Positions 1 to 64,000 of a stretch of DNA of 64,000 bases are shown piece after piece; positions within the stretch are counted from its first letter, which is position 1, and each line of letters begins with the position of its first letter. The notes below the pieces were generated by a model. The model was not told where the DNA came from. It was given only the letters and a program-made list of their open reading frames with translations, and did not search any database. The stretch comes from Lachnospiraceae bacterium (lineage in GTDB: Bacteria; Bacillota; Clostridia; Lachnospirales; Lachnospiraceae). The position numbers and the translations under genes are program-made. The stretch is taken from contig JAFWZV010000016.1 in NCBI GenBank assembly GCA_017517305.1, positions 1-64,000 on the forward strand, written 5' to 3'.

Positions 1-1899
1 GGTTCCTGGACCGTTGGTGATGTAATCGTTTCTGCGCCTGAAGGTATGAGCGGTGTGGTACCGATACTTGATACAGAACCTATTCCTACGGAAATGTTGG
101 AGAACTTTGATTCCGAGACTATGGATATTACCCTAACAGTAAGTGACGGTTCTGTGATCTATCTGGAAATCGACGAAAACGGCAATACCACATTGGCATC
201 TACCCGTGATGGAGTAAAGCTGCCGCCTTACGGAGCGACTTTGACCTTTGCGGTAGTAGCAAAACCTGGAAATATGGAAATCGTTGACAAGACAGAAGAA
301 AATGCCTGCGATACCGTATTGGAAGAAGCGTCTGATGTACTCTTTGAAAAATTAGAACTTTCAGCTGCGGAGGTAGCCAGAATCGAGAATGGTGAGAATA
401 TCCAGGTTTGGATTGAAGCAACGGACATTTCTGCAAGTGTGAGTCAGACAGATAAAAATTTGATAGATTCCAAGAAAGGAAATGCTACGATCGGAATGTG
501 CTTGGATATAGATTTGCTTAAGCAGATTGGCTCAGACAGTCCTGTAAATATTACAGAAACGAATGGTGCGATGACAATTACGCTGAAAGTGCCGAGTTCA
601 CTTATGAATTCAAATTCATCCGTAACAAGAACATACCAGATGATTAGAGTGCACAGTGGAGTAGCCACAGTCATTCCTTGTACTTATAATGCAGCAAATC
701 AAACCATCTCTTTTGAAACCGACCAATTTTCAACATATGCTCTTGCGTATGTTGATCAGCAGAATAATACTGGAAGCTCAGGCAACACCGGCACCGCAAC
801 CCCATTTGTACCACCTACTGTTAATGTAAGCTACCGAACTCATATAGAACGTATAGGCTGGGAGGGTACAGCAGATAACATAAGCACCTGGAAACAAAAT
901 GGTGCTATGAGCGGAACCTCAGGACGTTCCCTTAGACTTGAAGGAATTAATATAGTGGTTGCCCCAGCAACTGCTGGTGAGAACCTTGATCTTGGAATTC
1001 AGTACACAACCCACTGTGAATCCTATGGCTGGTTACCATGGTCAGCAGATGGAGATATGAGTGGTACCCAGGGAGAATCTAAGAGATTAGAGTCTATCAA
1101 GCTTCAGCTAACTGGTGAGCACGCCCAGTATTATGACGTATACTACCGAGTACACGCTGAGTCTTATGGCTGGCTTGGTTGGGCATCAAATGGTGCTCCT
1201 GCAGGAACAGCAGGCTACTCCAAGAGATTAGAGGGAATTCAGATAGTTGTGGTTAAGAAGGGTGAAGACTTTAATCACAATATGGAAGGAATCACCTCTA
1301 AGAGGTCAGAGCCATTCGTACCTAAGACAGGCAAATCACCTATAGTGAATTATCCATCAACCAGCAACGAAAACCCTATAGTGCCGGGAGAGGATACTCC
1401 AAATGTAGTCTATAGAACTCACGTAGAAAAGTACGGCTGGCAGGCATGGAAATATAACGGTCAGATGAGTGGAACCAGTGGAGAGTCCAAGCGACTGGAA
1501 GGAATAGAGATAAAGCTTACCAACAAGGACTACGAAGGCGGAATAGCTTATACAACACATGTTGAAAAATACGCTTGGCAGGGAACAGACCTTAATAACC
1601 CTGCAACCTGGAGGCAAAATGGCGCCATGGCAGGAACTTCTGGAGAATCTAAGCGACTAGAAGCAATCTGCATCACCCTTACGGGAGAGATGGCAGAACA
1701 CTACGACGTATACTACCGAGTACATGCCGAGTCATACGGCTGGTTAGGCTGGGCATCAAATGGCGCACCAGCTGGAACCGCAGGACACTCCAAACGCCTT
1801 GAAGGAATCCAGATAGTACTGGTGAAAAAAGGAGAAACTCCATCAGCAACCTATGCTGGAATAGTATCTAAGGATTCAAGAGCTTATATACAACGTTAA
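1..1899 (+). CDS. Cell-surface protein with six ChW repeats, 5' end cut by window
   Basis: The reading frame is already open at base 1, so this is the C-terminal part (about 632 residues) of a larger secreted protein. The first ~240 residues are beta-rich and unrecognised, followed by a Ser/Gly/Thr linker. From about nt 829 there are six clostridial hydrophobic with conserved Trp (ChW) repeats, each carrying a YRTH/YRVH start, GW...W, G..(S/A)GT.G.S and a RLE-I end. They fall into two triplets (nt ~829-1260 and ~1408-1850) separated by a Pro/Asn linker; the third and sixth repeats are almost identical, so the triplet was duplicated. ChW proteins of clostridia are generally extracellular and linked to polysaccharide or protein binding. 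No anchor such as LPXTG is seen at the C-terminus, so wall attachment must lie upstream or be non-covalent. The exact substrate is unknown. Confidence 0.85.
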   Translation, partial: GSWTVGDVIVSAPEGMSGVVPILDTEPIPTEMLENFDSETMDITLTVSDGSVIYLEIDENGNTTLASTRDGVKLPPYGATLTFAVVAKPGNMEIVDKTEENACDTVLEEASDVLFEKLELSAAEVARIENGENIQVWIEATDISASVSQTDKNLIDSKKGNATIGMCLDIDLLKQIGSDSPVNITETNGAMTITLKVPSSLMNSNSSVTRTYQMIRVHSGVATVIPCTYNAANQTISFETDQFSTYALAYVDQQNNTGSSGNTGTATPFVPPTVNVSYRTHIERIGWEGTADNISTWKQNGAMSGTSGRSLRLEGINIVVAPATAGENLDLGIQYTTHCESYGWLPWSADGDMSGTQGESKRLESIKLQLTGEHAQYYDVYYRVHAESYGWLGWASNGAPAGTAGYSKRLEGIQIVVVKKGEDFNHNMEGITSKRSEPFVPKTGKSPIVNYPSTSNENPIVPGEDTPNVVYRTHVEKYGWQAWKYNGQMSGTSGESKRLEGIEIKLTNKDYEGGIAYTTHVEKYAWQGTDLNNPATWRQNGAMAGTSGESKRLEAICITLTGEMAEHYDVYYRVHAESYGWLGWASNGAPAGTAGHSKRLEGIQIVLVKKGETPSATYAGIVSKDSRAYIQR

Positions 1900-1974
1900 A
1901 ATATAAATGGCTGTGCTTCTGATATGCCCCCCTGTCAAGAAGACAGGGCAAATATCTAAAACGAAATGCATATG

Positions 1975-2010
1975 TACGACCACACGAATTAAAGTGTGGT
2001 CGTATTTTTT
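1975..2010 (+). terminator. Rho-independent terminator of the ChW protein gene
   Basis: A perfect 11-bp stem (TACGACCACAC / GTGTGGTCGTA) is followed by six T. A smaller hairpin CCCTGTC/GACAGGG without T-run lies just before it at 1930-1948. Confidence 0.9.
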
Positions 2011-2107
2011 ATGCATACCATTTCTCTTTTTATTCTCATCACCTCAAAATTACCCCACAGTGTACCATATAAAAGAAATGGTACCCTATGGGTACCCCCG
2101 ATGGTCC

Positions 2108-2137
2108 TTGACCATAATTATTTTACCGTGCTATCCT
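2108..2137 (+). promoter_or_regulatory. Candidate promoter of the SPFH/DUF4428 operon
   Basis: TTGACC at 2108-2113 and TATCCT at 2132-2137 are separated by 18 bp. Transcription would start near 2144 and include the hairpin at 2161-2190. The -10 box is imperfect. Confidence 0.45.
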
Positions 2138-2160
2138 ACCCTTAGAATTTGGCTAGAAGC

Positions 2161-2190
2161 ATCAAAATTTACAGTAATGTAAATTTTGAT
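2161..2190 (+). promoter_or_regulatory. 12-bp perfect inverted repeat in the SPFH gene leader
   Basis: ATCAAAATTTAC and GTAAATTTTGAT flank a 6-nt loop. There is no T-run after it, and it lies 55 bp before the start codon, so it is either an operator or a leader hairpin. Confidence 0.5.
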
Positions 2191-2245
2191 GAGCACAGCT
2201 GAAAATGGTGAAAAACCATAAAATAAACAAAAAAGGAGAAGGTGT

Positions 2246-3589
2246 ATGGGATTAATAAAAGCAGCTTTTGGTGCGGCGAGTGGAGTTCTTGCAGACCAAT
2301 GGAAAGATTATTTTTACTGTGAAGCTCTTCCTGAGAATGTTTTAGCGGTAAAAGGAAAGAAAAGAACACCTGGAGGTGATAACATCATTTCCAATGGTTC
2401 TGTTATTGCGGTTGCAGACGGACAGTGTATGATTATTGTGGAGCAGGGCAAAATTGTTGATGTATGTGCTGAACCAGGAGAATATACATACGATATGTCT
2501 ACAGAGCCATCCATTTTTAGTGGGGATTTAGGTACAAGTATTCATGATGTGTTTGCAAATATTGGAAAGCGTTTTACTTTTGGTGGGGAAGCGCCTAATG
2601 ATCAGAGAATATACTACTTTAATACCAAGGAGTTAATGGGTAACAAATACGGAACACAAAGTCCGGTGCCATTTCGTGTAGTGGACAACAATATTGGTTT
2701 AGATATGGATGTGTCCATTCGTTGTTTTGGTGAATATAGCTATCGTATAACAAACCCAATTTTGTTCTATACAAATGTATGTGGAAATGTGGAGCAGTCT
2801 TATACTAGAGATAAGATAGATAGTCAGCTTAAATCTGAATTGCTGACAGCCCTTCAGCCAGCCTTTGCAAGGATTTCAGAGATGGGAATCCGTTATAGTG
2901 CCCTTCCGGGTCATACTATGGAAATTGCAAATGCATTGAATGATATTCTCTCTGCAAAATGGGCAAATCTCCGTGGTGTTGAGATTGTGTCCTTTGGTGT
3001 TTCAAGTGTAAAGGCCTCTGACGAAGATGAGGCTATGATTAAGGAGTTGCAGAGAAATGCAACATTTAGAAATCCAACAATGGCAGCAGCTTATATGGTG
3101 GGTGCACAGGCAGCGGCTATACAGGCGGCAGCATCCAATCAGGGCGCAGGTCCTGCTATGGCAATGATGGGAATGGGTATGGTACAAAATGCAGGTGGAA
3201 TAGATGCTCAAAGCTTGTTTGCTATGGGACAGCAGGCACAGCCGGCACCACAGCAGGTGCAGCCAGCACAACAGGCACAGCCAATACAACAGGCGACACC
3301 ACAACAAACCCAGTCAGCTGACGCATGGCAATGTAGCTGCGGAGCAGTGGTAACAGGAAAATTCTGTGCAGAATGCGGAAGTAAGAAGCCAGAAGTAGAA
3401 GGTTGGACCTGTAGCTGCGGAGCTGTAAATAAAGGAAAGTTCTGTCCGGAATGTGGAAGTAAGAAACCGGCAGGAGTACCACAGTACAAGTGTGACAAAT
3501 GTGGTTGGGAGCCTGAAAAGGGTGTGAAGCCACCAAAGTTTTGTCCAGAGTGTGGAGACCCATTTGATGATGGAGATTTAGTATACTAG
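2246..3589 (+). CDS. SPFH/band-7 (YdjI-like 'virion core') protein with three zinc ribbons
   Basis: This 447-residue protein matches the YdjI-type SPFH family: residues ~1-270 carry the conserved DQWKDYFYCEAL start, the PGEYTYD segment and the VSSVKASDEDEAMI helix end. SPFH proteins oligomerise at membranes; the YdjI branch is tied to envelope stress in Bacillus. A Met/Ala and then Gln/Ala/Pro-rich linker (~275-350) leads to three C-terminal zinc ribbons: CSCG...CAECG, CSCG...CPECG and CDKCG...CPECG. The start follows AAAAAAGGAGAAGG with good spacing. The next gene, DUF4428, begins 16 bp after the stop, so the two are probably one operon. Function beyond membrane-associated scaffolding is unknown. 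Confidence 0.85.
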   Translation: MGLIKAAFGAASGVLADQWKDYFYCEALPENVLAVKGKKRTPGGDNIISNGSVIAVADGQCMIIVEQGKIVDVCAEPGEYTYDMSTEPSIFSGDLGTSIHDVFANIGKRFTFGGEAPNDQRIYYFNTKELMGNKYGTQSPVPFRVVDNNIGLDMDVSIRCFGEYSYRITNPILFYTNVCGNVEQSYTRDKIDSQLKSELLTALQPAFARISEMGIRYSALPGHTMEIANALNDILSAKWANLRGVEIVSFGVSSVKASDEDEAMIKELQRNATFRNPTMAAAYMVGAQAAAIQAAASNQGAGPAMAMMGMGMVQNAGGIDAQSLFAMGQQAQPAPQQVQPAQQAQPIQQATPQQTQSADAWQCSCGAVVTGKFCAECGSKKPEVEGWTCSCGAVNKGKFCPECGSKKPAGVPQYKCDKCGWEPEKGVKPPKFCPECGDPFDDGDLVY

Positions 3590-3605
3590 GAAAAGGGGAT
3601 AAAAT

Positions 3606-4376
3606 ATGGGATTATTTGGTAAATTATTTGATAAAAAGGAATGCGCTTTCTGTGATAACGAAATTGGACTTTTTGGCAATCGTAAACTAGAGGATGGAAA
3701 TATGTGTAAGGAGTGTGCACAAAAGCTATCACCATGGTTTAGTGAACGCAGAAGTAGCACTGTAGCACAGATTGAAGAACAGCTTGCGTACCGTGAAGAG
3801 AACAAAAAGGCAGTGGAAGCATTTAACGTAACTCTTTCATTGGGAACTGATATGAAGGTGCTTATGGACGAGGATGCTGGCAAATTCATGGTAACAAGAG
3901 AGAGAAATCTTATGGAGGCAAATCCTGATGTTCTTGATTTCTCACAGGTAACAGGCTGTATCCTTGACATTGATGAGCATCAAACAGAGGAGATGAGAGA
4001 AGATAACGAAGGAAATGAAGTTAGCTTCCGTCCACCACGTTATTTTTATAGCTACGATTTCCGTATGATAATTAAGGTTAATCATCCATATTTTGATGAG
4101 ATTTCCTTTAACCTTAATACATCTGATGTTGAAATCAATCCACACAATGGAATGACTACAAGACCAAATCCACAGTCTAATCCAGACTACAGAGAATACG
4201 AGGATATGGGCAGAGAGATTAAGGAAATCTTAACTCAGGCACGTAGGCAGGTAAGAGAGGATGCCAGAGCAGCGGCAGCACCAAAGACAGCAGTAATTTG
4301 TCCATGCTGTGGTGCAACAACTATGCCAGATGCTAATGGCTGCTGTGAATACTGTGGCGGTGCATTAAATGGATAA
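3606..4376 (+). CDS. DUF4428 domain protein with zinc-binding ends
   Basis: This 256-residue protein starts with a DUF4428-type zinc finger (CAFCDNEIGLFGNRKL...CKECAQKL), continues with a ~140-residue mixed domain and ends in a zinc ribbon (CPCCGATT...CEYCGG). It starts 16 bp after the SPFH gene with AGGAAAAGGGG upstream. DUF4428 proteins commonly sit next to SPFH or tellurite-type stress genes in clostridia; the molecular role is not known. The two proteins share zinc-ribbon architecture, so an interaction is plausible but is inference only. Confidence 0.8.
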   Translation: MGLFGKLFDKKECAFCDNEIGLFGNRKLEDGNMCKECAQKLSPWFSERRSSTVAQIEEQLAYREENKKAVEAFNVTLSLGTDMKVLMDEDAGKFMVTRERNLMEANPDVLDFSQVTGCILDIDEHQTEEMREDNEGNEVSFRPPRYFYSYDFRMIIKVNHPYFDEISFNLNTSDVEINPHNGMTTRPNPQSNPDYREYEDMGREIKEILTQARRQVREDARAAAAPKTAVICPCCGATTMPDANGCCEYCGGALNG

Positions 4377-4410
4377 AAAATGTTTTGAAAGCATATGTAG
4401 ATAAAAAAAT

Positions 4411-4448
4411 ACCGAGTACAAGTTTACCCTTGTAGCTCGGCATTTTTT
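4411..4448 (+). terminator. Terminator after DUF4428 gene
   Basis: ACCGAGTACAAG pairs with CTTGTAGCTCGG (one bulge) and is followed by seven T. Confidence 0.85.
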
Positions 4449-4467
4449 TGATGTTATATTATGTGTT

Positions 4468-4590
4468 TCAACTATGATTTCTAAGCTTTTTTCTCAGATT
4501 TAATTCAAACGCCACAAAGTTTAGTACCAGTGCTCCTAGCCAGGCAACAGTGTTTGCCCATGCAGTTGCCACATACAGGAAAGAAGAACC
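4468..4590 (-). pseudogene. Remnant of a membrane-protein C-terminus
   Basis: On the minus strand an open stretch of about 41 codons encodes a hydrophobic segment (WANTVAWLGALVLNFVAFEL) followed by a basic tail and a stop at 4468-4470. The frame is closed by a stop just upstream and has no start codon. It reads like the last transmembrane helix of a lost protein. The rest of the 4377-4727 gap holds only a terminator and nothing else I recognise. Confidence 0.35.
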
Positions 4591-4727
4591 TAAGTATTAG
4601 GGTGGAAACCTTTCCCTCTGTTAAGTTGTATGTCTGTTGCTGTTGCATGTTATACCTCGTAGTTAATCTGTGTATTGTGCTTTGTTAAACTATTGCTTTT
4701 CTTTTTGGAGATTACCTTTATCCAGCC

Positions 4728-5120
4728 ATGTTAACAGGGTACGAGGAGACAAGCATAACTAGGTATGGAATGATGCACAAGGAGTATATGGAGGCTAATC
4801 ACCCAGAGTTAGTGAAGGTGTTGGATAACGAGTGTAGGTTAATGCCACACTTAAAGATGGTGGAGGATGAAGCTGAGCAAATGCATAAGAAGATAATGGA
4901 GAGAAAAGAGAGAGAAGCCATAGCCACAGGTGAGATAACACCGGAGTTACGCAACGAGCAACCTCTGGAGTGGGCAGCGAGAATGACTAGAATGGAGCAG
5001 GAGACCATATCTCAGGTCGCGAGGGAATTTGTTCTGACAGATGTTCCAGTGAGAGTGGAGAGAGATCCTTCAATGAGATTAAAGAGTATGATGATAGTTG
5101 AAGATATAGAGTTAAAGTAG
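4728..5120 (+). CDS. TnpV-like transposon-encoded protein
   Basis: This 130-residue protein resembles TnpV of Tn4451-type mobilisable elements: the I-x-R/K-YGMMHKEYMEANHPE block, a middle helical segment with charged residues, and the WAARMTRMEQETISQVAREFVL end correspond to the family's YGxxRxxYLxEHR and W-RMNxIRxxAEEIVL motifs. Its role in transposition is not established. No recombinase, integrase or other transposon gene is near, so it is a solitary relic or a domesticated copy. The start is uncertain because no strong ribosome binding site precedes this ATG. Confidence 0.65.
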   Translation: MLTGYEETSITRYGMMHKEYMEANHPELVKVLDNECRLMPHLKMVEDEAEQMHKKIMERKEREAIATGEITPELRNEQPLEWAARMTRMEQETISQVAREFVLTDVPVRVERDPSMRLKSMMIVEDIELK

Positions 5121-5290
5121 AAGATAATATGCTTGTACAAAAACCACATTACATTATAAATTTTATAATAATACTTTTATCAAATGTAGCATTCCTTAAA
5201 ATTATACATTATAATAAATAATGAACACTATTTTAGGGAACATAAACAACTATGATTTTCCAGAATCAAGATAATAAAAGGAAATAACAT

Positions 5291-6604
5291 ATGAGAAGAA
5301 AAACATATGATACAACTCCATTTGACACAAGGAAGATGCCACCTAAGCAGAATTTATTTTTTATGCCACTTATTTGGATGCTTTGTTGGATACTGACTAG
5401 GTCAGGAAAACTAAAGATTCATAAGGTAAATATGAAGGGACTTAAACCACCATATCTTGTCCTTGGTACGCATCATGCATTTATGGACTTTTACATAACA
5501 CCCCTTGCTTTGTTTCCTCACAGAGCAAATTACGTGTCAGAACTAGAAGGCTTTGAGAACTACGGTGAATGGTTGTATAGACAGGTTGGGTGTCTTGGAA
5601 CTAGAAAATTTATCAACGACATAAATCTTGTTAAGAACATTCAGAGGGTTATGAAGCGTAAAGGTATTCTGGTGCTTTATCCTGAAGCTAGATACGCCAA
5701 TGTGGGAACCTCCTCAGAGCTTCCTACATCAACTGGAAAGCTGGTTAAATTGCTAGGAGTTCCTCTTGTTACTATAAATATGAAGGGCAATTACCTTCAG
5801 TCTCCTATATGGAATTTAAAGAAAAGGTCAGGGGTTAAACTGGATACTACATTGACTCAGGTTCTTACTTCAGAGGAAGTGAAATCTAAGTCGGTGAAGG
5901 AGATAAATGAACTTATTAGCAAGCATTTAGCTTATGATGAATATAAGTACCAATTTGACAACAATATGCGAATAACCTACAAGGACAGAGCAAAGGGGCT
6001 TCATATGCCTTTGTACCAATGTATATGCTGTGGAGAGGAATTTGCCATGAAGGGTCAGGGAACCAAGCTTACTTGTAATAGCTGTGGCGCTACATGGGAG
6101 ATGGATGAGTTGGGTAGATTAGTGAAGACGAAGATTGTAGATAAAGCGGAACAGAAAAATGTAGATATAGCTAACACCGAAACAGATGAAAATGATGAGA
6201 TAAATAACAAACTTCATATTCACATTCCTGATTGGTATGAGTGGGAGAAAAGTCAGGTTATAAAGCAGATAAATGAAGGCAAGTATCAGCTTAGCTGTAA
6301 AGTTAAGATTGACGCATTGCCTAATGCTAAGAATTTTATCCCATGTGGAGAAGGAATCCTGGTTCATAAGAAGGAAGGCTTTTATCTTACCTTTAAGGAT
6401 TATGGAGATAATGAGGAGAAGACTATGTTTTTCTCATCTAAGTCACTGTTTTCTATTCATACAGAATATGATTACAGAAGTAAGTATGGGCAGTGTGTCA
6501 CTTTGTCTACAGATACTAATACTTACTTTATATATCCTTTGGAGGATGGTTTTAATGCTACAAAGATACAGTTTGCTACGGAATATTTGCACAAGAAAAA
6601 ATAG
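5291..6604 (+). CDS. Membrane glycerophospholipid acyltransferase-like protein with zinc ribbon
   Basis: This 437-residue protein has the PlsC-type acyltransferase fold: a hydrophobic N-terminal anchor (~20-40), the HX4D motif in THHAFMDFY (~60), and a variant of the third block, LYPEARYA (~133), where PEGTR is usual. Residues ~235-265 form a zinc ribbon (CICCGEEF...CNSCGATW). The C-terminal ~130 residues are unrecognised. The family transfers acyl groups to lysophosphatidate or similar lipids at the cytoplasmic membrane face. The PEAR variant may change acceptor choice. AAAGGAAA lies upstream of the ATG. It appears monocistronic. Confidence 0.75.
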   Translation: MRRKTYDTTPFDTRKMPPKQNLFFMPLIWMLCWILTRSGKLKIHKVNMKGLKPPYLVLGTHHAFMDFYITPLALFPHRANYVSELEGFENYGEWLYRQVGCLGTRKFINDINLVKNIQRVMKRKGILVLYPEARYANVGTSSELPTSTGKLVKLLGVPLVTINMKGNYLQSPIWNLKKRSGVKLDTTLTQVLTSEEVKSKSVKEINELISKHLAYDEYKYQFDNNMRITYKDRAKGLHMPLYQCICCGEEFAMKGQGTKLTCNSCGATWEMDELGRLVKTKIVDKAEQKNVDIANTETDENDEINNKLHIHIPDWYEWEKSQVIKQINEGKYQLSCKVKIDALPNAKNFIPCGEGILVHKKEGFYLTFKDYGDNEEKTMFFSSKSLFSIHTEYDYRSKYGQCVTLSTDTNTYFIYPLEDGFNATKIQFATEYLHKKK

Positions 6605-6728
6605 CTTGAAGGAAAAAACATGCATATTAAAATATTATCTAATTTATGGTATGCACTATTTATTTGTTTTGAAAAAAGAGTTATAATATATTCAGATTAT
6701 ACAAAAGTAAAAATAAGGTGGCGTACAT

Positions 6729-8378
6729 ATGGATGAAAAACAAAAGATAAATATAAATTGGAGAAAGTTAGTATTTTGCGCATTGATAGTAATTTATCTA
6801 ATATTGCTTCTGTTGCAGGTAAAAAACGGCCGTACCGGGGGTGGGGGAGATAATGCATACTTGTCAGGTATTATAATGATATTAACCATTTTGGATGCGG
6901 TTTGTATAACCATATGGTGGAAGAAGGGCTACATTATAGCTATGGTTATGTTGGGGCTTAATGCCATTATGACAGCAGGAGTTGCTATTAGTGGCAAGGA
7001 CCGTTTTGCTTTGGCAGGATTTATCATAGCTGTAGTTGGAATGATTATTGTAAGTATAATGTTTAGATTTATTCGTATGGTGGATCAACGTGAGTTGGAG
7101 CTTATAAAGCTTGCTGATACAGATATGCTGACAGAGCTTCCTAACAGAAGAGCCTTGACCAATTATCTGGAAAAGCTGTGTGATGAGGGTGACTCAAAGT
7201 TTGCCTTAGTATTTATAGATTTAGATAACTTTAAGCTGATTAATGATACCATAGGTCATGAGTGGGGCGATTCCTTATTGGTAGGTACAGCTACAAGATT
7301 TAGAAGACTTTTGAGAGATAATGAATTTGTTGCCCGTTTGGGTGGAGATGAGTTTGCTGTTATTATAAAGGGGTATGCTTCAGAAGAAGCATTGAGAGAA
7401 CGAGTAGAAATTTATTCAAAAACCCTCAGTGAGAAATGTCAGCTTAGAGGTAGAGATTATTATGTTACAGGAAGTCTTGGTGTTGCCTGTTATCCAAAGG
7501 ATACCAAAAATGTTGACCAGCTATTAAAGTATGCTGATACAGCTATGTTCCATGCCAAGAAGACAGGTAAGGTTAGAAGCTGCTTCTTCGATAACATTAT
7601 GAATGAAAACATGGAAAGTGACGTAAAGCTAGAAAGCCAGATGAGACAGGCCTTTAACAATGATGGCTTCTTCCTTATGTATCAGCCACAGTATCATACA
7701 GATGGTAAAAGCCTAAGAGGCTTTGAGACATTAATCAGAATGCGTGATTATGATGGCAATCTGGTTAGTCCGGGTGTATTTATACCTATTGCAGAGAAGA
7801 CAAATCTTATATTAGAGATTGATAGATTTGTACTTAAAACAGCTATGACAGAATGTAAGCCTATGATTGAGAAAAACCCTGAGCTTATGATTTCCGTAAA
7901 TATGTCAGCTATACATATACAGGATGATTCCTTTGTGGAGGATGTGAAGAAGGCCATAGAGGCAACAGGATTTCCTGCTACGAATCTGGAATTAGAGATT
8001 ACTGAGACCTCATTTATAGAGAGAATGGATGATGTTGTGGAGAAGATAAGGGCTATTCGCCAGATGGGTATCTGCGTAGCCTTAGATGATTTCGGAACAG
8101 GCTTTGCATCCCTTAGCTATTTAATGAATCTTCCAGTAAATATGCTTAAGATTGATAAGAGCTTTGTGGACAACATATTAATTGATGATAATGGTGCATC
8201 CTTTGTTGTAGCGATTATTTCCATGGGCCATCAGCTAGGGTTTGAGGTTATTGCCGAAGGTGTAGAGGAAGAACAACAGGTGGAGGTACTAAGAGACAGA
8301 GACTGTGATTTTATTCAAGGCTTTGTATGGGGAAGACCAATGCCGTTAGAAGACATTAAGAATATAGTAAATGCATAG
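6729..8378 (+). CDS. Membrane GGDEF-EAL cyclic di-GMP enzyme
   Basis: The 549-residue protein begins with four to five hydrophobic segments (~10-125), then a GGDEF domain with an intact RLGGDEF motif (~205) and an EAL domain from ~295 to the end. In the EAL domain the signature is ETL rather than EAL (GFETLIRM), but the other metal and substrate residues are present (N in SVNMSA, LEITET, LDDFGTG, K in LKIDKSF, EGVEEE). The inhibitory I-site position before GGDEF reads RDNE, not RxxD, so product inhibition is probably lost. It could both make and break c-di-GMP; which activity dominates cannot be told. AAGGTGG precedes the start. A terminator follows. Confidence 0.9.
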   Translation: MDEKQKININWRKLVFCALIVIYLILLLLQVKNGRTGGGGDNAYLSGIIMILTILDAVCITIWWKKGYIIAMVMLGLNAIMTAGVAISGKDRFALAGFIIAVVGMIIVSIMFRFIRMVDQRELELIKLADTDMLTELPNRRALTNYLEKLCDEGDSKFALVFIDLDNFKLINDTIGHEWGDSLLVGTATRFRRLLRDNEFVARLGGDEFAVIIKGYASEEALRERVEIYSKTLSEKCQLRGRDYYVTGSLGVACYPKDTKNVDQLLKYADTAMFHAKKTGKVRSCFFDNIMNENMESDVKLESQMRQAFNNDGFFLMYQPQYHTDGKSLRGFETLIRMRDYDGNLVSPGVFIPIAEKTNLILEIDRFVLKTAMTECKPMIEKNPELMISVNMSAIHIQDDSFVEDVKKAIEATGFPATNLELEITETSFIERMDDVVEKIRAIRQMGICVALDDFGTGFASLSYLMNLPVNMLKIDKSFVDNILIDDNGASFVVAIISMGHQLGFEVIAEGVEEEQQVEVLRDRDCDFIQGFVWGRPMPLEDIKNIVNA

Positions 8379-8392
8379 TGAATAAGTAGTAG

Positions 8393-8425
8393 AAGCCAGT
8401 GTGTAAAAACGCACTGGCTTTTTTT
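8393..8425 (+). terminator. Terminator after GGDEF-EAL gene
   Basis: AAGCCAGTG(TGT) pairs with (G)CACTGGCTT around an AAAAAC loop, followed by seven T. Confidence 0.9.
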
Positions 8426-8520
8426 AGACCACAGGTTTAATGATTTTATTCTCTAAATAAACTATAATCTTATTATATTTTGTTACATTTAAAAAAATAA
8501 TAGATAAGGAGGAAATTGCT

Positions 8521-8736
8521 ATGAATATGATATATGTGATTTCGATGATGGTAATGCTGTTTGGTATGTGTATGTTTGTTAGAAGCTTTAAGTTGATTGA
8601 CAACCAGCTAGAGGATCGTGAAGAGTGTACTTACGTGAGAAGAGAAGCTATAAATCGTTGCTTGTTTTATGGAAATGTAGTTGCTATGAGTGTTGGATTG
8701 ATGGTAGCTAAATTGTTAATTGAAATATTGATGTAA
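8521..8736 (+). CDS. Small membrane protein, unknown
   Basis: This 71-residue protein has a consensus AAGGAGGAAA ribosome binding site and two hydrophobic stretches (residues 1-20 and ~48-70) separated by a charged loop with EDREECTYVRREA. It is probably a two-helix membrane protein. I do not recognise a family. It stands alone between a terminator and a cre-like palindrome. Confidence 0.6.
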   Translation: MNMIYVISMMVMLFGMCMFVRSFKLIDNQLEDREECTYVRREAINRCLFYGNVVAMSVGLMVAKLLIEILM

Positions 8737-8742
8737 AAAAAG

Positions 8743-8756
8743 TGTAAACGCTTACA
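8743..8756. promoter_or_regulatory. cre-like perfect palindrome TGTAAACGCTTACA
   Basis: The 14-bp palindrome fits the CcpA catabolite-response element consensus (TGNAANCGNNNNCA core). It is flanked by A and T runs, so it may also serve as terminator of the 71-residue protein gene. It lies 19 bp before the -35 box of the S41 peptidase promoter, which would suit catabolite control. Confidence 0.5.
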
Positions 8757-8774
8757 TTTTTTATCCCAAACCCA

Positions 8775-8803
8775 TTGAGTTAGCAAGAATTTCATAGTAT
8801 AAT
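8775..8803 (+). promoter_or_regulatory. Promoter of the S41 peptidase gene
   Basis: TTGAGT at 8775-8780, a 17-bp spacer and TATAAT at 8798-8803 form a near-consensus SigA promoter with a start near 8810, 84 bp before the start codon. Confidence 0.75.
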
Positions 8804-8893
8804 GCATGTGTAAGTTGAAAAGCAAGGATATTAAGAAGATAGCTACAAGATATATTTTATTACAAATCTACATGTATTATCACGGAGGTTACC

Positions 8894-10606
8894 ATGAAGA
8901 AATTACTGGGAACAATAATTCACAAGCTAACCATAATAGAGCCAGGGCAGCTTATTTACATATTAAGCATCATTGTAATAACTATAGCCCTTACAATCCT
9001 CTATGGTAAAATTAAGGAGGATGAGAAGAAACTAGGGATATGGAAGATGCTATGCTTTATGCCAGTGACTATTAGCATACTACATTTCATGTTCAATGGA
9101 CTGGGAAGTATGTGGCAGATAATGTTAGTGTCTTATTTTTCCATGTACCTTCCATCACTGATACCTATGATGTGGCCACTATTTACTAAGAACAAAAGGT
9201 TCTTCGTGGTATCAGCAGTTGTAATAAATTTTGCAGTAATAACAATGTCTGTAAGCAATATGCTATCCCTATCACCACTTGATAACCTAGGTAACAAAAG
9301 CTACGCAGAAAGCTTCAAGGCTTCAATAGATGCTATGGAGGAAAACTATGTGCTTGAGGAGTGGAAGGAAGTTGATTTTGACGCAATAGAGGCGAAGCTA
9401 CTTCCTATGGTGGAGCAGGCTGATGAAAATGGTGACGAAATACAGTTTTTGGAAGCTATGGTGCGTATGAGCTATGAGATTCACGATGGTCATGTGTGCG
9501 TGGTGTTCCCGGATGATGAGACTAAGCGTGCAGTGGACGAGAGGTTGTTTGGTAATGATTACGGACTTTCTATGATTGGATTAGATTCGGGAGAGGTTGT
9601 AGCAGTGCTTGTTGATGCTGAAGTGGTCGGAATCAAGGAGGGCACCCAGATAGTAAAATGGAACGGAGTGACCGTAGAAGAAGCATTAGCTGATGTGGAA
9701 TGTATTTCAACCCTTAACAGCTATCCTGTTGCTGCAAATGAGGAGGCTGTAAAGCCGTTATTCCTAGCCGGCAAGGGTGAAGCTACGGTTGAGGTAACAT
9801 ACCTTGATGAGTCAGGCAAGGAATGCACAGTAGAGCTTGCAAGCAAGGGTAGCTATTACGATAGATTTATGAAGAGTTGGAAGCTATATTTTGGAGAGCC
9901 TGACGCTGAGCAGGGTAACTACGCTACCAAGATGCTTAATGAGGACACAGGTTACTTTGTCATAATGGGTGCTGACTACGATTCAAATGACGAGCAGGCT
10001 TACCTTATGGGAGAACATGAAAACTCCAAGAAAATGTTCGAGGTAAAGCTTAAGGAATTAAAGGATCAGGGTGCTACAAAGCTTATAATAGATCTTAGAA
10101 ATAACTACGGTGGAACAGACCAGGTGGTTATGCCACTTGTATCATATTTTGCCATGGAGGATCAGTACGGAATCGGACTGGGATACAACAAGGATGGAAA
10201 GTACAAGGTAAATGCAAACCACAACATAGAAGCAAATGGCAACTACCATCAGATGCAGGTAGTAGTTCTAGTAAATGGACAGTGTATGGATGCAGGTGAC
10301 GGTCTGGCATATCACTTATCCAAGCTGCCAAATGTTACTATAATGGGTATAACAGAGCCAAACGGAAGCAACCAGGAATCTGGCGGTATGTGCCTCCTTC
10401 CAGGTGGAGCAGTGCTAAGCTACCCAGTAGGTCTTGTACTTGATGAAAATAAAGAGCCACTTGTGGATACAAGAGCTGACAGAGTGGGAAGAAATCCACT
10501 GGATGTGAAGATTCCATTTGATAATGATGCTGCAATTAAGATGTTCTCCGGTGAAGGAGATTATGAGCTTGAGTATGCTGTGGAATATCTTAAGAGTGTG
10601 GAATAG
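8894..10606 (+). CDS. Membrane-anchored S41 family peptidase (tail-specific protease-like)
   Basis: The 570-residue protein has four hydrophobic N-terminal segments (~18-38, ~50-70, ~80-100, ~108-130) and then an extracytoplasmic S41 domain. A PDZ-like region lies at ~210-275. The S41 core starts at KLIIDLRNNYGGTDQ (~395-410), and the likely nucleophile serine is in EPNGSNQESGG (~490-500), where the family usually has a GxxSxG-type turn. S41 enzymes degrade or process C-termini of envelope proteins. The polytopic N-terminus is unusual because typical CtpA proteins have a single anchor. Start chosen at the ATG preceded by CACGGAGG. Confidence 0.75.
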   Translation: MKKLLGTIIHKLTIIEPGQLIYILSIIVITIALTILYGKIKEDEKKLGIWKMLCFMPVTISILHFMFNGLGSMWQIMLVSYFSMYLPSLIPMMWPLFTKNKRFFVVSAVVINFAVITMSVSNMLSLSPLDNLGNKSYAESFKASIDAMEENYVLEEWKEVDFDAIEAKLLPMVEQADENGDEIQFLEAMVRMSYEIHDGHVCVVFPDDETKRAVDERLFGNDYGLSMIGLDSGEVVAVLVDAEVVGIKEGTQIVKWNGVTVEEALADVECISTLNSYPVAANEEAVKPLFLAGKGEATVEVTYLDESGKECTVELASKGSYYDRFMKSWKLYFGEPDAEQGNYATKMLNEDTGYFVIMGADYDSNDEQAYLMGEHENSKKMFEVKLKELKDQGATKLIIDLRNNYGGTDQVVMPLVSYFAMEDQYGIGLGYNKDGKYKVNANHNIEANGNYHQMQVVVLVNGQCMDAGDGLAYHLSKLPNVTIMGITEPNGSNQESGGMCLLPGGAVLSYPVGLVLDENKEPLVDTRADRVGRNPLDVKIPFDNDAAIKMFSGEGDYELEYAVEYLKSVE

Positions 10607-10665
10607 ACAATATAGAATCGAAGCCGAAAAAATTGTCGAAAATAAAATAATTAGCAAAAAAAGTC

Positions 10666-10694
10666 TTGCTAAAACCATATAATAATGCTACAAT
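10666..10694 (+). promoter_or_regulatory. Strong promoter of the structured RNA / spe leader
   Basis: TTGCTA at 10666-10671, exactly 17 bp, and TACAAT at 10689-10694 predict a start near 10701. Confidence 0.75.
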
Positions 10695-10700
10695 TTCATA

Positions 10701-10945
10701 GTCTCAATTGGAAAGAGTTTTTCCGAAGCAGGATAATACGACCGCCGGTAATAGCCGGCCAAGGCCACACGGACAGCCGGGTCGAATGCCGAAAACCGCT
10801 TGCGGTTGGCAACTTTAGTTGCCTTATTGATTGAGTTAAAAGCTCAGTTTTATAAGTTGGTTACTATAAACCGAATCGCCTTATGGCATCAACTTGTGAA
10901 ATGGTCAATAAGAGTAGTAAAAGTAATCTTTGCTATATAGACTCT
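10701..10945 (+). ncRNA. Unidentified highly structured RNA upstream of the polyamine operon
   Basis: The 512-bp gap before speA has no coding frame but can fold densely. Helices I can pair by eye include GGAAA/TTTCC (10710 area), GCCGG/CCGGC, CGACC with GGTCG enclosing them, AACCGC/GCGGTT, GGCAAC/GTTGCC, TGAGTT/AGCTCA, GGTT/AACC, AAGTTG/CAACTT, TTATTGATT with GGTCAATAA as a long-range helix, TAGTAAA/TTTGCTA, and AGTCT/AGACT closing the ends. It is GC-richer than the surrounding DNA and starts at a near-consensus promoter. It lacks tmRNA, RNase P, SRP and 6S landmarks I know. It could be a stand-alone RNA such as a raiA-type RNA, or a riboswitch for the operon. The 3' end is approximate. Confidence 0.7.
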
Positions 10946-11052
10946 GATCTAATTGTGATTATAATTCGATAGGATAGTGGTAAGAATATGTTTTAATACA
11001 TGCAAAATATGCATAATGTATAATATTCTCGCCGTATACTGATATATAACAC

Positions 11053-11095
11053 AAAACAGGTGATGTACCGTAGGGTATGTCACCTGTTTTATTTG
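11053..11095 (+). terminator. Long hairpin terminator/attenuator just before speA
   Basis: A perfect 17-bp stem (AAAACAGGTGATGTACC with its complement at 11074-11090) around GTAG ends in TTTTATTT. It lies 25 bp before the speA start, inside the leader, so it either ends the structured RNA or acts as an attenuator. A second possible -10, TATAAT at 11019-11024, lies before it with a poor -35. Confidence 0.8.
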
Positions 11096-11118
11096 TACGG
11101 GAAATGTGGAGGTAGCTT

Positions 11119-12582
11119 ATGGCAGAGGATTTTGAATTAAGAATAAGACAAGAAAGAGCGCCTATATATGAGGCCCTGGAGCAGTTTAGAAATATGCGAG
11201 TCGTGCCCTTTGATGTGCCGGGACATAAGAGAGGACGTGGCAATCCTGAGCTTACAAGGTTTCTTGGAAGTCAGTGTGTAGGAGTAGATGTAAATAGTAT
11301 GAAGCCACTGGATAATCTGTGTCATCCCATCTCTGTAATCAGAGAGGCTGAGGAGCTGGCGGCAGAAGCATTTGGAGCAGCACACGCATTTTTGATGGTG
11401 GGAGGAACTACCAGCGCTGTGCAAAGTATGATACTTACAGTATGTAAGCGGGGAGATGAGATTATACTTCCCAGAAATGTACATAGAAGTGTCATAAATG
11501 CCTTGGTTTTATGTGGCGCTATTCCTGTGTATGTAAATCCAGAGGTTGATAAGCGCCTTGGAATATCTCTAGGTATGAAAAGAGAGCAGGTAGAAAAGGC
11601 TATTAAGGAGCATCCCAAGGCAGTGGCAGTTTTGGTGAATAATCCAACCTATTATGGAATATGCTCTGACCTTAAGGCTATAGTGGATATGGCACATAAG
11701 GCCGGGATGCTATGCTTAGCAGACGAGGCTCATGGAACTCATTTTTATTTTGGTGACAATCTGCCCATATCGGCTATGGCTGCGGGAGCAGATATGGCCT
11801 CAGTATCCATGCATAAAAGTGGTGGAAGTCTGACACAGTCAAGCTTTCTACTGGCAGGACCTAACATGAATCAGGGATACATAAGACAGATAATTAACCT
11901 GACACAGACTACATCAGCCAGCTATCTTCTGATGTCGAGTCTTGATATATCAAGAAGAAGCTTAGCTCTTAAGGGAAGAGAAATATTTCAAGAGGTAAGA
12001 AAACTTGCGGAATATGCTCGCAAGGAGATTAACGAAATCGATGGATATTATGCCTTTGGGGAGGAGCTTGTTAATGGAGATTCCGTATACGCATTTGACC
12101 CGTTAAAGCTTAGTATACATACCTTAGATATAGGTTTGGCCGGTATCGAGGTCTACGACATATTAAGAGATGACTATGATATTCAGATAGAATTTGGAGA
12201 CCTGGGAAATGTTCTTGCATACATTTCCATAGGAGACAGAATGCAGGAGGTGGAGCGCCTGGTAAGTGCTTTGGCGGAGATTAGACGACGCTTTATGAAG
12301 GACCCTACAGGAATGCTGACACAGGAGTATATACCGGCGCAGGTTGTGGTAAGTCCTCAGGACGCATTTTACGCAGAGAAGTATAGCTTGCCAATAGAGG
12401 AGACAGAGGGCAAGGTGTGTAGCGAGTTTGTTATGTGCTATCCGCCTGGTATTCCTATACTTGCTCCAGGGGAGAAAATAACAGGAGATATACTAAAATA
12501 CATTAGCTATGCCAAGGAAAAGGGCTGTAGCTTAACCGGTCCGGAGGACCCTGAGATAGAGCAGTTAAATGTATTAAAGTAA
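11119..12582 (+). CDS. speA: Arginine decarboxylase (Orn/Lys/Arg decarboxylase, PLP fold I)
   Basis: The 487-residue protein is the size of the Bacillus SpeA type. The major PLP domain has DEAHGTHFYFG (~200) and the PLP lysine in SMHKSGGSLTQSS (~232); the C-terminal Orn/Lys/Arg domain ends with CYPPGIPILAPGE. It would decarboxylate arginine to agmatine in the cytoplasm. Substrate choice is inferred from the agmatinase encoded two genes downstream. GGAGG precedes the ATG. It heads a tight five-gene operon with gaps of 17 bp or less and is preceded by a terminator-like attenuator. Confidence 0.9.
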   Translation: MAEDFELRIRQERAPIYEALEQFRNMRVVPFDVPGHKRGRGNPELTRFLGSQCVGVDVNSMKPLDNLCHPISVIREAEELAAEAFGAAHAFLMVGGTTSAVQSMILTVCKRGDEIILPRNVHRSVINALVLCGAIPVYVNPEVDKRLGISLGMKREQVEKAIKEHPKAVAVLVNNPTYYGICSDLKAIVDMAHKAGMLCLADEAHGTHFYFGDNLPISAMAAGADMASVSMHKSGGSLTQSSFLLAGPNMNQGYIRQIINLTQTTSASYLLMSSLDISRRSLALKGREIFQEVRKLAEYARKEINEIDGYYAFGEELVNGDSVYAFDPLKLSIHTLDIGLAGIEVYDILRDDYDIQIEFGDLGNVLAYISIGDRMQEVERLVSALAEIRRRFMKDPTGMLTQEYIPAQVVVSPQDAFYAEKYSLPIEETEGKVCSEFVMCYPPGIPILAPGEKITGDILKYISYAKEKGCSLTGPEDPEIEQLNVLK

Positions 12583-12599
12583 ATTATGGAGGAAAGAAA

Positions 12600-13451
12600 A
12601 TGGGATTTTGGTTTAGTGAATTTCACACTAAGGACGTAAAGCTTAGCCTGAAGGTAAACAAGCAGCTCTTTTCCCAGAGAAGTGATTATCAGCAGATAGA
12701 TGTATTTGAAACAGCAGAATTCGGCAAGGTGCTGGCACTAGATGGCAATATAATGCTTACGGAGAGGGATGAATTTATATACGACGAGATGATAACTCAT
12801 GTTCCTATGGCGGTACACCCCAACATAAAAAATGTTTTGGTAATCGGTGTAGGTGATGGTGGAGTTGTAAAGGAGCTTACAAGATATGACTCCATAGAAA
12901 GAATTGACTTAGTTGAGATGGATGAGATGGTTGCAGAGGCATGCAGAATATACATACCGGCCAATGCCTGCAGGCTTGATGATGCAAGGGTTCATATATA
13001 TTATGAGCATGCCCTAAAATATATCAGAAAGCATGAGGAAGAATATGACCTCATAATAGTTGATTCCAATGATCCATATGGTCCTTCAGAGGGACTTTAT
13101 ACCAGAGAATTTTATGGTAGCTGTTACAAGGCATTAAAAGAGGATGGAATAATGGTTAATCAGCAGGGCAGTCCATTTTATCAGGAGGATGCTGATGCCA
13201 TGAAGAGAAGTCACGGAAGGATAGTGAATACATTTCCTATAAGCAGGGTTTATCAGGCTCATATACCAACCTATGCTGCGGGCTACTGGCTGTTTGGCTT
13301 TGCCAGCAAAAAGTATCATCCTATAGATGACATGGATGAGGAAAGATGGAAGGGACTTCATCTTAAGACAAAATACTATACAACAAGATTGCACAAGGGG
13401 GCATTTTATCTGCCTGCATTCTTGGAGGAAGTTTTGCAGGAGGTAGAATAA
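12600..13451 (+). CDS. speE: Spermidine synthase-like aminopropyltransferase
   Basis: The 283-residue protein has the spermidine synthase pattern: N-terminal beta domain with QRSDYQQIDVFET and DGNIMLTERDEF, the SAM-type site VIGVGDGG (~81-88), and DSNDPYGPSEGLYTREFY (~157-175). It would transfer an aminopropyl group from decarboxylated SAM to a diamine. No SAM decarboxylase (speD) is in this operon, although a second spermidine route (CASDH/CASDC) is, so its true donor or acceptor is a question. It begins 17 bp after speA with GGAGGAAAG, and its last base overlaps the next ATG. Confidence 0.85.
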   Translation: MGFWFSEFHTKDVKLSLKVNKQLFSQRSDYQQIDVFETAEFGKVLALDGNIMLTERDEFIYDEMITHVPMAVHPNIKNVLVIGVGDGGVVKELTRYDSIERIDLVEMDEMVAEACRIYIPANACRLDDARVHIYYEHALKYIRKHEEEYDLIIVDSNDPYGPSEGLYTREFYGSCYKALKEDGIMVNQQGSPFYQEDADAMKRSHGRIVNTFPISRVYQAHIPTYAAGYWLFGFASKKYHPIDDMDEERWKGLHLKTKYYTTRLHKGAFYLPAFLEEVLQEVE

Positions 13452-14323
13452 TGCTAGAGAGAAATATAGAAACATTTATAGGCTGTGACGCAGATTATGA
13501 GGAATCGAAAATAGTTCTTTTCGGAGCTCCATTTGATTCCACAACCAGCTATAGACCGGGAGCCAGATTCGGTAGCAGCGCAATAAGACATGAGAGCTTC
13601 GGGTTGGAAACCTACAGTCCATATCAGGATGTGGACCTTATGGATTATAAGGTGTTTGATAGTGGAGATTTGGAGCTTTGCTTTGGAGATTCCCGTGTGG
13701 CATTAGATGATATAGAAGCAAGAGCAGACATTATACATAATGATGGAAAGCTGCCTATTATGGTGGGCGGGGAGCATCTTGTAACTCTTGGGGCGGTTAA
13801 AGCGGCTCTTAAGAAATATCCTGATATGCATGTTATACATTTTGATGCCCATGCAGATTTGAGACAGGATTACCTTGGGGCTACCTTAAGTCATGCCTGT
13901 GTTATGAGACGTTGCCATGATTTGATGGGAGACGGAAGGATACATCAGTTTTGCATAAGAAGCGGAGAACGGGATGAGTTTAGGTTTGCAAAAGAGCACA
14001 CTGATATGCATAGATTTGATTTGAACGGCTTAGATGAGCTGTTAGAGGAGCTTAAAAGCAAAAAATGTCCGGTCTACTTAACTATAGATCTTGACTGCTT
14101 AGACCCCTCAGAATTTCCGGGAACAGGAACACCTGAGGCAGGGGGAATAAGCTTTAAGGAATTACTTGGAGCAGTGTTAAAGGTGTCTAGGGCAAATGTT
14201 ATCGCGGCTGATATCAATGAGCTTGCTCCTATGCTTGATATGTCAGGAGCTTCAACCGCTCTTGCCTGCAAGATATTAAGAGAGCTTATGCTTGCATTAT
14301 TACAGAATATGGAGGAGAGATAA
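13451..14323 (+). CDS. speB: Agmatinase
   Basis: This 290-residue ureohydrolase carries the binuclear manganese motifs: GGEHLVTLGA (~109), HFDAHADLRQDY (~130) and TIDLDCLDPSEFPGTGTPE (~210-228). It would hydrolyse agmatine to putrescine and urea, the step after arginine decarboxylase. The start codon overlaps the speE stop (TAATG) and its own stop overlaps the next ATG in the same manner, showing translational coupling. Confidence 0.92.
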   Translation: MLERNIETFIGCDADYEESKIVLFGAPFDSTTSYRPGARFGSSAIRHESFGLETYSPYQDVDLMDYKVFDSGDLELCFGDSRVALDDIEARADIIHNDGKLPIMVGGEHLVTLGAVKAALKKYPDMHVIHFDAHADLRQDYLGATLSHACVMRRCHDLMGDGRIHQFCIRSGERDEFRFAKEHTDMHRFDLNGLDELLEELKSKKCPVYLTIDLDCLDPSEFPGTGTPEAGGISFKELLGAVLKVSRANVIAADINELAPMLDMSGASTALACKILRELMLALLQNMEER

Positions 14324-15582
14324 TGAGTAGAGTATTAATAATCGGATGTGGAGGAGTTGCCACAGTTGCTATATCAAAGTGCTGTCAGGTAAGTGAGGTT
14401 TTTTCAGAGATATGTATAGCAAGCAGAACCAAAGAAAAGTGTGATGCTTTAGCTGATAAGCTTCGTCCTAATACTAAGACAGTAATCACAACTGCTAAGG
14501 TTGACGCGGATGTGAAGGAGGAGGTTATTGAGCTTATAAACAGCTACAAGCCGGAGCTTGTAATGAATATAGCACTTCCATATCAAGACCTTGTAATCAT
14601 GGATGCCTGCTTAGAATGCGGAGTAAACTATATGGATACTGCAAACTACGAGCCTGAAAATATAGAGGATGAAGAGTGGAAGGCCATATACGAGAAAAGA
14701 TGTAAGGAAAAGGGCTTTTCGGCTTATTTTGACTATTCCTGGCAGTGGGCATATAAGAAGAAATTTGAAGAAGCGGGACTTACAGCCTTGCTTGGTTCTG
14801 GCTTTGACCCGGGCGTAACTCAGGCTTACTGTGCATATGCCAATAAGCACATTTTCGATGAGATAGAAACTATAGATATCTTAGACTGTAATGGTGGTGA
14901 CCACGGCTATCCTTTCGCCACAAACTTTAATCCTGAGATAAATCTAAGAGAGGTTTCTGCTCCTGGAAGCTACTGGGAGGATGGACATTGGGTGGAGATA
15001 CCTGCCATGAGCATTAAGAGAGAGTACAACTTTGACCAGGTTGGTATGAAGGATATGTATCTTCTTCATCACGAGGAGATAGAGTCTCTTGCAGTAAATA
15101 TTCCGGGGGTTAAGCGAATCAGATTCTTTATGACCTTTGGACAGAGCTACCTTACTCATATGAAATGTCTTGAAAATGTGGGAATGCTTTCCACAACACC
15201 TATTAATTACGAGGGTAAGGAGATTGTTCCTATACAGTTTTTAAAGGCTCTTCTTCCGGACCCTGCTTCTCTTGGACCTAGAACTAAGGGCAAGACTAAT
15301 ATAGGATGTATATTCACCGGTAAGAAGGACGGTAAGGATAAAACCTGGTATATCTACAATGTGTGTGACCATGAGGAATGCTTTAAGGAGGTTGGCTCAC
15401 AGGCTATAAGCTACACCACAGGAGTACCGGCTATGTGCGGAGCCATGATGCTCCTTACTAAAAAGTGGAACAAGCCGGGAGTATATACAGTAGAGGAGTT
15501 TGATCCGGATCCATTCTTAGATGCACTTGACAAGTACGGCTTGCCAAGGAGTGTAGAGGAAAATCCGGAGCTGGTGGATTAG
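14323..15582 (+). CDS. Carboxy(nor)spermidine dehydrogenase (LYS1/saccharopine dehydrogenase family)
   Basis: The 419-residue protein opens with a Rossmann motif VLIIGCGGVATVA (4-16) and has family blocks such as NIALPYQDL, ALLGSGFDPGVTQAYCAYA and DCNGGDHGYPFATNFNPE. Together with the next gene it forms the alternative spermidine pathway, in which aspartate semialdehyde is condensed reductively with putrescine (or diaminopropane) to carboxyspermidine. It is translationally coupled to speB by TAATG and is followed 2 bp later by nspC. Putrescine made by SpeA/SpeB is the natural substrate here, so carboxyspermidine is the likely product. Confidence 0.88.
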   Translation: MSRVLIIGCGGVATVAISKCCQVSEVFSEICIASRTKEKCDALADKLRPNTKTVITTAKVDADVKEEVIELINSYKPELVMNIALPYQDLVIMDACLECGVNYMDTANYEPENIEDEEWKAIYEKRCKEKGFSAYFDYSWQWAYKKKFEEAGLTALLGSGFDPGVTQAYCAYANKHIFDEIETIDILDCNGGDHGYPFATNFNPEINLREVSAPGSYWEDGHWVEIPAMSIKREYNFDQVGMKDMYLLHHEEIESLAVNIPGVKRIRFFMTFGQSYLTHMKCLENVGMLSTTPINYEGKEIVPIQFLKALLPDPASLGPRTKGKTNIGCIFTGKKDGKDKTWYIYNVCDHEECFKEVGSQAISYTTGVPAMCGAMMLLTKKWNKPGVYTVEEFDPDPFLDALDKYGLPRSVEENPELVD

Positions 15583-15584
15583 TT

Positions 15585-16793
15585 ATGTATAAGGGTGATA
15601 ACAGGCCGGCCTTTAGAGGGCTGGATGAAAAAAGATATAATACCATAGCCACACTTACTACACCCTGCTATGTTATAGACGAGGCAAGGCTTGTGGAAAA
15701 TGGCAGGATTTTAGACAGGGTGCGAAAGGAAAGCGGAGCTAAGATACTTCTGGCTCAGAAAGCATTTTCCAACTATGACCTATACCCTGTGATAGAACCT
15801 TATCTGGATGGCACTGAGGCAAGTGGTCTCTATGAGGCAAGACTTGGAAGTGAGGAGATGGGATATAAGGAGTGCCACGTCTTCTGTGGTGCGTACAGAG
15901 AGGATGAATTTGAAGAGCTGCTTAAATATGCAGACCACATAGTGTTTAACTCACCATCACAGCTAAAAATGTTTGGGGCAAGAGCAAAGGTTGCGGGGAA
16001 AAGTATTGGACTTCGAGTGAATCCCGAACTATCAACCCAGGGAGAGGGTGAGATATATGACCCATGTGCTTCTAAAAGCAGGCTGGGTACTACAATATCA
16101 CAGTGGGAGATGTATATGACAGATGAGCTTATTAACATGTTGGATGGAATACATTTTCACACTCTTTGTGAGCAAAACTCAGATGCTTTGGTCCAAACAG
16201 TTGCTGAGGTTAAGAAAAAGTTTGGGAAATATATGCACAAGCTATCCTGGGTAAACTTTGGCGGTGGACATCACATAACCAGGGATGATTATGATATAGA
16301 TACCTTGTGCAAATGTATAAGAGATGTGGCAGATACATATAAGGTGCAGGTGTACTTAGAGCCGGGAGAAGCAGTGGCTTTAAATGCGGGTTATCTGGTA
16401 ACCCAGGTGCTTGATATGGTGGAAAATGATGGCACCATCGCTATACTTGATATGTCGCCAGCATGTCATACTCCTGATGTTATAGAGATGCCATACAGAC
16501 CGCCCCTTATGAATGGATATGATGCAGATGACAAGGCTTATACCTACAGATTTGGTGGACCTACCTGTCTGGCGGGCGATGTGCTTGGAGACTACAGCTT
16601 TGATGAAAGCTTGAGTGTGGGGGACAAGCTTGTGCTAGGAGATATGGCCATATATTCTACCTGTAAAAATAATACATTTAACGGTATGAAGCTTCCGGAT
16701 ATATATAAGCTTGCTGAGGATGGAAGCACTGAGCTTGTGGTGGAGTTTGGTTATGAGGATTTTAAGTATAGGCTGGGAGGAAGGAAATGTTAG
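15585..16793 (+). CDS. nspC: Carboxy(nor)spermidine decarboxylase
   Basis: The 402-residue fold III PLP enzyme has the PLP lysine in LLAQKAFSNYDL (~53), the FHTLCEQN segment (~190), WVNFGGGHHITRDDYD (~224) and YLEPGEAV (~260). It removes the carboxyl group from carboxyspermidine to give spermidine. It is the last gene of the spe operon. The stop is followed by a degraded frame and an IS-end hairpin. Confidence 0.92.
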   Translation: MYKGDNRPAFRGLDEKRYNTIATLTTPCYVIDEARLVENGRILDRVRKESGAKILLAQKAFSNYDLYPVIEPYLDGTEASGLYEARLGSEEMGYKECHVFCGAYREDEFEELLKYADHIVFNSPSQLKMFGARAKVAGKSIGLRVNPELSTQGEGEIYDPCASKSRLGTTISQWEMYMTDELINMLDGIHFHTLCEQNSDALVQTVAEVKKKFGKYMHKLSWVNFGGGHHITRDDYDIDTLCKCIRDVADTYKVQVYLEPGEAVALNAGYLVTQVLDMVENDGTIAILDMSPACHTPDVIEMPYRPPLMNGYDADDKAYTYRFGGPTCLAGDVLGDYSFDESLSVGDKLVLGDMAIYSTCKNNTFNGMKLPDIYKLAEDGSTELVVEFGYEDFKYRLGGRKC

Positions 16794-16795
16794 AT

Positions 16796-16923
16796 AAGAA
16801 ATGTGAAGTTTGAGGTTTATAAAAGAGGATGGATATGTAGCGTATTGACATCCCACAGTGGTTACATATGATAAGGCAGCAGCTAAGCTGGTTGGGGTGA
16901 TAAAGGGGATGAAGAGACAGTAA
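16796..16923 (+). pseudogene. Possible short gene remnant after nspC
   Basis: The plus strand can be read as KFEVYK, then after a one-base shift EDGYVAY, an in-frame stop, and HPTVVTYDKAAAKLVGVIK ending in TAA near 16923. It looks like a small protein broken by a frameshift and a stop. I cannot name a family and the match to any coding gene is tentative. Confidence 0.25.
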
Positions 16924-16936
16924 GAGAGGGCAAAAA

Positions 16937-16993
16937 TGAAGTGCACCCCAAATGTTAGACAAAAATATGTTTAATATTTGGAGGTGCACTTCA
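16937..16993. mobile_element. 57-bp IS-end remnant (MITE-like) in an outer inverted repeat
   Basis: TGAAGTGCACC at 16937-16947 and GGTGCACTTCA at 16983-16993 are perfect terminal inverted repeats, with CCAAAT...ATTTGG continuing the symmetry inwards. The TGAAGTGCACCCCAAATGTT start looks like the end of IS3/IS150-type elements, but no transposase lies inside. Outside it, TAAGAGAGGGC (16921-16931) and GCCCTCTCTTA (17000-17010) form a second perfect pair, so the whole 90 bp can fold as one long hairpin between two convergent genes and may act as a two-way terminator. Confidence 0.55.
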
Positions 16994-16996
16994 AAT

Positions 16997-17755
16997 CTAG
17001 CCCTCTCTTATTACGTCACAGAACAATTTATTAAGCGCTGTCCAATCCTTGTTGTGATCATCTGTTATAACATCCGCAAGCTCCTTCTGTTTGACTAACT
17101 CACTAGCGATAAAATCCTGAATAACCGGAATCTGTGGATTAAGGTCAGACTCCTGCGTAACCTTCTTAATCTCTAATAGTTCATCGATACCCTGACGAAG
17201 CTCATGGGGCAAATCAAGCTTTAGCAAATCATTGAATAACACTGGTGGAGGACAATTATATTCTTCGATATATTTGCAAGCAAGAAGAGGCCTTAATGCG
17301 TAGAAATATTTCTTGTATTTTACAAGCTCATCCTGAAGATAGGTCTCATATGTATTCCTAGCGGTGCCATAGTAGTGGTATATGCCAGTTTTAGCAGAAA
17401 AGTAAGACTTTGCAATCTGGTAAATCTTGTCCCAGGTATCAGTACGCTTGTAAATCACAGGAGAATTGCTCCACTCAAATAGGGTGGCGTTACCCTTCTT
17501 AAACTGGATGAGTGCCTTTCTTAAATCCCAGCCATTGATATCAAGAACCTCATCTAACTGCCACTCAATAGTATCCTTAGGCGAGTCAAGGCGGAGATAC
17601 TCTTCCATAGGTCTCATATAAATGAATCTCACATCATAATCACTGTCAGGTGAAGCAAAGCCCCAGGCCCGACTGCCCGACTCTATGGCAAGGAGAATAG
17701 TAACATTTTCCCGTTCTTCAATTTCTCTAAGCTTTTCTTGTATAGTCGAAATCAT
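16997..17755 (-). CDS. RlaP/YcgL-type nucleotidyltransferase
   Basis: The 252-residue protein has the polymerase-beta type motif of the RlaP/YcgL family: AIESGSRAWGFASPDSDYDVRF (the GSRAWG and DSDYDVRF parts hold the G-S and metal-binding D-x-D), then a helical region with EWSNSPVIY and YYGTARNTY. The family is predicted to transfer nucleotides to RNA or protein, and RlaP is named for association with an RNA ligase, which is not present here. The start lies one base after the stop of the upstream nucleotidyltransferase (TAATATG), so the pair is co-translated. The last codons fall in the inverted repeat at its 3' end. Confidence 0.8.
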   Translation of the reverse strand: MISTIQEKLREIEERENVTILLAIESGSRAWGFASPDSDYDVRFIYMRPMEEYLRLDSPKDTIEWQLDEVLDINGWDLRKALIQFKKGNATLFEWSNSPVIYKRTDTWDKIYQIAKSYFSAKTGIYHYYGTARNTYETYLQDELVKYKKYFYALRPLLACKYIEEYNCPPPVLFNDLLKLDLPHELRQGIDELLEIKKVTQESDLNPQIPVIQDFIASELVKQKELADVITDDHNKDWTALNKLFCDVIREG

Positions 17756-17756
17756 A

Positions 17757-18806
17757 TTAGTAATCCCCCTCTATAGCTTTTCTGTTTACATATTCCACAA
17801 ACTCGCCTACCTTGTCCATATCAGGATTATCAGGTAGAGATGTAGTCTTAGAAACACGCTCCAGCTCACTCTCATAATGAGCCAGCATATCATAGAACTC
17901 AGTTGTAAATGTATGGTCATCCTTCTGGAAACCACCATTTCTAATCTTAAGAAGTAGCTCCAAATCATCCGCACGATGAGTCTTAATAATACCCTTATCT
18001 AAGATATCAATAGCCATCATAAATAAGCGAATAAGGTGCATAGCATGCTTATTCAAATGGTTATCATCCTTCTTCTTGTTTCGCTTGCCAATCCTGTCGT
18101 ACTCCCTAATAACATTTGTAAGGGTGGAGAACAGAGTCTCATAGTTACGAAGTGGATAATGAGTATAATTTGTATCGATAAAAATCTCTGTATCAAGGCC
18201 TGGAGTGACAGCCTGGTCAATGTATAGCTTCATAGAACCATATTCAAAATTTGCATGCTTTAGGTTGAAATCATATAGGGCATTCTGCACCGATTTCAGA
18301 ATATGATGTTCACGCTCAGCCATAGGCATAGAATCTCTAGCTAAAGCATTCTGCAGTCTTCTAAGCTGTGCGCTGGCATATCCACCAAAGGACTTGATAG
18401 CTCTCTTGGAAAGGAAAAGTTCAGTATGGTCAATAATCTCCTGACCAAGCTTAGTCTTAATCAGATACTGGTCATCATCAAGCCCTAAAATCTCGCAGGT
18501 GTTAGGATTGCACTCAAGGAGAAGCTTGATGATTTTATTAAATGAATATATAACCGTGTCAGTTACTCTGTCTTCAAATTGCTCAAATTCAGTAAGGCCG
18601 AGAATGTCGGATGGCTGATTAAGTGCAATACCGCGGAAGTCGATGTCACTGTTTTCGTTGTTAGTGCCATAGGCATGGCTACCGCCTAGGCCTAGAAGAA
18701 TAATGCGGTCCCCTAGGTGTGGGTCAGTGCGGAGGAAGTCGTAGGCGGGGGTGGACATGAGGTGGGTGAAGTTTGGGGTGTTGGTTGTGATGTTTGGTTT
18801 GGACAT
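17757..18806 (-). CDS. Second RlaP-like nucleotidyltransferase
   Basis: The chosen start at 18806 has AGGAAG eight bases upstream; the frame is open for another 82 codons upstream, but that part lacks a good site. The 349-residue product has a polymerase-beta motif, LGLGGSHAYGT plus NSDIDFRG, followed by a long helical domain. It shares family features with the next gene but little close sequence, so the pair is probably a heteromeric or two-step enzyme system. The role is unknown. The divergent kwaA gene starts ~195 bp away, at the edge of the defence island. Confidence 0.75.
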   Translation of the reverse strand: MSKPNITTNTPNFTHLMSTPAYDFLRTDPHLGDRIILLGLGGSHAYGTNNENSDIDFRGIALNQPSDILGLTEFEQFEDRVTDTVIYSFNKIIKLLLECNPNTCEILGLDDDQYLIKTKLGQEIIDHTELFLSKRAIKSFGGYASAQLRRLQNALARDSMPMAEREHHILKSVQNALYDFNLKHANFEYGSMKLYIDQAVTPGLDTEIFIDTNYTHYPLRNYETLFSTLTNVIREYDRIGKRNKKKDDNHLNKHAMHLIRLFMMAIDILDKGIIKTHRADDLELLLKIRNGGFQKDDHTFTTEFYDMLAHYESELERVSKTTSLPDNPDMDKVGEFVEYVNRKAIEGDY

Positions 18807-18958
18807 AGGTGTCACTTCCTTTCTGTGGGGTGTTTTGTTCTTAGGGGGATTATAGCATAAGATGGTGGGGAGGAAAAGTAAGTAGGACAAGACGTTGAAT
18901 AGTGGGACAATGTAATGAGTGAAATCTAGTAGGTATGGGTGTATAATCAGATTATAAA

Positions 18959-18986
18959 TTGTCGAATAATGTATTTTGTATAGCAT
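18959..18986 (+). promoter_or_regulatory. Possible kwaA promoter
   Basis: TTGTCG at 18959-18964 and TAGCAT at 18981-18986 are separated by 16 bp. The start codon is only ~10 bp beyond the expected transcript start, and the match is weak. Confidence 0.35.
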
Positions 18987-19000
18987 AAGAGAGGGGACAA

Positions 19001-19531
19001 ATGGCAAATATTTCGCAGAAGATAGTATATAATTTATCGATAATAGCGCCACTGTTGATAATGACGTCGATGGTTTGGGTTATTCAAAATAATACTTATT
19101 GTATTCCAATACTATTAATATCAATAAGTATTACAATTATTATAGTATTTAAGGTTTCGTTTAGATATGCTTTGAAACATATGGCTCCAATAAAAATAAG
19201 AACTGAACAAATTTCGCCACATGATGAAAAGGCATTTTCGTATTTGCCTACATATCTTCTACCGTTTGCCAGTATAGTAATTAAAGAATTTAATCTAATT
19301 ATACTTTTTTGTATATCTTTGCTGATTATATGTGGAATGATATTTTGCAATACTGCATTTCCAAATCCTGTATTAATGTTAGGGAAGTATCATTTTTATC
19401 AAGTGTCTGCAGATAATGGAGTATCAAATTATTTGTTGATATCAAAACAAAAATATAGAAGTAAAAAACAATTAAATACAGTGTATAGAATGATGGAATT
19501 TTTATTAGTGGATTCAGAGGAGGTAGGATAA
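19001..19531 (+). CDS. kwaA: Kiwa anti-phage system membrane protein KwaA
   Basis: The 176-residue protein has four hydrophobic segments (~8-30, ~33-54, ~85-98, ~102-122) and a soluble C-terminal part. This size and topology match KwaA, and the next gene, 1 bp away, is a DUF4868 protein, the KwaB partner. In Kiwa, KwaA is the membrane component that senses phage attack and KwaB is the DNA-binding/effector partner. GAGAGGGG precedes the ATG. Confidence 0.85.
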   Translation: MANISQKIVYNLSIIAPLLIMTSMVWVIQNNTYCIPILLISISITIIIVFKVSFRYALKHMAPIKIRTEQISPHDEKAFSYLPTYLLPFASIVIKEFNLIILFCISLLIICGMIFCNTAFPNPVLMLGKYHFYQVSADNGVSNYLLISKQKYRSKKQLNTVYRMMEFLLVDSEEVG

Positions 19532-19532
19532 T

Positions 19533-20420
19533 ATGTTCGAAAATTGCTCAATTATGATTATAGGAACAAACCACACAGTAGATGAAATATATAGATTGGA
19601 TATGAATTCAGATACACAGAATGAAATAGTGGAAACTTTTGCAAAAGGAATACAAGAATTGACAGGAGAAAAAACTAGAATTTCATTTGACGGTAGTTAC
19701 AAGCCAAATGATGATGAATATCTAGTTATTGAAAATTTTAGATTGTCTGATGAAATTAAGGATGCAATAAGGAATCCAATAGGCGTACAAGGATTTAGAA
19801 AAAAGAATGATGATTATCCAGAAATAAAGGCAATATTTGTGGGTGAAAGAGAAGAAAATTCAAATGGAGAACAGTTTAAAGTGGCTTTTCAGCGCTTTAA
19901 GAAAGATCAGTATATTTCTACGGCATGGTATAACTTGTTTTTTGATAGAGATACTTTTTTACAGGAAAAAAGATTTGGAATTAGTATCTCAGATGTAGTA
20001 GATTGTTTCGTTGTTGATAATGAATTATGTTTTTCGTCATTCCATTTTACAAGGCAGATTTTTGACTTAAATGATTATTATCGTTCTGCAACAGATAAAG
20101 AGGTACATACATTCACCCAGAATTCAAAATTGATGTTAGAGGATGCGGATGCTTTTGAAGGAATGGCTAATACCATTATAAGAAGAAAAATTGCATTAAT
20201 TAATGATTCAAAAGTATTAGATAAATTTTCGGCTAATGAAATAAAAAGAGAGGCAAAAGCAATTGATATAGATATTGATGTAAAGGACAAAAAAATAGTG
20301 ATTCCAAATGATAAGGAGAAGGTGAAAATTATCTTGGGATTTTTGGATGAAGAAGCATTTAAAGGTCCGTTTTCAAAACACACATATTTGGCAAATTCGA
20401 AGAGAAAGCTTAATAGATAA
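19533..20420 (+). CDS. kwaB: Kiwa anti-phage system protein KwaB (DUF4868)
   Basis: The 295-residue protein has the DUF4868 layout: an N-terminal region with EYLVIENFRL, a middle RFGISISDVVDCFVVDNELCFSSFHFTRQIFDL block, and the typical end HTYLANSKRKL. It follows kwaA with one base between stop and start and AGAGGAGG overlapping the kwaA end. It is the cytoplasmic partner in Kiwa. Length is slightly shorter than, but compatible with, known KwaB. Confidence 0.85.
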   Translation: MFENCSIMIIGTNHTVDEIYRLDMNSDTQNEIVETFAKGIQELTGEKTRISFDGSYKPNDDEYLVIENFRLSDEIKDAIRNPIGVQGFRKKNDDYPEIKAIFVGEREENSNGEQFKVAFQRFKKDQYISTAWYNLFFDRDTFLQEKRFGISISDVVDCFVVDNELCFSSFHFTRQIFDLNDYYRSATDKEVHTFTQNSKLMLEDADAFEGMANTIIRRKIALINDSKVLDKFSANEIKREAKAIDIDIDVKDKKIVIPNDKEKVKIILGFLDEEAFKGPFSKHTYLANSKRKLNR

Positions 20421-20490
20421 CAACAAATAATATATGTTGTGGAATGATATCTTTGAGGAGAAACACGTTAAAAAGTAATATTAGGAGAAA

Positions 20491-20877
20491 ATGAATGATA
20501 GAATCAGTGTATAAATATATAGTTCAAATAAAAATCCTCATGGAGATTGGGGAGAATTCAGAAATCCTACAAATAGAAATCTAATAAAGGGTAAAACTTA
20601 CGTTCCAATACCAGTAAAATATGCTAGGAAGTATAATATCCAACGAGGAGATGTTTTTGTTGCTCATTTTTTTGATGGATATCCTTCGATTCAAATTAAG
20701 GCATCAGGAAATGGTCCGTATGAAGGGGGGATTCAATATGCTAAGCAATTTGTAGGCATAGGAAAAGGTGCATGCAAAGCATTCACACCATGGTATGAAT
20801 CTTGTGGCATAGAAGTAGGCGATTACGTTGAAGTGGAGTTTCTTTCGAGTAATGAGGTAATGTTTTCAAAATTATAG
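20491..20877 (+). pseudogene. Small island gene interrupted by an early stop codon
   Basis: A good ribosome binding site (TTAGGAGAAA) and ATG at 20491 lead to only seven codons before TAA at 20512-20514. The same frame then stays open for 120 codons to a stop at 20877 and reads as a well-formed protein (GKTYVPIPVKYARKYNI, DVFVAHFFDGYPSIQIKASG, KAFTPWYESCGIEVGDYVEV). No alternative start codon lies after the stop and before the conserved-looking part. A nonsense mutation is the simplest reading; a sequencing error or recoding is also possible. The beta-rich pattern looks like a small DNA-binding domain, but I cannot name a family. Confidence 0.6.
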
Positions 20878-20954
20878 TGATGAAGCGTTGTCTGTTTTAT
20901 AATAGTACAATGCTTTTATTTTATAACTAAACGAACATATGTGCGAAGAAGGTA

Positions 20955-20982
20955 TTGACGAAAGTATAATATATGGTAGAAT
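20955..20982 (+). promoter_or_regulatory. Promoter of the restriction endonuclease gene
   Basis: TTGACG at 20955-20960, 16 bp, TAGAAT at 20977-20982. The start would be near 20989, ~40 bp before the start codon. Confidence 0.65.
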
Positions 20983-21029
20983 TAATATGTGGTATAAAGA
21001 AGGGGATCAAATGATTAAGGAGGAATGAG

Positions 21030-22259
21030 ATGTTTTATAAAAAACAACCAGAATCAAACAGACAAAACTATAAAAAGATGCTAACCATAATAGGTCAATT
21101 ATCACACTTATTCTCTGAAAACGATGCCCCTTACTTGGCGTACAGAGTTCATGAAAATGTATTCTGTAAATACTTTCATGCTGAAAATCTAGCTAGAACG
21201 GATTGTTCTGCTGATGCGAAGAAAGACACTATTGGTATTGGCTTAAAAACATGGGTTGGAAATGACGATCAAAAAGTTGCAGAATTCGGAAAGTTAAAGA
21301 AATTTTATACAGATTTAACTGGACTTGAGTTAGTGAAAAAAATTTCGGAGTATAGAAATGAGAGAATTCGAGTCACAAAAAATCTTCATGGAATTACAGA
21401 TATGATATACCATGTTGTAAAAAGAATTCCTGGTGCTATGCAGATAATGGAGTGTACTTTTGATTATATTAATATCGATAATATAAAATTGATTCCTGAC
21501 AGGGGGAATGAAAACAATACATATTTCACAGATGGTAAACATACTTATCATTTTAGTGTATCAAAGAATACTTTGTATATGATTTTTGATGACTTAGAGT
21601 TGATGGATACTATAAATGTAAATATTCTTGATGATCCATACACTTTGTTAGAGAATGCTACAAAAGAACATGTAAATACAATGTTGGGATTTAATAAAAT
21701 AGATGCTGATGGTGGAGAAACATATTTCGAAGGGGATATTTTTACAGATAATATTACAATTGATCAAGTTATTCAAAACGAGAAAAAGGAACAACTTTGT
21801 TTGCCGCTTTATTCAGTTAAGAAGGGTGTGAAATTTGTTGGAGAAAAAAGTGGCTTGAATCAATGGAATGCAGGTGGTCGTAAGAGGAATATTAATGAAA
21901 TTTACATACCATATCAAAAGGTAGATAGAGATAGAAAATCAGATTTCTTCCCTCCTAGAGATACAGCTTTTACTTTGCATATGCCAGATGGTTCAGAGAT
22001 ATCAGCTAAAGTTTGCCAAGAAGCTGACAAGAATAATCCTGTAATTGGAAAGTCAATTATGAGTAACCCAAATAAAGTGTTAGGTAAGTGGCTACTTAGA
22101 GATGTGTTTGAGTTAGAAGAAGGAACTGTATTAACCTATGAAATGCTTGAAAAGTTTGGTATAGATAGTGTTGTTTTTACTAAGAATTCAGATTTGGATT
22201 ACTCCATTGATTTTGCAGAAATAGGCACTTACGAGAAATTTTATAGTATAGAAGAATAG
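21030..22259 (+). CDS. Type II restriction endonuclease, PD-(D/E)XK-like with C-terminal B3-like DNA-binding domain
   Basis: The 409-residue protein precedes a cytosine methyltransferase. Residues ~40-75 hold E42, D58, S60 and the GLK73 strand, a plausible PD-(D/E)XK core (DCSADAKK...IGIGLK). Residues ~257-405 match the B3-like recognition domain known from NgoFVII and BfiI-type enzymes: SGLNQWNAGGRKRNINEIYI, FFPPRDTAFTLHMPDG, KVLGKWLLRDVF and LDYSIDFAEIG. The enzyme is thus predicted to cut unmethylated DNA at the site protected by the partner methyltransferase. AAGGAGG precedes the ATG. A palindromic terminator follows directly. Confidence 0.75.
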   Translation: MFYKKQPESNRQNYKKMLTIIGQLSHLFSENDAPYLAYRVHENVFCKYFHAENLARTDCSADAKKDTIGIGLKTWVGNDDQKVAEFGKLKKFYTDLTGLELVKKISEYRNERIRVTKNLHGITDMIYHVVKRIPGAMQIMECTFDYINIDNIKLIPDRGNENNTYFTDGKHTYHFSVSKNTLYMIFDDLELMDTINVNILDDPYTLLENATKEHVNTMLGFNKIDADGGETYFEGDIFTDNITIDQVIQNEKKEQLCLPLYSVKKGVKFVGEKSGLNQWNAGGRKRNINEIYIPYQKVDRDRKSDFFPPRDTAFTLHMPDGSEISAKVCQEADKNNPVIGKSIMSNPNKVLGKWLLRDVFELEEGTVLTYEMLEKFGIDSVVFTKNSDLDYSIDFAEIGTYEKFYSIEE

Positions 22260-22260
22260 T

Positions 22261-22291
22261 TTTAATAGGCTGATAATATCAGCCTATTAAA
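22261..22291. terminator. Perfect 15-bp inverted repeat after the endonuclease gene
   Basis: TTTAATAGGCTGATA and TATCAGCCTATTAAA flank one base. A-rich on one side and T-rich on the other, so it may stop transcription in both directions between the endonuclease and methyltransferase genes. Confidence 0.65.
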
Positions 22292-22305
22292 ATTGAAAAT
22301 AATAA

Positions 22306-22334
22306 TTGCGGCGCGCCGCGATTTTTGGTACAAT
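22306..22334 (+). promoter_or_regulatory. Methyltransferase promoter overlapped by a 12-bp GC palindrome
   Basis: TTGCGG at 22306-22311, 17 bp, TACAAT at 22329-22334. The perfect palindrome GCGGCGCGCCGC at 22308-22319 covers the -35 box and the adjoining spacer. Such an all-GC block is out of character here. It contains GGCGCGCC, GCGCGC and CGCG, any of which could be the site of the encoded m5C methyltransferase, giving autoregulation by methylation. Confidence 0.65.
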
Positions 22335-22362
22335 TTTACCATAGTATTTTAGGAGGATTTTT

Positions 22363-23334
22363 ATGTTAAAGTGTGCATCTTTTTTTGCTGGTGTTGGAGG
22401 AATAGATAAGGGATTTGAACATAATGAGTTGTTTAAAGTAGTATATGCTAATGAGTTTGACCCGTATCCAGTGAAAACATACGAATTAAATTCAAAGTTG
22501 AAAGTGGATTGTAGAGATATTAAAGAAGTACAGCCAGATGAAATTCCTGATTTTGATGTGATGTTGGCAGGTTTTCCGTGTCAGGCTTTTAGCGTCGCTG
22601 GATACCGAAAAGGTTTTGAGGATGAAAAGGGAAGGGGTACTTTGTTTTTCGAGTTGGTTAGAATTATAGAAGCGAAAGAACCGGAAATTGTATTCCTTGA
22701 AAATGTAAAGAATTTAGTAGGACATGATAATGGAAATACATTTAGGGTAATAAATGAATGTTTAGAGCAGAACGGTTATAAGGTATATCCTATGGTTCTT
22801 AATGCTATGGAATACGGAAACATACCCCAGAATAGAGAAAGAATATATTTGGTGTGTTTTAAGGATGAAAGAGTATATCAAAATTTCCGCCCACTTATGC
22901 CAATACCACTCAAGAAGAAACTGTCGGATATTATAGATTTTAAAACAAAAGTAGATGATAAGTATTATTATACAGAGGGAAAGTATAAAGGGGATATATA
23001 TGAGCAATTAGTAGCTGCGATGGATGATGAGAATGCGGTGTATCAGTGGCGAAGAAAATATGTAAGAAAAAATAAGAGTGGAGTAGTTCCAACCTTAACA
23101 GCTAACCAAGGTGAGGGCGGTCATAATGTATGTTTGATTAAAACAAAACATGGAATCAGAAAAATGACTCCTCATGAATGTTTCAATACGCAAGGATTTT
23201 CTAAGAAATTTAAATTGCCTAAAGATATGAGTGATGCGCGTCTTTACAAGCAGGCTGGTAATTCTGTTTGTGTGTCTGTTATTGAGAGATTGGCTGATAA
23301 GATAGCTGAAGCGTATAAAGCGGTAAATGCATAG
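22363..23334 (+). CDS. DNA (cytosine-5-)-methyltransferase of the restriction-modification system
   Basis: The 323-residue protein has all m5C motifs in order: I FFAGVGGIDKGFE, IV GFPCQAFSVAGYRKGFED with the catalytic Cys, VI LENVKNLV, VIII NIPQNRERIYLV, and IX-X RKMTPHECFNTQGF...QAGNSVCVSVIERLADKI. The target-recognition part between VIII and IX is short (~90 residues). It protects the host site from the upstream endonuclease. GGAGG precedes the ATG. Confidence 0.93.
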   Translation: MLKCASFFAGVGGIDKGFEHNELFKVVYANEFDPYPVKTYELNSKLKVDCRDIKEVQPDEIPDFDVMLAGFPCQAFSVAGYRKGFEDEKGRGTLFFELVRIIEAKEPEIVFLENVKNLVGHDNGNTFRVINECLEQNGYKVYPMVLNAMEYGNIPQNRERIYLVCFKDERVYQNFRPLMPIPLKKKLSDIIDFKTKVDDKYYYTEGKYKGDIYEQLVAAMDDENAVYQWRRKYVRKNKSGVVPTLTANQGEGGHNVCLIKTKHGIRKMTPHECFNTQGFSKKFKLPKDMSDARLYKQAGNSVCVSVIERLADKIAEAYKAVNA

Positions 23335-23372
23335 AAATATATAGCACATATTTGTATTTTAGAGGATGAAAA

Positions 23373-23969
23373 ATGAGCAAAGGCAGAAAGAAAAATAAGA
23401 ATAAGAAAAAGATTTCAAATAGACAAGTAGAGGAAAAAAGTGTATTAAGTGTTTCGATAGAGGAGTTCGCTTCAATTCAAGAAGAAGCGTATTATAATGC
23501 GTTGAAAAAACTGGAGTTGGATAGAAAAAACGAAAAAACGCAAGAAGTTAAAAAAGAATCCGAGCTAGAAAAACAGACTTTAAAAGATAAAATAAGATTT
23601 ATATTTTATATGCTTGTGTTGCCTGGTAAAGCGCAAGAGAATCTTGGGTTAGATGTTAGAGTATATGATATATTACTAAGTATATTTGTGTCTGGTGTAT
23701 TTAAGCTGATTGGACATGTTATTAGAATTATTTCTATCGTTCTTACAATTGCCCTTTCGATAGATGCATTTAATAAAGATGTTAATTTGTTTGTAATAAT
23801 AAATGTTATTCTTGTAGGAATTGTATTAATGCTTATGGGGAGTTTGTTTATACTTGCAGGTGATGAATTTGAAAAACAAGATGACAAAAATTGTTTATAT
23901 GCCTATTCTGCTAGCTTTATTGCATTAATCACTTTGATAGTTAGTGTTATTGGTATGACTTGTGATTGA
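23373..23969 (+). CDS. Island membrane protein, unknown
   Basis: The 198-residue protein starts with a very basic Lys/Asn stretch, then a helical, charged region (~30-72), and ends with hydrophobic segments (~75-90, ~105-130, ~138-165, ~175-195). It looks like a basic cytoplasmic head on a three- or four-helix membrane domain. It lies between the methyltransferase and the GmrSD-like gene in the same direction. No family is recognised. Confidence 0.55.
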   Translation: MSKGRKKNKNKKKISNRQVEEKSVLSVSIEEFASIQEEAYYNALKKLELDRKNEKTQEVKKESELEKQTLKDKIRFIFYMLVLPGKAQENLGLDVRVYDILLSIFVSGVFKLIGHVIRIISIVLTIALSIDAFNKDVNLFVIINVILVGIVLMLMGSLFILAGDEFEKQDDKNCLYAYSASFIALITLIVSVIGMTCD

Positions 23970-24042
23970 TACTATTCTATTACGCATATAGAGTGTTTTT
24001 GTTAGATGGATAACTAAATTGTTCGAGTGAGGAGGAAAACAA

Positions 24043-26124
24043 ATGATAGGTAGCGCAAAACCTTTAGTTAAATTTTTGGATGGTTCAAGCACTAGATTTA
24101 TAATACCTGTTTATCAAAGAAACTATGACTGGAAGATTGTGAATTGTACACAACTGTTTGATGATTTGATAAAGGTTGTAAAGACACCGAATAGAGATTC
24201 GCATTTCTTTGGCAGTGTGGTGTCTGTAGCTAATATACAGGGTGCTTCAAGTGAAATGTTGATTATAGATGGTCAACAAAGAATAACAACAATATCCTTA
24301 TTATTTTTGGCACTGGTTAATTTGTTGAAAGATGGAAGGGTTGAATCTGAAAAAACATATTTAGCAGATCAAATTCAGAATACATATCTTATTGATCCTT
24401 ATGAACCAGAAGAGAAAAAAGTTAAGTTAAAGCCAATCAAAGATGATCAGGATGCTTTCTTGAAATTATTTGGGGACAAGGAAGAATATAATATGACTTC
24501 TAATGTTACTCAAAATTATATGTATTTTTATAACAGAATTCAGAAAGGTGAATTGACTCCAGAAGAAATTTTTAATGCCATATGTTCTCTTGTTATTATA
24601 GATATTTCTCTTGACCCGACTAAGGATGATGCTCAATTGATATTTGAAAGCTTAAATTCAACTGGATTGGACTTGAGTGAAGGTGATAAAATAAGAAATT
24701 TCATACTAATGGGTTTGGATTCTGATAAACAGGAAAGGTATTATAATAAATATTGGAATAAGATTGAAAAAGATACGGATTACCAGGTTAGTGATTATGT
24801 AAGGCATTATCTGACTATTTCTTTGGGTAGAACACCAGCGATTAAAGAGGTATATAGTTGCTTTAAAAGTTATGTAGAGAAAAATAAGTTTGAAACTGAA
24901 GAATTACTTCTTAATATGGTTAAATATGCCAAGTATTATAAAGAGATTAAGAATTCAAGTACTAATGTGTACAAAGCAAATATTGTGTTATCTAGACTAA
25001 ACGTATTAGACATGAGTGTTTCTATTCCGTACTTGATGGGATTATGGGAATATAGAGAGAACGTTGGCATGATAGATACAGAATTTGTAGAAGTATTAAC
25101 AGTCATAGAAACTTATATATTTAGAAGAATGATATGTGGTGTTCCTACCAATGCGTTAAATAAGATTTTTGCAATGTTGCATAAAGACTGTATTAGATAC
25201 AAAAAAGATAATGATCAATATGTAGAAGTATTAAAGTATCTTTTGAATAGCAAAGTTGTTTCTGGACGTATGCCAAAAGATAGTGAGTTCTTAAGGAGTA
25301 TAGAGGAAAAGAATATATACTCTATGCAAGCTAAGAATAAAATGTATTTATTTGATCGTCTTGAAAATGAAGATTCAGTTGAACATACAAATGTAATTCA
25401 AATGATGCAAGATGGTGTGTACACTATAGAGCATATTATGCCACAAACATTATCTAATGCTTGGAAAAAAGATTTGGGAACAAACTATTTGGAAATACAT
25501 GACAAGTGGATAAATAGATTAGCAAATCTAACTTTAACAGGATATAATTCTCAATATAGTAATAGATCGTTTTTGGAAAAAAGAGATACCGAGAAAGGAT
25601 TCAAAGATAGCCATTTACATATAAATGCAGAAATTGCAAAATGTGAAAAATGGACAGAGGATGAAATAATCCAGAGAAATAATATGTTAAAAGGTAAGTT
25701 CCTTGTATTGTGGTCGTACCCAACGAGTTCTTATGAACCAGAGAAGGTATTAAATGAGATGCATACCTTGGATGAGGATTATGACTTTAAAGGAAAGTAT
25801 TTTGTCTCATATTCTTTTTTAGATACACCATATTCAGCCAATAGTTGGTCTGATATGTATCAGCAAGTTGTAAAATTCTTGTTTGAGTTGGATGCAACTA
25901 TTATTTATAAACTAGTAACTGATAATACTGGTTTAGGAATACATTTTTCTGATAAAGAGGAGAAAGGTTTTGTTGAAATCGAAGACAAGGTATTCTTGTA
26001 TGTTGCAACATCTACCATGTCAAAAATTAGTGCGTTGAAAAAATTGTTTTCAATGTATGAGTTAGATGGAAGTGAACTTGTATTAGAAATCCAGAGTGAA
26101 GAAACAAATGAAGAAAATGACTAG
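24043..26124 (+). CDS. DUF262/DUF1524 protein, GmrSD-like type IV restriction enzyme
   Basis: The 693-residue protein has DUF262 at its N-terminus (FIIPVYQRNYDW ~21-32; LIIDGQQRITTISLL ~73-87) and DUF1524 (HNH-like) at ~455-530 with YTIEHIMPQTL, NRLANLTLTGYNSQYSNRSF. A further domain at ~585-685 (FVSYSFLDTPYSANSW...IHFSDKEEKGFVEI) looks like a DUF5655-type C-terminal domain. GmrSD enzymes use NTP and cut modified phage DNA; DUF262 binds nucleotide and DUF1524 is the nuclease. GGAGG precedes the ATG and a terminator follows. Confidence 0.88.
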   Translation: MIGSAKPLVKFLDGSSTRFIIPVYQRNYDWKIVNCTQLFDDLIKVVKTPNRDSHFFGSVVSVANIQGASSEMLIIDGQQRITTISLLFLALVNLLKDGRVESEKTYLADQIQNTYLIDPYEPEEKKVKLKPIKDDQDAFLKLFGDKEEYNMTSNVTQNYMYFYNRIQKGELTPEEIFNAICSLVIIDISLDPTKDDAQLIFESLNSTGLDLSEGDKIRNFILMGLDSDKQERYYNKYWNKIEKDTDYQVSDYVRHYLTISLGRTPAIKEVYSCFKSYVEKNKFETEELLLNMVKYAKYYKEIKNSSTNVYKANIVLSRLNVLDMSVSIPYLMGLWEYRENVGMIDTEFVEVLTVIETYIFRRMICGVPTNALNKIFAMLHKDCIRYKKDNDQYVEVLKYLLNSKVVSGRMPKDSEFLRSIEEKNIYSMQAKNKMYLFDRLENEDSVEHTNVIQMMQDGVYTIEHIMPQTLSNAWKKDLGTNYLEIHDKWINRLANLTLTGYNSQYSNRSFLEKRDTEKGFKDSHLHINAEIAKCEKWTEDEIIQRNNMLKGKFLVLWSYPTSSYEPEKVLNEMHTLDEDYDFKGKYFVSYSFLDTPYSANSWSDMYQQVVKFLFELDATIIYKLVTDNTGLGIHFSDKEEKGFVEIEDKVFLYVATSTMSKISALKKLFSMYELDGSELVLEIQSEETNEEND

Positions 26125-26129
26125 TATTA

Positions 26130-26165
26130 GAAAGGTGACTTGGCCCCCAAGCCACCTTTTTTTGG
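26130..26165 (+). terminator. Terminator after the GmrSD-like gene
   Basis: AAAGGTGACTTGG pairs with CCAAGCCACCTTT around CCC and is followed by T7. Confidence 0.9.
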
Positions 26166-26167
26166 TG

Positions 26168-26199
26168 CACTTACGTAAATACAACTATCACTTATGCAA
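26168..26199. promoter_or_regulatory. Direct-repeat operator, copy 1 (LytTR-type)
   Basis: CACTTACGTAA (26168-26178) and CACTTATGCAA (26189-26199) start 21 bp apart. Two helical turns is the usual spacing of LytTR-family binding sites. It lies ~215 bp before the sensor kinase gene. A near-identical element follows the response regulator gene. The rest of the 26200-26413 gap holds a perfect palindrome TTGTCCGGACAA (26238-26249). Confidence 0.6.
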
Positions 26200-26350
26200 A
26201 CCCTATTTACAATTGTAGCCAAAAAGATATTATGAACTTGTCCGGACAATACATATAGTATATACGGAAAGGACAAGATTGTGTGTGGTTTATGGTTTGA
26301 CCTCTTTGTTTATTTATTAGGATATTAAGAGGTATAGAACAAATTATTCT

Positions 26351-26405
26351 TCCGTAATTAGTTTATATTTGATATATTTAAGTAAAGTATAATGCTAATT
26401 ACGGA
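26351..26405 (+). promoter_or_regulatory. 11-bp inverted repeat around the kinase -10 box and ribosome binding site
   Basis: TCCGTAATTAG (26351-26361) is the complement of CTAATTACGGA (26395-26405), which overlaps the GGAGG site. A TATAAT at 26388-26393 lies between the arms. In a read-through transcript the hairpin would bury the ribosome binding site; a transcript starting from this TATAAT would lack the 5' arm. It may instead be a protein operator. Confidence 0.45.
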
Positions 26406-26413
26406 GGATGAAA

Positions 26414-27742
26414 ATGACAGTTCTATTTTATATTATAACTGATATATTCCATATTATATCCATATTTTTATTATGTACGGTATTGTTCAAATTTAAGTTA
26501 CAGAATAGAGTGAAAAATAGGATATATAAACTTATTATCACAACAGTTATACTGATATTGTCTATAAGTATATATTTGATGAATAACTTAATAGCAAAAA
26601 CAATATTATCTACATTAGTAATTGTTGTCATACTATGTTTTAGTTATGATGAAAAGAAATTAAATATTGTTGTATCTGGTTTGTGGATAATGACAATAAT
26701 AGCAATGCTTGAAACTATGTCTATCATTCTTCTTGAATTGATAGGGAAATTGGTGGGATATAACAATGATGTTTTATTGAGATTATGTGTATCTGTGTTT
26801 GATTTCTTTTTAATTGTAATTTTTGGGAAGATATATAACAAGCAATACAGACGAAGCATAAGTTCGATTGGTATATGTAACATATTAGCATTTACTGCAT
26901 TGACGTGTATTGATACAATTATAGTGATGTTTTTAGCAGTTATTACACGTGTGGAAAAGCAAGTAACCAACCAGATGGTATTTTTCATCGCATTCATCCT
27001 AGTCATACTTGGCCTATTCCTCCAGCTAGGCGCTGTAATTCTAATTCTAGTTCAACGAAACGTCTACAAAGAGGGTCAACAAATCACCGAAAAGTACCTA
27101 GAAGAACAAAAGGGTCACTATCAATACCTGGAACAGCGTGAAATCGAAACCAAGAAGTTTAGACATGACCTAAGAAGCCATATGGGGTTGTTATCAGTAT
27201 TGGTCAAAGAACACAAATATGACGAATTCGATAAGTATGTTGATAAAATTAATATTAAGATTGATAGCTTTGGTAATAATGTCACAGTTCAAAATGGTAT
27301 AGTTGATGCCGTCATTAATAAGTATTATTCAGAGGCCACTGCTAATAATGTTAATATGGAGGTAAAAGGCCGTTTCCCTAGCGATTGTGAGATTGATGCA
27401 TACGATTTATGTACAATATTTTCAAACGTTTTGAGCAATGCAATAGAAGCGACCGTAGAGTCAACGAATAAATGGATGAGTGTTGATTGCAGATACACTG
27501 ATGATAACATAATAGTTGTGGTGAAGAATTCATTTGATAACACAAATCAAGTAAGAAATGGTAAGGCGAATACCCATAAGAAGGATATCAATAATCACGG
27601 GTTTGGTCTTGAGAATGTGAAGGAAAGCATCAAAAAATATAACGGTATATGGGACATTGATATACAAGAGGATGTATATTCTATAACAATATCATTTAAT
27701 TATGATAGACTGGAAGGAAATTATGAAGATAGCGATAATTGA
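26414..27742 (+). CDS. AgrC-like GHKL sensor histidine kinase
   Basis: Of two in-frame ATGs (26408 and 26414) the second has correct spacing to GGAGG. The 442-residue protein has six or seven membrane segments (~1-210), a DHp-like region with the phospho-accepting His in KFRHDLRSHMG (~250), and a GHKL ATPase with FSNVLSNAIEAT (~338) and NHGFGLENV (~395). This is the layout of peptide-sensing AgrC/FsrC kinases. Its stop overlaps the response regulator start by 20 bp. No agrB/agrD peptide genes are adjacent, so the signal is unknown. Confidence 0.88.
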   Translation: MTVLFYIITDIFHIISIFLLCTVLFKFKLQNRVKNRIYKLIITTVILILSISIYLMNNLIAKTILSTLVIVVILCFSYDEKKLNIVVSGLWIMTIIAMLETMSIILLELIGKLVGYNNDVLLRLCVSVFDFFLIVIFGKIYNKQYRRSISSIGICNILAFTALTCIDTIIVMFLAVITRVEKQVTNQMVFFIAFILVILGLFLQLGAVILILVQRNVYKEGQQITEKYLEEQKGHYQYLEQREIETKKFRHDLRSHMGLLSVLVKEHKYDEFDKYVDKINIKIDSFGNNVTVQNGIVDAVINKYYSEATANNVNMEVKGRFPSDCEIDAYDLCTIFSNVLSNAIEATVESTNKWMSVDCRYTDDNIIVVVKNSFDNTNQVRNGKANTHKKDINNHGFGLENVKESIKKYNGIWDIDIQEDVYSITISFNYDRLEGNYEDSDN

Positions 27743-28424
27743 TGATGAACAACATTGGAGATATTCGGCAGAACAGATTGTAAGCAAATATTACGCTAAT
27801 GTTGAGGTAAATATAGACATCTATGAAGATGGAGAGCAATACTTAAAGAGCAAGGTAAAATATGACATATCATTTGTGGATATAGAGATGCCTGGTGTGG
27901 ATGGGTTTACCACCATAGAGAGGGCGAGAGAATATAATCCGGAAGGGATATTTATTATATTAACCACTCACACTGAGATGAGTCGTAAAGGTTATCTGGT
28001 TAATGCATTTAGATACATTGACAAGCTCAAGCTGGTGGATGAAATGATTGAAGCCATGAGGTCCGCAGAGATACTGTTGGGACGTAACAGAAAGATTGAA
28101 GTAAACATCACAGATGTTGGAATACGTAAATTAGTATTGAAAGATATAATTTATATCGAAACAGAAAAGCATCATATTCTGGTGCACACAAATGAAAAAA
28201 TTATACAATGTAATAATACTATGAAAGAAATGGAAGCAATACTTGACGCAAGTTGGTTCTTCAGATGCCACAATTCATACATTGTTAATCTGGATGAAAT
28301 ATCCAGGGTTGATAAGAAAATTATTTATTTAAAAAATGGAGATAACATCGACATAGCACAGAGAAAGGCTGCAGAATTTAATAGAGCTTACTTAAAGAGA
28401 CAATATGAATGTGGGAATGCATAG
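27723..28424 (+). CDS. LytTR-family response regulator
   Basis: The start is taken at the ATG after GGAAGGAAATT, inside the kinase stop region. The 233-residue protein has a receiver domain (AIIDDEQHW; phospho-Asp in SFVDIEMPG ~52) and a LytTR DNA-binding domain (~130-230; YIETEKHHILVHT, FFRCHNSYIVNLDEI). LytTR proteins bind paired direct repeats ~21 bp apart; such pairs flank this two-gene unit at 26168 and 28471, so autoregulation and control of the following genes are likely. Confidence 0.9.
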   Translation: MKIAIIDDEQHWRYSAEQIVSKYYANVEVNIDIYEDGEQYLKSKVKYDISFVDIEMPGVDGFTTIERAREYNPEGIFIILTTHTEMSRKGYLVNAFRYIDKLKLVDEMIEAMRSAEILLGRNRKIEVNITDVGIRKLVLKDIIYIETEKHHILVHTNEKIIQCNNTMKEMEAILDASWFFRCHNSYIVNLDEISRVDKKIIYLKNGDNIDIAQRKAAEFNRAYLKRQYECGNA

Positions 28425-28425
28425 A

Positions 28426-28455
28426 AAGTCACCGGGAATGAACGGTGGCTTTTTT
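28426..28455 (+). terminator. Terminator after the LytTR regulator gene
   Basis: AAGTCACCG pairs with CGGTGGCTT (one G-T type pair) and is followed by a T run. Confidence 0.8.
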
Positions 28456-28470
28456 GTTGTCAAAATACAT

Positions 28471-28502
28471 CACTTACGCAAAACGAACTATCACTTATGC
28501 AA
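28471..28502. promoter_or_regulatory. Direct-repeat operator, copy 2 (LytTR-type)
   Basis: CACTTACGCAA (28471-28481) and CACTTATGCAA (28492-28502) have the same 21-bp period and nearly the same spacer (ACGAACTAT) as copy 1 at 26168. It lies 85 bp upstream of the XRE regulator start, where an activator site would be expected. Confidence 0.65.
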
Positions 28503-28586
28503 GGGTAGTTGAGTGAAACCCTAGAAGTAGATAGAATGAATAATAAGTCGAAATGGGTAGTTTTATGTATTGTGGGAGAAGAGTAT

Positions 28587-28898
28587 ATGTTTGATAAAAA
28601 GGCGTGCGGACGCAGGTTAAAGCAGCTTAGAATGGATAAAAATATGCATCAGGATGAAGTTGCTACTGAAATGGGCATTTCTGCAGATACAGTTAGCAAA
28701 TTGGAGCAAGGGAAAAGATCTCCATCAGCTACTATGGTATGTATTTTAGCAAATTACTATAAGACAACAGCTGATTATATTTTATTTGGCGTTGCAAGGG
28801 ATGGTTGCGCAGGGAATGAGTGGATAAGTGAGTTATCGGTAGATAAGAGGAGAAGGGTTGAGAGGATGATTGAGGAGTTGAAGGGGTTGGTGGAGTAG
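28587..28898 (+). CDS. XRE-family regulator heading the helicase/AAA cassette
   Basis: The ATG at 28587 after GGGAGAAGAG is preferred over an upstream TTG in frame. The 103-residue protein has a standard Cro/CI-type HTH (LKQLRMDKNMHQDEVATEMG, SADTVSKLEQGKRSPSATMV, LANYYKTTADYILFG) and a short basic helical tail. It has no peptidase domain. It lies 71 bp before the helicase gene in the same direction and downstream of the second LytTR-type operator, so it is probably the local repressor or activator of the cassette. Confidence 0.85.
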   Translation: MFDKKACGRRLKQLRMDKNMHQDEVATEMGISADTVSKLEQGKRSPSATMVCILANYYKTTADYILFGVARDGCAGNEWISELSVDKRRRVERMIEELKGLVE

Positions 28899-28969
28899 GG
28901 GGGTGTAGTATTTATTAAATACAAATAATTATTTTAGGCATATTAATAAATCTATAGGTGGTGAATTAT

Positions 28970-31348
28970 ATGGAACAAGCTTTGAGAATAAATTTAAGCG
29001 TTGAGCAGTTAAGGATAGTAAATAGCAAGTCTGTTGGCAGTAGTTTAATAAAAGGTGTGGCGGGAAGTGGAAAAACAACTGTAGCGCTTTTTAAGTTAGC
29101 TAATTTGTTGAGAAATGGATTGGATGGAGAAAAAGTATTAGTGGTGACCTATAATAAAACACTAGTAAGATACATGGAGTTTTTATGTGAAGAGTATGGA
29201 ATATCACTTGATTCAAATAATGTTAATATAAGTACCATAGATAGTGTTATTGCAAAACTGTATAATTCCTGTAATGGTAACACTCCAAATGTAGATACGA
29301 AACAACAAAGGGAGATGATGAACTATGCTATTTGGAAAACTGCAGAAAAATTTCCTAATTGTCAAATTATTAATAGTAAAAATTTAAATTTTTTGATAGA
29401 AGAAATACTTTGGATAAAGTGCTGTAGATATATTGATAAAAATGAATATATGAATATTGATAGATTAGGCAGAAATAGTATAGGTGAAAATACATTAAGA
29501 CTTGCTAAGAATTCAGAAAGTCGTGAAGCGATTTTTGAATTGTTTTTACAATATGAAAATTTGCTAAAGAGAAATGGATTAACTGACTATTATTCAAAAG
29601 CATTAAAAACATTGGAACAAATAAAAAGTGATTACATAACACCACAACGATATAGGTATATTATTGTTGATGAAAGTCAAGACTTATCAAGAGTTCAATT
29701 AGAAATAGTTAAGGAATTATATGATGAAGCACCAGACAGTAATATAATTTTTATAACAGATGTAGCACAGAGTATATATTACCAGTCGTGGTTGTCAAAA
29801 CAAAGTTTTAAAAGTATCGGGTTTGATATGTCAGGTAGGTCAAATATATTATCCAAGAACTATCGAACTACTAAACAAATTGCAAAAGCCTCATATTCAT
29901 TGATAAATAATGATAGTGAGCTAAAATCCAGTAATGACTTTGTAGAACCAGAATTGATTAATAGAGATGGGTTTAAACCTCGATATAGACATTTTTGCAA
30001 CCAAATTGAGGAATTTGATTATGTTTTTCATGAAATAAAAAAGTGTACTAATACACATAATTTAAGAGATATTGTTATTGTTGCAAGAAATAAAGGCTAT
30101 CTAAATAATATGAAACAATATCTTTTAAAAAATAAAGTAGATGCAGAGGTTTTTACTGATAGAAAAAACGATAACGAGGATTTCTTTACATCTGATAGAG
30201 TAAAATTAATAACTATGCATTCTATCAAAGGTCTTGAGGCAAAAGTTGTATTTATTGTTGGTTTGAATAAAGACATAATTCCTTTGGAGTGTGACAGAGT
30301 AGATGCAGAGAGGAAACTGCTCTATGTAGGAATGACTAGAGCAAAGGATATTCTATATTTAACTAGCAATGGAGAAGAATCACAATTTATACATGAGATT
30401 GATAGTAATATGCTTCAACTGTCAGATGATGAAAAGGAACAATTTCATTGTATATCGATAGATGATTTTTTGTTCTTGGACAAGGTGAAAGATGTTAATC
30501 AAGTTGAAGAGCAGGTTCGTCAATGGTACCTAAAAGTGTTACAAAACAATTATGGATATTCCGTTGAGCAAATCAGAATTGAGGATGTTATAAAAGATGG
30601 AAGTAAAACCTATTATGTAGATATTGCTGTATATGATGATAATACTTGTGAAAATCCATTTATTTATGTTGAAACAAAATCACCAGGTGAAAATTTACAA
30701 CATGCGTTGAAGCAATTACAAAGTTACAATGAGAAAGGTATCTCTGCCAAGTATTTAGTTGTTACTGATGGAAATATAATATTGGTCAGACGATTTGTTG
30801 ATGGAAGGTATATTGCTTGTAATGATATACCTTTAGAAAGATATAAGTTTTGTACTAGCTATAAATATCGTGATATAAAAAATAACGAAGAGTATGAGTA
30901 TGTGGTGGACTCTGACGGGAAAATATATATAAAAAACAGAACACAAAAAATAAATAGTACATTTAATCTATTTATTATTGGTGTGGTAACAGCGGGTAGG
31001 TTACAGTACGCATATAATAATTATTTGGGGACGGAAATTGTTCCAGTAAGAAATGTAGCTGGCTATGAAAAATTCTTTTTGCTTCAAGTTTCTGGAGATA
31101 GTATGCTAGAGTTCGGAATTGATGATGGTGACACGCTAGTAGTTGATGGTAACCAGTCTGCTCAATATGGAGATATAATTGTAGCCGGTAGCAAAATGTT
31201 AAACGAGGCCACTGTAAAGCAATGTTTGCCATATAGTGATGAATATATAATGCTTCATCCGGGAAATAAAAAATATGAAGATACGTATATTAATGTTAAT
31301 GACTTTTTTGTTAATGGTGTTGTTGTGGGTGTGATAAAAAAGTATTAA
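28970..31348 (+). CDS. UvrD-type helicase fused to HsdR-N-like nuclease and LexA-type S24 peptidase
   Basis: Start at 28970 has AGGTGGTG upstream; 792 residues. Residues ~10-480 are an SF1 helicase: Walker A GVAGSGKTT (~28-36), VDESQDLS (~233), SKNYRTTKQIA (~295), LITMHSIKGLEAKVVFI (~414) and ERKLLYVGMTRAKD (~447). Residues ~510-605 resemble the type I restriction HsdR N-terminal nuclease domain, with a PD-(D/E)XK pattern YVDIAVYDD...IYVETKS. Residues ~670-792 are a LexA/UmuD-like S24 domain: Ala675-Gly676 in VVTAGRLQ, Ser711 in VSGDSM, Lys750 in EATVKQ, and GVVVGVIKKY at the end. The Ala-Ser distance (36) and Ser-Lys distance (39) are close to those of LexA (35 and 37). I infer a helicase-nuclease controlled by self-cleavage. 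It is coupled to the AAA_13 gene 29 bp downstream. Confidence 0.85.
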   Translation: MEQALRINLSVEQLRIVNSKSVGSSLIKGVAGSGKTTVALFKLANLLRNGLDGEKVLVVTYNKTLVRYMEFLCEEYGISLDSNNVNISTIDSVIAKLYNSCNGNTPNVDTKQQREMMNYAIWKTAEKFPNCQIINSKNLNFLIEEILWIKCCRYIDKNEYMNIDRLGRNSIGENTLRLAKNSESREAIFELFLQYENLLKRNGLTDYYSKALKTLEQIKSDYITPQRYRYIIVDESQDLSRVQLEIVKELYDEAPDSNIIFITDVAQSIYYQSWLSKQSFKSIGFDMSGRSNILSKNYRTTKQIAKASYSLINNDSELKSSNDFVEPELINRDGFKPRYRHFCNQIEEFDYVFHEIKKCTNTHNLRDIVIVARNKGYLNNMKQYLLKNKVDAEVFTDRKNDNEDFFTSDRVKLITMHSIKGLEAKVVFIVGLNKDIIPLECDRVDAERKLLYVGMTRAKDILYLTSNGEESQFIHEIDSNMLQLSDDEKEQFHCISIDDFLFLDKVKDVNQVEEQVRQWYLKVLQNNYGYSVEQIRIEDVIKDGSKTYYVDIAVYDDNTCENPFIYVETKSPGENLQHALKQLQSYNEKGISAKYLVVTDGNIILVRRFVDGRYIACNDIPLERYKFCTSYKYRDIKNNEEYEYVVDSDGKIYIKNRTQKINSTFNLFIIGVVTAGRLQYAYNNYLGTEIVPVRNVAGYEKFFLLQVSGDSMLEFGIDDGDTLVVDGNQSAQYGDIIVAGSKMLNEATVKQCLPYSDEYIMLHPGNKKYEDTYINVNDFFVNGVVVGVIKKY

Positions 31349-31377
31349 TTAAGTAATTTAATTATTAGGAGGAACGT

Positions 31378-33726
31378 ATGATAGCAAGTGTAAAAAAAAT
31401 TAAAGATATAGGCGTCTTTAAAGATTACGAACAAAGAAAGACTGGTTTGGTGAGGGATTTTAGAAAGAAAAACTATATATATGGGTTGAATACATATGGT
31501 AAATCTACATTGTGTGATATCTTAAAAGATATTTCAGATGATTCGGTTGAGCGAATAAAAAAAAGACTCACAATACCTAATGGAGTCAATCAAGATGTTG
31601 TTTTGAGTTTGACAGATGGTGTAGGCGTTGTGAAATTAAGTGGAGAAACTTGGTTGAATAACAAATTAAAAGATAAAATAATGGTATTTGATACAGAGTT
31701 TGTGATAAATAATGTTTCTGATGGGACTAAATTAATTGAGGATAGAGCAACCAAGGAAAACTTTACTGAATTTATATTGGGTGATAAAGGTGTTGCCTTG
31801 GCGCAGAAAATAGAAGAACTTAAAAGAGAGGTCAAGGAGGAAAAAGGAAAACTTCAATCGATGACACCCTATTCAAAAAGAGGGGAGAGTGATGCGACAA
31901 TTAAGAAATATGTTAAGTTACAAGTTCAAGAAGAACTTGAGGATTTAGAAGGTTTAAAGGAAGAAATATTAAAGCAAATTAATACTAATAATCAGAGAGA
32001 AAAAAATAGAGCAGATATTAAAGGATATAAAGCTATTACTGTACCTAGTTGTGCTAAGCTAATATCACTAATCAAAGAAATAGAGGGAGTTAAATGTATT
32101 TTGGAGACAAATTATTCTATGTCTGCCAATACGCTTGTTACTTTTGAGAAACATATAAGAAATGTATGTCATGGAATAAAAGGGGTACAAGAGTGGATTA
32201 GCCAGGGGATCCATTTAATGGATGGTGATACAATATGCCCATTTTGTGGACAGGAAATTGAAGATAAATCCTTGATTAATGCATTTTCAGAGTATATGAG
32301 TGAAGAGTATCAGTTGTTTAAAAAGAATTTGAAGCAAAAAATTCTTGCGGTGAATATTAATTGGGATGTTTTATCTGTAGCTAATGATGTTATGGAAATA
32401 AAAAAGCAAATTCAAAATGCGGAGAAAATATTCGGGGAAGGTGTTTCATTATGGAATAATGATATAGATAAACTTTATCAAGAAATGATTTTGAAGGAAA
32501 AGAAGTATTGTACTGAGGTTAATGAGTTTAGAGAAAAGGTTAATTTAGCTTTAAAAAATAAAGTCGTATTATGCAATGTGGAAATTGCTCTTGATACATC
32601 GATTTTAGAGGACATTAAAAGATATTATGATGAAAAATTAGAGTCTATATGTGAGATTGTAAATAGAATTAACGAAGTGATTTATGGCATACAGGCGGAT
32701 ATTGATAGTAGCTCTTTTGAGAACAAAAATGCTGAGTTGTTAAAGAAATTGCAAGTCTATGAGCTGAAAATAGAAAGATTAAATGAAAGTAATGATTGTG
32801 AAAAATGGAAAAATCAGTATGCGTTAGTCGAGGACAAGAATAGACAAGTGAAAGAAATGTCAGAAATGCTAGAATTGGATCAAAAAGAATACTTGGATAT
32901 TTATTTTAATACAATTGATGAAATTTTTAGACGATTTGGAGCGCATAAATTCAAAATTGAGAGAGGGGATTTTAGTAATAAAGGGTATAAAAAGATATTT
33001 GGTGTTAAAATCTCATTTAAGAATGTGATATTATCTGAAACAGGTATGACGGAAAGGATTTTTAGTGAATCGGACAAAAGAGCTCTTGCCCTTGCTGTTT
33101 TTATGGCAAAACTTGAATGTATGCCTGAGGATGAAAAGAAAAACATTATTTTAGTGCTCGATGATCCAATTACAAGTTTTGATGATAATAGGATGAGAAA
33201 TGTTGTGAATAATTTGATTAATGTTTCAGATGCAGTAGAACAAACATTTATTTTTTCACATCATTTTATGTTTTCTAAAATGTTCAGTGATAGGTATTCT
33301 GATCAGATTAATTTTTACAAGATAGATCGTATGACGGGGGAGTCTAATGGATTATTTGAAATGAATTCTAGAGAAGAGTTTATGACAGGATTTGATAAAG
33401 CTTATTTACGAGTTGCAAAATTTAACAGTTCAGAAACAAAAGATATGTCAGAAAATGAGTTGAGAATTTTTTTAGAGGAATATTTGAAAACAGTTTTTGC
33501 TAAACAGTATGCTGAACTTAATTTGGAAAAGGAAAAATTAGGAGTTCGAATTGATGAATTAGCAAATCTTGGTTTGATAACGCCTGATGTAAAAACAAAA
33601 TTGCATTATTTCCGAAACGAATTGAATTCGGGCTCTCATACCTTTCAAGATAATACTATTGAAGATGATAGGAACTTTTCTATTGATTTTGTCACATATT
33701 TATTTGATAATGTTCATATGGGATAG
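31378..33726 (+). CDS. AAA_13 (RloC/PrrC-like) ATPase with zinc-hook coiled coil
   Basis: The 782-residue protein has Walker A GLNTYGKST (~39-47), a long coiled coil interrupted at ~285 by a CPFCGQEI zinc-hook motif, an ABC-type signature/Walker B region ESDKRALALAVFMAKLE...NIILVLDDPITSFDD (~560-602), the switch histidine in FIFSHHFMF, and a C-terminal helical domain with HYFRNELNSGSH (~742-753). This is the RloC/PrrC layout of Rad50-like ATPases; in those the C-terminal domain is an anticodon nuclease using Arg, Glu and His. An R...H pair is present here but the triad is not proven. TTAGGAGG precedes the ATG. It is co-directional with the helicase fusion, forming a two-gene effector unit. 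Confidence 0.82.
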   Translation: MIASVKKIKDIGVFKDYEQRKTGLVRDFRKKNYIYGLNTYGKSTLCDILKDISDDSVERIKKRLTIPNGVNQDVVLSLTDGVGVVKLSGETWLNNKLKDKIMVFDTEFVINNVSDGTKLIEDRATKENFTEFILGDKGVALAQKIEELKREVKEEKGKLQSMTPYSKRGESDATIKKYVKLQVQEELEDLEGLKEEILKQINTNNQREKNRADIKGYKAITVPSCAKLISLIKEIEGVKCILETNYSMSANTLVTFEKHIRNVCHGIKGVQEWISQGIHLMDGDTICPFCGQEIEDKSLINAFSEYMSEEYQLFKKNLKQKILAVNINWDVLSVANDVMEIKKQIQNAEKIFGEGVSLWNNDIDKLYQEMILKEKKYCTEVNEFREKVNLALKNKVVLCNVEIALDTSILEDIKRYYDEKLESICEIVNRINEVIYGIQADIDSSSFENKNAELLKKLQVYELKIERLNESNDCEKWKNQYALVEDKNRQVKEMSEMLELDQKEYLDIYFNTIDEIFRRFGAHKFKIERGDFSNKGYKKIFGVKISFKNVILSETGMTERIFSESDKRALALAVFMAKLECMPEDEKKNIILVLDDPITSFDDNRMRNVVNNLINVSDAVEQTFIFSHHFMFSKMFSDRYSDQINFYKIDRMTGESNGLFEMNSREEFMTGFDKAYLRVAKFNSSETKDMSENELRIFLEEYLKTVFAKQYAELNLEKEKLGVRIDELANLGLITPDVKTKLHYFRNELNSGSHTFQDNTIEDDRNFSIDFVTYLFDNVHMG

Positions 33727-34138
33727 AAAAATACAAGAAAGATATATATTATTCTGAAACGAGAAAGGACATTAGAATAAATTAGTACATCGTATCCAAA
33801 AGAATTCAAGTTTATGGATTGAAGGTGAGAATTATTATTTGTGGTGAAATGAGATTTGATTTTTCATAGCATATAAGGGCGTAATAAGTATGATTTGTTG
33901 GGATTTTTTTAAACAGCATAGCTATAATGCTATAATAGAGAATAAAAAGATACAGTAAGTAAGCTTTGGCTACCCTGGTAGTTAAGTCCTTACTTATGTA
34001 TCTTAATCTTAAGAAAGTATACCTTGTTGTTTTTATTGTGTCAAGAATAAAAACAACAAGATAGATAATACAAATTGGTAAGACCACCATATTTGTTTTT
34101 GGAGTAACAGCAAAAAAATATTCACAAGGAGCATTTCC
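33727..34138. other. Intergenic region with structured RNA locus
   Basis: This 412-bp AT-rich gap closes the defence island. Its first half shows nothing convincing. Two overlapping TATAAT boxes (33923-33928, 33931-33936) with weak -35 candidates precede the hairpins described at 33947-34060. Confidence 0.5.
33947..34060 (+). ncRNA. Candidate small RNA or leader with two long hairpins
   Basis: AAGATACAGTAAGTAAG (33947-33963) pairs with CTTACTTATGTATCTT (33989-34004), 16 bp with one bulge, and its loop holds a nested CTACC/GGTAG hairpin. A second hairpin has a perfect 15-bp stem (CTTGTTGTTTTTATT, 34023-34037, and its complement 34046-34060) around GTGTCAAG. A TATAAT lies just upstream. No T-run follows the second stem. 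It may be an independent RNA or the leader of the ASCH gene at 34139. I do not recognise its class. Confidence 0.45.
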
Positions 34139-34519
34139 ATGTCCACAATCCTACTATCCATCAACCCAGTCCACGTTAACAACATACTAACTGGGAAAAA
34201 ACAATATGAATTCAGAAAAAAAGCCTGCAAGCGAAAAGTAGATAAAATTATTATCTATTCCACAACACCTGTTATGAAGGTTGTTGGTGAAGCTGAAGTG
34301 GAGCAGGTGCTGATTGACAAGCCTAGCAAGGTTTGGAATATTACCAAGAGTAAATCAGGCATAGACAAAAACTTCTTTGATGCATACTACAAGGATCGTG
34401 ATGAAGCTGTTGCATATAAGCTTATCAATGTTATAAAATACAGAGAACCAAGAGAATTAAAGGACTACGGCATAAAGTGTGCTCCACAGTCATATCAGTA
34501 TATTGAAGAGACTATATAA
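34139..34519 (+). CDS. ASCH-domain protein
   Basis: The 126-residue protein fits the ASCH fold (PUA-like, predicted RNA or modified-nucleotide binding): SINPVHVNNILTGKKQYEFRKK at the N-terminus with the family's G-K-K-x-Y-E-F-R-K block, then IIIYSTTPVMKVVGEAEV. Proteins of this kind often start genes in mobile or accessory regions. AAGGAGCATTTCC lies before the ATG. The stop codon falls within a terminator hairpin. Confidence 0.8.
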   Translation: MSTILLSINPVHVNNILTGKKQYEFRKKACKRKVDKIIIYSTTPVMKVVGEAEVEQVLIDKPSKVWNITKSKSGIDKNFFDAYYKDRDEAVAYKLINVIKYREPRELKDYGIKCAPQSYQYIEETI

Positions 34520-34540
34520 CCCATAGCCTCTTCATTTTTT
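34505..34540 (+). terminator. Terminator of the ASCH gene
   Basis: GAAGAGACTAT and ATAGCCTCTTC pair (one mismatch) around ATAACCC and are followed by ATTTTTT. The hairpin sequence recurs almost exactly at 35082. Confidence 0.8.
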
Positions 34541-34682
34541 AACCACAGGTATAGTGAATTATGAAACAATTAAAGTTATAATATTACCAGATGTTGTAAT
34601 ATACAACATCTGGCAATTTCTATACAAACCTGCACATTATATTATAAACAAACTTCAACCTAGAGAAGAAAGGAACACATTC

Positions 34683-35033
34683 ATGAAAGAAAAAAGCGAA
34701 ATGGAAATATTATATGAACAATACCTAGAAAGCGAAAATCTCACATACGAGAAGGATGGAATACTTTTTTACAAACTAGTAAAAAAGGAAAAGGTAAAAC
34801 TAAAAGGTGGAATGGTATTGATAACTGTACCCAATAAAGTAGTTAGATATATCAAGGATTCTTATTGTGATGAAAATGGAAATAAAATATTGATTGATTC
34901 ACCTGTGCACTACAGCTTTGGAGCGAATGATATCCCTAAATGGTATATTGAAACAGTAACCCTGCCGGTTAAAGAAATATCGGATATTGCTGAAATCGGT
35001 GATTATTTAGGAAGAGACTGTGCTGTAGAATAA
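34683..35033 (+). CDS. Hypothetical protein
   Basis: The ATG at 34683 with GAAGAAAGGAAC upstream is preferred to an earlier in-frame ATG at 34554 that lacks a site. The 116-residue product is acidic-helical at the start (EMEILYEQYLESENLTYEKDG) and then beta-rich (GMVLITVPNKVV, VHYSFGANDIPKWYIETVTLPV). I do not recognise a family. It sits between two copies of the same terminator. Confidence 0.6.
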   Translation: MKEKSEMEILYEQYLESENLTYEKDGILFYKLVKKEKVKLKGGMVLITVPNKVVRYIKDSYCDENGNKILIDSPVHYSFGANDIPKWYIETVTLPVKEISDIAEIGDYLGRDCAVE

Positions 35034-35081
35034 ATACAAGCAAATTCAAGAAGGTATATAATATGAACTAGTATATACATC

Positions 35082-35114
35082 AAAGAGACTATATAACCCA
35101 TAGTCTCTTTTTTT
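35082..35114 (+). terminator. Terminator, second copy of the 34505 hairpin
   Basis: A perfect 11-bp stem AAAGAGACTAT/ATAGTCTCTTT around the identical ATAACCC loop is followed by T7 and then AACCACAAGTTTAATG. Confidence 0.85.
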
Positions 35115-35195
35115 AACCACAAGTTTAATGCACTCCCCACCAATTACATTTATAATTATATATAGACACCTTTATAACAAATAGGAGATGATATT

Positions 35196-35522
35196 ATGAT
35201 AACTGTTGAGATAGATGGAGTTTACTGCAAGAGATGCAATGACATGCATCCTACATTATGTTGGCATGAAAAATACGATGAATTATTAGACTTCAAGTCT
35301 CATATTGAAACATATAAAAGAGCAGGTGAACGCTTTAAGATTTCATTTACTGATGCAAAATTAGAGGAGTTATATAAGGACAAGCTGAGACGACGAGGTG
35401 TCAAGGTTGGAGAAAAGCCAGGGTGTTGCTCTGTATGTTCATGTGAGACAAAGCTTATCAATATTGAATCAAATGCTTACGTTTGCTCAGACGAATGCAA
35501 GTACAAAGGAGGAATAGTATGA
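35196..35522 (+). CDS. Small double zinc-motif protein
   Basis: The 108-residue protein has two Cys clusters, CKRCNDMH (~11-18) and CCSVCSCETKL...CSDECK (~78-103), so it probably binds one or two zinc ions. TAGGAGATG precedes its ATG. Its stop overlaps the next start (ATGA), so the two are coupled. No named family. Confidence 0.65.
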   Translation: MITVEIDGVYCKRCNDMHPTLCWHEKYDELLDFKSHIETYKRAGERFKISFTDAKLEELYKDKLRRRGVKVGEKPGCCSVCSCETKLINIESNAYVCSDECKYKGGIV

Positions 35523-36364
35523 TAATAGCAGCATATGCAGGTGTCGGTAAGTCGGAATTTGCCAAGAAGGTAAGTAACTCAAAAGATATAGTTAGTATGC
35601 CACGCAGATGGATATTACCAGCAAAACACGGCATTGATGAGGAGTCAGAAAGCCTTAAGGCGGCGGACTATCTTGTGTCTAACCCACTATACACCAGTCA
35701 GTATGTTTTGGATATTCTAAAGGCGGAGAAGGAATATGATTTTGTCATAATTCCAACGGCGAAAGATATCATTTACAGTTTGGTTAAGAATTATGGGCGA
35801 AATGTTGTTGTATGTTATCCAGATGAATCCTTAAAGGAGGAGTATAAAAATCGATATTTGGCTAGAGGTAACTCGGATGCATTTTTAGAAGTTTTTTATG
35901 ATAATTGGGATGGCATCATTGGGAGTATCAAGCGAATGGGCGCAGCTTGGAATAGTGATAAAATTGTAAATTTGGTTATGGAAGCAGGCCAATATCTATC
36001 GGATTTAGAGCCTCAGCTTAGACAGCTTAAGTCGCAATTTGGAACTGTGGAACCTGTAGCTGATGAAAAAATTAAAAACCTAGAAGAAGCTATTCGGGAA
36101 ATAAAGACAGAGTTTTGTGTGTTTGTTGATTTATATGTACAGGCAGTTATATATCCTTTGAAAAGCTTAGATGATGATGATGATAGACAGATGATATTTG
36201 AATTAGGTCGAAATTTGTATGAAAAGAGGTATCCTAGACCAAGACTTGGGTTTAAGAAGGATATTCTGGAATTGTATGATCCGGAGGTTTTTCAAATTGT
36301 AGAGACTAGGGAAGAAGTGATTGAAAAGGTGAAGGAGATAATATCATGCAACCACTACATATAA
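35519..36364 (+). CDS. P-loop NTPase/kinase-like protein
   Basis: The ATG at 35519 overlaps the preceding stop and has AAGGAGGAAT at the right distance; an upstream in-frame ATG is less likely. The 281-residue product begins IIAAYAGVGKSEFAKK, a Walker A motif (GxGKS), and continues with a kinase-like FVIIPTAKDIIYSLVKNYGRNVVVCYP core, an arginine/tyrosine-rich lid region (YKNRYLARGN) and a long helical C-terminus. This resembles small nucleoside/nucleotide kinase folds seen in phage and accessory DNA. The substrate is unknown. The stop codon falls inside a terminator loop. Confidence 0.6.
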   Translation: MIIAAYAGVGKSEFAKKVSNSKDIVSMPRRWILPAKHGIDEESESLKAADYLVSNPLYTSQYVLDILKAEKEYDFVIIPTAKDIIYSLVKNYGRNVVVCYPDESLKEEYKNRYLARGNSDAFLEVFYDNWDGIIGSIKRMGAAWNSDKIVNLVMEAGQYLSDLEPQLRQLKSQFGTVEPVADEKIKNLEEAIREIKTEFCVFVDLYVQAVIYPLKSLDDDDDRQMIFELGRNLYEKRYPRPRLGFKKDILELYDPEVFQIVETREEVIEKVKEIISCNHYI

Positions 36365-36383
36365 AGTAGTGGTTGCCGTTTTT
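36348..36383 (+). terminator. Terminator overlapping the P-loop protein stop codon
   Basis: Perfect 11-bp stem GCAACCACTAC/GTAGTGGTTGC with the TAA stop in the loop, followed by CG and T7. Confidence 0.92.
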
Positions 36384-36419
36384 TTGTTTTATATTTATTA
36401 CAATGCTACAACTTTCTAC

Positions 36420-36448
36420 TTGTTGAAACCATAGCTATACTGTAAAAT
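36420..36448 (+). promoter_or_regulatory. Promoter of the ROK kinase gene
   Basis: TTGTTG at 36420-36425, 17-bp spacer, TAAAAT at 36443-36448. Confidence 0.65.
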
Positions 36449-36480
36449 TATATCTAGAATTTTAACACTAAGGAGGACAT

Positions 36481-37458
36481 ATGTATCTAGTCTTTGATGT
36501 TGGAGCAACCACAATAAAATATGCCCTTATGACTGGTGAAGAAGATATCCTGGAGAAGGGAAAAACTTCTACACCAGTGGGAGAGGGTAAGAACACTAAG
36601 GATTTCGTGGAAACCATAGGAACCATATATGACAAGTACGCAATCCAAGAGGACATCCAAGGTATCGCCATGGGACTCCCAGGTCAAATCGATGTGAAGC
36701 GTGGTATCGTATACAATGGTGGAGGCATTAGATATCTCCATGAGGCTCATCTTCAGGAGCTGATTCAGGCGCGCTGCAACAACACACCTGTCTCCATGGA
36801 GAATGACGGCAAATGTGCTGCCTTAGCTGAAATCTGGAAGGGGAATGCTAAGGATGTTAAGGATGCCTGTGTGCTGGTATTTGGAACAGGAATCGGCGGT
36901 GGAATTATTCGTGGCAGAAAGGTAATTCATGGAAAGCATTTACTAGCCGGTGAGATGTCATTTATAATAAGCAATATGGACCGTGCAGATTTGGACAAGC
37001 TTCCAGAGGGGAATAATCTTATGGAGTCCATGAATGTACCTACTTTGGTGGAAACTCTTCCGTATACCTGGACCACTCAGTGCTCCGCGGTAAACATGTG
37101 CCAAAATATTGCCAAGGCAAAGGGGTTACCGTATGGGTCGGTTACTGGTGAGATGGTTTATCAGTGGGTACGAGAAGGCGATGGGCTTGTAACAAATATG
37201 CTTGAGGACGTATATTTTAACATAGCGAAAATGTGTCTAAGTTTGTTCGTTATTCTGGATCCTGAGATTATACTTATTGGTGGTGGAATCAGTGCCGAGC
37301 CAGACTTTATAAAGGGTATACAAAAATATGTGGATCACCTAAAACGCTTGTCAAATGTATTTACTAACATTAAACTGAACACTTGCAAGTTCTTAAATGA
37401 TTCCAACCTACTTGGAGCCTTATATAATTTCAAACAGAAGTACAACTTGGATTTGTAA
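36481..37458 (+). CDS. ROK-family sugar kinase, probable beta-glucoside kinase
   Basis: The 325-residue protein has the ROK ATPase motifs FDVGATTIKYALM (4-16), the catalytic-region MENDGKCAALAEIW (~101; usual NDAN replaced by NDGK), FGTGIGGGIIRGRKVIHG (~138) and ILIGGGISAEP. The zinc-binding CxCG..GCxE cluster common in ROK glucokinases is absent, as in BglK-type and some fructokinase branches. A 6-phospho-beta-glucosidase gene follows in the same direction, so phosphorylation of cellobiose or another beta-glucoside by ATP is likely. AAGGAGG precedes the ATG. Confidence 0.82.
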   Translation: MYLVFDVGATTIKYALMTGEEDILEKGKTSTPVGEGKNTKDFVETIGTIYDKYAIQEDIQGIAMGLPGQIDVKRGIVYNGGGIRYLHEAHLQELIQARCNNTPVSMENDGKCAALAEIWKGNAKDVKDACVLVFGTGIGGGIIRGRKVIHGKHLLAGEMSFIISNMDRADLDKLPEGNNLMESMNVPTLVETLPYTWTTQCSAVNMCQNIAKAKGLPYGSVTGEMVYQWVREGDGLVTNMLEDVYFNIAKMCLSLFVILDPEIILIGGGISAEPDFIKGIQKYVDHLKRLSNVFTNIKLNTCKFLNDSNLLGALYNFKQKYNLDL

Positions 37459-37476
37459 AGGTATTAGACAGAATAA

Positions 37477-38985
<1,509 letters not shown>

Positions 38986-39024
38986 AATTGGACCATTTCT
39001 TCAATAATAAAGTATAATAAAGTA

Positions 39025-39081
39025 AAAAAGTAACCCAAAACATAAATAGAAGATTCTATCTTATGTTTTGGGTTACTTTTT
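39025..39081. terminator. Bidirectional terminator between GH1 and AlaX genes
   Basis: A perfect 20-bp stem AAAAAGTAACCCAAAACATA (39025-39044) and its complement (39062-39081) around a 17-nt loop, A-rich at one end and T-rich at the other. Confidence 0.92.
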
Positions 39082-39089
39082 ATTTGATA

Positions 39090-40241
39090 CTATTCAATTA
39101 ATTTACGAATTTGTTCAGGGCTACAATCAACACTACCCTGAATCATAACCTTATTTCCACCGCATTTAGCTCCAATTTCACCACGAAGCTTTCCTGCCAA
39201 TTGGGCGCAATCCATTTCCTTGCTTCCTATGATGAAGCGATAAGAATCATTGGAACCTCCAAACACAGCGCAATAGCCACTATATTTTTCCATAAGCTCA
39301 TTAACTGCATTCCTAATAGCCATATTGTCTGTGATTTCAGTAAAAAGTATTGCATTAGCAGATTCCTCTGGGGATGGGAGAGCTGCTAAGCTCATATTAA
39401 GAAGCATACTCTGAAGCTCGTTAACCTTAGTTTTAAAGGTCTGACATTCAGACTTCAATCGCTCATATCCTTCTATCACTTGTTCTTGCTTGATGGACAT
39501 ATCCTGTGCCATAGCGCTAACGCTGTGGTACTTTTCACTATAATCCTTAAGTGCTCGCTGGCCACACAATATGTTAAGTCTCACGCCACCTTTGTAGCTT
39601 TGCAAACCTACTACCTTAAGTATTCCAATTTGTCCAGTGTAAGCTACATGTGGAGCGCAGCAGGCACATACATCCACACCTGGGATGGTGATGATTCTCA
39701 CCTGTTCTTCGATTTCAATCTTACTGCGATATTCCATATTTGCCAATTCATCTTGGGATGGATAGGTGATTTCAATTGGAAGGTTTTTATATATTACCTT
39801 GTTTGCCTCAAGCTCAAGTACGCGAATTTGCTCCCAGCTAAGAGTTCCATTAAAGTCCATAGTAACTTCGTTGTTACTAAGGTGAAAGCCTACATTGTTG
39901 TAGCCATATTTGTTATGAATCAGACCGGATAATATATGCTCACCGGAATGCTGCTGCATATAATCAAAGCGTTGCTCCCAGCTAACTTGACCTACAACCT
40001 TACTACCTACCTCTATTGCATTATCTACATAGTGATATATTAGATCATCCTTAATCTGAACATCCTTAACTTCTTGGCCATCCAGAGTACCTACATCTGC
40101 AGATTGTCCTCCTTCTTTAGGGAAAAATGCAGTTGCATCAAGTAAAATTTTGTATAGCTTTCTTGATTCATCGAAATCACAGGATACAACCTGAGCTTCG
40201 AATTCAGTTATATTTACATCCTCGTAGAATATTTTACGCAT
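39090..40241 (-). CDS. Alanyl-tRNA editing protein (AlaX-like, with DHHA1 domain)
   Basis: The 383-residue protein carries an AlaRS-type editing domain: HSGEHILSG (HxxxH zinc ligands ~98), FKM-like GFHLSNNEVTMDF, and CACCAPH (CxxxH ligands ~195), then a coiled region and a C-terminal DHHA1-like domain ending CGGNKVMIQGS. AlaX proteins hydrolyse mischarged Ser-tRNA(Ala) or Gly-tRNA(Ala) in trans. This long form is of the AlaX-L type. GAGG lies before the ATG on the minus strand. Confidence 0.88.
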   Translation of the reverse strand: MRKIFYEDVNITEFEAQVVSCDFDESRKLYKILLDATAFFPKEGGQSADVGTLDGQEVKDVQIKDDLIYHYVDNAIEVGSKVVGQVSWEQRFDYMQQHSGEHILSGLIHNKYGYNNVGFHLSNNEVTMDFNGTLSWEQIRVLELEANKVIYKNLPIEITYPSQDELANMEYRSKIEIEEQVRIITIPGVDVCACCAPHVAYTGQIGILKVVGLQSYKGGVRLNILCGQRALKDYSEKYHSVSAMAQDMSIKQEQVIEGYERLKSECQTFKTKVNELQSMLLNMSLAALPSPEESANAILFTEITDNMAIRNAVNELMEKYSGYCAVFGGSNDSYRFIIGSKEMDCAQLAGKLRGEIGAKCGGNKVMIQGSVDCSPEQIRKLIE

Positions 40242-40552
40242 AATAAAACCTCGCTTTATGTTATATGTCTGTGTATTGTAATAATTAATTGGACTATATC
40301 ACATTTTATACTGTGTGGCAGGAATCAGCAAGTATAAATGAAGTATAATATCATGAAATGTTATATTCAGGTCAGTGGTGGCAAGATCATCAATAAGTAC
40401 TCATGAAAACAAATCAAAATACAAAAACTGGTATAAAATAAAACTTTTTATTTCCTACTATATTGTGTATAATCAAATTAGTGAATTGGGTGTAAAAAAT
40501 GCACCAGCTCTTAGGCTGGGTGTGAATATTATATTTTTGAAAGGAGAACAAG
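40242..40552. other. Intergenic region before the alcohol dehydrogenase gene
   Basis: This 311-bp divergent region holds a TATAAT (40468-40473) with a weak -35 and a small hairpin CACCAGC/GCTGGGTG (40502-40522) in the alcohol dehydrogenase leader. A 63-codon frame starting at 40375 has no ribosome binding site and overlaps the dehydrogenase start; I do not consider it a gene. Confidence 0.5.
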
Positions 40553-41737
40553 ATGGAAAACTTTAACTTTTACAGTCCTACTGAGTTTATATTCGGTAAA
40601 GACAGAGAGCTTGAAGTAGCAACCTATGTAGCTAAGCATGGAGGAACAAAGGTGCTTATTCATTATGGCTCAGGCTCAGTAGTTCGCTCAGGACTTTTGG
40701 ACAGAGTCAAAAAATCCTTGGATGATGCTAATATTCCTTATGTTGAGTTAGGCGGTGTTAAGCCAAATCCTAGAGATACTAAGGTATATGAGGGAATAGA
40801 GCTTTGTCGTAAGGAGGGCGTAGATTTTATTCTTTCTGTGGGCGGTGGCTCATGTATTGATAGCTCAAAGGCAATAGCTATCGGTGTTCCATATGATGGA
40901 GATTTCTGGGATTTTTATACTAGAAAGGCAGAGATAACTACAGCCCTTCCTGTTGGTACAGTTCTTACTATTGCAGCTGCTGGAAGTGAGGGTTCAACAG
41001 GCTCAGTTATAACTAAGGAAGAGGGAATGCTTAAGAGAGACGCAGGCTCTGATTTGATTAGACCTAAGTTCTCAATTTTGAATCCTGCTCTTACCTGTAC
41101 ACTTCCTGCTTATCAGACAGCCTGCGGTGCCACAGATATTATGGCTCACGTATTTGAGAGATATTTCACCAATACAACTGAGGTTGAGATAACTGATAGA
41201 CTTTGTGAGGCAGTGCTTCTTACTATGGTAAAGGAGACACCACGAGTTATAGCAGATCCAAATAATTATGATGCAAGAGCTAATATTATGTGGGCTGGTA
41301 TGGTAGCACACAATGATATTGTTGGAGTAGGTCGTTCACAGGATTGGAACAGCCATAATATAGAGCACGAGCTTTCTGGACTTTATGATTGTGCTCATGG
41401 AGCAGGTCTTGCAGTGGTTATGCCATCTTGGATGGAGTACGTTATGAATCACAATGTAATGAGATTTGCTCAGATGGCAGTGCGTGTATGGGGATGTGAG
41501 ATGAATTTCGAGAATCCTGAAAGCACAGCCAAGGAGGGAATTAACTGCTTCCGTAAGTTCCTTAAATCTATAGGAATGCCTATTAACTTTGCAGAGCTTG
41601 GGGCTAAGGAAGAGGATATCCCATATTTGGTTGATATGCTTGGGGTAGGAGACGGTGTTCGTGGCGGCTTCATGGAGCTTAGAGCGGAAGATGTAACTAA
41701 CATTCTAAAAATTGCTGTTGATGCTAAAATATATTAG
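40553..41737 (+). CDS. Iron-containing alcohol dehydrogenase (butanol dehydrogenase-like)
   Basis: The 394-residue protein is a group III alcohol dehydrogenase: nucleotide-binding SVGGGSCIDSSKAIA (~96-110), and iron-binding residues in ATDIMAHVFERYF (~192-204) and the H-x-H pattern of HNIEHELSGLYDCAHGAG (~264-281). It resembles BdhA/YqhD-type NAD(P)H-dependent aldehyde reductases. It would regenerate NAD(P)+ by reducing an aldehyde. AAAGGAGAACAAG precedes the ATG. Confidence 0.92.
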   Translation: MENFNFYSPTEFIFGKDRELEVATYVAKHGGTKVLIHYGSGSVVRSGLLDRVKKSLDDANIPYVELGGVKPNPRDTKVYEGIELCRKEGVDFILSVGGGSCIDSSKAIAIGVPYDGDFWDFYTRKAEITTALPVGTVLTIAAAGSEGSTGSVITKEEGMLKRDAGSDLIRPKFSILNPALTCTLPAYQTACGATDIMAHVFERYFTNTTEVEITDRLCEAVLLTMVKETPRVIADPNNYDARANIMWAGMVAHNDIVGVGRSQDWNSHNIEHELSGLYDCAHGAGLAVVMPSWMEYVMNHNVMRFAQMAVRVWGCEMNFENPESTAKEGINCFRKFLKSIGMPINFAELGAKEEDIPYLVDMLGVGDGVRGGFMELRAEDVTNILKIAVDAKIY

Positions 41738-41765
41738 ACACTATAAAAATTTAGAATAATATTGT

Positions 41766-41815
41766 AAAAAAGCTTTGAAGGGTTACAAGAAAAATGTACC
41801 AGTCAAAGCTTTTTT
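41766..41815 (+). terminator. Terminator after the alcohol dehydrogenase gene
   Basis: AAAAAAGCTTTGA and TCAAAGCTTTTTT form a perfect 13-bp stem; GGTTAC/GTACC continue it inwards. Confidence 0.9.
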
Positions 41816-41893
41816 GTATATGAAATTATGTATTTGCAGAAAATAATCCTAACACATAATTTAAGATAAAGGATAATTAGAAAGGCAAATATT

Positions 41894-42151
41894 ATGATGA
41901 CATTTGATTATAAAATAAAAGACCATTTTGGTGTAAATGTAAAGCCTGCACTAGCATTTGCTAAAATAGCCGAAGGCTTTAACTCTAAGATAGAAATTCA
42001 GGGGAATCATAGCTGCTTAGAAGCCACAAGACTTACTGAGCTTATTGCTCTTGGTATAAAGCAGGGAGATACAATATCTGTATCTGTGTCAGGGGAAGAC
42101 GAGGAAGCTGCGGTTCAGGCTATGATGAACTGTTGTGAAGAAAATCTATAA
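41894..42151 (+). CDS. HPr-like protein lacking the active-site histidine
   Basis: The 85-residue protein has HPr length and pattern: FNSKIEIQG, LTELIALGIKQGDTISVSVSGEDEEAAVQAM match HPr's FNS-I, LMSLGV-KGDEI-I-A-GEDE-EAI-AL. Where HPr has GIHARPA the sequence is GVNVKPA, so the phosphorylatable His15 is Asn and Arg17 is Lys. The region of regulatory Ser46 reads CLEATRL, without the serine. It therefore cannot carry PTS phosphate in the usual way. It may be a decoy or regulator. No other PTS gene is near. Either of two adjacent ATGs may be the start. Confidence 0.7.
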   Translation: MMTFDYKIKDHFGVNVKPALAFAKIAEGFNSKIEIQGNHSCLEATRLTELIALGIKQGDTISVSVSGEDEEAAVQAMMNCCEENL

Positions 42152-42167
42152 GTGAGAGCACATAGAA

Positions 42168-42194
42168 AAAAGTGGCTGTAAAAAAGCCACTTTT
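42168..42194. terminator. Bidirectional terminator between HPr-like and AraC genes
   Basis: AAAAGTGGCT/AGCCACTTTT is a perfect 10-bp stem around GTAAAAA, running into the end of the convergent AraC gene. Confidence 0.85.
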
Positions 42195-43065
42195 ATTTGC
42201 TTCCCCCCTTGGTTCTGAATTGCTTAGGGGTGATTCCTCTATATTTTTTGAATTGTTTAATCATATGGCTACAATCAGCATAGCCTGTTTCCTGACTGAT
42301 GTAATTCAAATCAAAATCAGTAAATAATAGATAATCCTCAACCTTGAATATCTTGAATCTCTCAATGTATTCCTTGCATGAAAATCCATACATTCGCTTA
42401 AACTTTTTGGCAAAGCAGGAATAACTGATACCACAAAGCTGGGCAATATCAGCAACCTCTAAATGTTGGTTAATATGCTGATCGATATACTCAGTAATAT
42501 TATCGATATCATAGGAGGTGTCCTTCTTGTAGATATCATTTTCAAATGAAAATCCATTATCCTGCCATTTTCTAATTATAATCATCATTAGATTATATAG
42601 ATTTGCCTGGATTATTAGGTCATAACCATAGTTCTTTTGTTCTAGCTCCTCCACTGAATCAAGAAATAGCTTTCTACAATTTGTTTTAGTGGTAAATTCT
42701 GGTGGGAAATATATCTGCATCTGGTTGTCGGCACCGCTTTTGATTATATTTGTTAGCTTAGGTGAGTAAGCAGGAGTAGCTGACAAACGATTAATATCTA
42801 GCTTAATTACAGCATACTTAAGTGGTTTATTATCCACCCCATAGATTGAATGGATGGTCTTGGGATGTAAGAAGATAAAACCATCCTGTGGTACAGTATA
42901 GCTGATATGATTGTCAAATATTTCGGCTGTACCTTCAAGTACATATATCATTTCAGAGAAATAATGCCAGTGGGGACGTATAGGAAAGCTTTCCTTGGCA
43001 GTATCAAATATAAAGCACTCAAAGGGCATATTTAGCGTATCGCTTACTTCGAATAATGTATACAT
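42193..43065 (-). CDS. AraC-family transcriptional regulator with cupin sensor domain
   Basis: The 290-residue protein has an N-terminal cupin (RPHWHYFSEMIYVLEGTAEIF ~31-50, FLHPKTIHSIYG) and a C-terminal double HTH (HLEVADIAQLCGISYSCFAKKFKRMYG; ADCSHMIKQFKKYRGITPKQFR). Regulators of this form usually bind a sugar or small metabolite. It is divergent from the MATE transporter gene 142 bp away, which may be its target. Confidence 0.9.
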   Translation of the reverse strand: MYTLFEVSDTLNMPFECFIFDTAKESFPIRPHWHYFSEMIYVLEGTAEIFDNHISYTVPQDGFIFLHPKTIHSIYGVDNKPLKYAVIKLDINRLSATPAYSPKLTNIIKSGADNQMQIYFPPEFTTKTNCRKLFLDSVEELEQKNYGYDLIIQANLYNLMMIIIRKWQDNGFSFENDIYKKDTSYDIDNITEYIDQHINQHLEVADIAQLCGISYSCFAKKFKRMYGFSCKEYIERFKIFKVEDYLLFTDFDLNYISQETGYADCSHMIKQFKKYRGITPKQFRTKGGSK

Positions 43066-43207
43066 AATAATTCCTCCTAAAACATTAGTGAAGAGATTTG
43101 TACAATTTTTATATAGGTCTATTATATCATATATTTTTCAAAAGTGATTAAATAAGTGACGGTAAATGAATATTTACCACCAATTCACACTTAAGGGAGG
43201 AAAAGCT

Positions 43208-44575
43208 ATGGCTAAGACATCAGTGGTTAGAGATATGACCACAGGAAATGAAACTAAGCTTCTGATTAATTTTATGCTACCTATGCTGGTGGGCAATATT
43301 TTTCAGCAGCTCTATAACATTGCAGACAGTATAATAGTAGGGCAGCATGTGGGGTCAGACTCACTGGGAGCCATAGGCTGTACCGCCCCAATCACATTCC
43401 TGTTTTTCTCCATATGCCAGGGTCTGGGTATGGGAGCAGGAATCATGGTTGCACAGTATTTTGGTGCAGGTAACAAAGAGCAGGTTCAAAAGACCCTTAC
43501 CAATTCATTCTATATAGTTGCTTTGTCAGGTATACTCCTTAGCGTTTTAGGAGTAGTATTTACCAGACCAGCCTTAGAACTTTTGGGTACACCAACTAAC
43601 CAAATAGAGGATGCTGTAAAATATATGCACATTACCTGTGCAGGAACAATTGCAGTTGCCATATATAATTATGCCTCACAGGTTATGAGAGCTTTGGGAG
43701 ATGCCAAGACTCCTTTGTACTTTATCTTCCTGGCAACAATTTTGAATATTGCCCTGGATTTATATTTTATTATAGAGCTTAATATGGGTGTTGAAGGTGC
43801 GGCTTACGCAACTATTATTGCCCAGGGAGTTTCAGCTATAGGAAGCCTTATTACAGCAACCATTATTAATCCGTATTTTAAACTTAAGAGAGAGCATTTT
43901 GCTTTTGATATAAAGCTAACTAAGCTTTGCTTTAGGGTGGGACTTCCTCTGGGAATGCAAGGCTTTGCAATAGCCATATCCTGTGTGATTTTACAGGCAT
44001 TTGTAAATAGCTTTGATGAAAATGTAGTTACTGCATTTACTGTAACTAGCAGAGTAGAGCAGTTTGTACAGCAGCCTTATTCTTCACTGGCTATGGCAGT
44101 ATCTACATTTACAGGGCAGAATATGGGTGCTGGTCATGAGCAACGTGTGAGAAGAGCATTACATCGTTCTATAGCTATAGTGGGTGTTATAAGCATAGTA
44201 ATGCTGTTGGCTTGCTTCGGAGCAGGAGAGTTAATTATTCGTTGCTTCGTGGATGATTTGGCAGTGGTAAAGATTGGAACTACGGGTCTTATGATTATAA
44301 GCACAATGTTCTTCCCACTAGGAATTATATATGTAACCAGAGGCCTTCTAAATGGTGCAAATGACTCCACCTATGCATTTATTAATGGTGGAATTGAGGT
44401 TACAGGAAGAATACTTTTCTCAGTGCTTATGGTGTTTGTGGCAGGAGCAGGACAGTGGTCTGTATGGTTAGCTACAGGACTTACATGGCTGTTAGCTGGC
44501 ACTGTGGGAGTCATTCGATACAAGCAAAATATTTGGGTTGAAAAGAGTATAACCAAAGGTCAGCTAAGCGCATAA
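43208..44575 (+). CDS. MATE family multidrug/cation antiporter
   Basis: The start at 43208 follows GGGAGGAAAAGCT; a longer frame from 43166 has no site. The 455-residue protein has twelve hydrophobic segments and MATE motifs (MLVGNIFQQLYNIADSIIVG near the N-terminus; LGDAKTPLYF; VEQFVQQPYSSLAMAVSTFTGQNMGAG in the second half). It would export organic cations or a metabolite in exchange for Na+ or H+. The divergent AraC regulator is the likely local control. Confidence 0.9.
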   Translation: MAKTSVVRDMTTGNETKLLINFMLPMLVGNIFQQLYNIADSIIVGQHVGSDSLGAIGCTAPITFLFFSICQGLGMGAGIMVAQYFGAGNKEQVQKTLTNSFYIVALSGILLSVLGVVFTRPALELLGTPTNQIEDAVKYMHITCAGTIAVAIYNYASQVMRALGDAKTPLYFIFLATILNIALDLYFIIELNMGVEGAAYATIIAQGVSAIGSLITATIINPYFKLKREHFAFDIKLTKLCFRVGLPLGMQGFAIAISCVILQAFVNSFDENVVTAFTVTSRVEQFVQQPYSSLAMAVSTFTGQNMGAGHEQRVRRALHRSIAIVGVISIVMLLACFGAGELIIRCFVDDLAVVKIGTTGLMIISTMFFPLGIIYVTRGLLNGANDSTYAFINGGIEVTGRILFSVLMVFVAGAGQWSVWLATGLTWLLAGTVGVIRYKQNIWVEKSITKGQLSA

Positions 44576-44598
44576 AATCTCATAAATTCAACTTCCCC

Positions 44599-44680
44599 AG
44601 CCTGCTAAAAATGGGTGCGGATATGACAGTAAATGCCTTTACTTTTTACTGGATTTTTCGTACAATATTTTTAGCAGGCT
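44599..44680 (+). promoter_or_regulatory. Large inverted repeat in the deoD leader
   Basis: AGCCTGCTAAAAAT (44599-44612) and its exact complement ATTTTTAGCAGGCT (44667-44680) enclose 54 nt with an inner CAGTAAA/TTTACTG pair. No T-run follows in the plus direction. It could be the MATE gene terminator or a structured leader of the deo operon. It is not a purine riboswitch by its conserved sequences. Confidence 0.5.
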
Positions 44681-44763
44681 TTACTATTGGCAAACGGTGA
44701 GCAAGCTTGTCTTGCGAACTTGTTAGCCTTGCTGAGTGAAAGTAAAAATTGGAGGTACAAACT

Positions 44764-45486
44764 ATGAGCAATATTCCAACACCACATATAAAAGCTGAAC
44801 TTAATCAGGTGGCAAAGACAGTTCTTATGCCTGGTGACCCACTTAGAGCAAAGTTTATAGCAGAGACATTTTTAGAGAATTATGAATGTGTAAATACAGT
44901 TAGAAATATGCTTGGTTTTACAGGCGAATATAAGGGCAAGAAGGTTTCCGTATTCGGAAGTGGAATGGGTATGCCTTCTATCGGAATATATTCCTATGAG
45001 CTTTTTAACTTCTATGGAGTGGAAAATATTATAAGAATCGGAACAGCAGGAACTATCAGTGATAAGGTTAATTTAAGAGATGTGGCAATTGGTATCGGAG
45101 CATGTACAGACTCTAATTTTGCGCATCAGTATAACCTTCCGGGTACATTTGCACCAACTGCAGATTTTGGTCTTGCAAGAGCTGCAGTTGAGGCAGCAGA
45201 GAAGATGGGAATTCCAACAGTGTGTGGTAACATTCTTTCATCTGATGTGTTCTATGACGATGACACAGAAGCATTTGATAAGTGGAGGAAGATGGGAGTT
45301 CTTGCAGTTGAGATGGAGGCAGCAGCTCTTTATATGAATGCAGCTAGAGCAGGTAAGAAGGCCCTTTGTATGCTTACTATTTCAGATGATATCTACGGTG
45401 GCAAGAAGCTTTCTGTAGAGGATAGACAGACAGGCTTTACAGACATGATGAAGATTGCACTTGAGGTGGCAGCGCAGAATTCATAG
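44764..45486 (+). CDS. deoD: Purine nucleoside phosphorylase
   Basis: The ATG at 44764 follows TTGGAGGTACAAA. The 240-residue enzyme matches the hexameric DeoD type: TPHIKA, LMPGDPLRAKFIAETFL (~19-35), VFGSGMGMPSIGIYSYELF (~61), IRIGTAGTI (~84) and VEMEAAALY with the catalytic D in TISDDIYGG (~202). It splits purine (deoxy)nucleosides with phosphate. It begins a deoD-deoB-deoC operon; the gap to deoB is 18 bp. Confidence 0.95.
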   Translation: MSNIPTPHIKAELNQVAKTVLMPGDPLRAKFIAETFLENYECVNTVRNMLGFTGEYKGKKVSVFGSGMGMPSIGIYSYELFNFYGVENIIRIGTAGTISDKVNLRDVAIGIGACTDSNFAHQYNLPGTFAPTADFGLARAAVEAAEKMGIPTVCGNILSSDVFYDDDTEAFDKWRKMGVLAVEMEAAALYMNAARAGKKALCMLTISDDIYGGKKLSVEDRQTGFTDMMKIALEVAAQNS

Positions 45487-45504
45487 AAGAATAGGAGAAC
45501 GCTT

Positions 45505-46692
45505 ATGGGAAAATATAAAAGAATCTTCCTGGTAGTCATTGACTCTCTAGGAATTGGTGCTGCGGAGGATGCAGCAAAGTATGGAGATGAGGGTACTAAT
45601 ACCTTAGGCCACATTTCCGAAAGAATGGATGACTTTAATATGCCAAACCTGCAGAAGCTTGGAATGGCGAACTTATGTAAACTAAAGCAGGTGCCACCAG
45701 TGGACAATCCATTGGGAAGATGTATGGTGCTCAAGGAGAAGAGCTTAGGCAAGGATACTATGACAGGACATTGGGAGATGATGGGACTTCATATTACTAA
45801 GCCATTTAAGACATTTACAGATACCGGTTTTCCACCTGAGTTAATCAAGGAGTTAGAGGAGAGAACAGGTCACAAGGTTATAGGTAATAAGAGTGCCAGT
45901 GGCACAGCTATCTTAGATGAGCTAGGAGAGGAACAGCTTGCTACAGATTCTATGATTGTGTACACTTCATCAGATTCAGTGCTACAGATATGTGGACATG
46001 AAGAGGTATTTGGTTTAGAGGAGCTTTACCGTTGCTGCGAAATCGCTCGTGACATAACCATGAAGGACGAGTGGAAGGTTGGTCGAGTTATTGCCAGACC
46101 ATATCTTGGAGATAAGGCAGGTAATTTTACCAGAACCAGCAACCGACATGACTATGCCATAAAACCATTCGGTGTTACTGCGCTAAATGCTTTAAAGGAC
46201 GCAGGTCTAGACGTTATATCTGTTGGCAAGATAAGTGATATATTTGTAGAAGAGGGAATTACTGAGAGCCATCGTTCTAAGACTAGTGTTCACGGTATGG
46301 AGCAGACTATTGAGATAGCAGACAAGAACTTTACAGGACTTTGCTTTGTTAATCTGGTTGACTTCGATACTAACTGGGGACATAGAAGAAATCCAATCGG
46401 TTACGGTGAAGAGATAGAGCGTTTTGATGTGAAGCTGGGAGAACTTATGGCAAAGCTGGGTGGTGATGATTTGCTTATCCTTACAGCAGACCATGGCAAT
46501 GACCCAACTCACGTAGGCACAGACCATACTAGGGAAAATGTATTCCTTATCGCATACTCACCATCTATGGAGGGTGGAATGATGGGTGATGCAGATACAT
46601 TTGCAGTGTTAGGAGCAAGTATTACAGATAACTTTGGCGTGAAGATGCCAGAGGGTACTATTGGATATTCTGTGCTAGATAAGCTGGTGTAA
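45505..46692 (+). CDS. deoB: Phosphopentomutase
   Basis: The 395-residue alkaline-phosphatase-superfamily enzyme has [21 protein letters not shown] (~8-28; metal Asp), the phosphothreonine region [13 protein letters not shown] (~79-91; T in DTMTGHWE), and [18 protein letters not shown] (~327-344) with metal ligands. It converts deoxyribose 1-phosphate to 5-phosphate, linking deoD and deoC. AATAGGAGA precedes its ATG. Confidence 0.95.
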
Positions 46693-46720
46693 TAATACAA
46701 ATTAGGTGGGAGATAAGACC

Positions 46721-47368
46721 ATGAATAAGAATGAAATATTAAATATAGTTGACCATACACTTTTAGCCCAGACAGCAACCTGGGATGAGATAAAGGTAAT
46801 ACTAGATGATGCAATAAAATATGAGACAGCTTCAGCCTGTATTCCTGCATCATATGTAAAGCAGGCAGCAGATTATGTAGCAGGAAAGCTACCTATCTGT
46901 ACAGTAATAGGGTTTCCAAATGGCTACTCCACAACAGCTGTAAAAGTAGCAGAAACTGCCGATGCAGTGGCTAACGGTGCTGAGGAAATCGATATGGTAA
47001 TCAACATAGGTTGGGTAAAGGATGGATGCTTCGACGACGTGCTCGCAGAGATAAAAGCTATCAAGGAAGCCTGCCAGGGGAAGCTACTTAAGGTGATAAT
47101 AGAAACCTGTCTTCTCACAGAGGAAGAGAAGATTAAAATGTGTGAGATAGTGACAGAGTCTGGAGCAGAGTACATTAAGACTTCAACCGGGTTCTCAACC
47201 TCAGGAGCAACCTTCGAGGATGTAGCTCTTGTGAAAAAGTACGTAGGTCCACAGGTAAAGATTAAGGCCGCAGGAGGAATAACTTCATTTGATGATGCAG
47301 AGAAGTTCATAGAGCTAGGAGCTGACAGACTGGGGACTAGTAGGTTGGTAAAGATAGCTAAAGATTAG
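46721..47368 (+). CDS. deoC: Deoxyribose-phosphate aldolase
   Basis: The ATG at 46721 with AGGTGGGAG upstream is chosen over an in-frame GTG at 46706. The 215-residue TIM-barrel enzyme has NIVDHTLL at the start, [25 protein letters not shown] (with the Schiff-base region), the catalytic lysine in [10 protein letters not shown] (~150) and KAAGGITS (~181). It cleaves deoxyribose 5-phosphate to glyceraldehyde 3-phosphate and acetaldehyde. Last gene of the deo operon. Confidence 0.95.
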
Positions 47369-47408
47369 TGATATTATGTAATAAATTTATATTGTATATG
47401 GAGAATTT

Positions 47409-48134
47409 ATGATAGAAATTGCAATATGTGATGATGATTTAATGTTTCTTGAATCAATAGATAATAAAATACAAAAAATATTTGATGATAAAAAAGAAAA
47501 ATGTAGGTTACACAAGTTTCCATCAGGAAAACAGTTGATTGAAGCTATAGATGAAATCAAATTTGATATCGTCTTTCTGGATATAGATATGCCGGAATTG
47601 TCAGGTTTGGGAGTTGCGGATTACTTAGGGAGGATAAGTTCCCGAATTAATATTGTTTTTGTTACGAATCGTGATGATATGGTTTTTGAAGCAATTCATT
47701 CAAATCCTATCAGATTTATAAGAAAAAGTCATTTAAATAAAGAATTAGAGGAAGCTATATTGTATCTAATTAATAAAATAGCAAAGGAGACATATATTAT
47801 TACATTTTCTAATTCAAAGGAAACTTGTTGTTTTCCTATATATGACATTTGGTTTCTAGAAAGTAAAAAACATTATGTGTACTTTTATGTAAATGACGAG
47901 GTATATAAACTAAGAATCAAATTATCATCATGTGATGAAAGGTTAAAGGATTTCGGGTTTATAAAAACACATGGGAGCTATATGGTTAATATAAGACGAA
48001 TAAAAACGATTGGTACAAAAAAAGTGATTTTGAAAAATGGCGTGGAGTTACCAGTGAGTCGTAGTAATGCGGAAAAAATAAAACTGTTGTATGCTGTAGA
48101 GATGGAGAAATATGTAAATGGAATTGTTATTTAG
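47409..48134 (+). CDS. LytTR-family response regulator (second system)
   Basis: The 241-residue protein has an N-terminal receiver (AICDDDLMFLESI; phospho-Asp in VFLDIDMPE ~56) and a C-terminal LytTR domain (~130-235; IWFLESKKHYVYFY, FIKTHGSYMVNIRRI). The next gene, a GHKL kinase, overlaps it by 17 bp. Downstream lies a truncated agrB and an ABC transporter operon, which fits a peptide-sensing unit. Confidence 0.9.
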   Translation: MIEIAICDDDLMFLESIDNKIQKIFDDKKEKCRLHKFPSGKQLIEAIDEIKFDIVFLDIDMPELSGLGVADYLGRISSRINIVFVTNRDDMVFEAIHSNPIRFIRKSHLNKELEEAILYLINKIAKETYIITFSNSKETCCFPIYDIWFLESKKHYVYFYVNDEVYKLRIKLSSCDERLKDFGFIKTHGSYMVNIRRIKTIGTKKVILKNGVELPVSRSNAEKIKLLYAVEMEKYVNGIVI

Positions 48135-49413
48135 GGTGAGTGAGTTAATGGCAACTCTTTTGGACGGTTTTGGAGCGATTGTTTTTTTGTCTTTAATATG
48201 TGGTAGAAGAAAAAATATAAATACAATAATATATGTTATAGGAACAGTGAGTTTCTCAGTCGCTGTTAGCTTTTTTCCAGTACAAATTAGAAATATTTTA
48301 GGTCAAGTTATTATTGTTTTTTTATTATCGTTACTCTACGAAGTTTTTTTTCTAGAGCAAGGAATAGGTAAAAAAATATATTTTAATATAATTTGGAACG
48401 TAATATTAATGCTGAGTAATATGATAGCGGTGTACGGAATTGCATTTATATTAAAATTGAGTAATAACATAATTCTTGAGTCGGGAAGTATAGAGAGAGT
48501 TTTAGTGCTTATAGTAAATAAGATTATATTATTATTTTTGGCATCTCTTTTCATATATTATAATGATAAGCATAAATTGGACTATAAACATTGCGCAGTA
48601 ACTGTTATTTTGTTTATAGGAACTATAACTATAGGAATAATGCTTGTGAAATTATATGTACAAGATGTTTTTGCTTATGAAAGCGAGAAGTATTTAGTAT
48701 TAATTTCGATAGCCTTGTTTGCAATGAGCTTTGGCATATGTGTTTGTCAACATATAATTAACATACAAGATTATTATAAAATAGAGAATGAAAAGATGAA
48801 AATGCATCTTGAAGAGGAAGAAAAATATATACAAAAAATTCAAGAAATATATGAAAATACGAATATAATAAAGCATGATATAAAACATTATATTGTAGTG
48901 ATTGGTGACTTACTAAAACAAAAAAAATATGATGATATTGATAAAATATTGGATGGTATAACCAAGGATTGGTTGTCAAAGGATAACGTATTTCTTACAT
49001 CTAATAGACAATTAAATTCTGTGTTGAATCATAAGATAATTACATGTAGAGAAAATAACATAGATTTGGAGATTAATATGACATGTGTAATACCGGAAAA
49101 AATAACAATAAATGTATGCGTTATACTGTCCAATTTGCTTGATAATGCAATTGAGGCTGAGAAAAAAGAAGAGGATAAACAAATAAAACTTAACATAAGT
49201 AATAGTGGTCAAATGATAAATATAAAGCTACAAAATAAAATATCAGAATCAATTTTGGCGAAAAACGCAACATTAGAATCCACAAAAACTGATAAGCATC
49301 AGCATGGATTTGGATTAAAGAGTGTTGAAAAAAGAGTAAAGCAGATGGATGGTATATATTACGTTAAGGAAGAGTGTAAATACTTTCAAACTATAATTTA
49401 CATTCCTGTATAA
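48118..49413 (+). CDS. AgrC-like GHKL sensor kinase (second system)
   Basis: The 431-residue protein has six or seven transmembrane segments (~8-215), a coiled linker, the histidine in NIIKHDIKHYIVV (~251) and a GHKL ATPase with LSNLLDNAIEAE (~338) and HGFGLKSVEKRV (~400). The ATG at 48148 (after GGTGAG) is an alternative start. Kinase and regulator order is the reverse of the first system (26414-28424). Confidence 0.87.
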   Translation: MELLFRVSELMATLLDGFGAIVFLSLICGRRKNINTIIYVIGTVSFSVAVSFFPVQIRNILGQVIIVFLLSLLYEVFFLEQGIGKKIYFNIIWNVILMLSNMIAVYGIAFILKLSNNIILESGSIERVLVLIVNKIILLFLASLFIYYNDKHKLDYKHCAVTVILFIGTITIGIMLVKLYVQDVFAYESEKYLVLISIALFAMSFGICVCQHIINIQDYYKIENEKMKMHLEEEEKYIQKIQEIYENTNIIKHDIKHYIVVIGDLLKQKKYDDIDKILDGITKDWLSKDNVFLTSNRQLNSVLNHKIITCRENNIDLEINMTCVIPEKITINVCVILSNLLDNAIEAEKKEEDKQIKLNISNSGQMINIKLQNKISESILAKNATLESTKTDKHQHGFGLKSVEKRVKQMDGIYYVKEECKYFQTIIYIPV

Positions 49414-49430
49414 AGGAATCAGGAATGCTA

Positions 49431-49459
49431 TTTTTGCCTAAAACCTGCTGATTTTGCCG
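49431..49459 (+). promoter_or_regulatory. TTTTTGCC direct repeats before agrB-like remnant
   Basis: TTTTTGCC at 49431-49438 and ATTTTGCC at 49451-49458 are 20 bp apart, and a TATAAT (49478-49483) without a recognisable -35 follows. This is the layout of an activator-dependent LytTR/AgrA promoter, and the regulator gene is immediately upstream. Confidence 0.5.
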
Positions 49460-49511
49460 CTTTGTTGAAAGAATAAATATAATTAGCTATGATGTCGAAA
49501 AGGAGAGGAAA

Positions 49512-49993
49512 ATGCTTTCGAACATCATAGCTTTTTATTTGTATAAGAATAACTATATAAAAGAGGATGAGATAAAAATATATCGATATGGATTTGCAAT
49601 ACTTTTAAACAGCTTAAATCAAATAATTGTTTTGATTATATTTGGTTTCATTTTTGAACAGTTGCTAGAAACCGTCGTTTTTTTGTTTGTCTTCATCATT
49701 ACGAGGAGATATGTGGGTGGTTATCATGCAAGTAAAAAAATAACGTGTATAGCACTAGATATTATTCTTTTGAAACATATAACAACAATTCAAGTTATTA
49801 TTTGTGGTATAGAATGCGATCAGGAACTAATGATGATGCGGCTTCTGATGTGGCAGCCTTATCTGGAACTGGATTAAAATGTCCTACATATTACTCGGGA
49901 TATGGGCAATATAATTATCCATATTATTTTAGAATTCAAACTGATACTAGTTCTGGTTATGCAGCTTCAGTTTCAGGCACATGGAAACCATAG
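49512..49993 (+). pseudogene. Truncated agrB fused out of frame to the end of another secreted-protein gene
   Basis: From 49512 (after AGGAGAGG) about 80 codons encode the N-terminal half of an AgrB peptide-processing protease, including RRYVGGYHASKKITC, where the His and Cys of the catalytic dyad are seven residues apart as in AgrB. The frame then leaves the family and stops at 49877. In another frame, from about 49745, the sequence reads as the end of an unrelated protein (WYRMRSGTNDDAASDVAA, YYFRIQTDTSSGYAASVSG) with its own stop at 49993. A deletion joining two genes explains both. No agrD-like propeptide gene was found nearby. Confidence 0.65.
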
Positions 49994-49998
49994 ATGGG

Positions 49999-50026
49999 CA
50001 GGCATAGTTTTTACTATGCCTGTTTT
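49999..50026 (+). terminator. Terminator between the agrB remnant and the lipoprotein gene
   Basis: CAGGCATAG/CTATGCCTG is a perfect 9-bp stem around TTTTTA, followed by TTTT. Confidence 0.8.
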
Positions 50027-50037
50027 AAGGAGAAAAG

Positions 50038-50868
50038 ATGAAGAAGATTTTTGTCATACTGTATGGTGTGTGTTTGCTTTTTCTGTTTGGATGTGTAGAT
50101 CATACTGCTAAGAAGAGTCAAAGCGATATAGAAATACGACAGAGGCAATGCAACATTCTCGCAGTAGAAAATAAAAAAATAGATTATAACAAGTTTATAA
50201 AAGAAATATGTGGATGTGATTGGGACGGAACTAGAAGAGGAGAAATTGCTGTAGATGGTGTAACACATTACTGGGACATTTATGATACGAGCTTTATATA
50301 TTATAACGATAAAATATTAATGGATATTGACGATAAGACTGCAAGAAAAATATCCGAAGATATTTTGTCGGCTCTTGATATAGATGAGTGGAGTGGAATA
50401 TTAAAAACTAAAGAAAGTACAAATGGAAGTTTTGTTTTTGAATACAATTTTGAATATGGTGGAAAAATGCTTTTGGGTAATAAGGTTATATCCGTTTCTG
50501 GTTCTGATAAAACTTTATCTGGGTCATATATTGAAATTTGTATTGATGAAAAGTATGGTGTGTATTGCTTTGTTTCGAATTTATTAGATATAAAAGGAAT
50601 AGATGAAGAATTGTATGAAGAAGATTTTTTGACAACAGATGACGTATGTGAAAAAATATTATTGTACTATAATGAGATACAAAAAGATACAAGTAAGGAA
50701 ATGGATACTGATTTTATTGTGAAAGAATCAGAAATAATATATATGCCATATTTACGAAATAATCAATATGTTCTTATGCCAGTATATGATATCTTAATTG
50801 AGATAGACGGCATAGAATTAAGAACGTTAGTTGACGTAAAGTCTGGATATATATATGCTTTAAATTAG
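50038..50868 (+). CDS. Lipoprotein associated with ABC transporter
   Basis: The 276-residue protein has a signal peptide with a lipobox LLFLFGC (Cys19), so it is a membrane-anchored lipoprotein. The mature part is acidic and unrecognised; its last ~80 residues (IYMPYLRNNQYVLMPVYDI...LRTLVDVKSGYIYALN) have a PepSY-like look. AAGGAGAAAAG precedes the ATG. The ABC permease gene follows 11 bp later, so it probably acts with the transporter in peptide binding or immunity. Confidence 0.75.
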   Translation: MKKIFVILYGVCLLFLFGCVDHTAKKSQSDIEIRQRQCNILAVENKKIDYNKFIKEICGCDWDGTRRGEIAVDGVTHYWDIYDTSFIYYNDKILMDIDDKTARKISEDILSALDIDEWSGILKTKESTNGSFVFEYNFEYGGKMLLGNKVISVSGSDKTLSGSYIEICIDEKYGVYCFVSNLLDIKGIDEELYEEDFLTTDDVCEKILLYYNEIQKDTSKEMDTDFIVKESEIIYMPYLRNNQYVLMPVYDILIEIDGIELRTLVDVKSGYIYALN

Positions 50869-50879
50869 GAGAAACAATT

Positions 50880-51659
50880 ATGTGGATTTTGAAAAGAATA
50901 ATAAAGTGTCCTGTGATTTATGTTTGTATAATAGTATTAACATTATTGATGATCATTGGATGCTGCGAAGATTTATCATATGCAAAGAATAACAACATAG
51001 GGGTTTTGTATTGCTTTGTTTTAACTAACTCGTTGGGGGTCTCCCACGTTGTTGCGCCATTGCTTGTTTCAATACCATTCCTTTACTATTATGTTGACGA
51101 GATTGACCACAAATATACCTATTATCAAATTATCAGAGCTAATGACAAAGTAAAATATTATGGGGCACAGATTTTGTCAGCAATTATTACGGTGTTAATT
51201 GTAACTATAGTTTCCATACTATGTTTTACAATACTATGCTTGTTGCTTGGAGCAACTTGGGAACCAGGTCAAACTATGGCATATTATTATGAGGGGACAT
51301 TTTGGGAGAAGTATATCGTTAATGGAAATAGCTTATTTGTATATATGGTATATTGTGTATGCTTTGTATTATATGCATTACCTTGGCCATTAGTAGGGAT
51401 TATGGCTTCGTATATTTTAAGAAACCGATATGTTATTGTTGCGTCGCCATTTATAGCATTTGTTTTTATTTCATACATAACTCAGTTGTTATCACTTGAG
51501 AGATTGGATCCGGGTTTGACTTTATTAAAGGGTTCGGTTATGTATATGGAGTATGGTGGAGTTATTCATAGTGTTTTGTATAATATTTTGCTGACAACAC
51601 TATTTATAGTAATAATATTTGTTGAAATTAAAATGAGGTATAAGAAACGTGGAATATAA
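50880..51659 (+). CDS. ABC-2 type permease subunit
   Basis: The 259-residue protein has about six hydrophobic segments (~10-28, ~42-65, ~85-120, ~150-180, ~185-205, ~230-252). It follows the lipoprotein gene with TTAGGAGAAAC and overlaps the next permease by 11 bp. Such subunits occur in bacteriocin self-protection and peptide export ABC systems. The substrate is unknown. Confidence 0.7.
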   Translation: MWILKRIIKCPVIYVCIIVLTLLMIIGCCEDLSYAKNNNIGVLYCFVLTNSLGVSHVVAPLLVSIPFLYYYVDEIDHKYTYYQIIRANDKVKYYGAQILSAIITVLIVTIVSILCFTILCLLLGATWEPGQTMAYYYEGTFWEKYIVNGNSLFVYMVYCVCFVLYALPWPLVGIMASYILRNRYVIVASPFIAFVFISYITQLLSLERLDPGLTLLKGSVMYMEYGGVIHSVLYNILLTTLFIVIIFVEIKMRYKKRGI

Positions 51660-52494
51660 AAAAGTAATTAGATATGTGAAGGCTATAATAAAACTTGAAG
51701 TACATAATGTAAGCGTATACTTGTTGCTATTAAGCATATTTTTGATAATTCAGTATTGTTTTTCCAATGTATCTGATTATTTAATAGAAAACTCCCAAAG
51801 TATGAATTTTTTTGAATTGTATGTTGCGTTTATGTCTACAAGACAATCTCAATTGATTTATATTGTTGCAATTATATTGTTGATTAAAGGGGGATGTTTT
51901 TCTGATAGTAGTATGACATTCTATTTGGTTAGAATGAACAAAAAAATATGGTTAAATACTCAATGGATATATGTGTTTCTTGAGATAACCCTTTTGAATT
52001 TGTTTATTATGGTTTGTATTTTGGTTGCGAGTAATGGTTTATGTGATTTAAAACCAGAATGGAGTGATGCTTTTTTGACAGCAAGTCAATTTTCTCCGGA
52101 AAAGATTGGAATAAGAAGCATAGTTTCTTTTTCATACAATTTGACAAAATATAATCCTAATTTTATTGGAATTATAACCTTCGTTTTAAGTATGATGATA
52201 GGAATGGTAAGTGGTATAACTATAATATATTTTGACATAATGAAGAAGACAATTGTAGGTGCAATAACTGTACTCTTATTATGGTTTCTGGATGTGATAG
52301 TTGAGTTTGTGCCAGTATTTAGTGTTTTTGAATACATTTCATATTATGGACTATCGAGAATTTATAGATTATCAGTTAATAATTATCGTCCAACGATTGT
52401 TTATTCAATATGTTTTTTTTCTTGTAGTATTATCATTTTATATAATATTGGTATCTACATTGTAAAAAAGATAGATGTGTTGAAAATGGAGTGA
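51649..52494 (+). CDS. ABC-2 type permease subunit (second)
   Basis: The 281-residue protein starts at GTG inside the preceding gene and has six or more hydrophobic segments (~20-40, ~70-95, ~108-130, ~170-195, ~200-225, ~255-275). It is a likely partner of the previous permease and the ATPase at 53088. No specific family is recognised. Confidence 0.65.
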   Translation: MEYKKVIRYVKAIIKLEVHNVSVYLLLLSIFLIIQYCFSNVSDYLIENSQSMNFFELYVAFMSTRQSQLIYIVAIILLIKGGCFSDSSMTFYLVRMNKKIWLNTQWIYVFLEITLLNLFIMVCILVASNGLCDLKPEWSDAFLTASQFSPEKIGIRSIVSFSYNLTKYNPNFIGIITFVLSMMIGMVSGITIIYFDIMKKTIVGAITVLLLWFLDVIVEFVPVFSVFEYISYYGLSRIYRLSVNNYRPTIVYSICFFSCSIIILYNIGIYIVKKIDVLKME

Positions 52495-52496
52495 AT

Positions 52497-53084
52497 ATGG
52501 AAGACGTAATATTTGGATTGAATTATGATATATCAGACTATAATGTGTTTAAAATTGTAACATATACCTTGTTTGTAGTATTGTTTTTCGCGTTGATTAG
52601 CAAAATAATACATAAACAAGATACAGAATATCAATATTTAATCTTGATAAGATACAGAGAAATAAGCAAGTGGTGGAGGAAAAAATGTAGAGAACTCGCA
52701 TTTTTTGTTGCTATGTTGGTGTCTATCTGTTTCTTTATATATTATCTTATGCAATATGGAATGTATGGGAAAGTAAATTTAAGTTTTATATATGCATTTT
52801 TGCTGTGGATAATGGTGCTAACATGTATAACTTATATTTTCAAATTATTAAGTTTTTATTTGAATCCTCAATTGAGTTTTAATATATTAATACTACTAGA
52901 AATTATATCCATTTTTTATGGAAAACTCAATAATCGATGTATTGTCTTTTATGGGAATTTTTTGATGTTGAGGCGTTCAAATGTTATGAATTTATATGGA
53001 TTTGATTATGAAGGAACCTTGGTTATATCGTTTTTTTTAATTATCTTTATATATTTTTTTGGAAATCGCTTATGGAGGAAATGA
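52497..53084 (+). CDS. Third membrane subunit of the ABC operon
   Basis: The ATG at 52497, with ATGGAGTG upstream, follows the previous stop by two bases. The 195-residue protein has five or six hydrophobic segments, with a basic stretch (KWWRKKCREL) in the first loop. It is encoded just before the ATPase. It probably completes the permease. Confidence 0.6.
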   Translation: MEDVIFGLNYDISDYNVFKIVTYTLFVVLFFALISKIIHKQDTEYQYLILIRYREISKWWRKKCRELAFFVAMLVSICFFIYYLMQYGMYGKVNLSFIYAFLLWIMVLTCITYIFKLLSFYLNPQLSFNILILLEIISIFYGKLNNRCIVFYGNFLMLRRSNVMNLYGFDYEGTLVISFFLIIFIYFFGNRLWRK

Positions 53085-53087
53085 ATT

Positions 53088-53726
53088 ATGCAAGATGAGA
53101 TTACTGTTAAAAATGTAAGTAAATCTTATAAGAATACTATGGTTTTAAAAAATGTAAATCTGAACATAAAAAAAGGTATGTCTTGTGGATTGATTGGTGA
53201 AAATGGTTCTGGAAAAACAATTTTAATGAAAACTATATGTGGTTTTGTTAATCCTGATTGTGGAGAAATAAAAGTGAAAGGTAAGATAGTGGGAAAAGAT
53301 TTTGATTTTCCTCCTGATGTAGGAATTATAATTGAAAATCCAGGTTTTTCTAATTATTTGTCAGGAATACGAAATTTAGAAAATTTGGCATCTATAAGAA
53401 AGTGTATTGATAAAGGAAAAGTTAAGGAGATTATGAAATTAGTTGGCCTTAATCCTTATGACAAAAAATGGGTGTGTAATTATTCGCTAGGAATGCGACA
53501 AAGGTTGGGAATAGCGCAAGCTATAATGGAGAATCAAGACATATTAATATTAGATGAACCTTTAAATGGATTGGATAAAAAAGGAGTGATAGATGTGAGA
53601 AATATATTGACTTCCTTGAAAGATAAAGGTGTTACAATGCTTATTTCGAGTCACAATACAGAAGATATAGATATACTATGTGATGAAGTATATGAGATGG
53701 AGAATGGTAAAATAAAAAGATTATAG
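53088..53726 (+). CDS. ABC transporter ATPase
   Basis: The 212-residue protein has Walker A GENGSGKT (~37-44), Q-loop region, signature YSLGMRQRLGIAQAI (~131), Walker B ILILDEPLNGLD (~153) and the switch SSHNTEDI (~189). It is a short ABC-2/bacitracin-export type ATPase. It closes an operon of lipoprotein, three membrane proteins and ATPase controlled perhaps by the upstream LytTR system. Export of or immunity to a peptide is the best guess. Confidence 0.9.
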   Translation: MQDEITVKNVSKSYKNTMVLKNVNLNIKKGMSCGLIGENGSGKTILMKTICGFVNPDCGEIKVKGKIVGKDFDFPPDVGIIIENPGFSNYLSGIRNLENLASIRKCIDKGKVKEIMKLVGLNPYDKKWVCNYSLGMRQRLGIAQAIMENQDILILDEPLNGLDKKGVIDVRNILTSLKDKGVTMLISSHNTEDIDILCDEVYEMENGKIKRL

Positions 53727-53902
53727 AACTTGAGTTGCTTAGAGGAGTATTGCCAGATGATAGGGTAAAGTTTTTTCTATAATAATATAATATTTTAAGT
53801 ATGAAGAGTTTACAAAAATTAAGTAAAATAACATCTGGGAATTCACATATAAGTATGGTAAAATGTAATTTAATAATTATGTGTTGGAAGGAGGCGAAGC
53901 TA

Positions 53903-54007
53903 ATGGAACCAAATAAAATGAGTAACCTGAATAGAAATTTCATTCGCAATATGCTTCGCCACTTTAGAATGCATAAAAAGATTTTGTGTAGTAATGCTTT
54001 GGGATAG
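53903..54007 (+). CDS. Possible small basic peptide
   Basis: A very strong ribosome binding site (GGAAGGAGG, eight bases before ATG) starts a 34-residue frame rich in Asn, Arg, His and Lys with one Cys near the end (FIRNMLRHFRMHKKILCSNA). It follows the ABC operon and an AT-rich promoter-like stretch. It could be a signal or antimicrobial peptide precursor, but no AgrD or double-glycine leader pattern is seen. Confidence 0.4.
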   Translation: MEPNKMSNLNRNFIRNMLRHFRMHKKILCSNALG

Positions 54008-54092
54008 ATTTTGTAATTTTCGCATTATTTAATCCAAAATACAAGATGATATAAGGCTAAAATATATCGAAAATATAAAGCGGAGAACTATT

Positions 54093-54674
54093 ATGAACAA
54101 TAACATATTAACAACAGAAAGGTTCAATGACAAAATATATAACCAAGCAAAATCCGCAACCCAAGAGGTTATTATGAAGAGTAAACTTCAGGCAGGAGAT
54201 GTCTTGGTGGTAGGCTGCTCCTCCAGCGAGATAATCGGAGAAACCATAGGACAGGCATCTAGTATAGATGTGGCACAGGCTACATTTGCAGGAATATATG
54301 ATGCGTTAAACGCAAATGGAATATACCTTGCAGCTCAGTGCTGTGAGCATCTAAATCGTGCCATTATCATAGAGAAGGAACTGGCAGTTAGAGACCGTAT
54401 ACAGCTAGTAAATGTTGTACCTCAGCCTAAAGCAGGAGGTTCATTTGCAACCACTGCATACAAAACATTTGCAAATCCTGTGGCAGTAGAGCATATAAAG
54501 GCTGATGCGGGAATGGATATAGGAGACACCTTGATCGGAATGCATCTTAAGGATGTGGCTGTTCCACTCAGAATCAGCACTGATAAGATTGGAGAGGCAC
54601 ATCTTGTATGTGCTAGAACAAGGGCCAAGTTTATTGGTGGTGAGCGTGCAGTTTATGACGAGAGGTTAATATAA
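54093..54674 (+). CDS. UPF0340/TIGR01440 family protein (YwlG-like)
   Basis: The 193-residue protein matches the YwlG family in length and in blocks GDVLVVGCSSSEIIGETIG (~38), GIYLAAQCCEHLNRAIIIE (~74), VVPQPKAGGSFATTAYK (~108) and GMHLKDVAVPLR (~160). The family is conserved in Firmicutes; its function is not established. It is followed by a two-way terminator facing purC. Confidence 0.88.
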   Translation: MNNNILTTERFNDKIYNQAKSATQEVIMKSKLQAGDVLVVGCSSSEIIGETIGQASSIDVAQATFAGIYDALNANGIYLAAQCCEHLNRAIIIEKELAVRDRIQLVNVVPQPKAGGSFATTAYKTFANPVAVEHIKADAGMDIGDTLIGMHLKDVAVPLRISTDKIGEAHLVCARTRAKFIGGERAVYDERLI

Positions 54675-54704
54675 AAAGGGGCTGCGTAGCCCAGAGTAAT
54701 AACA

Positions 54705-54740
54705 GAAAAATGGAGAGTGCCTCGGCACTCTCCATTTTTC
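54705..54740. terminator. Bidirectional terminator between ywlG-like gene and purC
   Basis: A perfect 17-bp stem GAAAAATGGAGAGTGCC and complement around TC, with A and T runs at the ends. Confidence 0.93.
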
Positions 54741-54750
54741 GTAAATATAA

Positions 54751-55434
54751 TTAACGATTATTAATAATCTTAGTAAGCTCTACAGGATCTACAATCTTGC
54801 CATCCTTGTAAACTCTCATGTTACCTGATGCGATCTCATCGATAAGAATAACCTCATCATTGTTGTAACCGAACTCGAACTTAATATCCCAAAGATCAAG
54901 ACCAAGAGTCTTTAAGTCGTCAGCAACAATCTTAGTAATCTTAAGAGTCTGCTCCTTCATGCTCTTGAACATATCCTCAGTCATAACACCAAGAGCTGCA
55001 AGACCCTCGCTTGTTACAAGTGGATCACCTAAAGCGTCGTTCTTGAATGTACACTCTACATAACCACCCTCTAAAACAGTACCGTCCTGGATATACTCGC
55101 CGTATCTACGGATGAAGCTTCCTGTAGCAACAAGACGGCAGATAACCTCAAGACCGTGACCAAATACGGTAGCTGGAAGAACCTCCATAGTTGCCTCGTC
55201 AAGATTAGCACTTACGTAATGAGTCTTAATACCAGCAGCCTTAAGTAACTCGAAGTAGTGGATTGAAGTCTGAAGGTTCGCCTTACCGATACCCTCGATA
55301 GTAAGTCCTACTGAATTCTCGCCTGGATCAAAAACGCCGTCCTTACCAGTACAGTCATCCTTGAACTTTAACATTACGTTGCCATTGTCAAGACTAAAAA
55401 CGTCTTTTGTCTTTCCTTCATAAACTTTCTTCAT
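54751..55434 (-). CDS. purC: Phosphoribosylaminoimidazole-succinocarboxamide synthase
   Basis: The 227-residue protein is a typical Pur[10 protein letters not shown] (~4), VLKFKDD-like [26 protein letters not shown] (~99), LWDIKFEFG and [14 protein letters not shown]. It joins CAIR and aspartate in purine synthesis. No other pur gene is adjacent, so it is separated from the usual pur cluster. AAAGGGAGAAT precedes the start on the minus strand. Confidence 0.95.
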
Positions 55435-55631
55435 TATTTTATTCTCCCTTTTATAAAAATAATAAGTTTGGTGAAAATGCTACCAAAGATAATTTAACAC
55501 AAAATCTTTATGTTGACAATTTACTTTTTACTGAAAATATGTAAAAATTTTGTAGATTTTTTGTTTATATTTTAGTATATCTTTTCCAAATGTGTTTTCT
55601 TACATTTGAAACCAGTGACTATATTGAAATT

Positions 55632-58574
55632 CTATTGTTTTTCAAGGGTATAAGGTACACTTTTCTCAGCAATCATTTCAAGCATAATAGCTACAAAATC
55701 CGGATCCAGCTGAGTGCCTGCTGCCTTCTCTAATTCAGAGATAATAATCTCTGTAGACAGAGCCTTTCTATAGCAACGGTCACTGGACATAGCATCATAT
55801 GTGTCAGCAACAGCAATAATACGAGCAACCACTGGAATATCTGTACCTTTCTTACCTTCGCAGTATCCAGTTCCATCGAAACGCTCATGGTGGTATCTGG
55901 CACCATCTGATATACCGGGAATTGCATTGAAATCAGCCAGTATATCACCACCGATAGCAGGATGAGTTTTAATTTTATTCATCTCAGCATCAGTAAGTTT
56001 TTCTTCCTTGGTAAGAATGTCGTCTGGTACACCAATTTTACCTATATCATGGAGAAGTCCCATATAGTAGATTCTTTCCTGTTCGTAATCAGACATACCA
56101 TAACGTCTTGCAATTTCTCTGGCATACATAGCCACTCTGGTGGAGTGACCATTTGTGTAAGAATCTTTGGCATCGATGGTCTTAGCAAATGTAAGCAGTG
56201 ATTGTTCTACGATACCCTGATATTCCTTTCGTCTAGCCTCAATCTTCTTAATTTTGTTTCTTGAAATCAAATATAGTATTAAGGTAGTAATAAGAACTAG
56301 CATAGCTCCTAGGAATATCCAAAATGCAGGAACCTCCCACAATGTTTTCTCCTTATGAATGGTAACTGTATAACGCTCCTTCATATTCGGATTATGAGAG
56401 TCGTATATATCCAGGATAAATGTGTAATCACCACCAGGCAAATTAGTGTAGCTTAAGCTTTCAGTCTGGGTTGAATCAAGTATTGTCTTATGGGTGTCAA
56501 AGCCCTTCAGCATATAGGACATCTTAAGGGTAGATGTACCAGAGAAGGTTAATGTGGAAAATGTTATAGTGATACGATTAGCATCGCTGGAAATGTTTAT
56601 TTTACTTGGGTTGTCGTATACCACATCATCTACTACTACATTGTTAATAATACCCTTAGGCTCAGAATTCTTGATTTCTGTAAAGTAGAATACACAGACA
56701 CCATTTCTGGTAACCATATATAAATCTTCATTGTTATCTAAGTAATTCCATGTATTGGCATTAAGGGAACCAGTAAGTCCATGGTGGAAGCTATAGGTTA
56801 TGGTTTCAGCAGGAATATCGTGGATAAGCTGCTCCTTGTTAACCGCCAGAATTCCGTTGTTTTGTAATAGCCAAAGGTATCCCTGTTTGTCATATATATC
56901 AAATATACTTCCGGCGCCCTTCGACCAATTAGTAAGCTTTTTAAAGCCTATATCATCCCAATAATAGAGACTGCTTCCTGCACTTACGAAGAAGCCAGGG
57001 TCATCGGTGTTTTCAATTATTCGAAGAACAACACCCTCCTCAAGTCCCTGTTCAAAACCGTAATTGGTAACGCTATTTTCCTTGATGGCATATATTCCAC
57101 CACCATCACTACCTGCGTAGAGAGTTCCGTCTTCACTCTGTAAGAAGCACAGGATAGAAGGGGTTGTAAGTCCCTCATCATGTCCGTAGGTGGCTAGTAT
57201 TTTATCATTTCCAATAAAGCAGATACCTGACTGTGTACCAGCTGCAATACTTCCATCAGCGCACTCAAACACCACTCGAACCTTATCGCTTAGAAGCCCA
57301 TTTTCAGTGTTATAAACCTTGATTTCCTCGGTTTTGGTGTTGTAGAAATAAACACCAGCATAGGAGGCAATCCAGATATTGTTATCCTTGTCAGTGATAA
57401 TCTGCCTGATTCTCACACCATCAAGAGTTTTGGTTAAGTTGTTGTCAATTTGATTCCAGTTTAAATCGCAGATATAAAGCTTCTCGTCAGAGCCTATGTA
57501 ATATTTATCATCTGTTTTAGTAATTGTGTTAAGGGAAATATTCTCAAGACCTGATATTTTGTTTTGGTTGTAGAAATATCCCTTGGCGTATTTTGTGACA
57601 CCTGTACTTGATGAAGCAAGCCACAGGTCCCCCTCATAGTCTTTAATAGCCCAGTTAACGGAAGATGCAGAATCACTTTCGTCAAATTCAAGAACAGTTC
57701 CGTCTGCGTATCTTATATAAAATCCAGTAAGACCACTGATTAACAAATCACCAGCTTGGGAAATATTAATCTTGTTGTGAGTGGAAACCTTCTCGGTGGT
57801 GTGGTAAGTGATGGCAAATGCATCCTTATTAAGCTCTCTAGATAAAAGCTTTACCTCAGCATACATATTTTCGCTAGAACCCATGAACACAGTATCATCT
57901 AAGCATGCAACACTATATATATCATAGGAATTAAAAAATGTATCTGAGTAGAAAAATGCTGATACCTTATCATTATCAAGAACTCCACAGCCTGCATCCA
58001 TGGAAAACCATACTCTGTCATAACAGTCCACTCCTAGAGTGTAAACAGTTTGCTCTGTAATAGTTTCATCTATTATAGGTGTTAGAACCTGGTCACTAAG
58101 CTTAGCAATTCCTGAGCTAGAAGCTGCGTAGATAGTTCCATCTGAGGTCTCTACAAAGTCTCTTATACAGAGGAAAGAGTGATTATCAGGACCTGATATA
58201 GGGATAAAGTCATTATCGATCTTTAAAATAGCACCCTTATCATTGGTACCAATCCAAAGTCTACCCTGACTATCCTCATATAAGGAACGTATGGAAGAGG
58301 AATCAATGACACCATCTAAGCTGTAATTACGAAATGTAGTTCCATCATATTTGATTAATCCACCGTAGCTTCCTATCCAAATATAACCATCTTTTGTCTG
58401 CAGAATGGTGTTGGCCTCTCCAGTAGGAAGACCATTTTGGTCATTATATACAGTTGTAACAAAGGAAGTTTCCTTCTCCTCCCAGAAAGCATAGGAAGAA
58501 GGCGTGTTAATTGAAGTAAGTAACAGAATAAATACCAATACTATGGCCCAATAATTTTTCTTAATATAACGCAT
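55632..58574 (-). CDS. Seven-bladed-propeller sensor with HD-GYP domain
   Basis: The 980-residue protein has a signal/anchor at its N-terminus (~8-28), two-component-regulator-type propeller repeats (GLPTGEANTILQTKDGYIWIGSYGG-like units) through ~30-690, a Y_Y_Y domain (~690-760; SLSYTNLPGGDYTF), one transmembrane helix (~770-792) and a cytoplasmic HD-GYP domain (~800-975) with HSTRVAMYA, HDIGKIG, HPAIGGDIL, HHERFDGTGY and ADTYDAM. HD-GYP enzymes hydrolyse c-di-GMP. This replaces the kinase of hybrid two-component sensors, so an extracellular ligand (often carbohydrate) may control c-di-GMP directly. Confidence 0.9.
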   Translation of the reverse strand: MRYIKKNYWAIVLVFILLLTSINTPSSYAFWEEKETSFVTTVYNDQNGLPTGEANTILQTKDGYIWIGSYGGLIKYDGTTFRNYSLDGVIDSSSIRSLYEDSQGRLWIGTNDKGAILKIDNDFIPISGPDNHSFLCIRDFVETSDGTIYAASSSGIAKLSDQVLTPIIDETITEQTVYTLGVDCYDRVWFSMDAGCGVLDNDKVSAFFYSDTFFNSYDIYSVACLDDTVFMGSSENMYAEVKLLSRELNKDAFAITYHTTEKVSTHNKINISQAGDLLISGLTGFYIRYADGTVLEFDESDSASSVNWAIKDYEGDLWLASSSTGVTKYAKGYFYNQNKISGLENISLNTITKTDDKYYIGSDEKLYICDLNWNQIDNNLTKTLDGVRIRQIITDKDNNIWIASYAGVYFYNTKTEEIKVYNTENGLLSDKVRVVFECADGSIAAGTQSGICFIGNDKILATYGHDEGLTTPSILCFLQSEDGTLYAGSDGGGIYAIKENSVTNYGFEQGLEEGVVLRIIENTDDPGFFVSAGSSLYYWDDIGFKKLTNWSKGAGSIFDIYDKQGYLWLLQNNGILAVNKEQLIHDIPAETITYSFHHGLTGSLNANTWNYLDNNEDLYMVTRNGVCVFYFTEIKNSEPKGIINNVVVDDVVYDNPSKINISSDANRITITFSTLTFSGTSTLKMSYMLKGFDTHKTILDSTQTESLSYTNLPGGDYTFILDIYDSHNPNMKERYTVTIHKEKTLWEVPAFWIFLGAMLVLITTLILYLISRNKIKKIEARRKEYQGIVEQSLLTFAKTIDAKDSYTNGHSTRVAMYAREIARRYGMSDYEQERIYYMGLLHDIGKIGVPDDILTKEEKLTDAEMNKIKTHPAIGGDILADFNAIPGISDGARYHHERFDGTGYCEGKKGTDIPVVARIIAVADTYDAMSSDRCYRKALSTEIIISELEKAAGTQLDPDFVAIMLEMIAEKSVPYTLEKQ

Positions 58575-58635
58575 ATATAACCTCTTATGTGAATACTAAA
58601 AAACAACGAGTAACAAATCCCCTTAAATCCCCAAT

Positions 58636-58700
58636 ATGTGTCATATCAATTTAGATTATTGACAGAATTTGACACATTAATATTTTAGCATATTAATGTG
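58636..58700. promoter_or_regulatory. Overlapping inverted repeats between HD-GYP and NhaC genes
   Basis: ATGTGTCA (58636-58643) and TGACACAT (58670-58677) form one pair; CACATTAATA (58673-58682) and TATTAATGTG (58691-58700) form another. They lie in the divergent promoter region and may be operators for either gene. Confidence 0.45.
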
Positions 58701-58838
58701 CTGATGACAATTTAAAAGTGAGACGCATTTCCTTTTAATTGCTATGGTTTTATGATAGAATTACCCTTAGGTTATAGACAGGATGAAACATTTAATCACT
58801 TGTTATAAGGACAATATAAAGAGAAAGGAAAACAAAAT

Positions 58839-60164
58839 ATGTACGAATCATCAATTAACTCACCGAAGCCAAGAGCAATTGCCTTGCTTCCAATATTAGT
58901 ATTCCTAGTAATATTCATAGGTTCAGGAATTGTAACAGGAGACTTTTATGCTATGCCGGCAATAGTGGCATTTCTTATTGCTCTTTGTGTAGCATTTGTA
59001 CAGAATAGAGAGCTTAAGTTTGATGACAAGATTAAGGTTATCGCCAGAGGAGTGGGAGATGACAATATTATTACCATGTGTCTTATCTTCCTTTTGGCAG
59101 GTGGATTCTCAGGAGCAGTAAGAGCAGCAGGGGGAGTGGAAAGCACTGTTAATTTGGGACTTTCAATTTTACCACCATCTGTTGCGGTTGTAGGTTTATT
59201 TGTTATAGGCTGTTTTATATCGGTTTCTATGGGAACCTCTATGGGAACTATAGCAGCACTTGCACCAATTGCTGTAGGTATTAGTGATAAGACCGGCTTT
59301 TCCATGGCTATATGCATTGGTGCCGTAGCCTGTGGTGCTATGTTTGGTGATAATCTTTCTATGATTTCTGACACAACTATTGCTGCAGTTAAGACTCAAG
59401 GGTGTGAGATGAAGGACAAGTTTAAGGAGAATTTCTTTATCGTTCTTCCAGCAGCTATTATTACAATTATAATCTTTTTCTTCATCACTAAGGATGGAGG
59501 TAATGTGGATACTGGGGAGCTGGAATATAGCATAGTAAGAGTTATTCCATATCTGTTGGTTTTAGTTGGCGCGCTTATAGGTATTAATGTATTTGTAGTT
59601 CTTATCGGAGGAATTGTGGTATCTCTTATTGTAGGTGTTGCAACAGATGCTATTGCACCGGCTGATATGTTTAACGCAGTTGGTGGTGGAGTTACAGGCA
59701 TGTATGATATTACAGTAATATCTATTGTTGTAGCATGTATCGTATCTCTTATGAAGGAGTATGGTGGCATAGAGTTTATTCTTAAAATATTCAAGAAATT
59801 TATTAAGGGACCTAAGGGTGCAGAGGTTGGTATAGCAGGACTTGCATTGGCAGTAGATTGCTGTACTGCTAACAACACAGTAGCAATTGTTATGGCTGGT
59901 CCTATAGCCAAGGAAATAAGCACAGAGTTTGGCGTAAATCCTAAGCGTTCTGCATCACTGCTTGATATATTTGCTTCGGTTGGACAGGGGCTTATACCTT
60001 ATGGCGCCCAGCTTCTTTCAGCAGCAACTCTTACAGGACTTACACCATTTGATATAATTCCTTATATGTTCTACCCTATGCTTATGGTTGTAAGTGCACT
60101 TTGCTTCATAGCGTTCAGAAAGAGAAATGCTGAGGGAGAAGCAGTGGCACAGCTCTTGTTTTGA
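58839..60164 (+). CDS. NhaC-family Na+/H+ antiporter
   Basis: The 441-residue protein has eleven or twelve hydrophobic segments and the NhaC-type pattern: FLLAGGFSGAVRAAGG (~82), SMGTSMGTIAALAPIAVGI (~128), GAMFGDNLSMISDTTIAA (~167) and CCTANNTVAIVMAGPIAKEI (~333). It would exchange Na+ for H+ or a related organic substrate. GAGAAAGG precedes the ATG. A strong terminator and then tandem repeats follow. Confidence 0.88.
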   Translation: MYESSINSPKPRAIALLPILVFLVIFIGSGIVTGDFYAMPAIVAFLIALCVAFVQNRELKFDDKIKVIARGVGDDNIITMCLIFLLAGGFSGAVRAAGGVESTVNLGLSILPPSVAVVGLFVIGCFISVSMGTSMGTIAALAPIAVGISDKTGFSMAICIGAVACGAMFGDNLSMISDTTIAAVKTQGCEMKDKFKENFFIVLPAAIITIIIFFFITKDGGNVDTGELEYSIVRVIPYLLVLVGALIGINVFVVLIGGIVVSLIVGVATDAIAPADMFNAVGGGVTGMYDITVISIVVACIVSLMKEYGGIEFILKIFKKFIKGPKGAEVGIAGLALAVDCCTANNTVAIVMAGPIAKEISTEFGVNPKRSASLLDIFASVGQGLIPYGAQLLSAATLTGLTPFDIIPYMFYPMLMVVSALCFIAFRKRNAEGEAVAQLLF

Positions 60165-60195
60165 TATGGGTATAATAGTTTTTGTTGTAGAATTT

Positions 60196-60225
60196 AACCT
60201 GGCGCAAAATTGCGCCAGGTTTTTT
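60196..60225 (+). terminator. Terminator after the NhaC gene
   Basis: AACCTGGCGCAA/TTGCGCCAGGTT, a perfect 12-bp stem, followed by TTTT. Confidence 0.93.
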
Positions 60226-60236
60226 GTGAGTTACTT

Positions 60237-60514
60237 GGGTATGCAAATGACGATATTAAGCTACATACCCACGAAACAAAGAAAAATCAGCTGGCGTGGG
60301 TATGAGGCATAGGAAGCTAAGCTGTATACCCACGCAAAGAAGAAATGTCAGCTGGAGAGGGTATGAGACATAGGAAGCTAAGCTGTATACCCGCGCAAAG
60401 AAAAAATGTCAGCTGGCGTGGGTATGAGGCATAGGAAGCTAAGCTGTATACCCGCGCAAAGAAGAAAAGTAAGTTGGAGAGGGTATGAGACATAGGAAGC
60501 TAAACGGTATACCC
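60237..60514. repeat. Tandem array of five 61-bp units, each with a GGGTAT...ATACCC inverted repeat
   Basis: GGGTATG starts units at 60237, 60298, 60359, 60420 and 60481, an exact 61-bp period. Each unit has an inverted-repeat part (GGGTATGAG...TATACCC, 34 bp) and a spacer part (CGCAAAGAA..TGTCAGCTGG). Unit 1 is divergent and unit 5 lacks the spacer. Units 2 and 4 share GAGGCATAGG and the preceding GGCGT; units 3 and 5 share GAGACATAGG and GGAGA, so a 122-bp dimer was duplicated. 61 is not a multiple of three and all frames stop, so it is not coding. The spacers are conserved, so it is not CRISPR. The rest of the 60165-60636 gap shows nothing else. Confidence 0.9.
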
Positions 60515-60636
60515 ATTAAAAGAAATTGGAAATAAAGAAATACAAAAACCCCCTTCATTTCGCCTACATTTTTGGTAATTATTGAGATTGAATTTTCCTG
60601 CAAAAAAGAGTAAAACATTTTAAAGAGGTGATTAGT

Positions 60637-62013
60637 ATGTTTAGTTTAAGAAAGAAGAAAACTAAATATGAGATGGATATGTGCTCTGGCTCTATTATGA
60701 AGAAGATGCTTCTGTTTACAGTGCCACTTATGTTCTCAAGTATATTACAGTTGCTTTTCAATGCGGCGGATGTAGTTGTGGTTGGGCGGTTTGCAGGAGA
60801 CAATTCTTTGGCAGCAGTTGGCTCTACATCATCACTTATTAACCTTCTAGTAAACCTTTTCGTGGGACTATCAGTAGGTGCCAATGTATTGGTGGCCCAT
60901 TACTATGGTGCTAAGGAATTTAATGATCTTAAAAAAGCAGTCCATACAGTAATAACCATAAGTATAATCAGTGGAATAATAATGACAGTAATAGGAGTTG
61001 TCGGTGCCAGACAGTTCCTTGTTTGGATGGATACTCCTGACAAGGTTTTAGACCTTGCTACCACCTATCTCAGAATATACTTCGCTGGAATGGTGGCAAA
61101 TATGGTTTATAACTTCGGCGCAGCCATACTTCGTGCAGTGGGCGATACCAAGCGACCGCTATACTACCTGATGTTTTCTGGAGTTGTAAATGTAGTTTTA
61201 AATCTTATCTTTGTAATAAAGCTAGACATGGATGTGGCTGGTGTAGCGTTAGCAACTGTTATATCACAGTGCATCTCCGCCGTACTTGTAATCAGATGTC
61301 TGATAAAGGAAACTGGAGGAATTCACCTAGACCTAAGATGTCTTGGAATAGATAAAGGAAACTTTATCAAGATACTTCAGGTGGGACTTCCGGCAGGATT
61401 TCAGGGAATGTTATTTTCATTGTCAAATGTAGTTATTCAGTCTTCTGTAAATGGTTTCGGAGAAACTATTGTAGCAGGAAACTCTGCAGCGGCAAATATA
61501 GAAGGCTTTGTGTACGTGGCTATGAATGCATTTCATCAAGCTGCCATATCCTTTACAAGTCAAAATGTGGGGGCAGGAAGATACGACAGAATTAATAAGA
61601 TTTTATACACTGCCCAAACCTATGTGTTCCTAGTAGGGCTAGGACTTAGCATGATAGTTATTGCTTTAGGAGAACCACTTCTTGGACTTTATACTAACAG
61701 TCCAGCAGTTGTGGACGCAGGCTTAGTCAGATTAAAATACATAGTAAGCTTATATTTTCTCTGTGGTATGATGGATACCATGGTTGGATCTCTTAGGGGA
61801 CTTGGCTATGCCATAATGCCTATGATAGTGTCCCTAATCGGGGCTTGTGGACTTAGACTTGTATGGATTGCAACAGTATTTCAGATGCCAGAATTTCACT
61901 CTATAGAGATGATATATATAACCTATCCAGTGTCCTGGTTCCTTACTCTGATGGCTCATGTAATATGCTTTATAATTGTGAGAAGGAAGCTACCTAAGGA
62001 AAGAACTTTGTAG
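60637..62013 (+). CDS. MATE family efflux transporter (second)
   Basis: The ATG at 60637 with AAAGAGGTG upstream is preferred to an in-frame GTG at 60628. The 458-residue protein has twelve hydrophobic segments and the MATE pattern (LLFNAADVVVVGRFAGDNSLAAVGS, AVGDTKRPLYYLM, NAFHQAAISFTSQNVGAGRYDRI). It is of the same family as the product at 43208 but clearly distinct. Substrate unknown. Confidence 0.9.
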   Translation: MFSLRKKKTKYEMDMCSGSIMKKMLLFTVPLMFSSILQLLFNAADVVVVGRFAGDNSLAAVGSTSSLINLLVNLFVGLSVGANVLVAHYYGAKEFNDLKKAVHTVITISIISGIIMTVIGVVGARQFLVWMDTPDKVLDLATTYLRIYFAGMVANMVYNFGAAILRAVGDTKRPLYYLMFSGVVNVVLNLIFVIKLDMDVAGVALATVISQCISAVLVIRCLIKETGGIHLDLRCLGIDKGNFIKILQVGLPAGFQGMLFSLSNVVIQSSVNGFGETIVAGNSAAANIEGFVYVAMNAFHQAAISFTSQNVGAGRYDRINKILYTAQTYVFLVGLGLSMIVIALGEPLLGLYTNSPAVVDAGLVRLKYIVSLYFLCGMMDTMVGSLRGLGYAIMPMIVSLIGACGLRLVWIATVFQMPEFHSIEMIYITYPVSWFLTLMAHVICFIIVRRKLPKERTL

Positions 62014-62095
62014 GTGTGGCTCAGGTTGTAATGATAGTTATTGTGTGATAAAGTATGTAGGGTATGATATTTACTAGATTATAGGAGGAAGCATT

Positions 62096-62680
62096 GTGGA
62101 CCAAAAGCAATCAATTACAAAAAGAAGTATAGCACATATAATATGTTCTATATTAGCAACTGCATTTTGCCTTGGAACATTTTGCATGAAAGAATTTGTT
62201 TATATTAAGGTACTATATTATGAGGTTTCAGATAACTTTGTAGAATTTTGTGGACGTTATGGTGATCTTTCCTATTGCCACTCTTTAGGTGAAAAGTTAG
62301 CCGCTATTGTGGTTTCTCTTGTGCCAATGCTTGTGATTGGAATGTGCATGGCTTTAGTAGCAGGTCTTTTTGTATCTTTATATAAAATTAAACGTATTTT
62401 AGTAACCTCCAGTATAATAGCAACCTTCATAATGTTCTTTTTTGCCATAGGGGAAAGTGGAAACTTATCCTTTAAAAGTGCATTTTATGTATTGCTTATA
62501 GGTCTTGCTTTATCCGTAGTTACTTGCTTATTAGACAAGCCAGTATCACATTCAATAATGGTTTTAGAAAAAGGAAATGTGGAGTGGAGATGTCCAAAAT
62601 GTGATATGAGAAATCCGATAAATATTAAGTTTTGTAAACGCTGTAGTACCAGCAGACCACAGATAAAGGGTATCAAATAA
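62096..62680 (+). CDS. Membrane protein with C-terminal zinc ribbon
   Basis: GTG at 62096 follows TAGGAGGAAG. The 194-residue protein has four hydrophobic segments (~12-30, ~68-95, ~100-118, ~125-145) and a C-terminal ribbon WRCPKCDMRNPINIKFCKRCST (zinc Cys4). The domain is of the RanBP2/zinc-ribbon type seen as a soluble tail on small membrane proteins. Function unknown. Confidence 0.65.
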   Translation: MDQKQSITKRSIAHIICSILATAFCLGTFCMKEFVYIKVLYYEVSDNFVEFCGRYGDLSYCHSLGEKLAAIVVSLVPMLVIGMCMALVAGLFVSLYKIKRILVTSSIIATFIMFFFAIGESGNLSFKSAFYVLLIGLALSVVTCLLDKPVSHSIMVLEKGNVEWRCPKCDMRNPINIKFCKRCSTSRPQIKGIK

Positions 62681-62704
62681 ATTGAATAAAATATAAGTAG
62701 AGCT

Positions 62705-62749
62705 AGGTGGAATAGAATTCAAATGGAATTGTATTCCACTTATTTTTTT
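62705..62749 (+). terminator. Terminator after the zinc-ribbon membrane protein gene
   Basis: AGGTGGAATA(G)AATTC pairs with GAATT(G)TATTCCACTT and is followed by ATTTTTTT. Confidence 0.85.
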
Positions 62750-62846
62750 GAGTGACTTTCGTTTAAAATAAAGGTTTTTGGCGAATTTTGTAGAATAATA
62801 TATATTGTGGGATAAAATGCATTTCATATAATGGAGGTGTTGCTAT

Positions 62847-63098
62847 ATGACTTACTGTATGTCAGATATTCATGGGAACTATGAGGGATATATGGAAATG
62901 TTAGAGAGAATCAACCTTAGAGATGATGACACATTGTTTGTGCTGGGTGACGTTATTGATAGGGGCAGAGGTGGCATCAAAATACTTCAGGACATGATGA
63001 TGCGTTTTAATGTGATACCTATACTCGGAAATCATGAATATCTGTCGAAATTTACTAAGAATTGTACTGGAGGAACCGATATGGAAAGGAAATCCTGA
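62847..63098 (+). pseudogene. Truncated serine/threonine-type metallophosphatase
   Basis: TGGAGG precedes an ATG that begins a phosphatase of the calcineurin-like family: [11 protein letters not shown] (DxH metal site), [11 protein letters not shown] (GDxxDRG) and ILGNHEYL (GNHE). After residue ~68 the sequence leaves the family and stops at 83 residues, where ~200 or more are expected, so only the N-terminal third remains and the product cannot be active. Confidence 0.75.
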
Positions 63099-63331
63099 TG
63101 TATATTGGTGAAGTGGGTAAGGCAGGACGAGGTTTCCGTGACCGCTTGGTGGAGCATGCCAAGTACTGGATAGATAGCTCTGAGCACTTCACAGGAGTTA
63201 AGGCTTCTGAATTAGAGGCTGGCTACAGATATGGGGATTACATCCAAGATAGGCTGTAGATATTCCTATCTTGTAAAGCTTGTTGCCGCAGCCCTAGAGA
63301 CTACATACAAGTCTGAATATGAGTTGTAATA
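63062..63331 (+). pseudogene. Frameshifted gene end fused behind the phosphatase fragment
   Basis: In another frame, MYIGEVGKAGRGFRDRLVEH...GVKASELEAGYRYGDYIQ continues to a stop at 63259; the next frame then reads RYSYLVKLVAAALETTYKSE to a stop at 63331. Together they look like one C-terminal half of a protein broken by a frameshift, with a GIY-YIG-like YIGE start. It appears joined to the phosphatase fragment by deletion. Identity is uncertain. Confidence 0.5.
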
Positions 63332-63338
63332 TTTAAGG

Positions 63339-63370
63339 TAAGTGGGAGTGTTATATGGAACTCCCACTTA
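63339..63370. repeat. 11-bp inverted repeat
   Basis: TAAGTGGGAGT (63339-63349) and ACTCCCACTTA (63360-63370) flank a 10-nt loop. No T-run follows, so it is a weak terminator at best. Confidence 0.6.
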
Positions 63371-63451
63371 TACGTTAAGACAGACTTTAGTCTCTTTTTT
63401 AAAAAAACTCATTTGATAAAAAGAAGTTAAAGAATAAGGAGGAAATATGTG

Positions 63452-63482
63452 AAAAAAGCGGAATGTGGTTCCGCTTTTTTTT
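63452..63482 (+). terminator. Terminator following a ribosome binding site and ATGTGA
   Basis: AAAAAAGCGGAA/TTCCGCTTTTTT, a perfect 12-bp stem around TGTGG, with T8. AAGGAGG and an ATGTGA start-stop lie directly before it at 63436-63452. Confidence 0.85.
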
Positions 63483-63610
63483 GTTACAAAAGGAAGAAGG
63501 TGGAAAAAATCACCCCAACACTTATTATAATAACAATATAAAGAGTACATTGATAATTAAATATTACCCTATAACAAGCAAATTGATGTTTTAAAGAGAG
63601 GAGCATGCAT

Positions 63611-64000
63611 ATGAATTATGTGACTATGATGATTAACAAGAAGATTTTAGACAAGAAAGAATTTGAGACAGAAAGTGAGGCTATAGATTATTTTGACAGT
63701 AGGTTTGGAGATATGATTCGTAAAACCTTAGAGAGACAGATAAAGCTTTTGGAGGATAAAATTCCTAAGGATTCGGACTCATTTTCAGATTCTGATTATA
63801 TAATAAAAAGGCGAAGAAGATTAAAGGAATTAAAGGATAGCCTACAGGAAAAGCAGGTTCGTTATGAGAAGAAATACGAGCCCTGGTTTGATAAACAGAT
63901 GGTAGGTAAGCCTGGACTGATTTTTCGTGTTGGCAGTATATACAGAAGAGGCACCAAATATAGAGTTGTGGAGGAAGAACATTATGCCAGAGTAGATAAT
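63611..64000 (+). CDS. Hypothetical protein, 3' end outside window
   Basis: The frame is open from ATG 63611 (AGAGGAG upstream; an ATG six bases earlier is too close to it) to the window end, 130 codons. The product is highly charged and helical (LERQIKLLEDKIPKDSDS, IIKRRRRLKELKDSLQEKQ) and then beta-like (GLIFRVGSIYRRGTKYRVV). A predicted coiled coil lies at ~35-95. I recognise no family. Confidence 0.7.
   Translation, partial: MNYVTMMINKKILDKKEFETESEAIDYFDSRFGDMIRKTLERQIKLLEDKIPKDSDSFSDSDYIIKRRRRLKELKDSLQEKQVRYEKKYEPWFDKQMVGKPGLIFRVGSIYRRGTKYRVVEEEHYARVDN

Follow-up and report, generated by a model that had tools for sequence, protein, structure and literature searches.

We found that the window, the 64,000-nucleotide stretch of Lachnospiraceae DNA that was analysed, encodes a 796-aa protein in which a UvrD helicase, an HSDR_N_2 PD-(D/E)XK nuclease and a LexA-type S24 autoprotease are fused (open reading frame from GTG 28958 to 31348). 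The interest lies in this fusion itself and not in its pairing with the RloC-type gene downstream. A sequence-only reading of this DNA had described three co-directional genes, the second of them such a fusion; the three open reading frames were recovered at the positions it gave, and the Pfam domains UvrD-helicase, UvrD_C, HSDR_N_2 and Peptidase_S24, all above their cut-offs, fell in one unbroken frame of the second. Translation likely starts at ATG 28970 rather than at the GTG of the open reading frame list, from which residues are numbered here. The features are collected in Table 1.

Table 1. Features of the fusion operon and its surroundings in the window.
Feature	Position	Strand	Basis or remark
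KwaB	19533-20420
Type II REase	21030-22259
C5 methylase	22363-23334
GmrSD	24043-26124
LytTR-type direct repeat ahead of histidine kinase gene; half-site 2 ATCACTTAT, half-site 1 less perfect	26168..26199	+
GHKL histidine kinase (HATPase_c_5)	26408..27742	+	domain profile
Response regulator with LytTR DNA-binding domain	27702..28424	+	domain profile
LytTR-type direct repeat ATCACTTAC-12 bp-ATCACTTAT, before operon	28469..28498	+	pattern search
Promoter-like TTGAGT-17-TAGAAT, 9/12 matches	28509..28537	+	-35 begins 10 bp past LytTR repeat
XRE-family regulator (HTH_3), 103 aa (gene 1)	28587..28898	+	ORF, Pfam; not found beside fusion elsewhere
UvrD helicase + HSDR_N_2 nuclease + LexA-type S24 fusion	28970..31348	+	ORF, domain profiles, family alignment
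SF1A UvrD helicase region, residues 14-470	28997..30367	+	domain profiles, alignment
HSDR_N_2 PD-(D/E)XK nuclease domain: D555, E572-x-K574, Q586-x3-Y590	30506..30832	+	82/82 at five positions
Peptidase_S24 domain, LexA type; predicted catalytic S715 and K754	30974..31327	+	profiles, alignment
Predicted self-cleavage bond Ala679-Gly680	30992..30997	+	81/81 sequences covering the site
RloC-type ABC ATPase/HEPN protein, 782 aa (PADLOC PDC-S06; gene 3)	31378..33726	+	ORF, profiles, alignment
CXXC zinc-hook motif (CPFC, residues 287-290), only CXXC in gene 3	32236..32247	+	motif scan, alignment
RX3E of anticodon-nuclease triad (R696, E700)	33463..33477	+	alignment
Candidate catalytic His754 (GSH); alternative His743	33637..33639	+	alignment

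Conservation and affinities of the fusion

The fusion is not a local accident, since the same fused frame recurs in 79 further distinct sequences; two more (L034 and L090) have an open frame that falls short of one end. The aligned relatives are the 80 best of 137 picked with two helicase peptide patterns, so that conservation of helicase motifs IV and VI carries no independent weight. One of the relatives, L086, is a Bacillus-type homologue deposited as Bacillus subtilis DE0224. K39, D238/E239, D555, E572, K574, Q586, Y590, A679-G680, S715 and K754 were invariant wherever covered (81-82 of 82 sequences), and identity of the relatives to the window protein was 35-55% in a 20-row sample. S24 domains dimerise in LexA, and the S24 part of the fusion could in principle serve only to hold a dimer together and play no part in switching. 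We consider this improbable, given that the cleavage site and the Ser/Lys dyad were invariant in all 81 covering sequences at that level of identity and that a short form of the protein, described below, also retains the cleavage-protease residues.

LexA-type autoproteases are known from repressors and UmuD. The S24 part matched the curated LexA model over residues 659-795 with 73.5 bits, below the LexA cut-off of 110.95, and the UmuD model with a lower 59.2 bits, and a profile of the fusion family ranked LexA (4.4e-35) ahead of UmuD' (1.3e-23) and CI (1.7e-9) among PDB entries. Judged by these comparisons, the domain is nearer LexA than UmuD or CI, while under the LexA equivalog cut-off. It shares with LexA and UmuD the LexA-type peptidase, the Ala-Gly site and the Ser/Lys dyad, but its fusion partner is a helicase-nuclease and not a DNA-binding repressor domain, and its gene lacks the strict LexA box.

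Two known systems resemble the helicase part. The UvrD-like helicase gave partial matches to the GajB model of Gabija, but a Gabija relative was rejected because Pfam detected no OLD/TOPRIM model, as in GajA, in gene 1 or gene 3 (gene 3 matched AAA_13 and DUF4145 only); moreover, the nuclease and protease domains sit within the helicase protein. The best PADLOC match was C3a187 (NERD+UvrD; 144.5 bits), in which a nuclease-related domain is joined to UvrD, but its best stretch covered only residues 205-482, the nuclease domain of the fusion is a different one, and S24 is absent from the C3a187 name. A NERD domain was present in 10 of 118 immediate neighbours of the fusion relatives. No description of the fusion was found among the titles and abstract starts listed from the open-licence PMC literature, which is weak evidence of absence. 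The earlier reading did not recognise the combination as described; gene 3 already has a name as the PADLOC candidate PDC-S06.

Distribution and neighbours of the fusion

The fusion was found in 6 of 299 genomes of the family and, over its full span, in 15 of 398 genomes of the phylum, its own genome being counted in both; the open frames in those 15 were 796-869 aa long, with room enough for the helicase. Two genomes (G688 and G348) carried degraded or partial copies. Three of eight genomes of one genus had a short form, in which the nuclease and the second half of the helicase were missing and the protease residues were kept; this does not fit a simple model in which the tail inhibits the nuclease. 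These sequence surveys show a sporadic family that stands alone, without a constant partner; as it occurs in many other bacteria without the neighbours of the window gene, the fusion looks like an independent enzyme and not one half of a fixed pair.

Of 50,697 phage records, 48 matched the fusion. No match spanned more than 80% of the protein, the 20 listed ones all fell in its helicase part, and viral contigs gave two partial helicase matches; on these results the idea that the fusion is a phage gene was rejected.

Neighbours were scanned with Pfam and PADLOC, the matches being tallied per family and not per protein for at most 25 families. As these tallies had no control set, no enrichment of defence genes is claimed. 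Many neighbours elsewhere resembled housekeeping genes, which weighs against taking a defence role for the protein on its own as given, and in four genomes of one genus the flanks showed the gene adjoining the same peroxiredoxin-like gene, the pattern expected of a vertically inherited gene. Such neighbours and such a stable location would suit a damage-responsive helicase-nuclease that serves host repair and not defence, as would the QxxxY beside the PD-(D/E)XK residues, a RecB/AddB-like motif that we take to be linked to that family. We nevertheless think a housekeeping-type repair role unlikely, since the gene is sporadic at the frequencies given above, exists as degraded or partial copies, has no strict LexA box upstream, and has some neighbours that match a retron RT, PsyrA, JetD and type I and type IV restriction models (again with no control set).

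The sequence-only reading had also proposed that the fusion and the RloC-type gene form a conserved new two-gene system, with adjacency in other genomes as the test set beforehand. In the window the two genes lie on the same strand, 29 bp apart, behind a common upstream LytTR site. Among 89 other fusion loci, 84 had at least 500 bp of visible downstream flank, and a RloC-like gene came next in only one (L062), where a gene encoding RX3E-X41-SH and CAFC begins 321 bp downstream; very divergent RloC neighbours could have escaped, the neighbour tallies covering 25 families. No fusion was found around four RloC relatives, as examined by BLAST of open reading frames (L141 and L142) or by annotation (L143 and L144). 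A protein like gene 1 was a co-directional upstream neighbour of the fusion at the window locus only, although divergent XRE proteins could be missed. The conserved pair was therefore rejected on the flank counts, and a true two- or three-gene defence system made of fusion and RloC is very improbable, despite the close spacing here and the one further near pair.

The RloC-type gene and the local operon

The description of gene 3 as an RloC-like AAA_13 ATPase with a zinc hook was supported (RloC is an anticodon nuclease that combines a Rad50-like ABC ATPase, bearing a zinc hook, with a HEPN nuclease): AAA_13 matched residues 16-760 (E 6.5e-37), in addition to DUF4145, and PDC-S06 matched residues 1-779, nearly the whole length (E 2.3e-137). 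PDC-S06 is named in a table entry for Streptococcus thermophilus in the available part of PMC11514479. The CXXC motif was present, and the RX3E columns were invariant, in six of six aligned RloC-like proteins. These positions, together with a Ser-His near the C-terminus, lie close to R692, E696, H737 and C291 of RloC from G. kaustophilus, as given in the accessible text of PMC2610378. In the published signature the His follows the Glu at X36-52 and often has a Ser in front of it. His754, the likelier candidate and preceded by Ser, lies at X53, outside that range; His743 lies at X42 but is replaced by Asp in L144. Gene 3 largely fits the published signature of RloC and is predicted to be a tRNA anticodon nuclease. 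RloC relatives (<60% identity) occurred in 28 plasmid records, and no match to the gene was found in viral contigs.

The defence-island setting noticed earlier was confirmed, with KwaB, a type II REase, a C5 methylase and GmrSD upstream. The one genome of the same genus matched the 18-kb stretch in just two short places, too little for a comparison of insertion sites. No tRNA genes were found within the window. At up to three mismatches, the 2.72-Mb genome had two matches to the LytTR repeat, compared with none for a reversed control pattern: one before the operon and one before the adjacent histidine kinase/LytTR pair, which suggests that this two-component pair controls the operon through the predicted site. 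The operon site has the LytTR layout, a 12-bp gap and a position about 10 bp upstream of a -35-like hexamer; its repeat is shared with the putative promoter of the regulator pair, and its repeat spacing is that given in the available text of PMC6193735. Promoter-like sites numbered 40 in the region, against 33.6 expected from shuffles.

Possible damage control and a proposed mechanism

Strict LexA boxes (GAACN4GTTY or RAACN4GTTC) were found upstream of the fusion at none of 86 loci, four of them duplicates, in 310-bp stretches comprising 250 bp upstream and 60 bp of the open reading frame (150 bp in all at L016), and at none of eight further loci. As a control, all 14 loci of LexA-sized S24 genes had at least one strict box nearby, over longer stretches of about 3.4 kb. 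The loose form AAACN4GTTT occurred at 2 of the 86 loci (1.7 expected) and at two of the eight. Membership of the SOS regulon is therefore not supported, and the invariant self-cleavage residues without a strict box suggest that any control by DNA damage would act after translation.

Our favoured reading, to which we give somewhat less than an even chance, is a stand-alone, RecA-gated fusion made outside the SOS regulon, in which cleavage at Ala679-Gly680 frees an active helicase-nuclease. The protein, an SF1A helicase with an HsdR/RecB-type nuclease domain and the LexA-type autoprotease at its C-terminus, would be made independently of that regulon and would dimerise through its LexA part. RecA-coated single-stranded DNA, arising at broken or stalled forks, during phage replication or from incoming DNA, would trigger cleavage as in LexA, parting a 679-residue helicase-nuclease from a 117-residue tail. 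Release would mean activation, with limited DNA degradation halting the invader or the infected cell.

A close rival reverses the sign of the switch: the intact fusion would be an active restriction or end-processing enzyme, which RecA-triggered cleavage removes during host DNA damage. LexA and CI lose repressor activity when cleaved, and the short form without a nuclease still retains its protease residues, as this shut-off would allow. Cleaved LexA also carries a ClpXP signal, which the new C-terminus of the fusion could resemble: in all 81 sequences that cover residues 677-679, the first is V or I and the last is A, and the middle one is mostly A (73). The site of the window protein itself, however, is V-T-A, and the degron argument cannot be separated from conservation of the cleavage site, because cleavage needs the same residues. 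The logic is comparable to restriction alleviation, in which ClpXP breaks down the HsdR subunit of EcoKI (PMC11109961, as far as its text was available), and on balance we rate shut-off as rather unlikely.

On the favoured reading, the operon of this strain would pair two damage-gated effectors, the fusion and the RloC-type protein, because RloC relatives are activated by DNA breaks according to the accessible part of PMC3874168; the adjacent LytTR two-component pair, perhaps together with the XRE protein, would govern its transcription. CapK/CapS likewise ties DNA damage to immune operons, but in the portion of PMC13373217 available this is kinase-repressor control of transcription, whereas the switch of the fusion would sit inside the effector. 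A LexA inhibitor was used on Zorya II in PMC13192584, whose available text mentions no such fusion. It is possible, and we propose it tentatively, that the fusion represents an undescribed effector class, in which RecA filaments strip a helicase-nuclease of its LexA tail and so turn damage or phage replication into a protein-level switch with no transcriptional step, here co-expressed with a damage-gated RloC under the control of a two-component system that possibly responds to a cell-to-cell signal. If this is true, SOS signalling would act directly on an effector enzyme, and RecA filaments would be tied to immunity or to the degradation of genomes. Such direct action is suggested by the conserved fusion of a LexA-type domain to a predicted unwinding and cutting enzyme whose gene has no strict LexA box, and the RloC and LytTR context offers a testable regulatory circuit.

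Domain composition of the three genes and their island

The sequence-only reading had placed three co-directional genes in a defence island with Kiwa, restriction-modification and GmrSD-like genes, and the ORFs were present as described, with KwaB, a type II restriction-methylation pair and GmrSD all found in the island. Gene 1 contains HTH_3 (Pfam), an XRE regulator. The predicted joining of a UvrD-type helicase, an HsdR-N-like nuclease and an S24 peptidase in gene 2 was borne out, a single frame containing UvrD-helicase, UvrD_C, HSDR_N_2 and Peptidase_S24, all above the Pfam cut-off. Its S24 part (residues 659-795) aligned to the curated LexA model with 73.5 bits, under the cut-off of 110.95. 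Gene 3 contains AAA_13 and DUF4145 (Pfam) and, along residues 1-779 of its 782, matches PDC-S06, a PADLOC candidate.

Features in and around the operon
Feature	Position	Strand	Remarks
RlaP match (RNA repair pathway DNA polymerase beta family)	16997-17755	-	adjoins the next gene
RlaP match	17757-19052	-	weaker match
GAACN4GTTY	20594		sole match in the window; distant from the operon
LytTR pair and repeats	26168-28502
LytTR response regulator	27702-28424
Direct repeat ATCACTTAC-12 bp-ATCACTTAT	28469-28498		ahead of the operon
-35-like hexamer	starts 28509		10 bp past the direct repeat
Gene 1, XRE regulator	28587-28898	+
Gene 2, fusion	28958-31348	+	likely start 28970; residues counted from 28958
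Gene 3, RloC type	31378-33726	+	782 aa
PDC-M11B match (PADLOC candidate)	34139-34519		E 8.5e-44; no Pfam domain; same island
39-nt direct repeat	34499-34537 and 35076-35114		85% identity; 577 bp apart
Small ORF	34554-35033		flanked by both copies of the 39-nt repeat

PMC2610378 defines the RloC family by an ABC ATPase that bears a CXXC hook and, at the C-terminus, by Arg-X3-Glu-X36-52-His, often with Ser before His; for G. kaustophilus RloC it gives R692, E696, H737 and C291. Gene 3, read as RloC-like from the sequence, has the ABC ATPase, a CXXC (CPFC at 287-290), an RX3E (R696 and E700, invariant across six aligned proteins) and a Ser-His (753-754). The spacing from E700 to His754 is X53, one past the published X36-52. 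His743 lies within that range, but Asp occupies the position in one RloC relative (L144). By these motifs, gene 3 appears largely to fit the RloC type. The RloC nuclease is assigned to HEPN in PMC3710099, and agents that induce DNA breaks are described as activating RloC in PMC3874168. Gene 3 is rare: with the window's own genome counted, it had matches in 1 genome of the 299 in the family (E <= 1e-20) and in 3 of the 398 in the phylum (E <= 1e-15). The RlaP-like genes share the island with this putative RloC-type tRNA nuclease, and might conceivably be linked to the damage or repair of tRNA.

Conservation of the gene pair and of the fusion

Relatives of gene 2 were collected by a genome-contig scan (best 80 of 137) and a family search, which together gave 86 loci, the window's included, and, with four duplicates removed, 82 distinct sequences. 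A phylum search added eight independent loci; six others that it gave lay, judged by length, on contigs that the set already contained. Besides the window, there were thus 89 independent loci. The downstream flank reached at least 500 bp in 84 of them, and the upstream flank did so in 85.

The two large genes had been read as a two-protein defence system, but a gene-3-like gene lay next downstream of the fusion in only one (L062) of the 84 loci with a visible downstream flank. There, it is the next sizeable same-strand gene (22.7% identity, E 1.2e-13), bears RX3E-X41-SH and starts 321 bp past the fusion; between the two, a small ORF is called on the opposite strand. Another locus (L133) contained a weaker AAA_13-like protein several genes from the fusion, and two (L018 and L029) gave weak profile matches. 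No gene-1-like protein (phmmer E <= 0.01) was directly upstream on the same strand at the other fusion loci (85 of which have an upstream flank of 500 bp or more), and a divergent one was present in L090. In the reverse check, no fusion was found around four RloC relatives, L141 and L142 (BLAST of ORFs) and L143 and L144 (annotation). The pair of fusion and gene 3 is not conserved.

The fusion itself was present in 6 of 299 same-family genomes (E <= 1e-60) and in 15 of 398 phylum genomes (only matches spanning the whole nuclease-protease part counted), its own genome included in both. Degraded or partial copies occurred in two further phylum genomes (G688 and G348), and the other phylum-search matches listed were mostly the S24 part alone, in LexA-size frames. 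In the tree of 82 rows, 79 bear the Bacillota label and one Thermodesulfobacteriota (Desulfosarcina, L065); two are without label. Across the 82 distinct sequences, there was no variation, where covered, in K39 (Walker A) and D238/E239, in the nuclease residues D555, E572, K574, Q586 and Y590, or in the A679-G680 bond, S715 and K754; in L034 and in L090, one end of the open frame is missing. Conservation of helicase motifs IV and VI is not independent, because the same motifs served to find the loci, and all other conserved residues are free of this selection. Against PDB, the nuclease-protease profile matched LexA first (4.4e-35), then UmuD' (1.3e-23) and CI (1.7e-9), and its nuclease part matched RM.BsaXI (1.9e-5). 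Judged by sequence, the fusion constitutes a distinct family.

A relative of 487-499 aa was found in three of eight genomes of one Clostridium-like genus (L128:2334-3821, L146 and L147; the latter two 79% and 73% identical to L128). It has retained the first part of the helicase, as well as an S24 part in which Ala-Gly, Ser and Lys are present, but is missing the nuclease and the second half of the helicase. In the same search (E <= 1e-30), two of the three genomes yielded no full-length fusion. The protease part therefore seems to be of use even where the nuclease is absent, and this speaks against a simple inhibitory tail as its only role.

Transcriptional control

Neither GAACN4GTTC nor the mixed boxes GAACN4GTTT and AAACN4GTTC occurred in 86 fusion upstream stretches (250 bp before the ORF and its first 60 bp; for L016, 150 bp in total; four duplicates). 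The looser RAACN4GTTY was found in 2 of the 86, both AAACN4GTTT, vs 1.7 expected, and AAACGTTTGTTT, of the loose type, in two of eight further fusion loci. As a control, we took 14 LexA-sized S24 genes, all putative lexA (the best S24 match of the window genome, and L113-L125), and scanned ~3.4 kb at each locus. All 14 loci contained the strict pattern at least once, vs ~0.13 expected per locus from the background in the upstream stretches; since more sequence was scanned per locus in the control than in the test, this gives the pattern's fit to these bacteria rather than an exact rate. The fusion gene, though bearing a LexA-type domain, appears not to be under LexA, and its membership in the SOS regulon is not supported.

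The distance from the direct repeat ahead of the operon to the -35-like hexamer is the same as that given for LytTR regulators in PMC6193735. The extended repeat pattern (<=3 mismatches) has two sites in the whole genome, the second upstream of a histidine kinase gene adjoining the LytTR response regulator, and the reversed control pattern had no match anywhere in the genome. Single half-sites with one mismatch were in only mild excess in the window (5 vs 1.87 expected; 3 of 100 shuffles reached this count), and the promoter call is weak, with 40 promoter-like sites vs 33.6 expected. We infer that the two-component pair may control its own genes and the fusion operon, and a signal-controlled defence operon is possible.

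Neighbours and proposed mechanism

Among 118 immediate neighbour proteins of at least 120 aa, NERD was found in 10 and HRDC in 9, together with scattered matches to defence models (type IV and type I restriction, PDC-M26A, PbeA, retron RT, PsyrA and JetD) and many housekeeping-looking genes. A defence role of the fusion is plausible. In eight Clostridium-type loci (L044, L059, L076, L080, L081, L082, L085 and L087), a NERD-type gene, in most cases with HRDC too, lies 4-37 bp upstream of the fusion, and in L048 one lies 17 bp downstream; the NERD-type protein is a possible partner of the fusion in this branch. In four genomes of one genus (L137-L140), the fusion adjoins the same gene, which reads like peroxiredoxin, and in L140 it is near gyrase-like genes.

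Every domain of the fusion is already known. Such a fusion was not described in the titles or abstract starts that the literature searches listed; as far as searched, the way the domains combine and the post-translational mode of SOS control that this implies are undescribed. The fusion protein is most likely a RecA-gated helicase-nuclease: it would form a dimer, RecA would trigger its cleavage, and cleavage would alter its activity.
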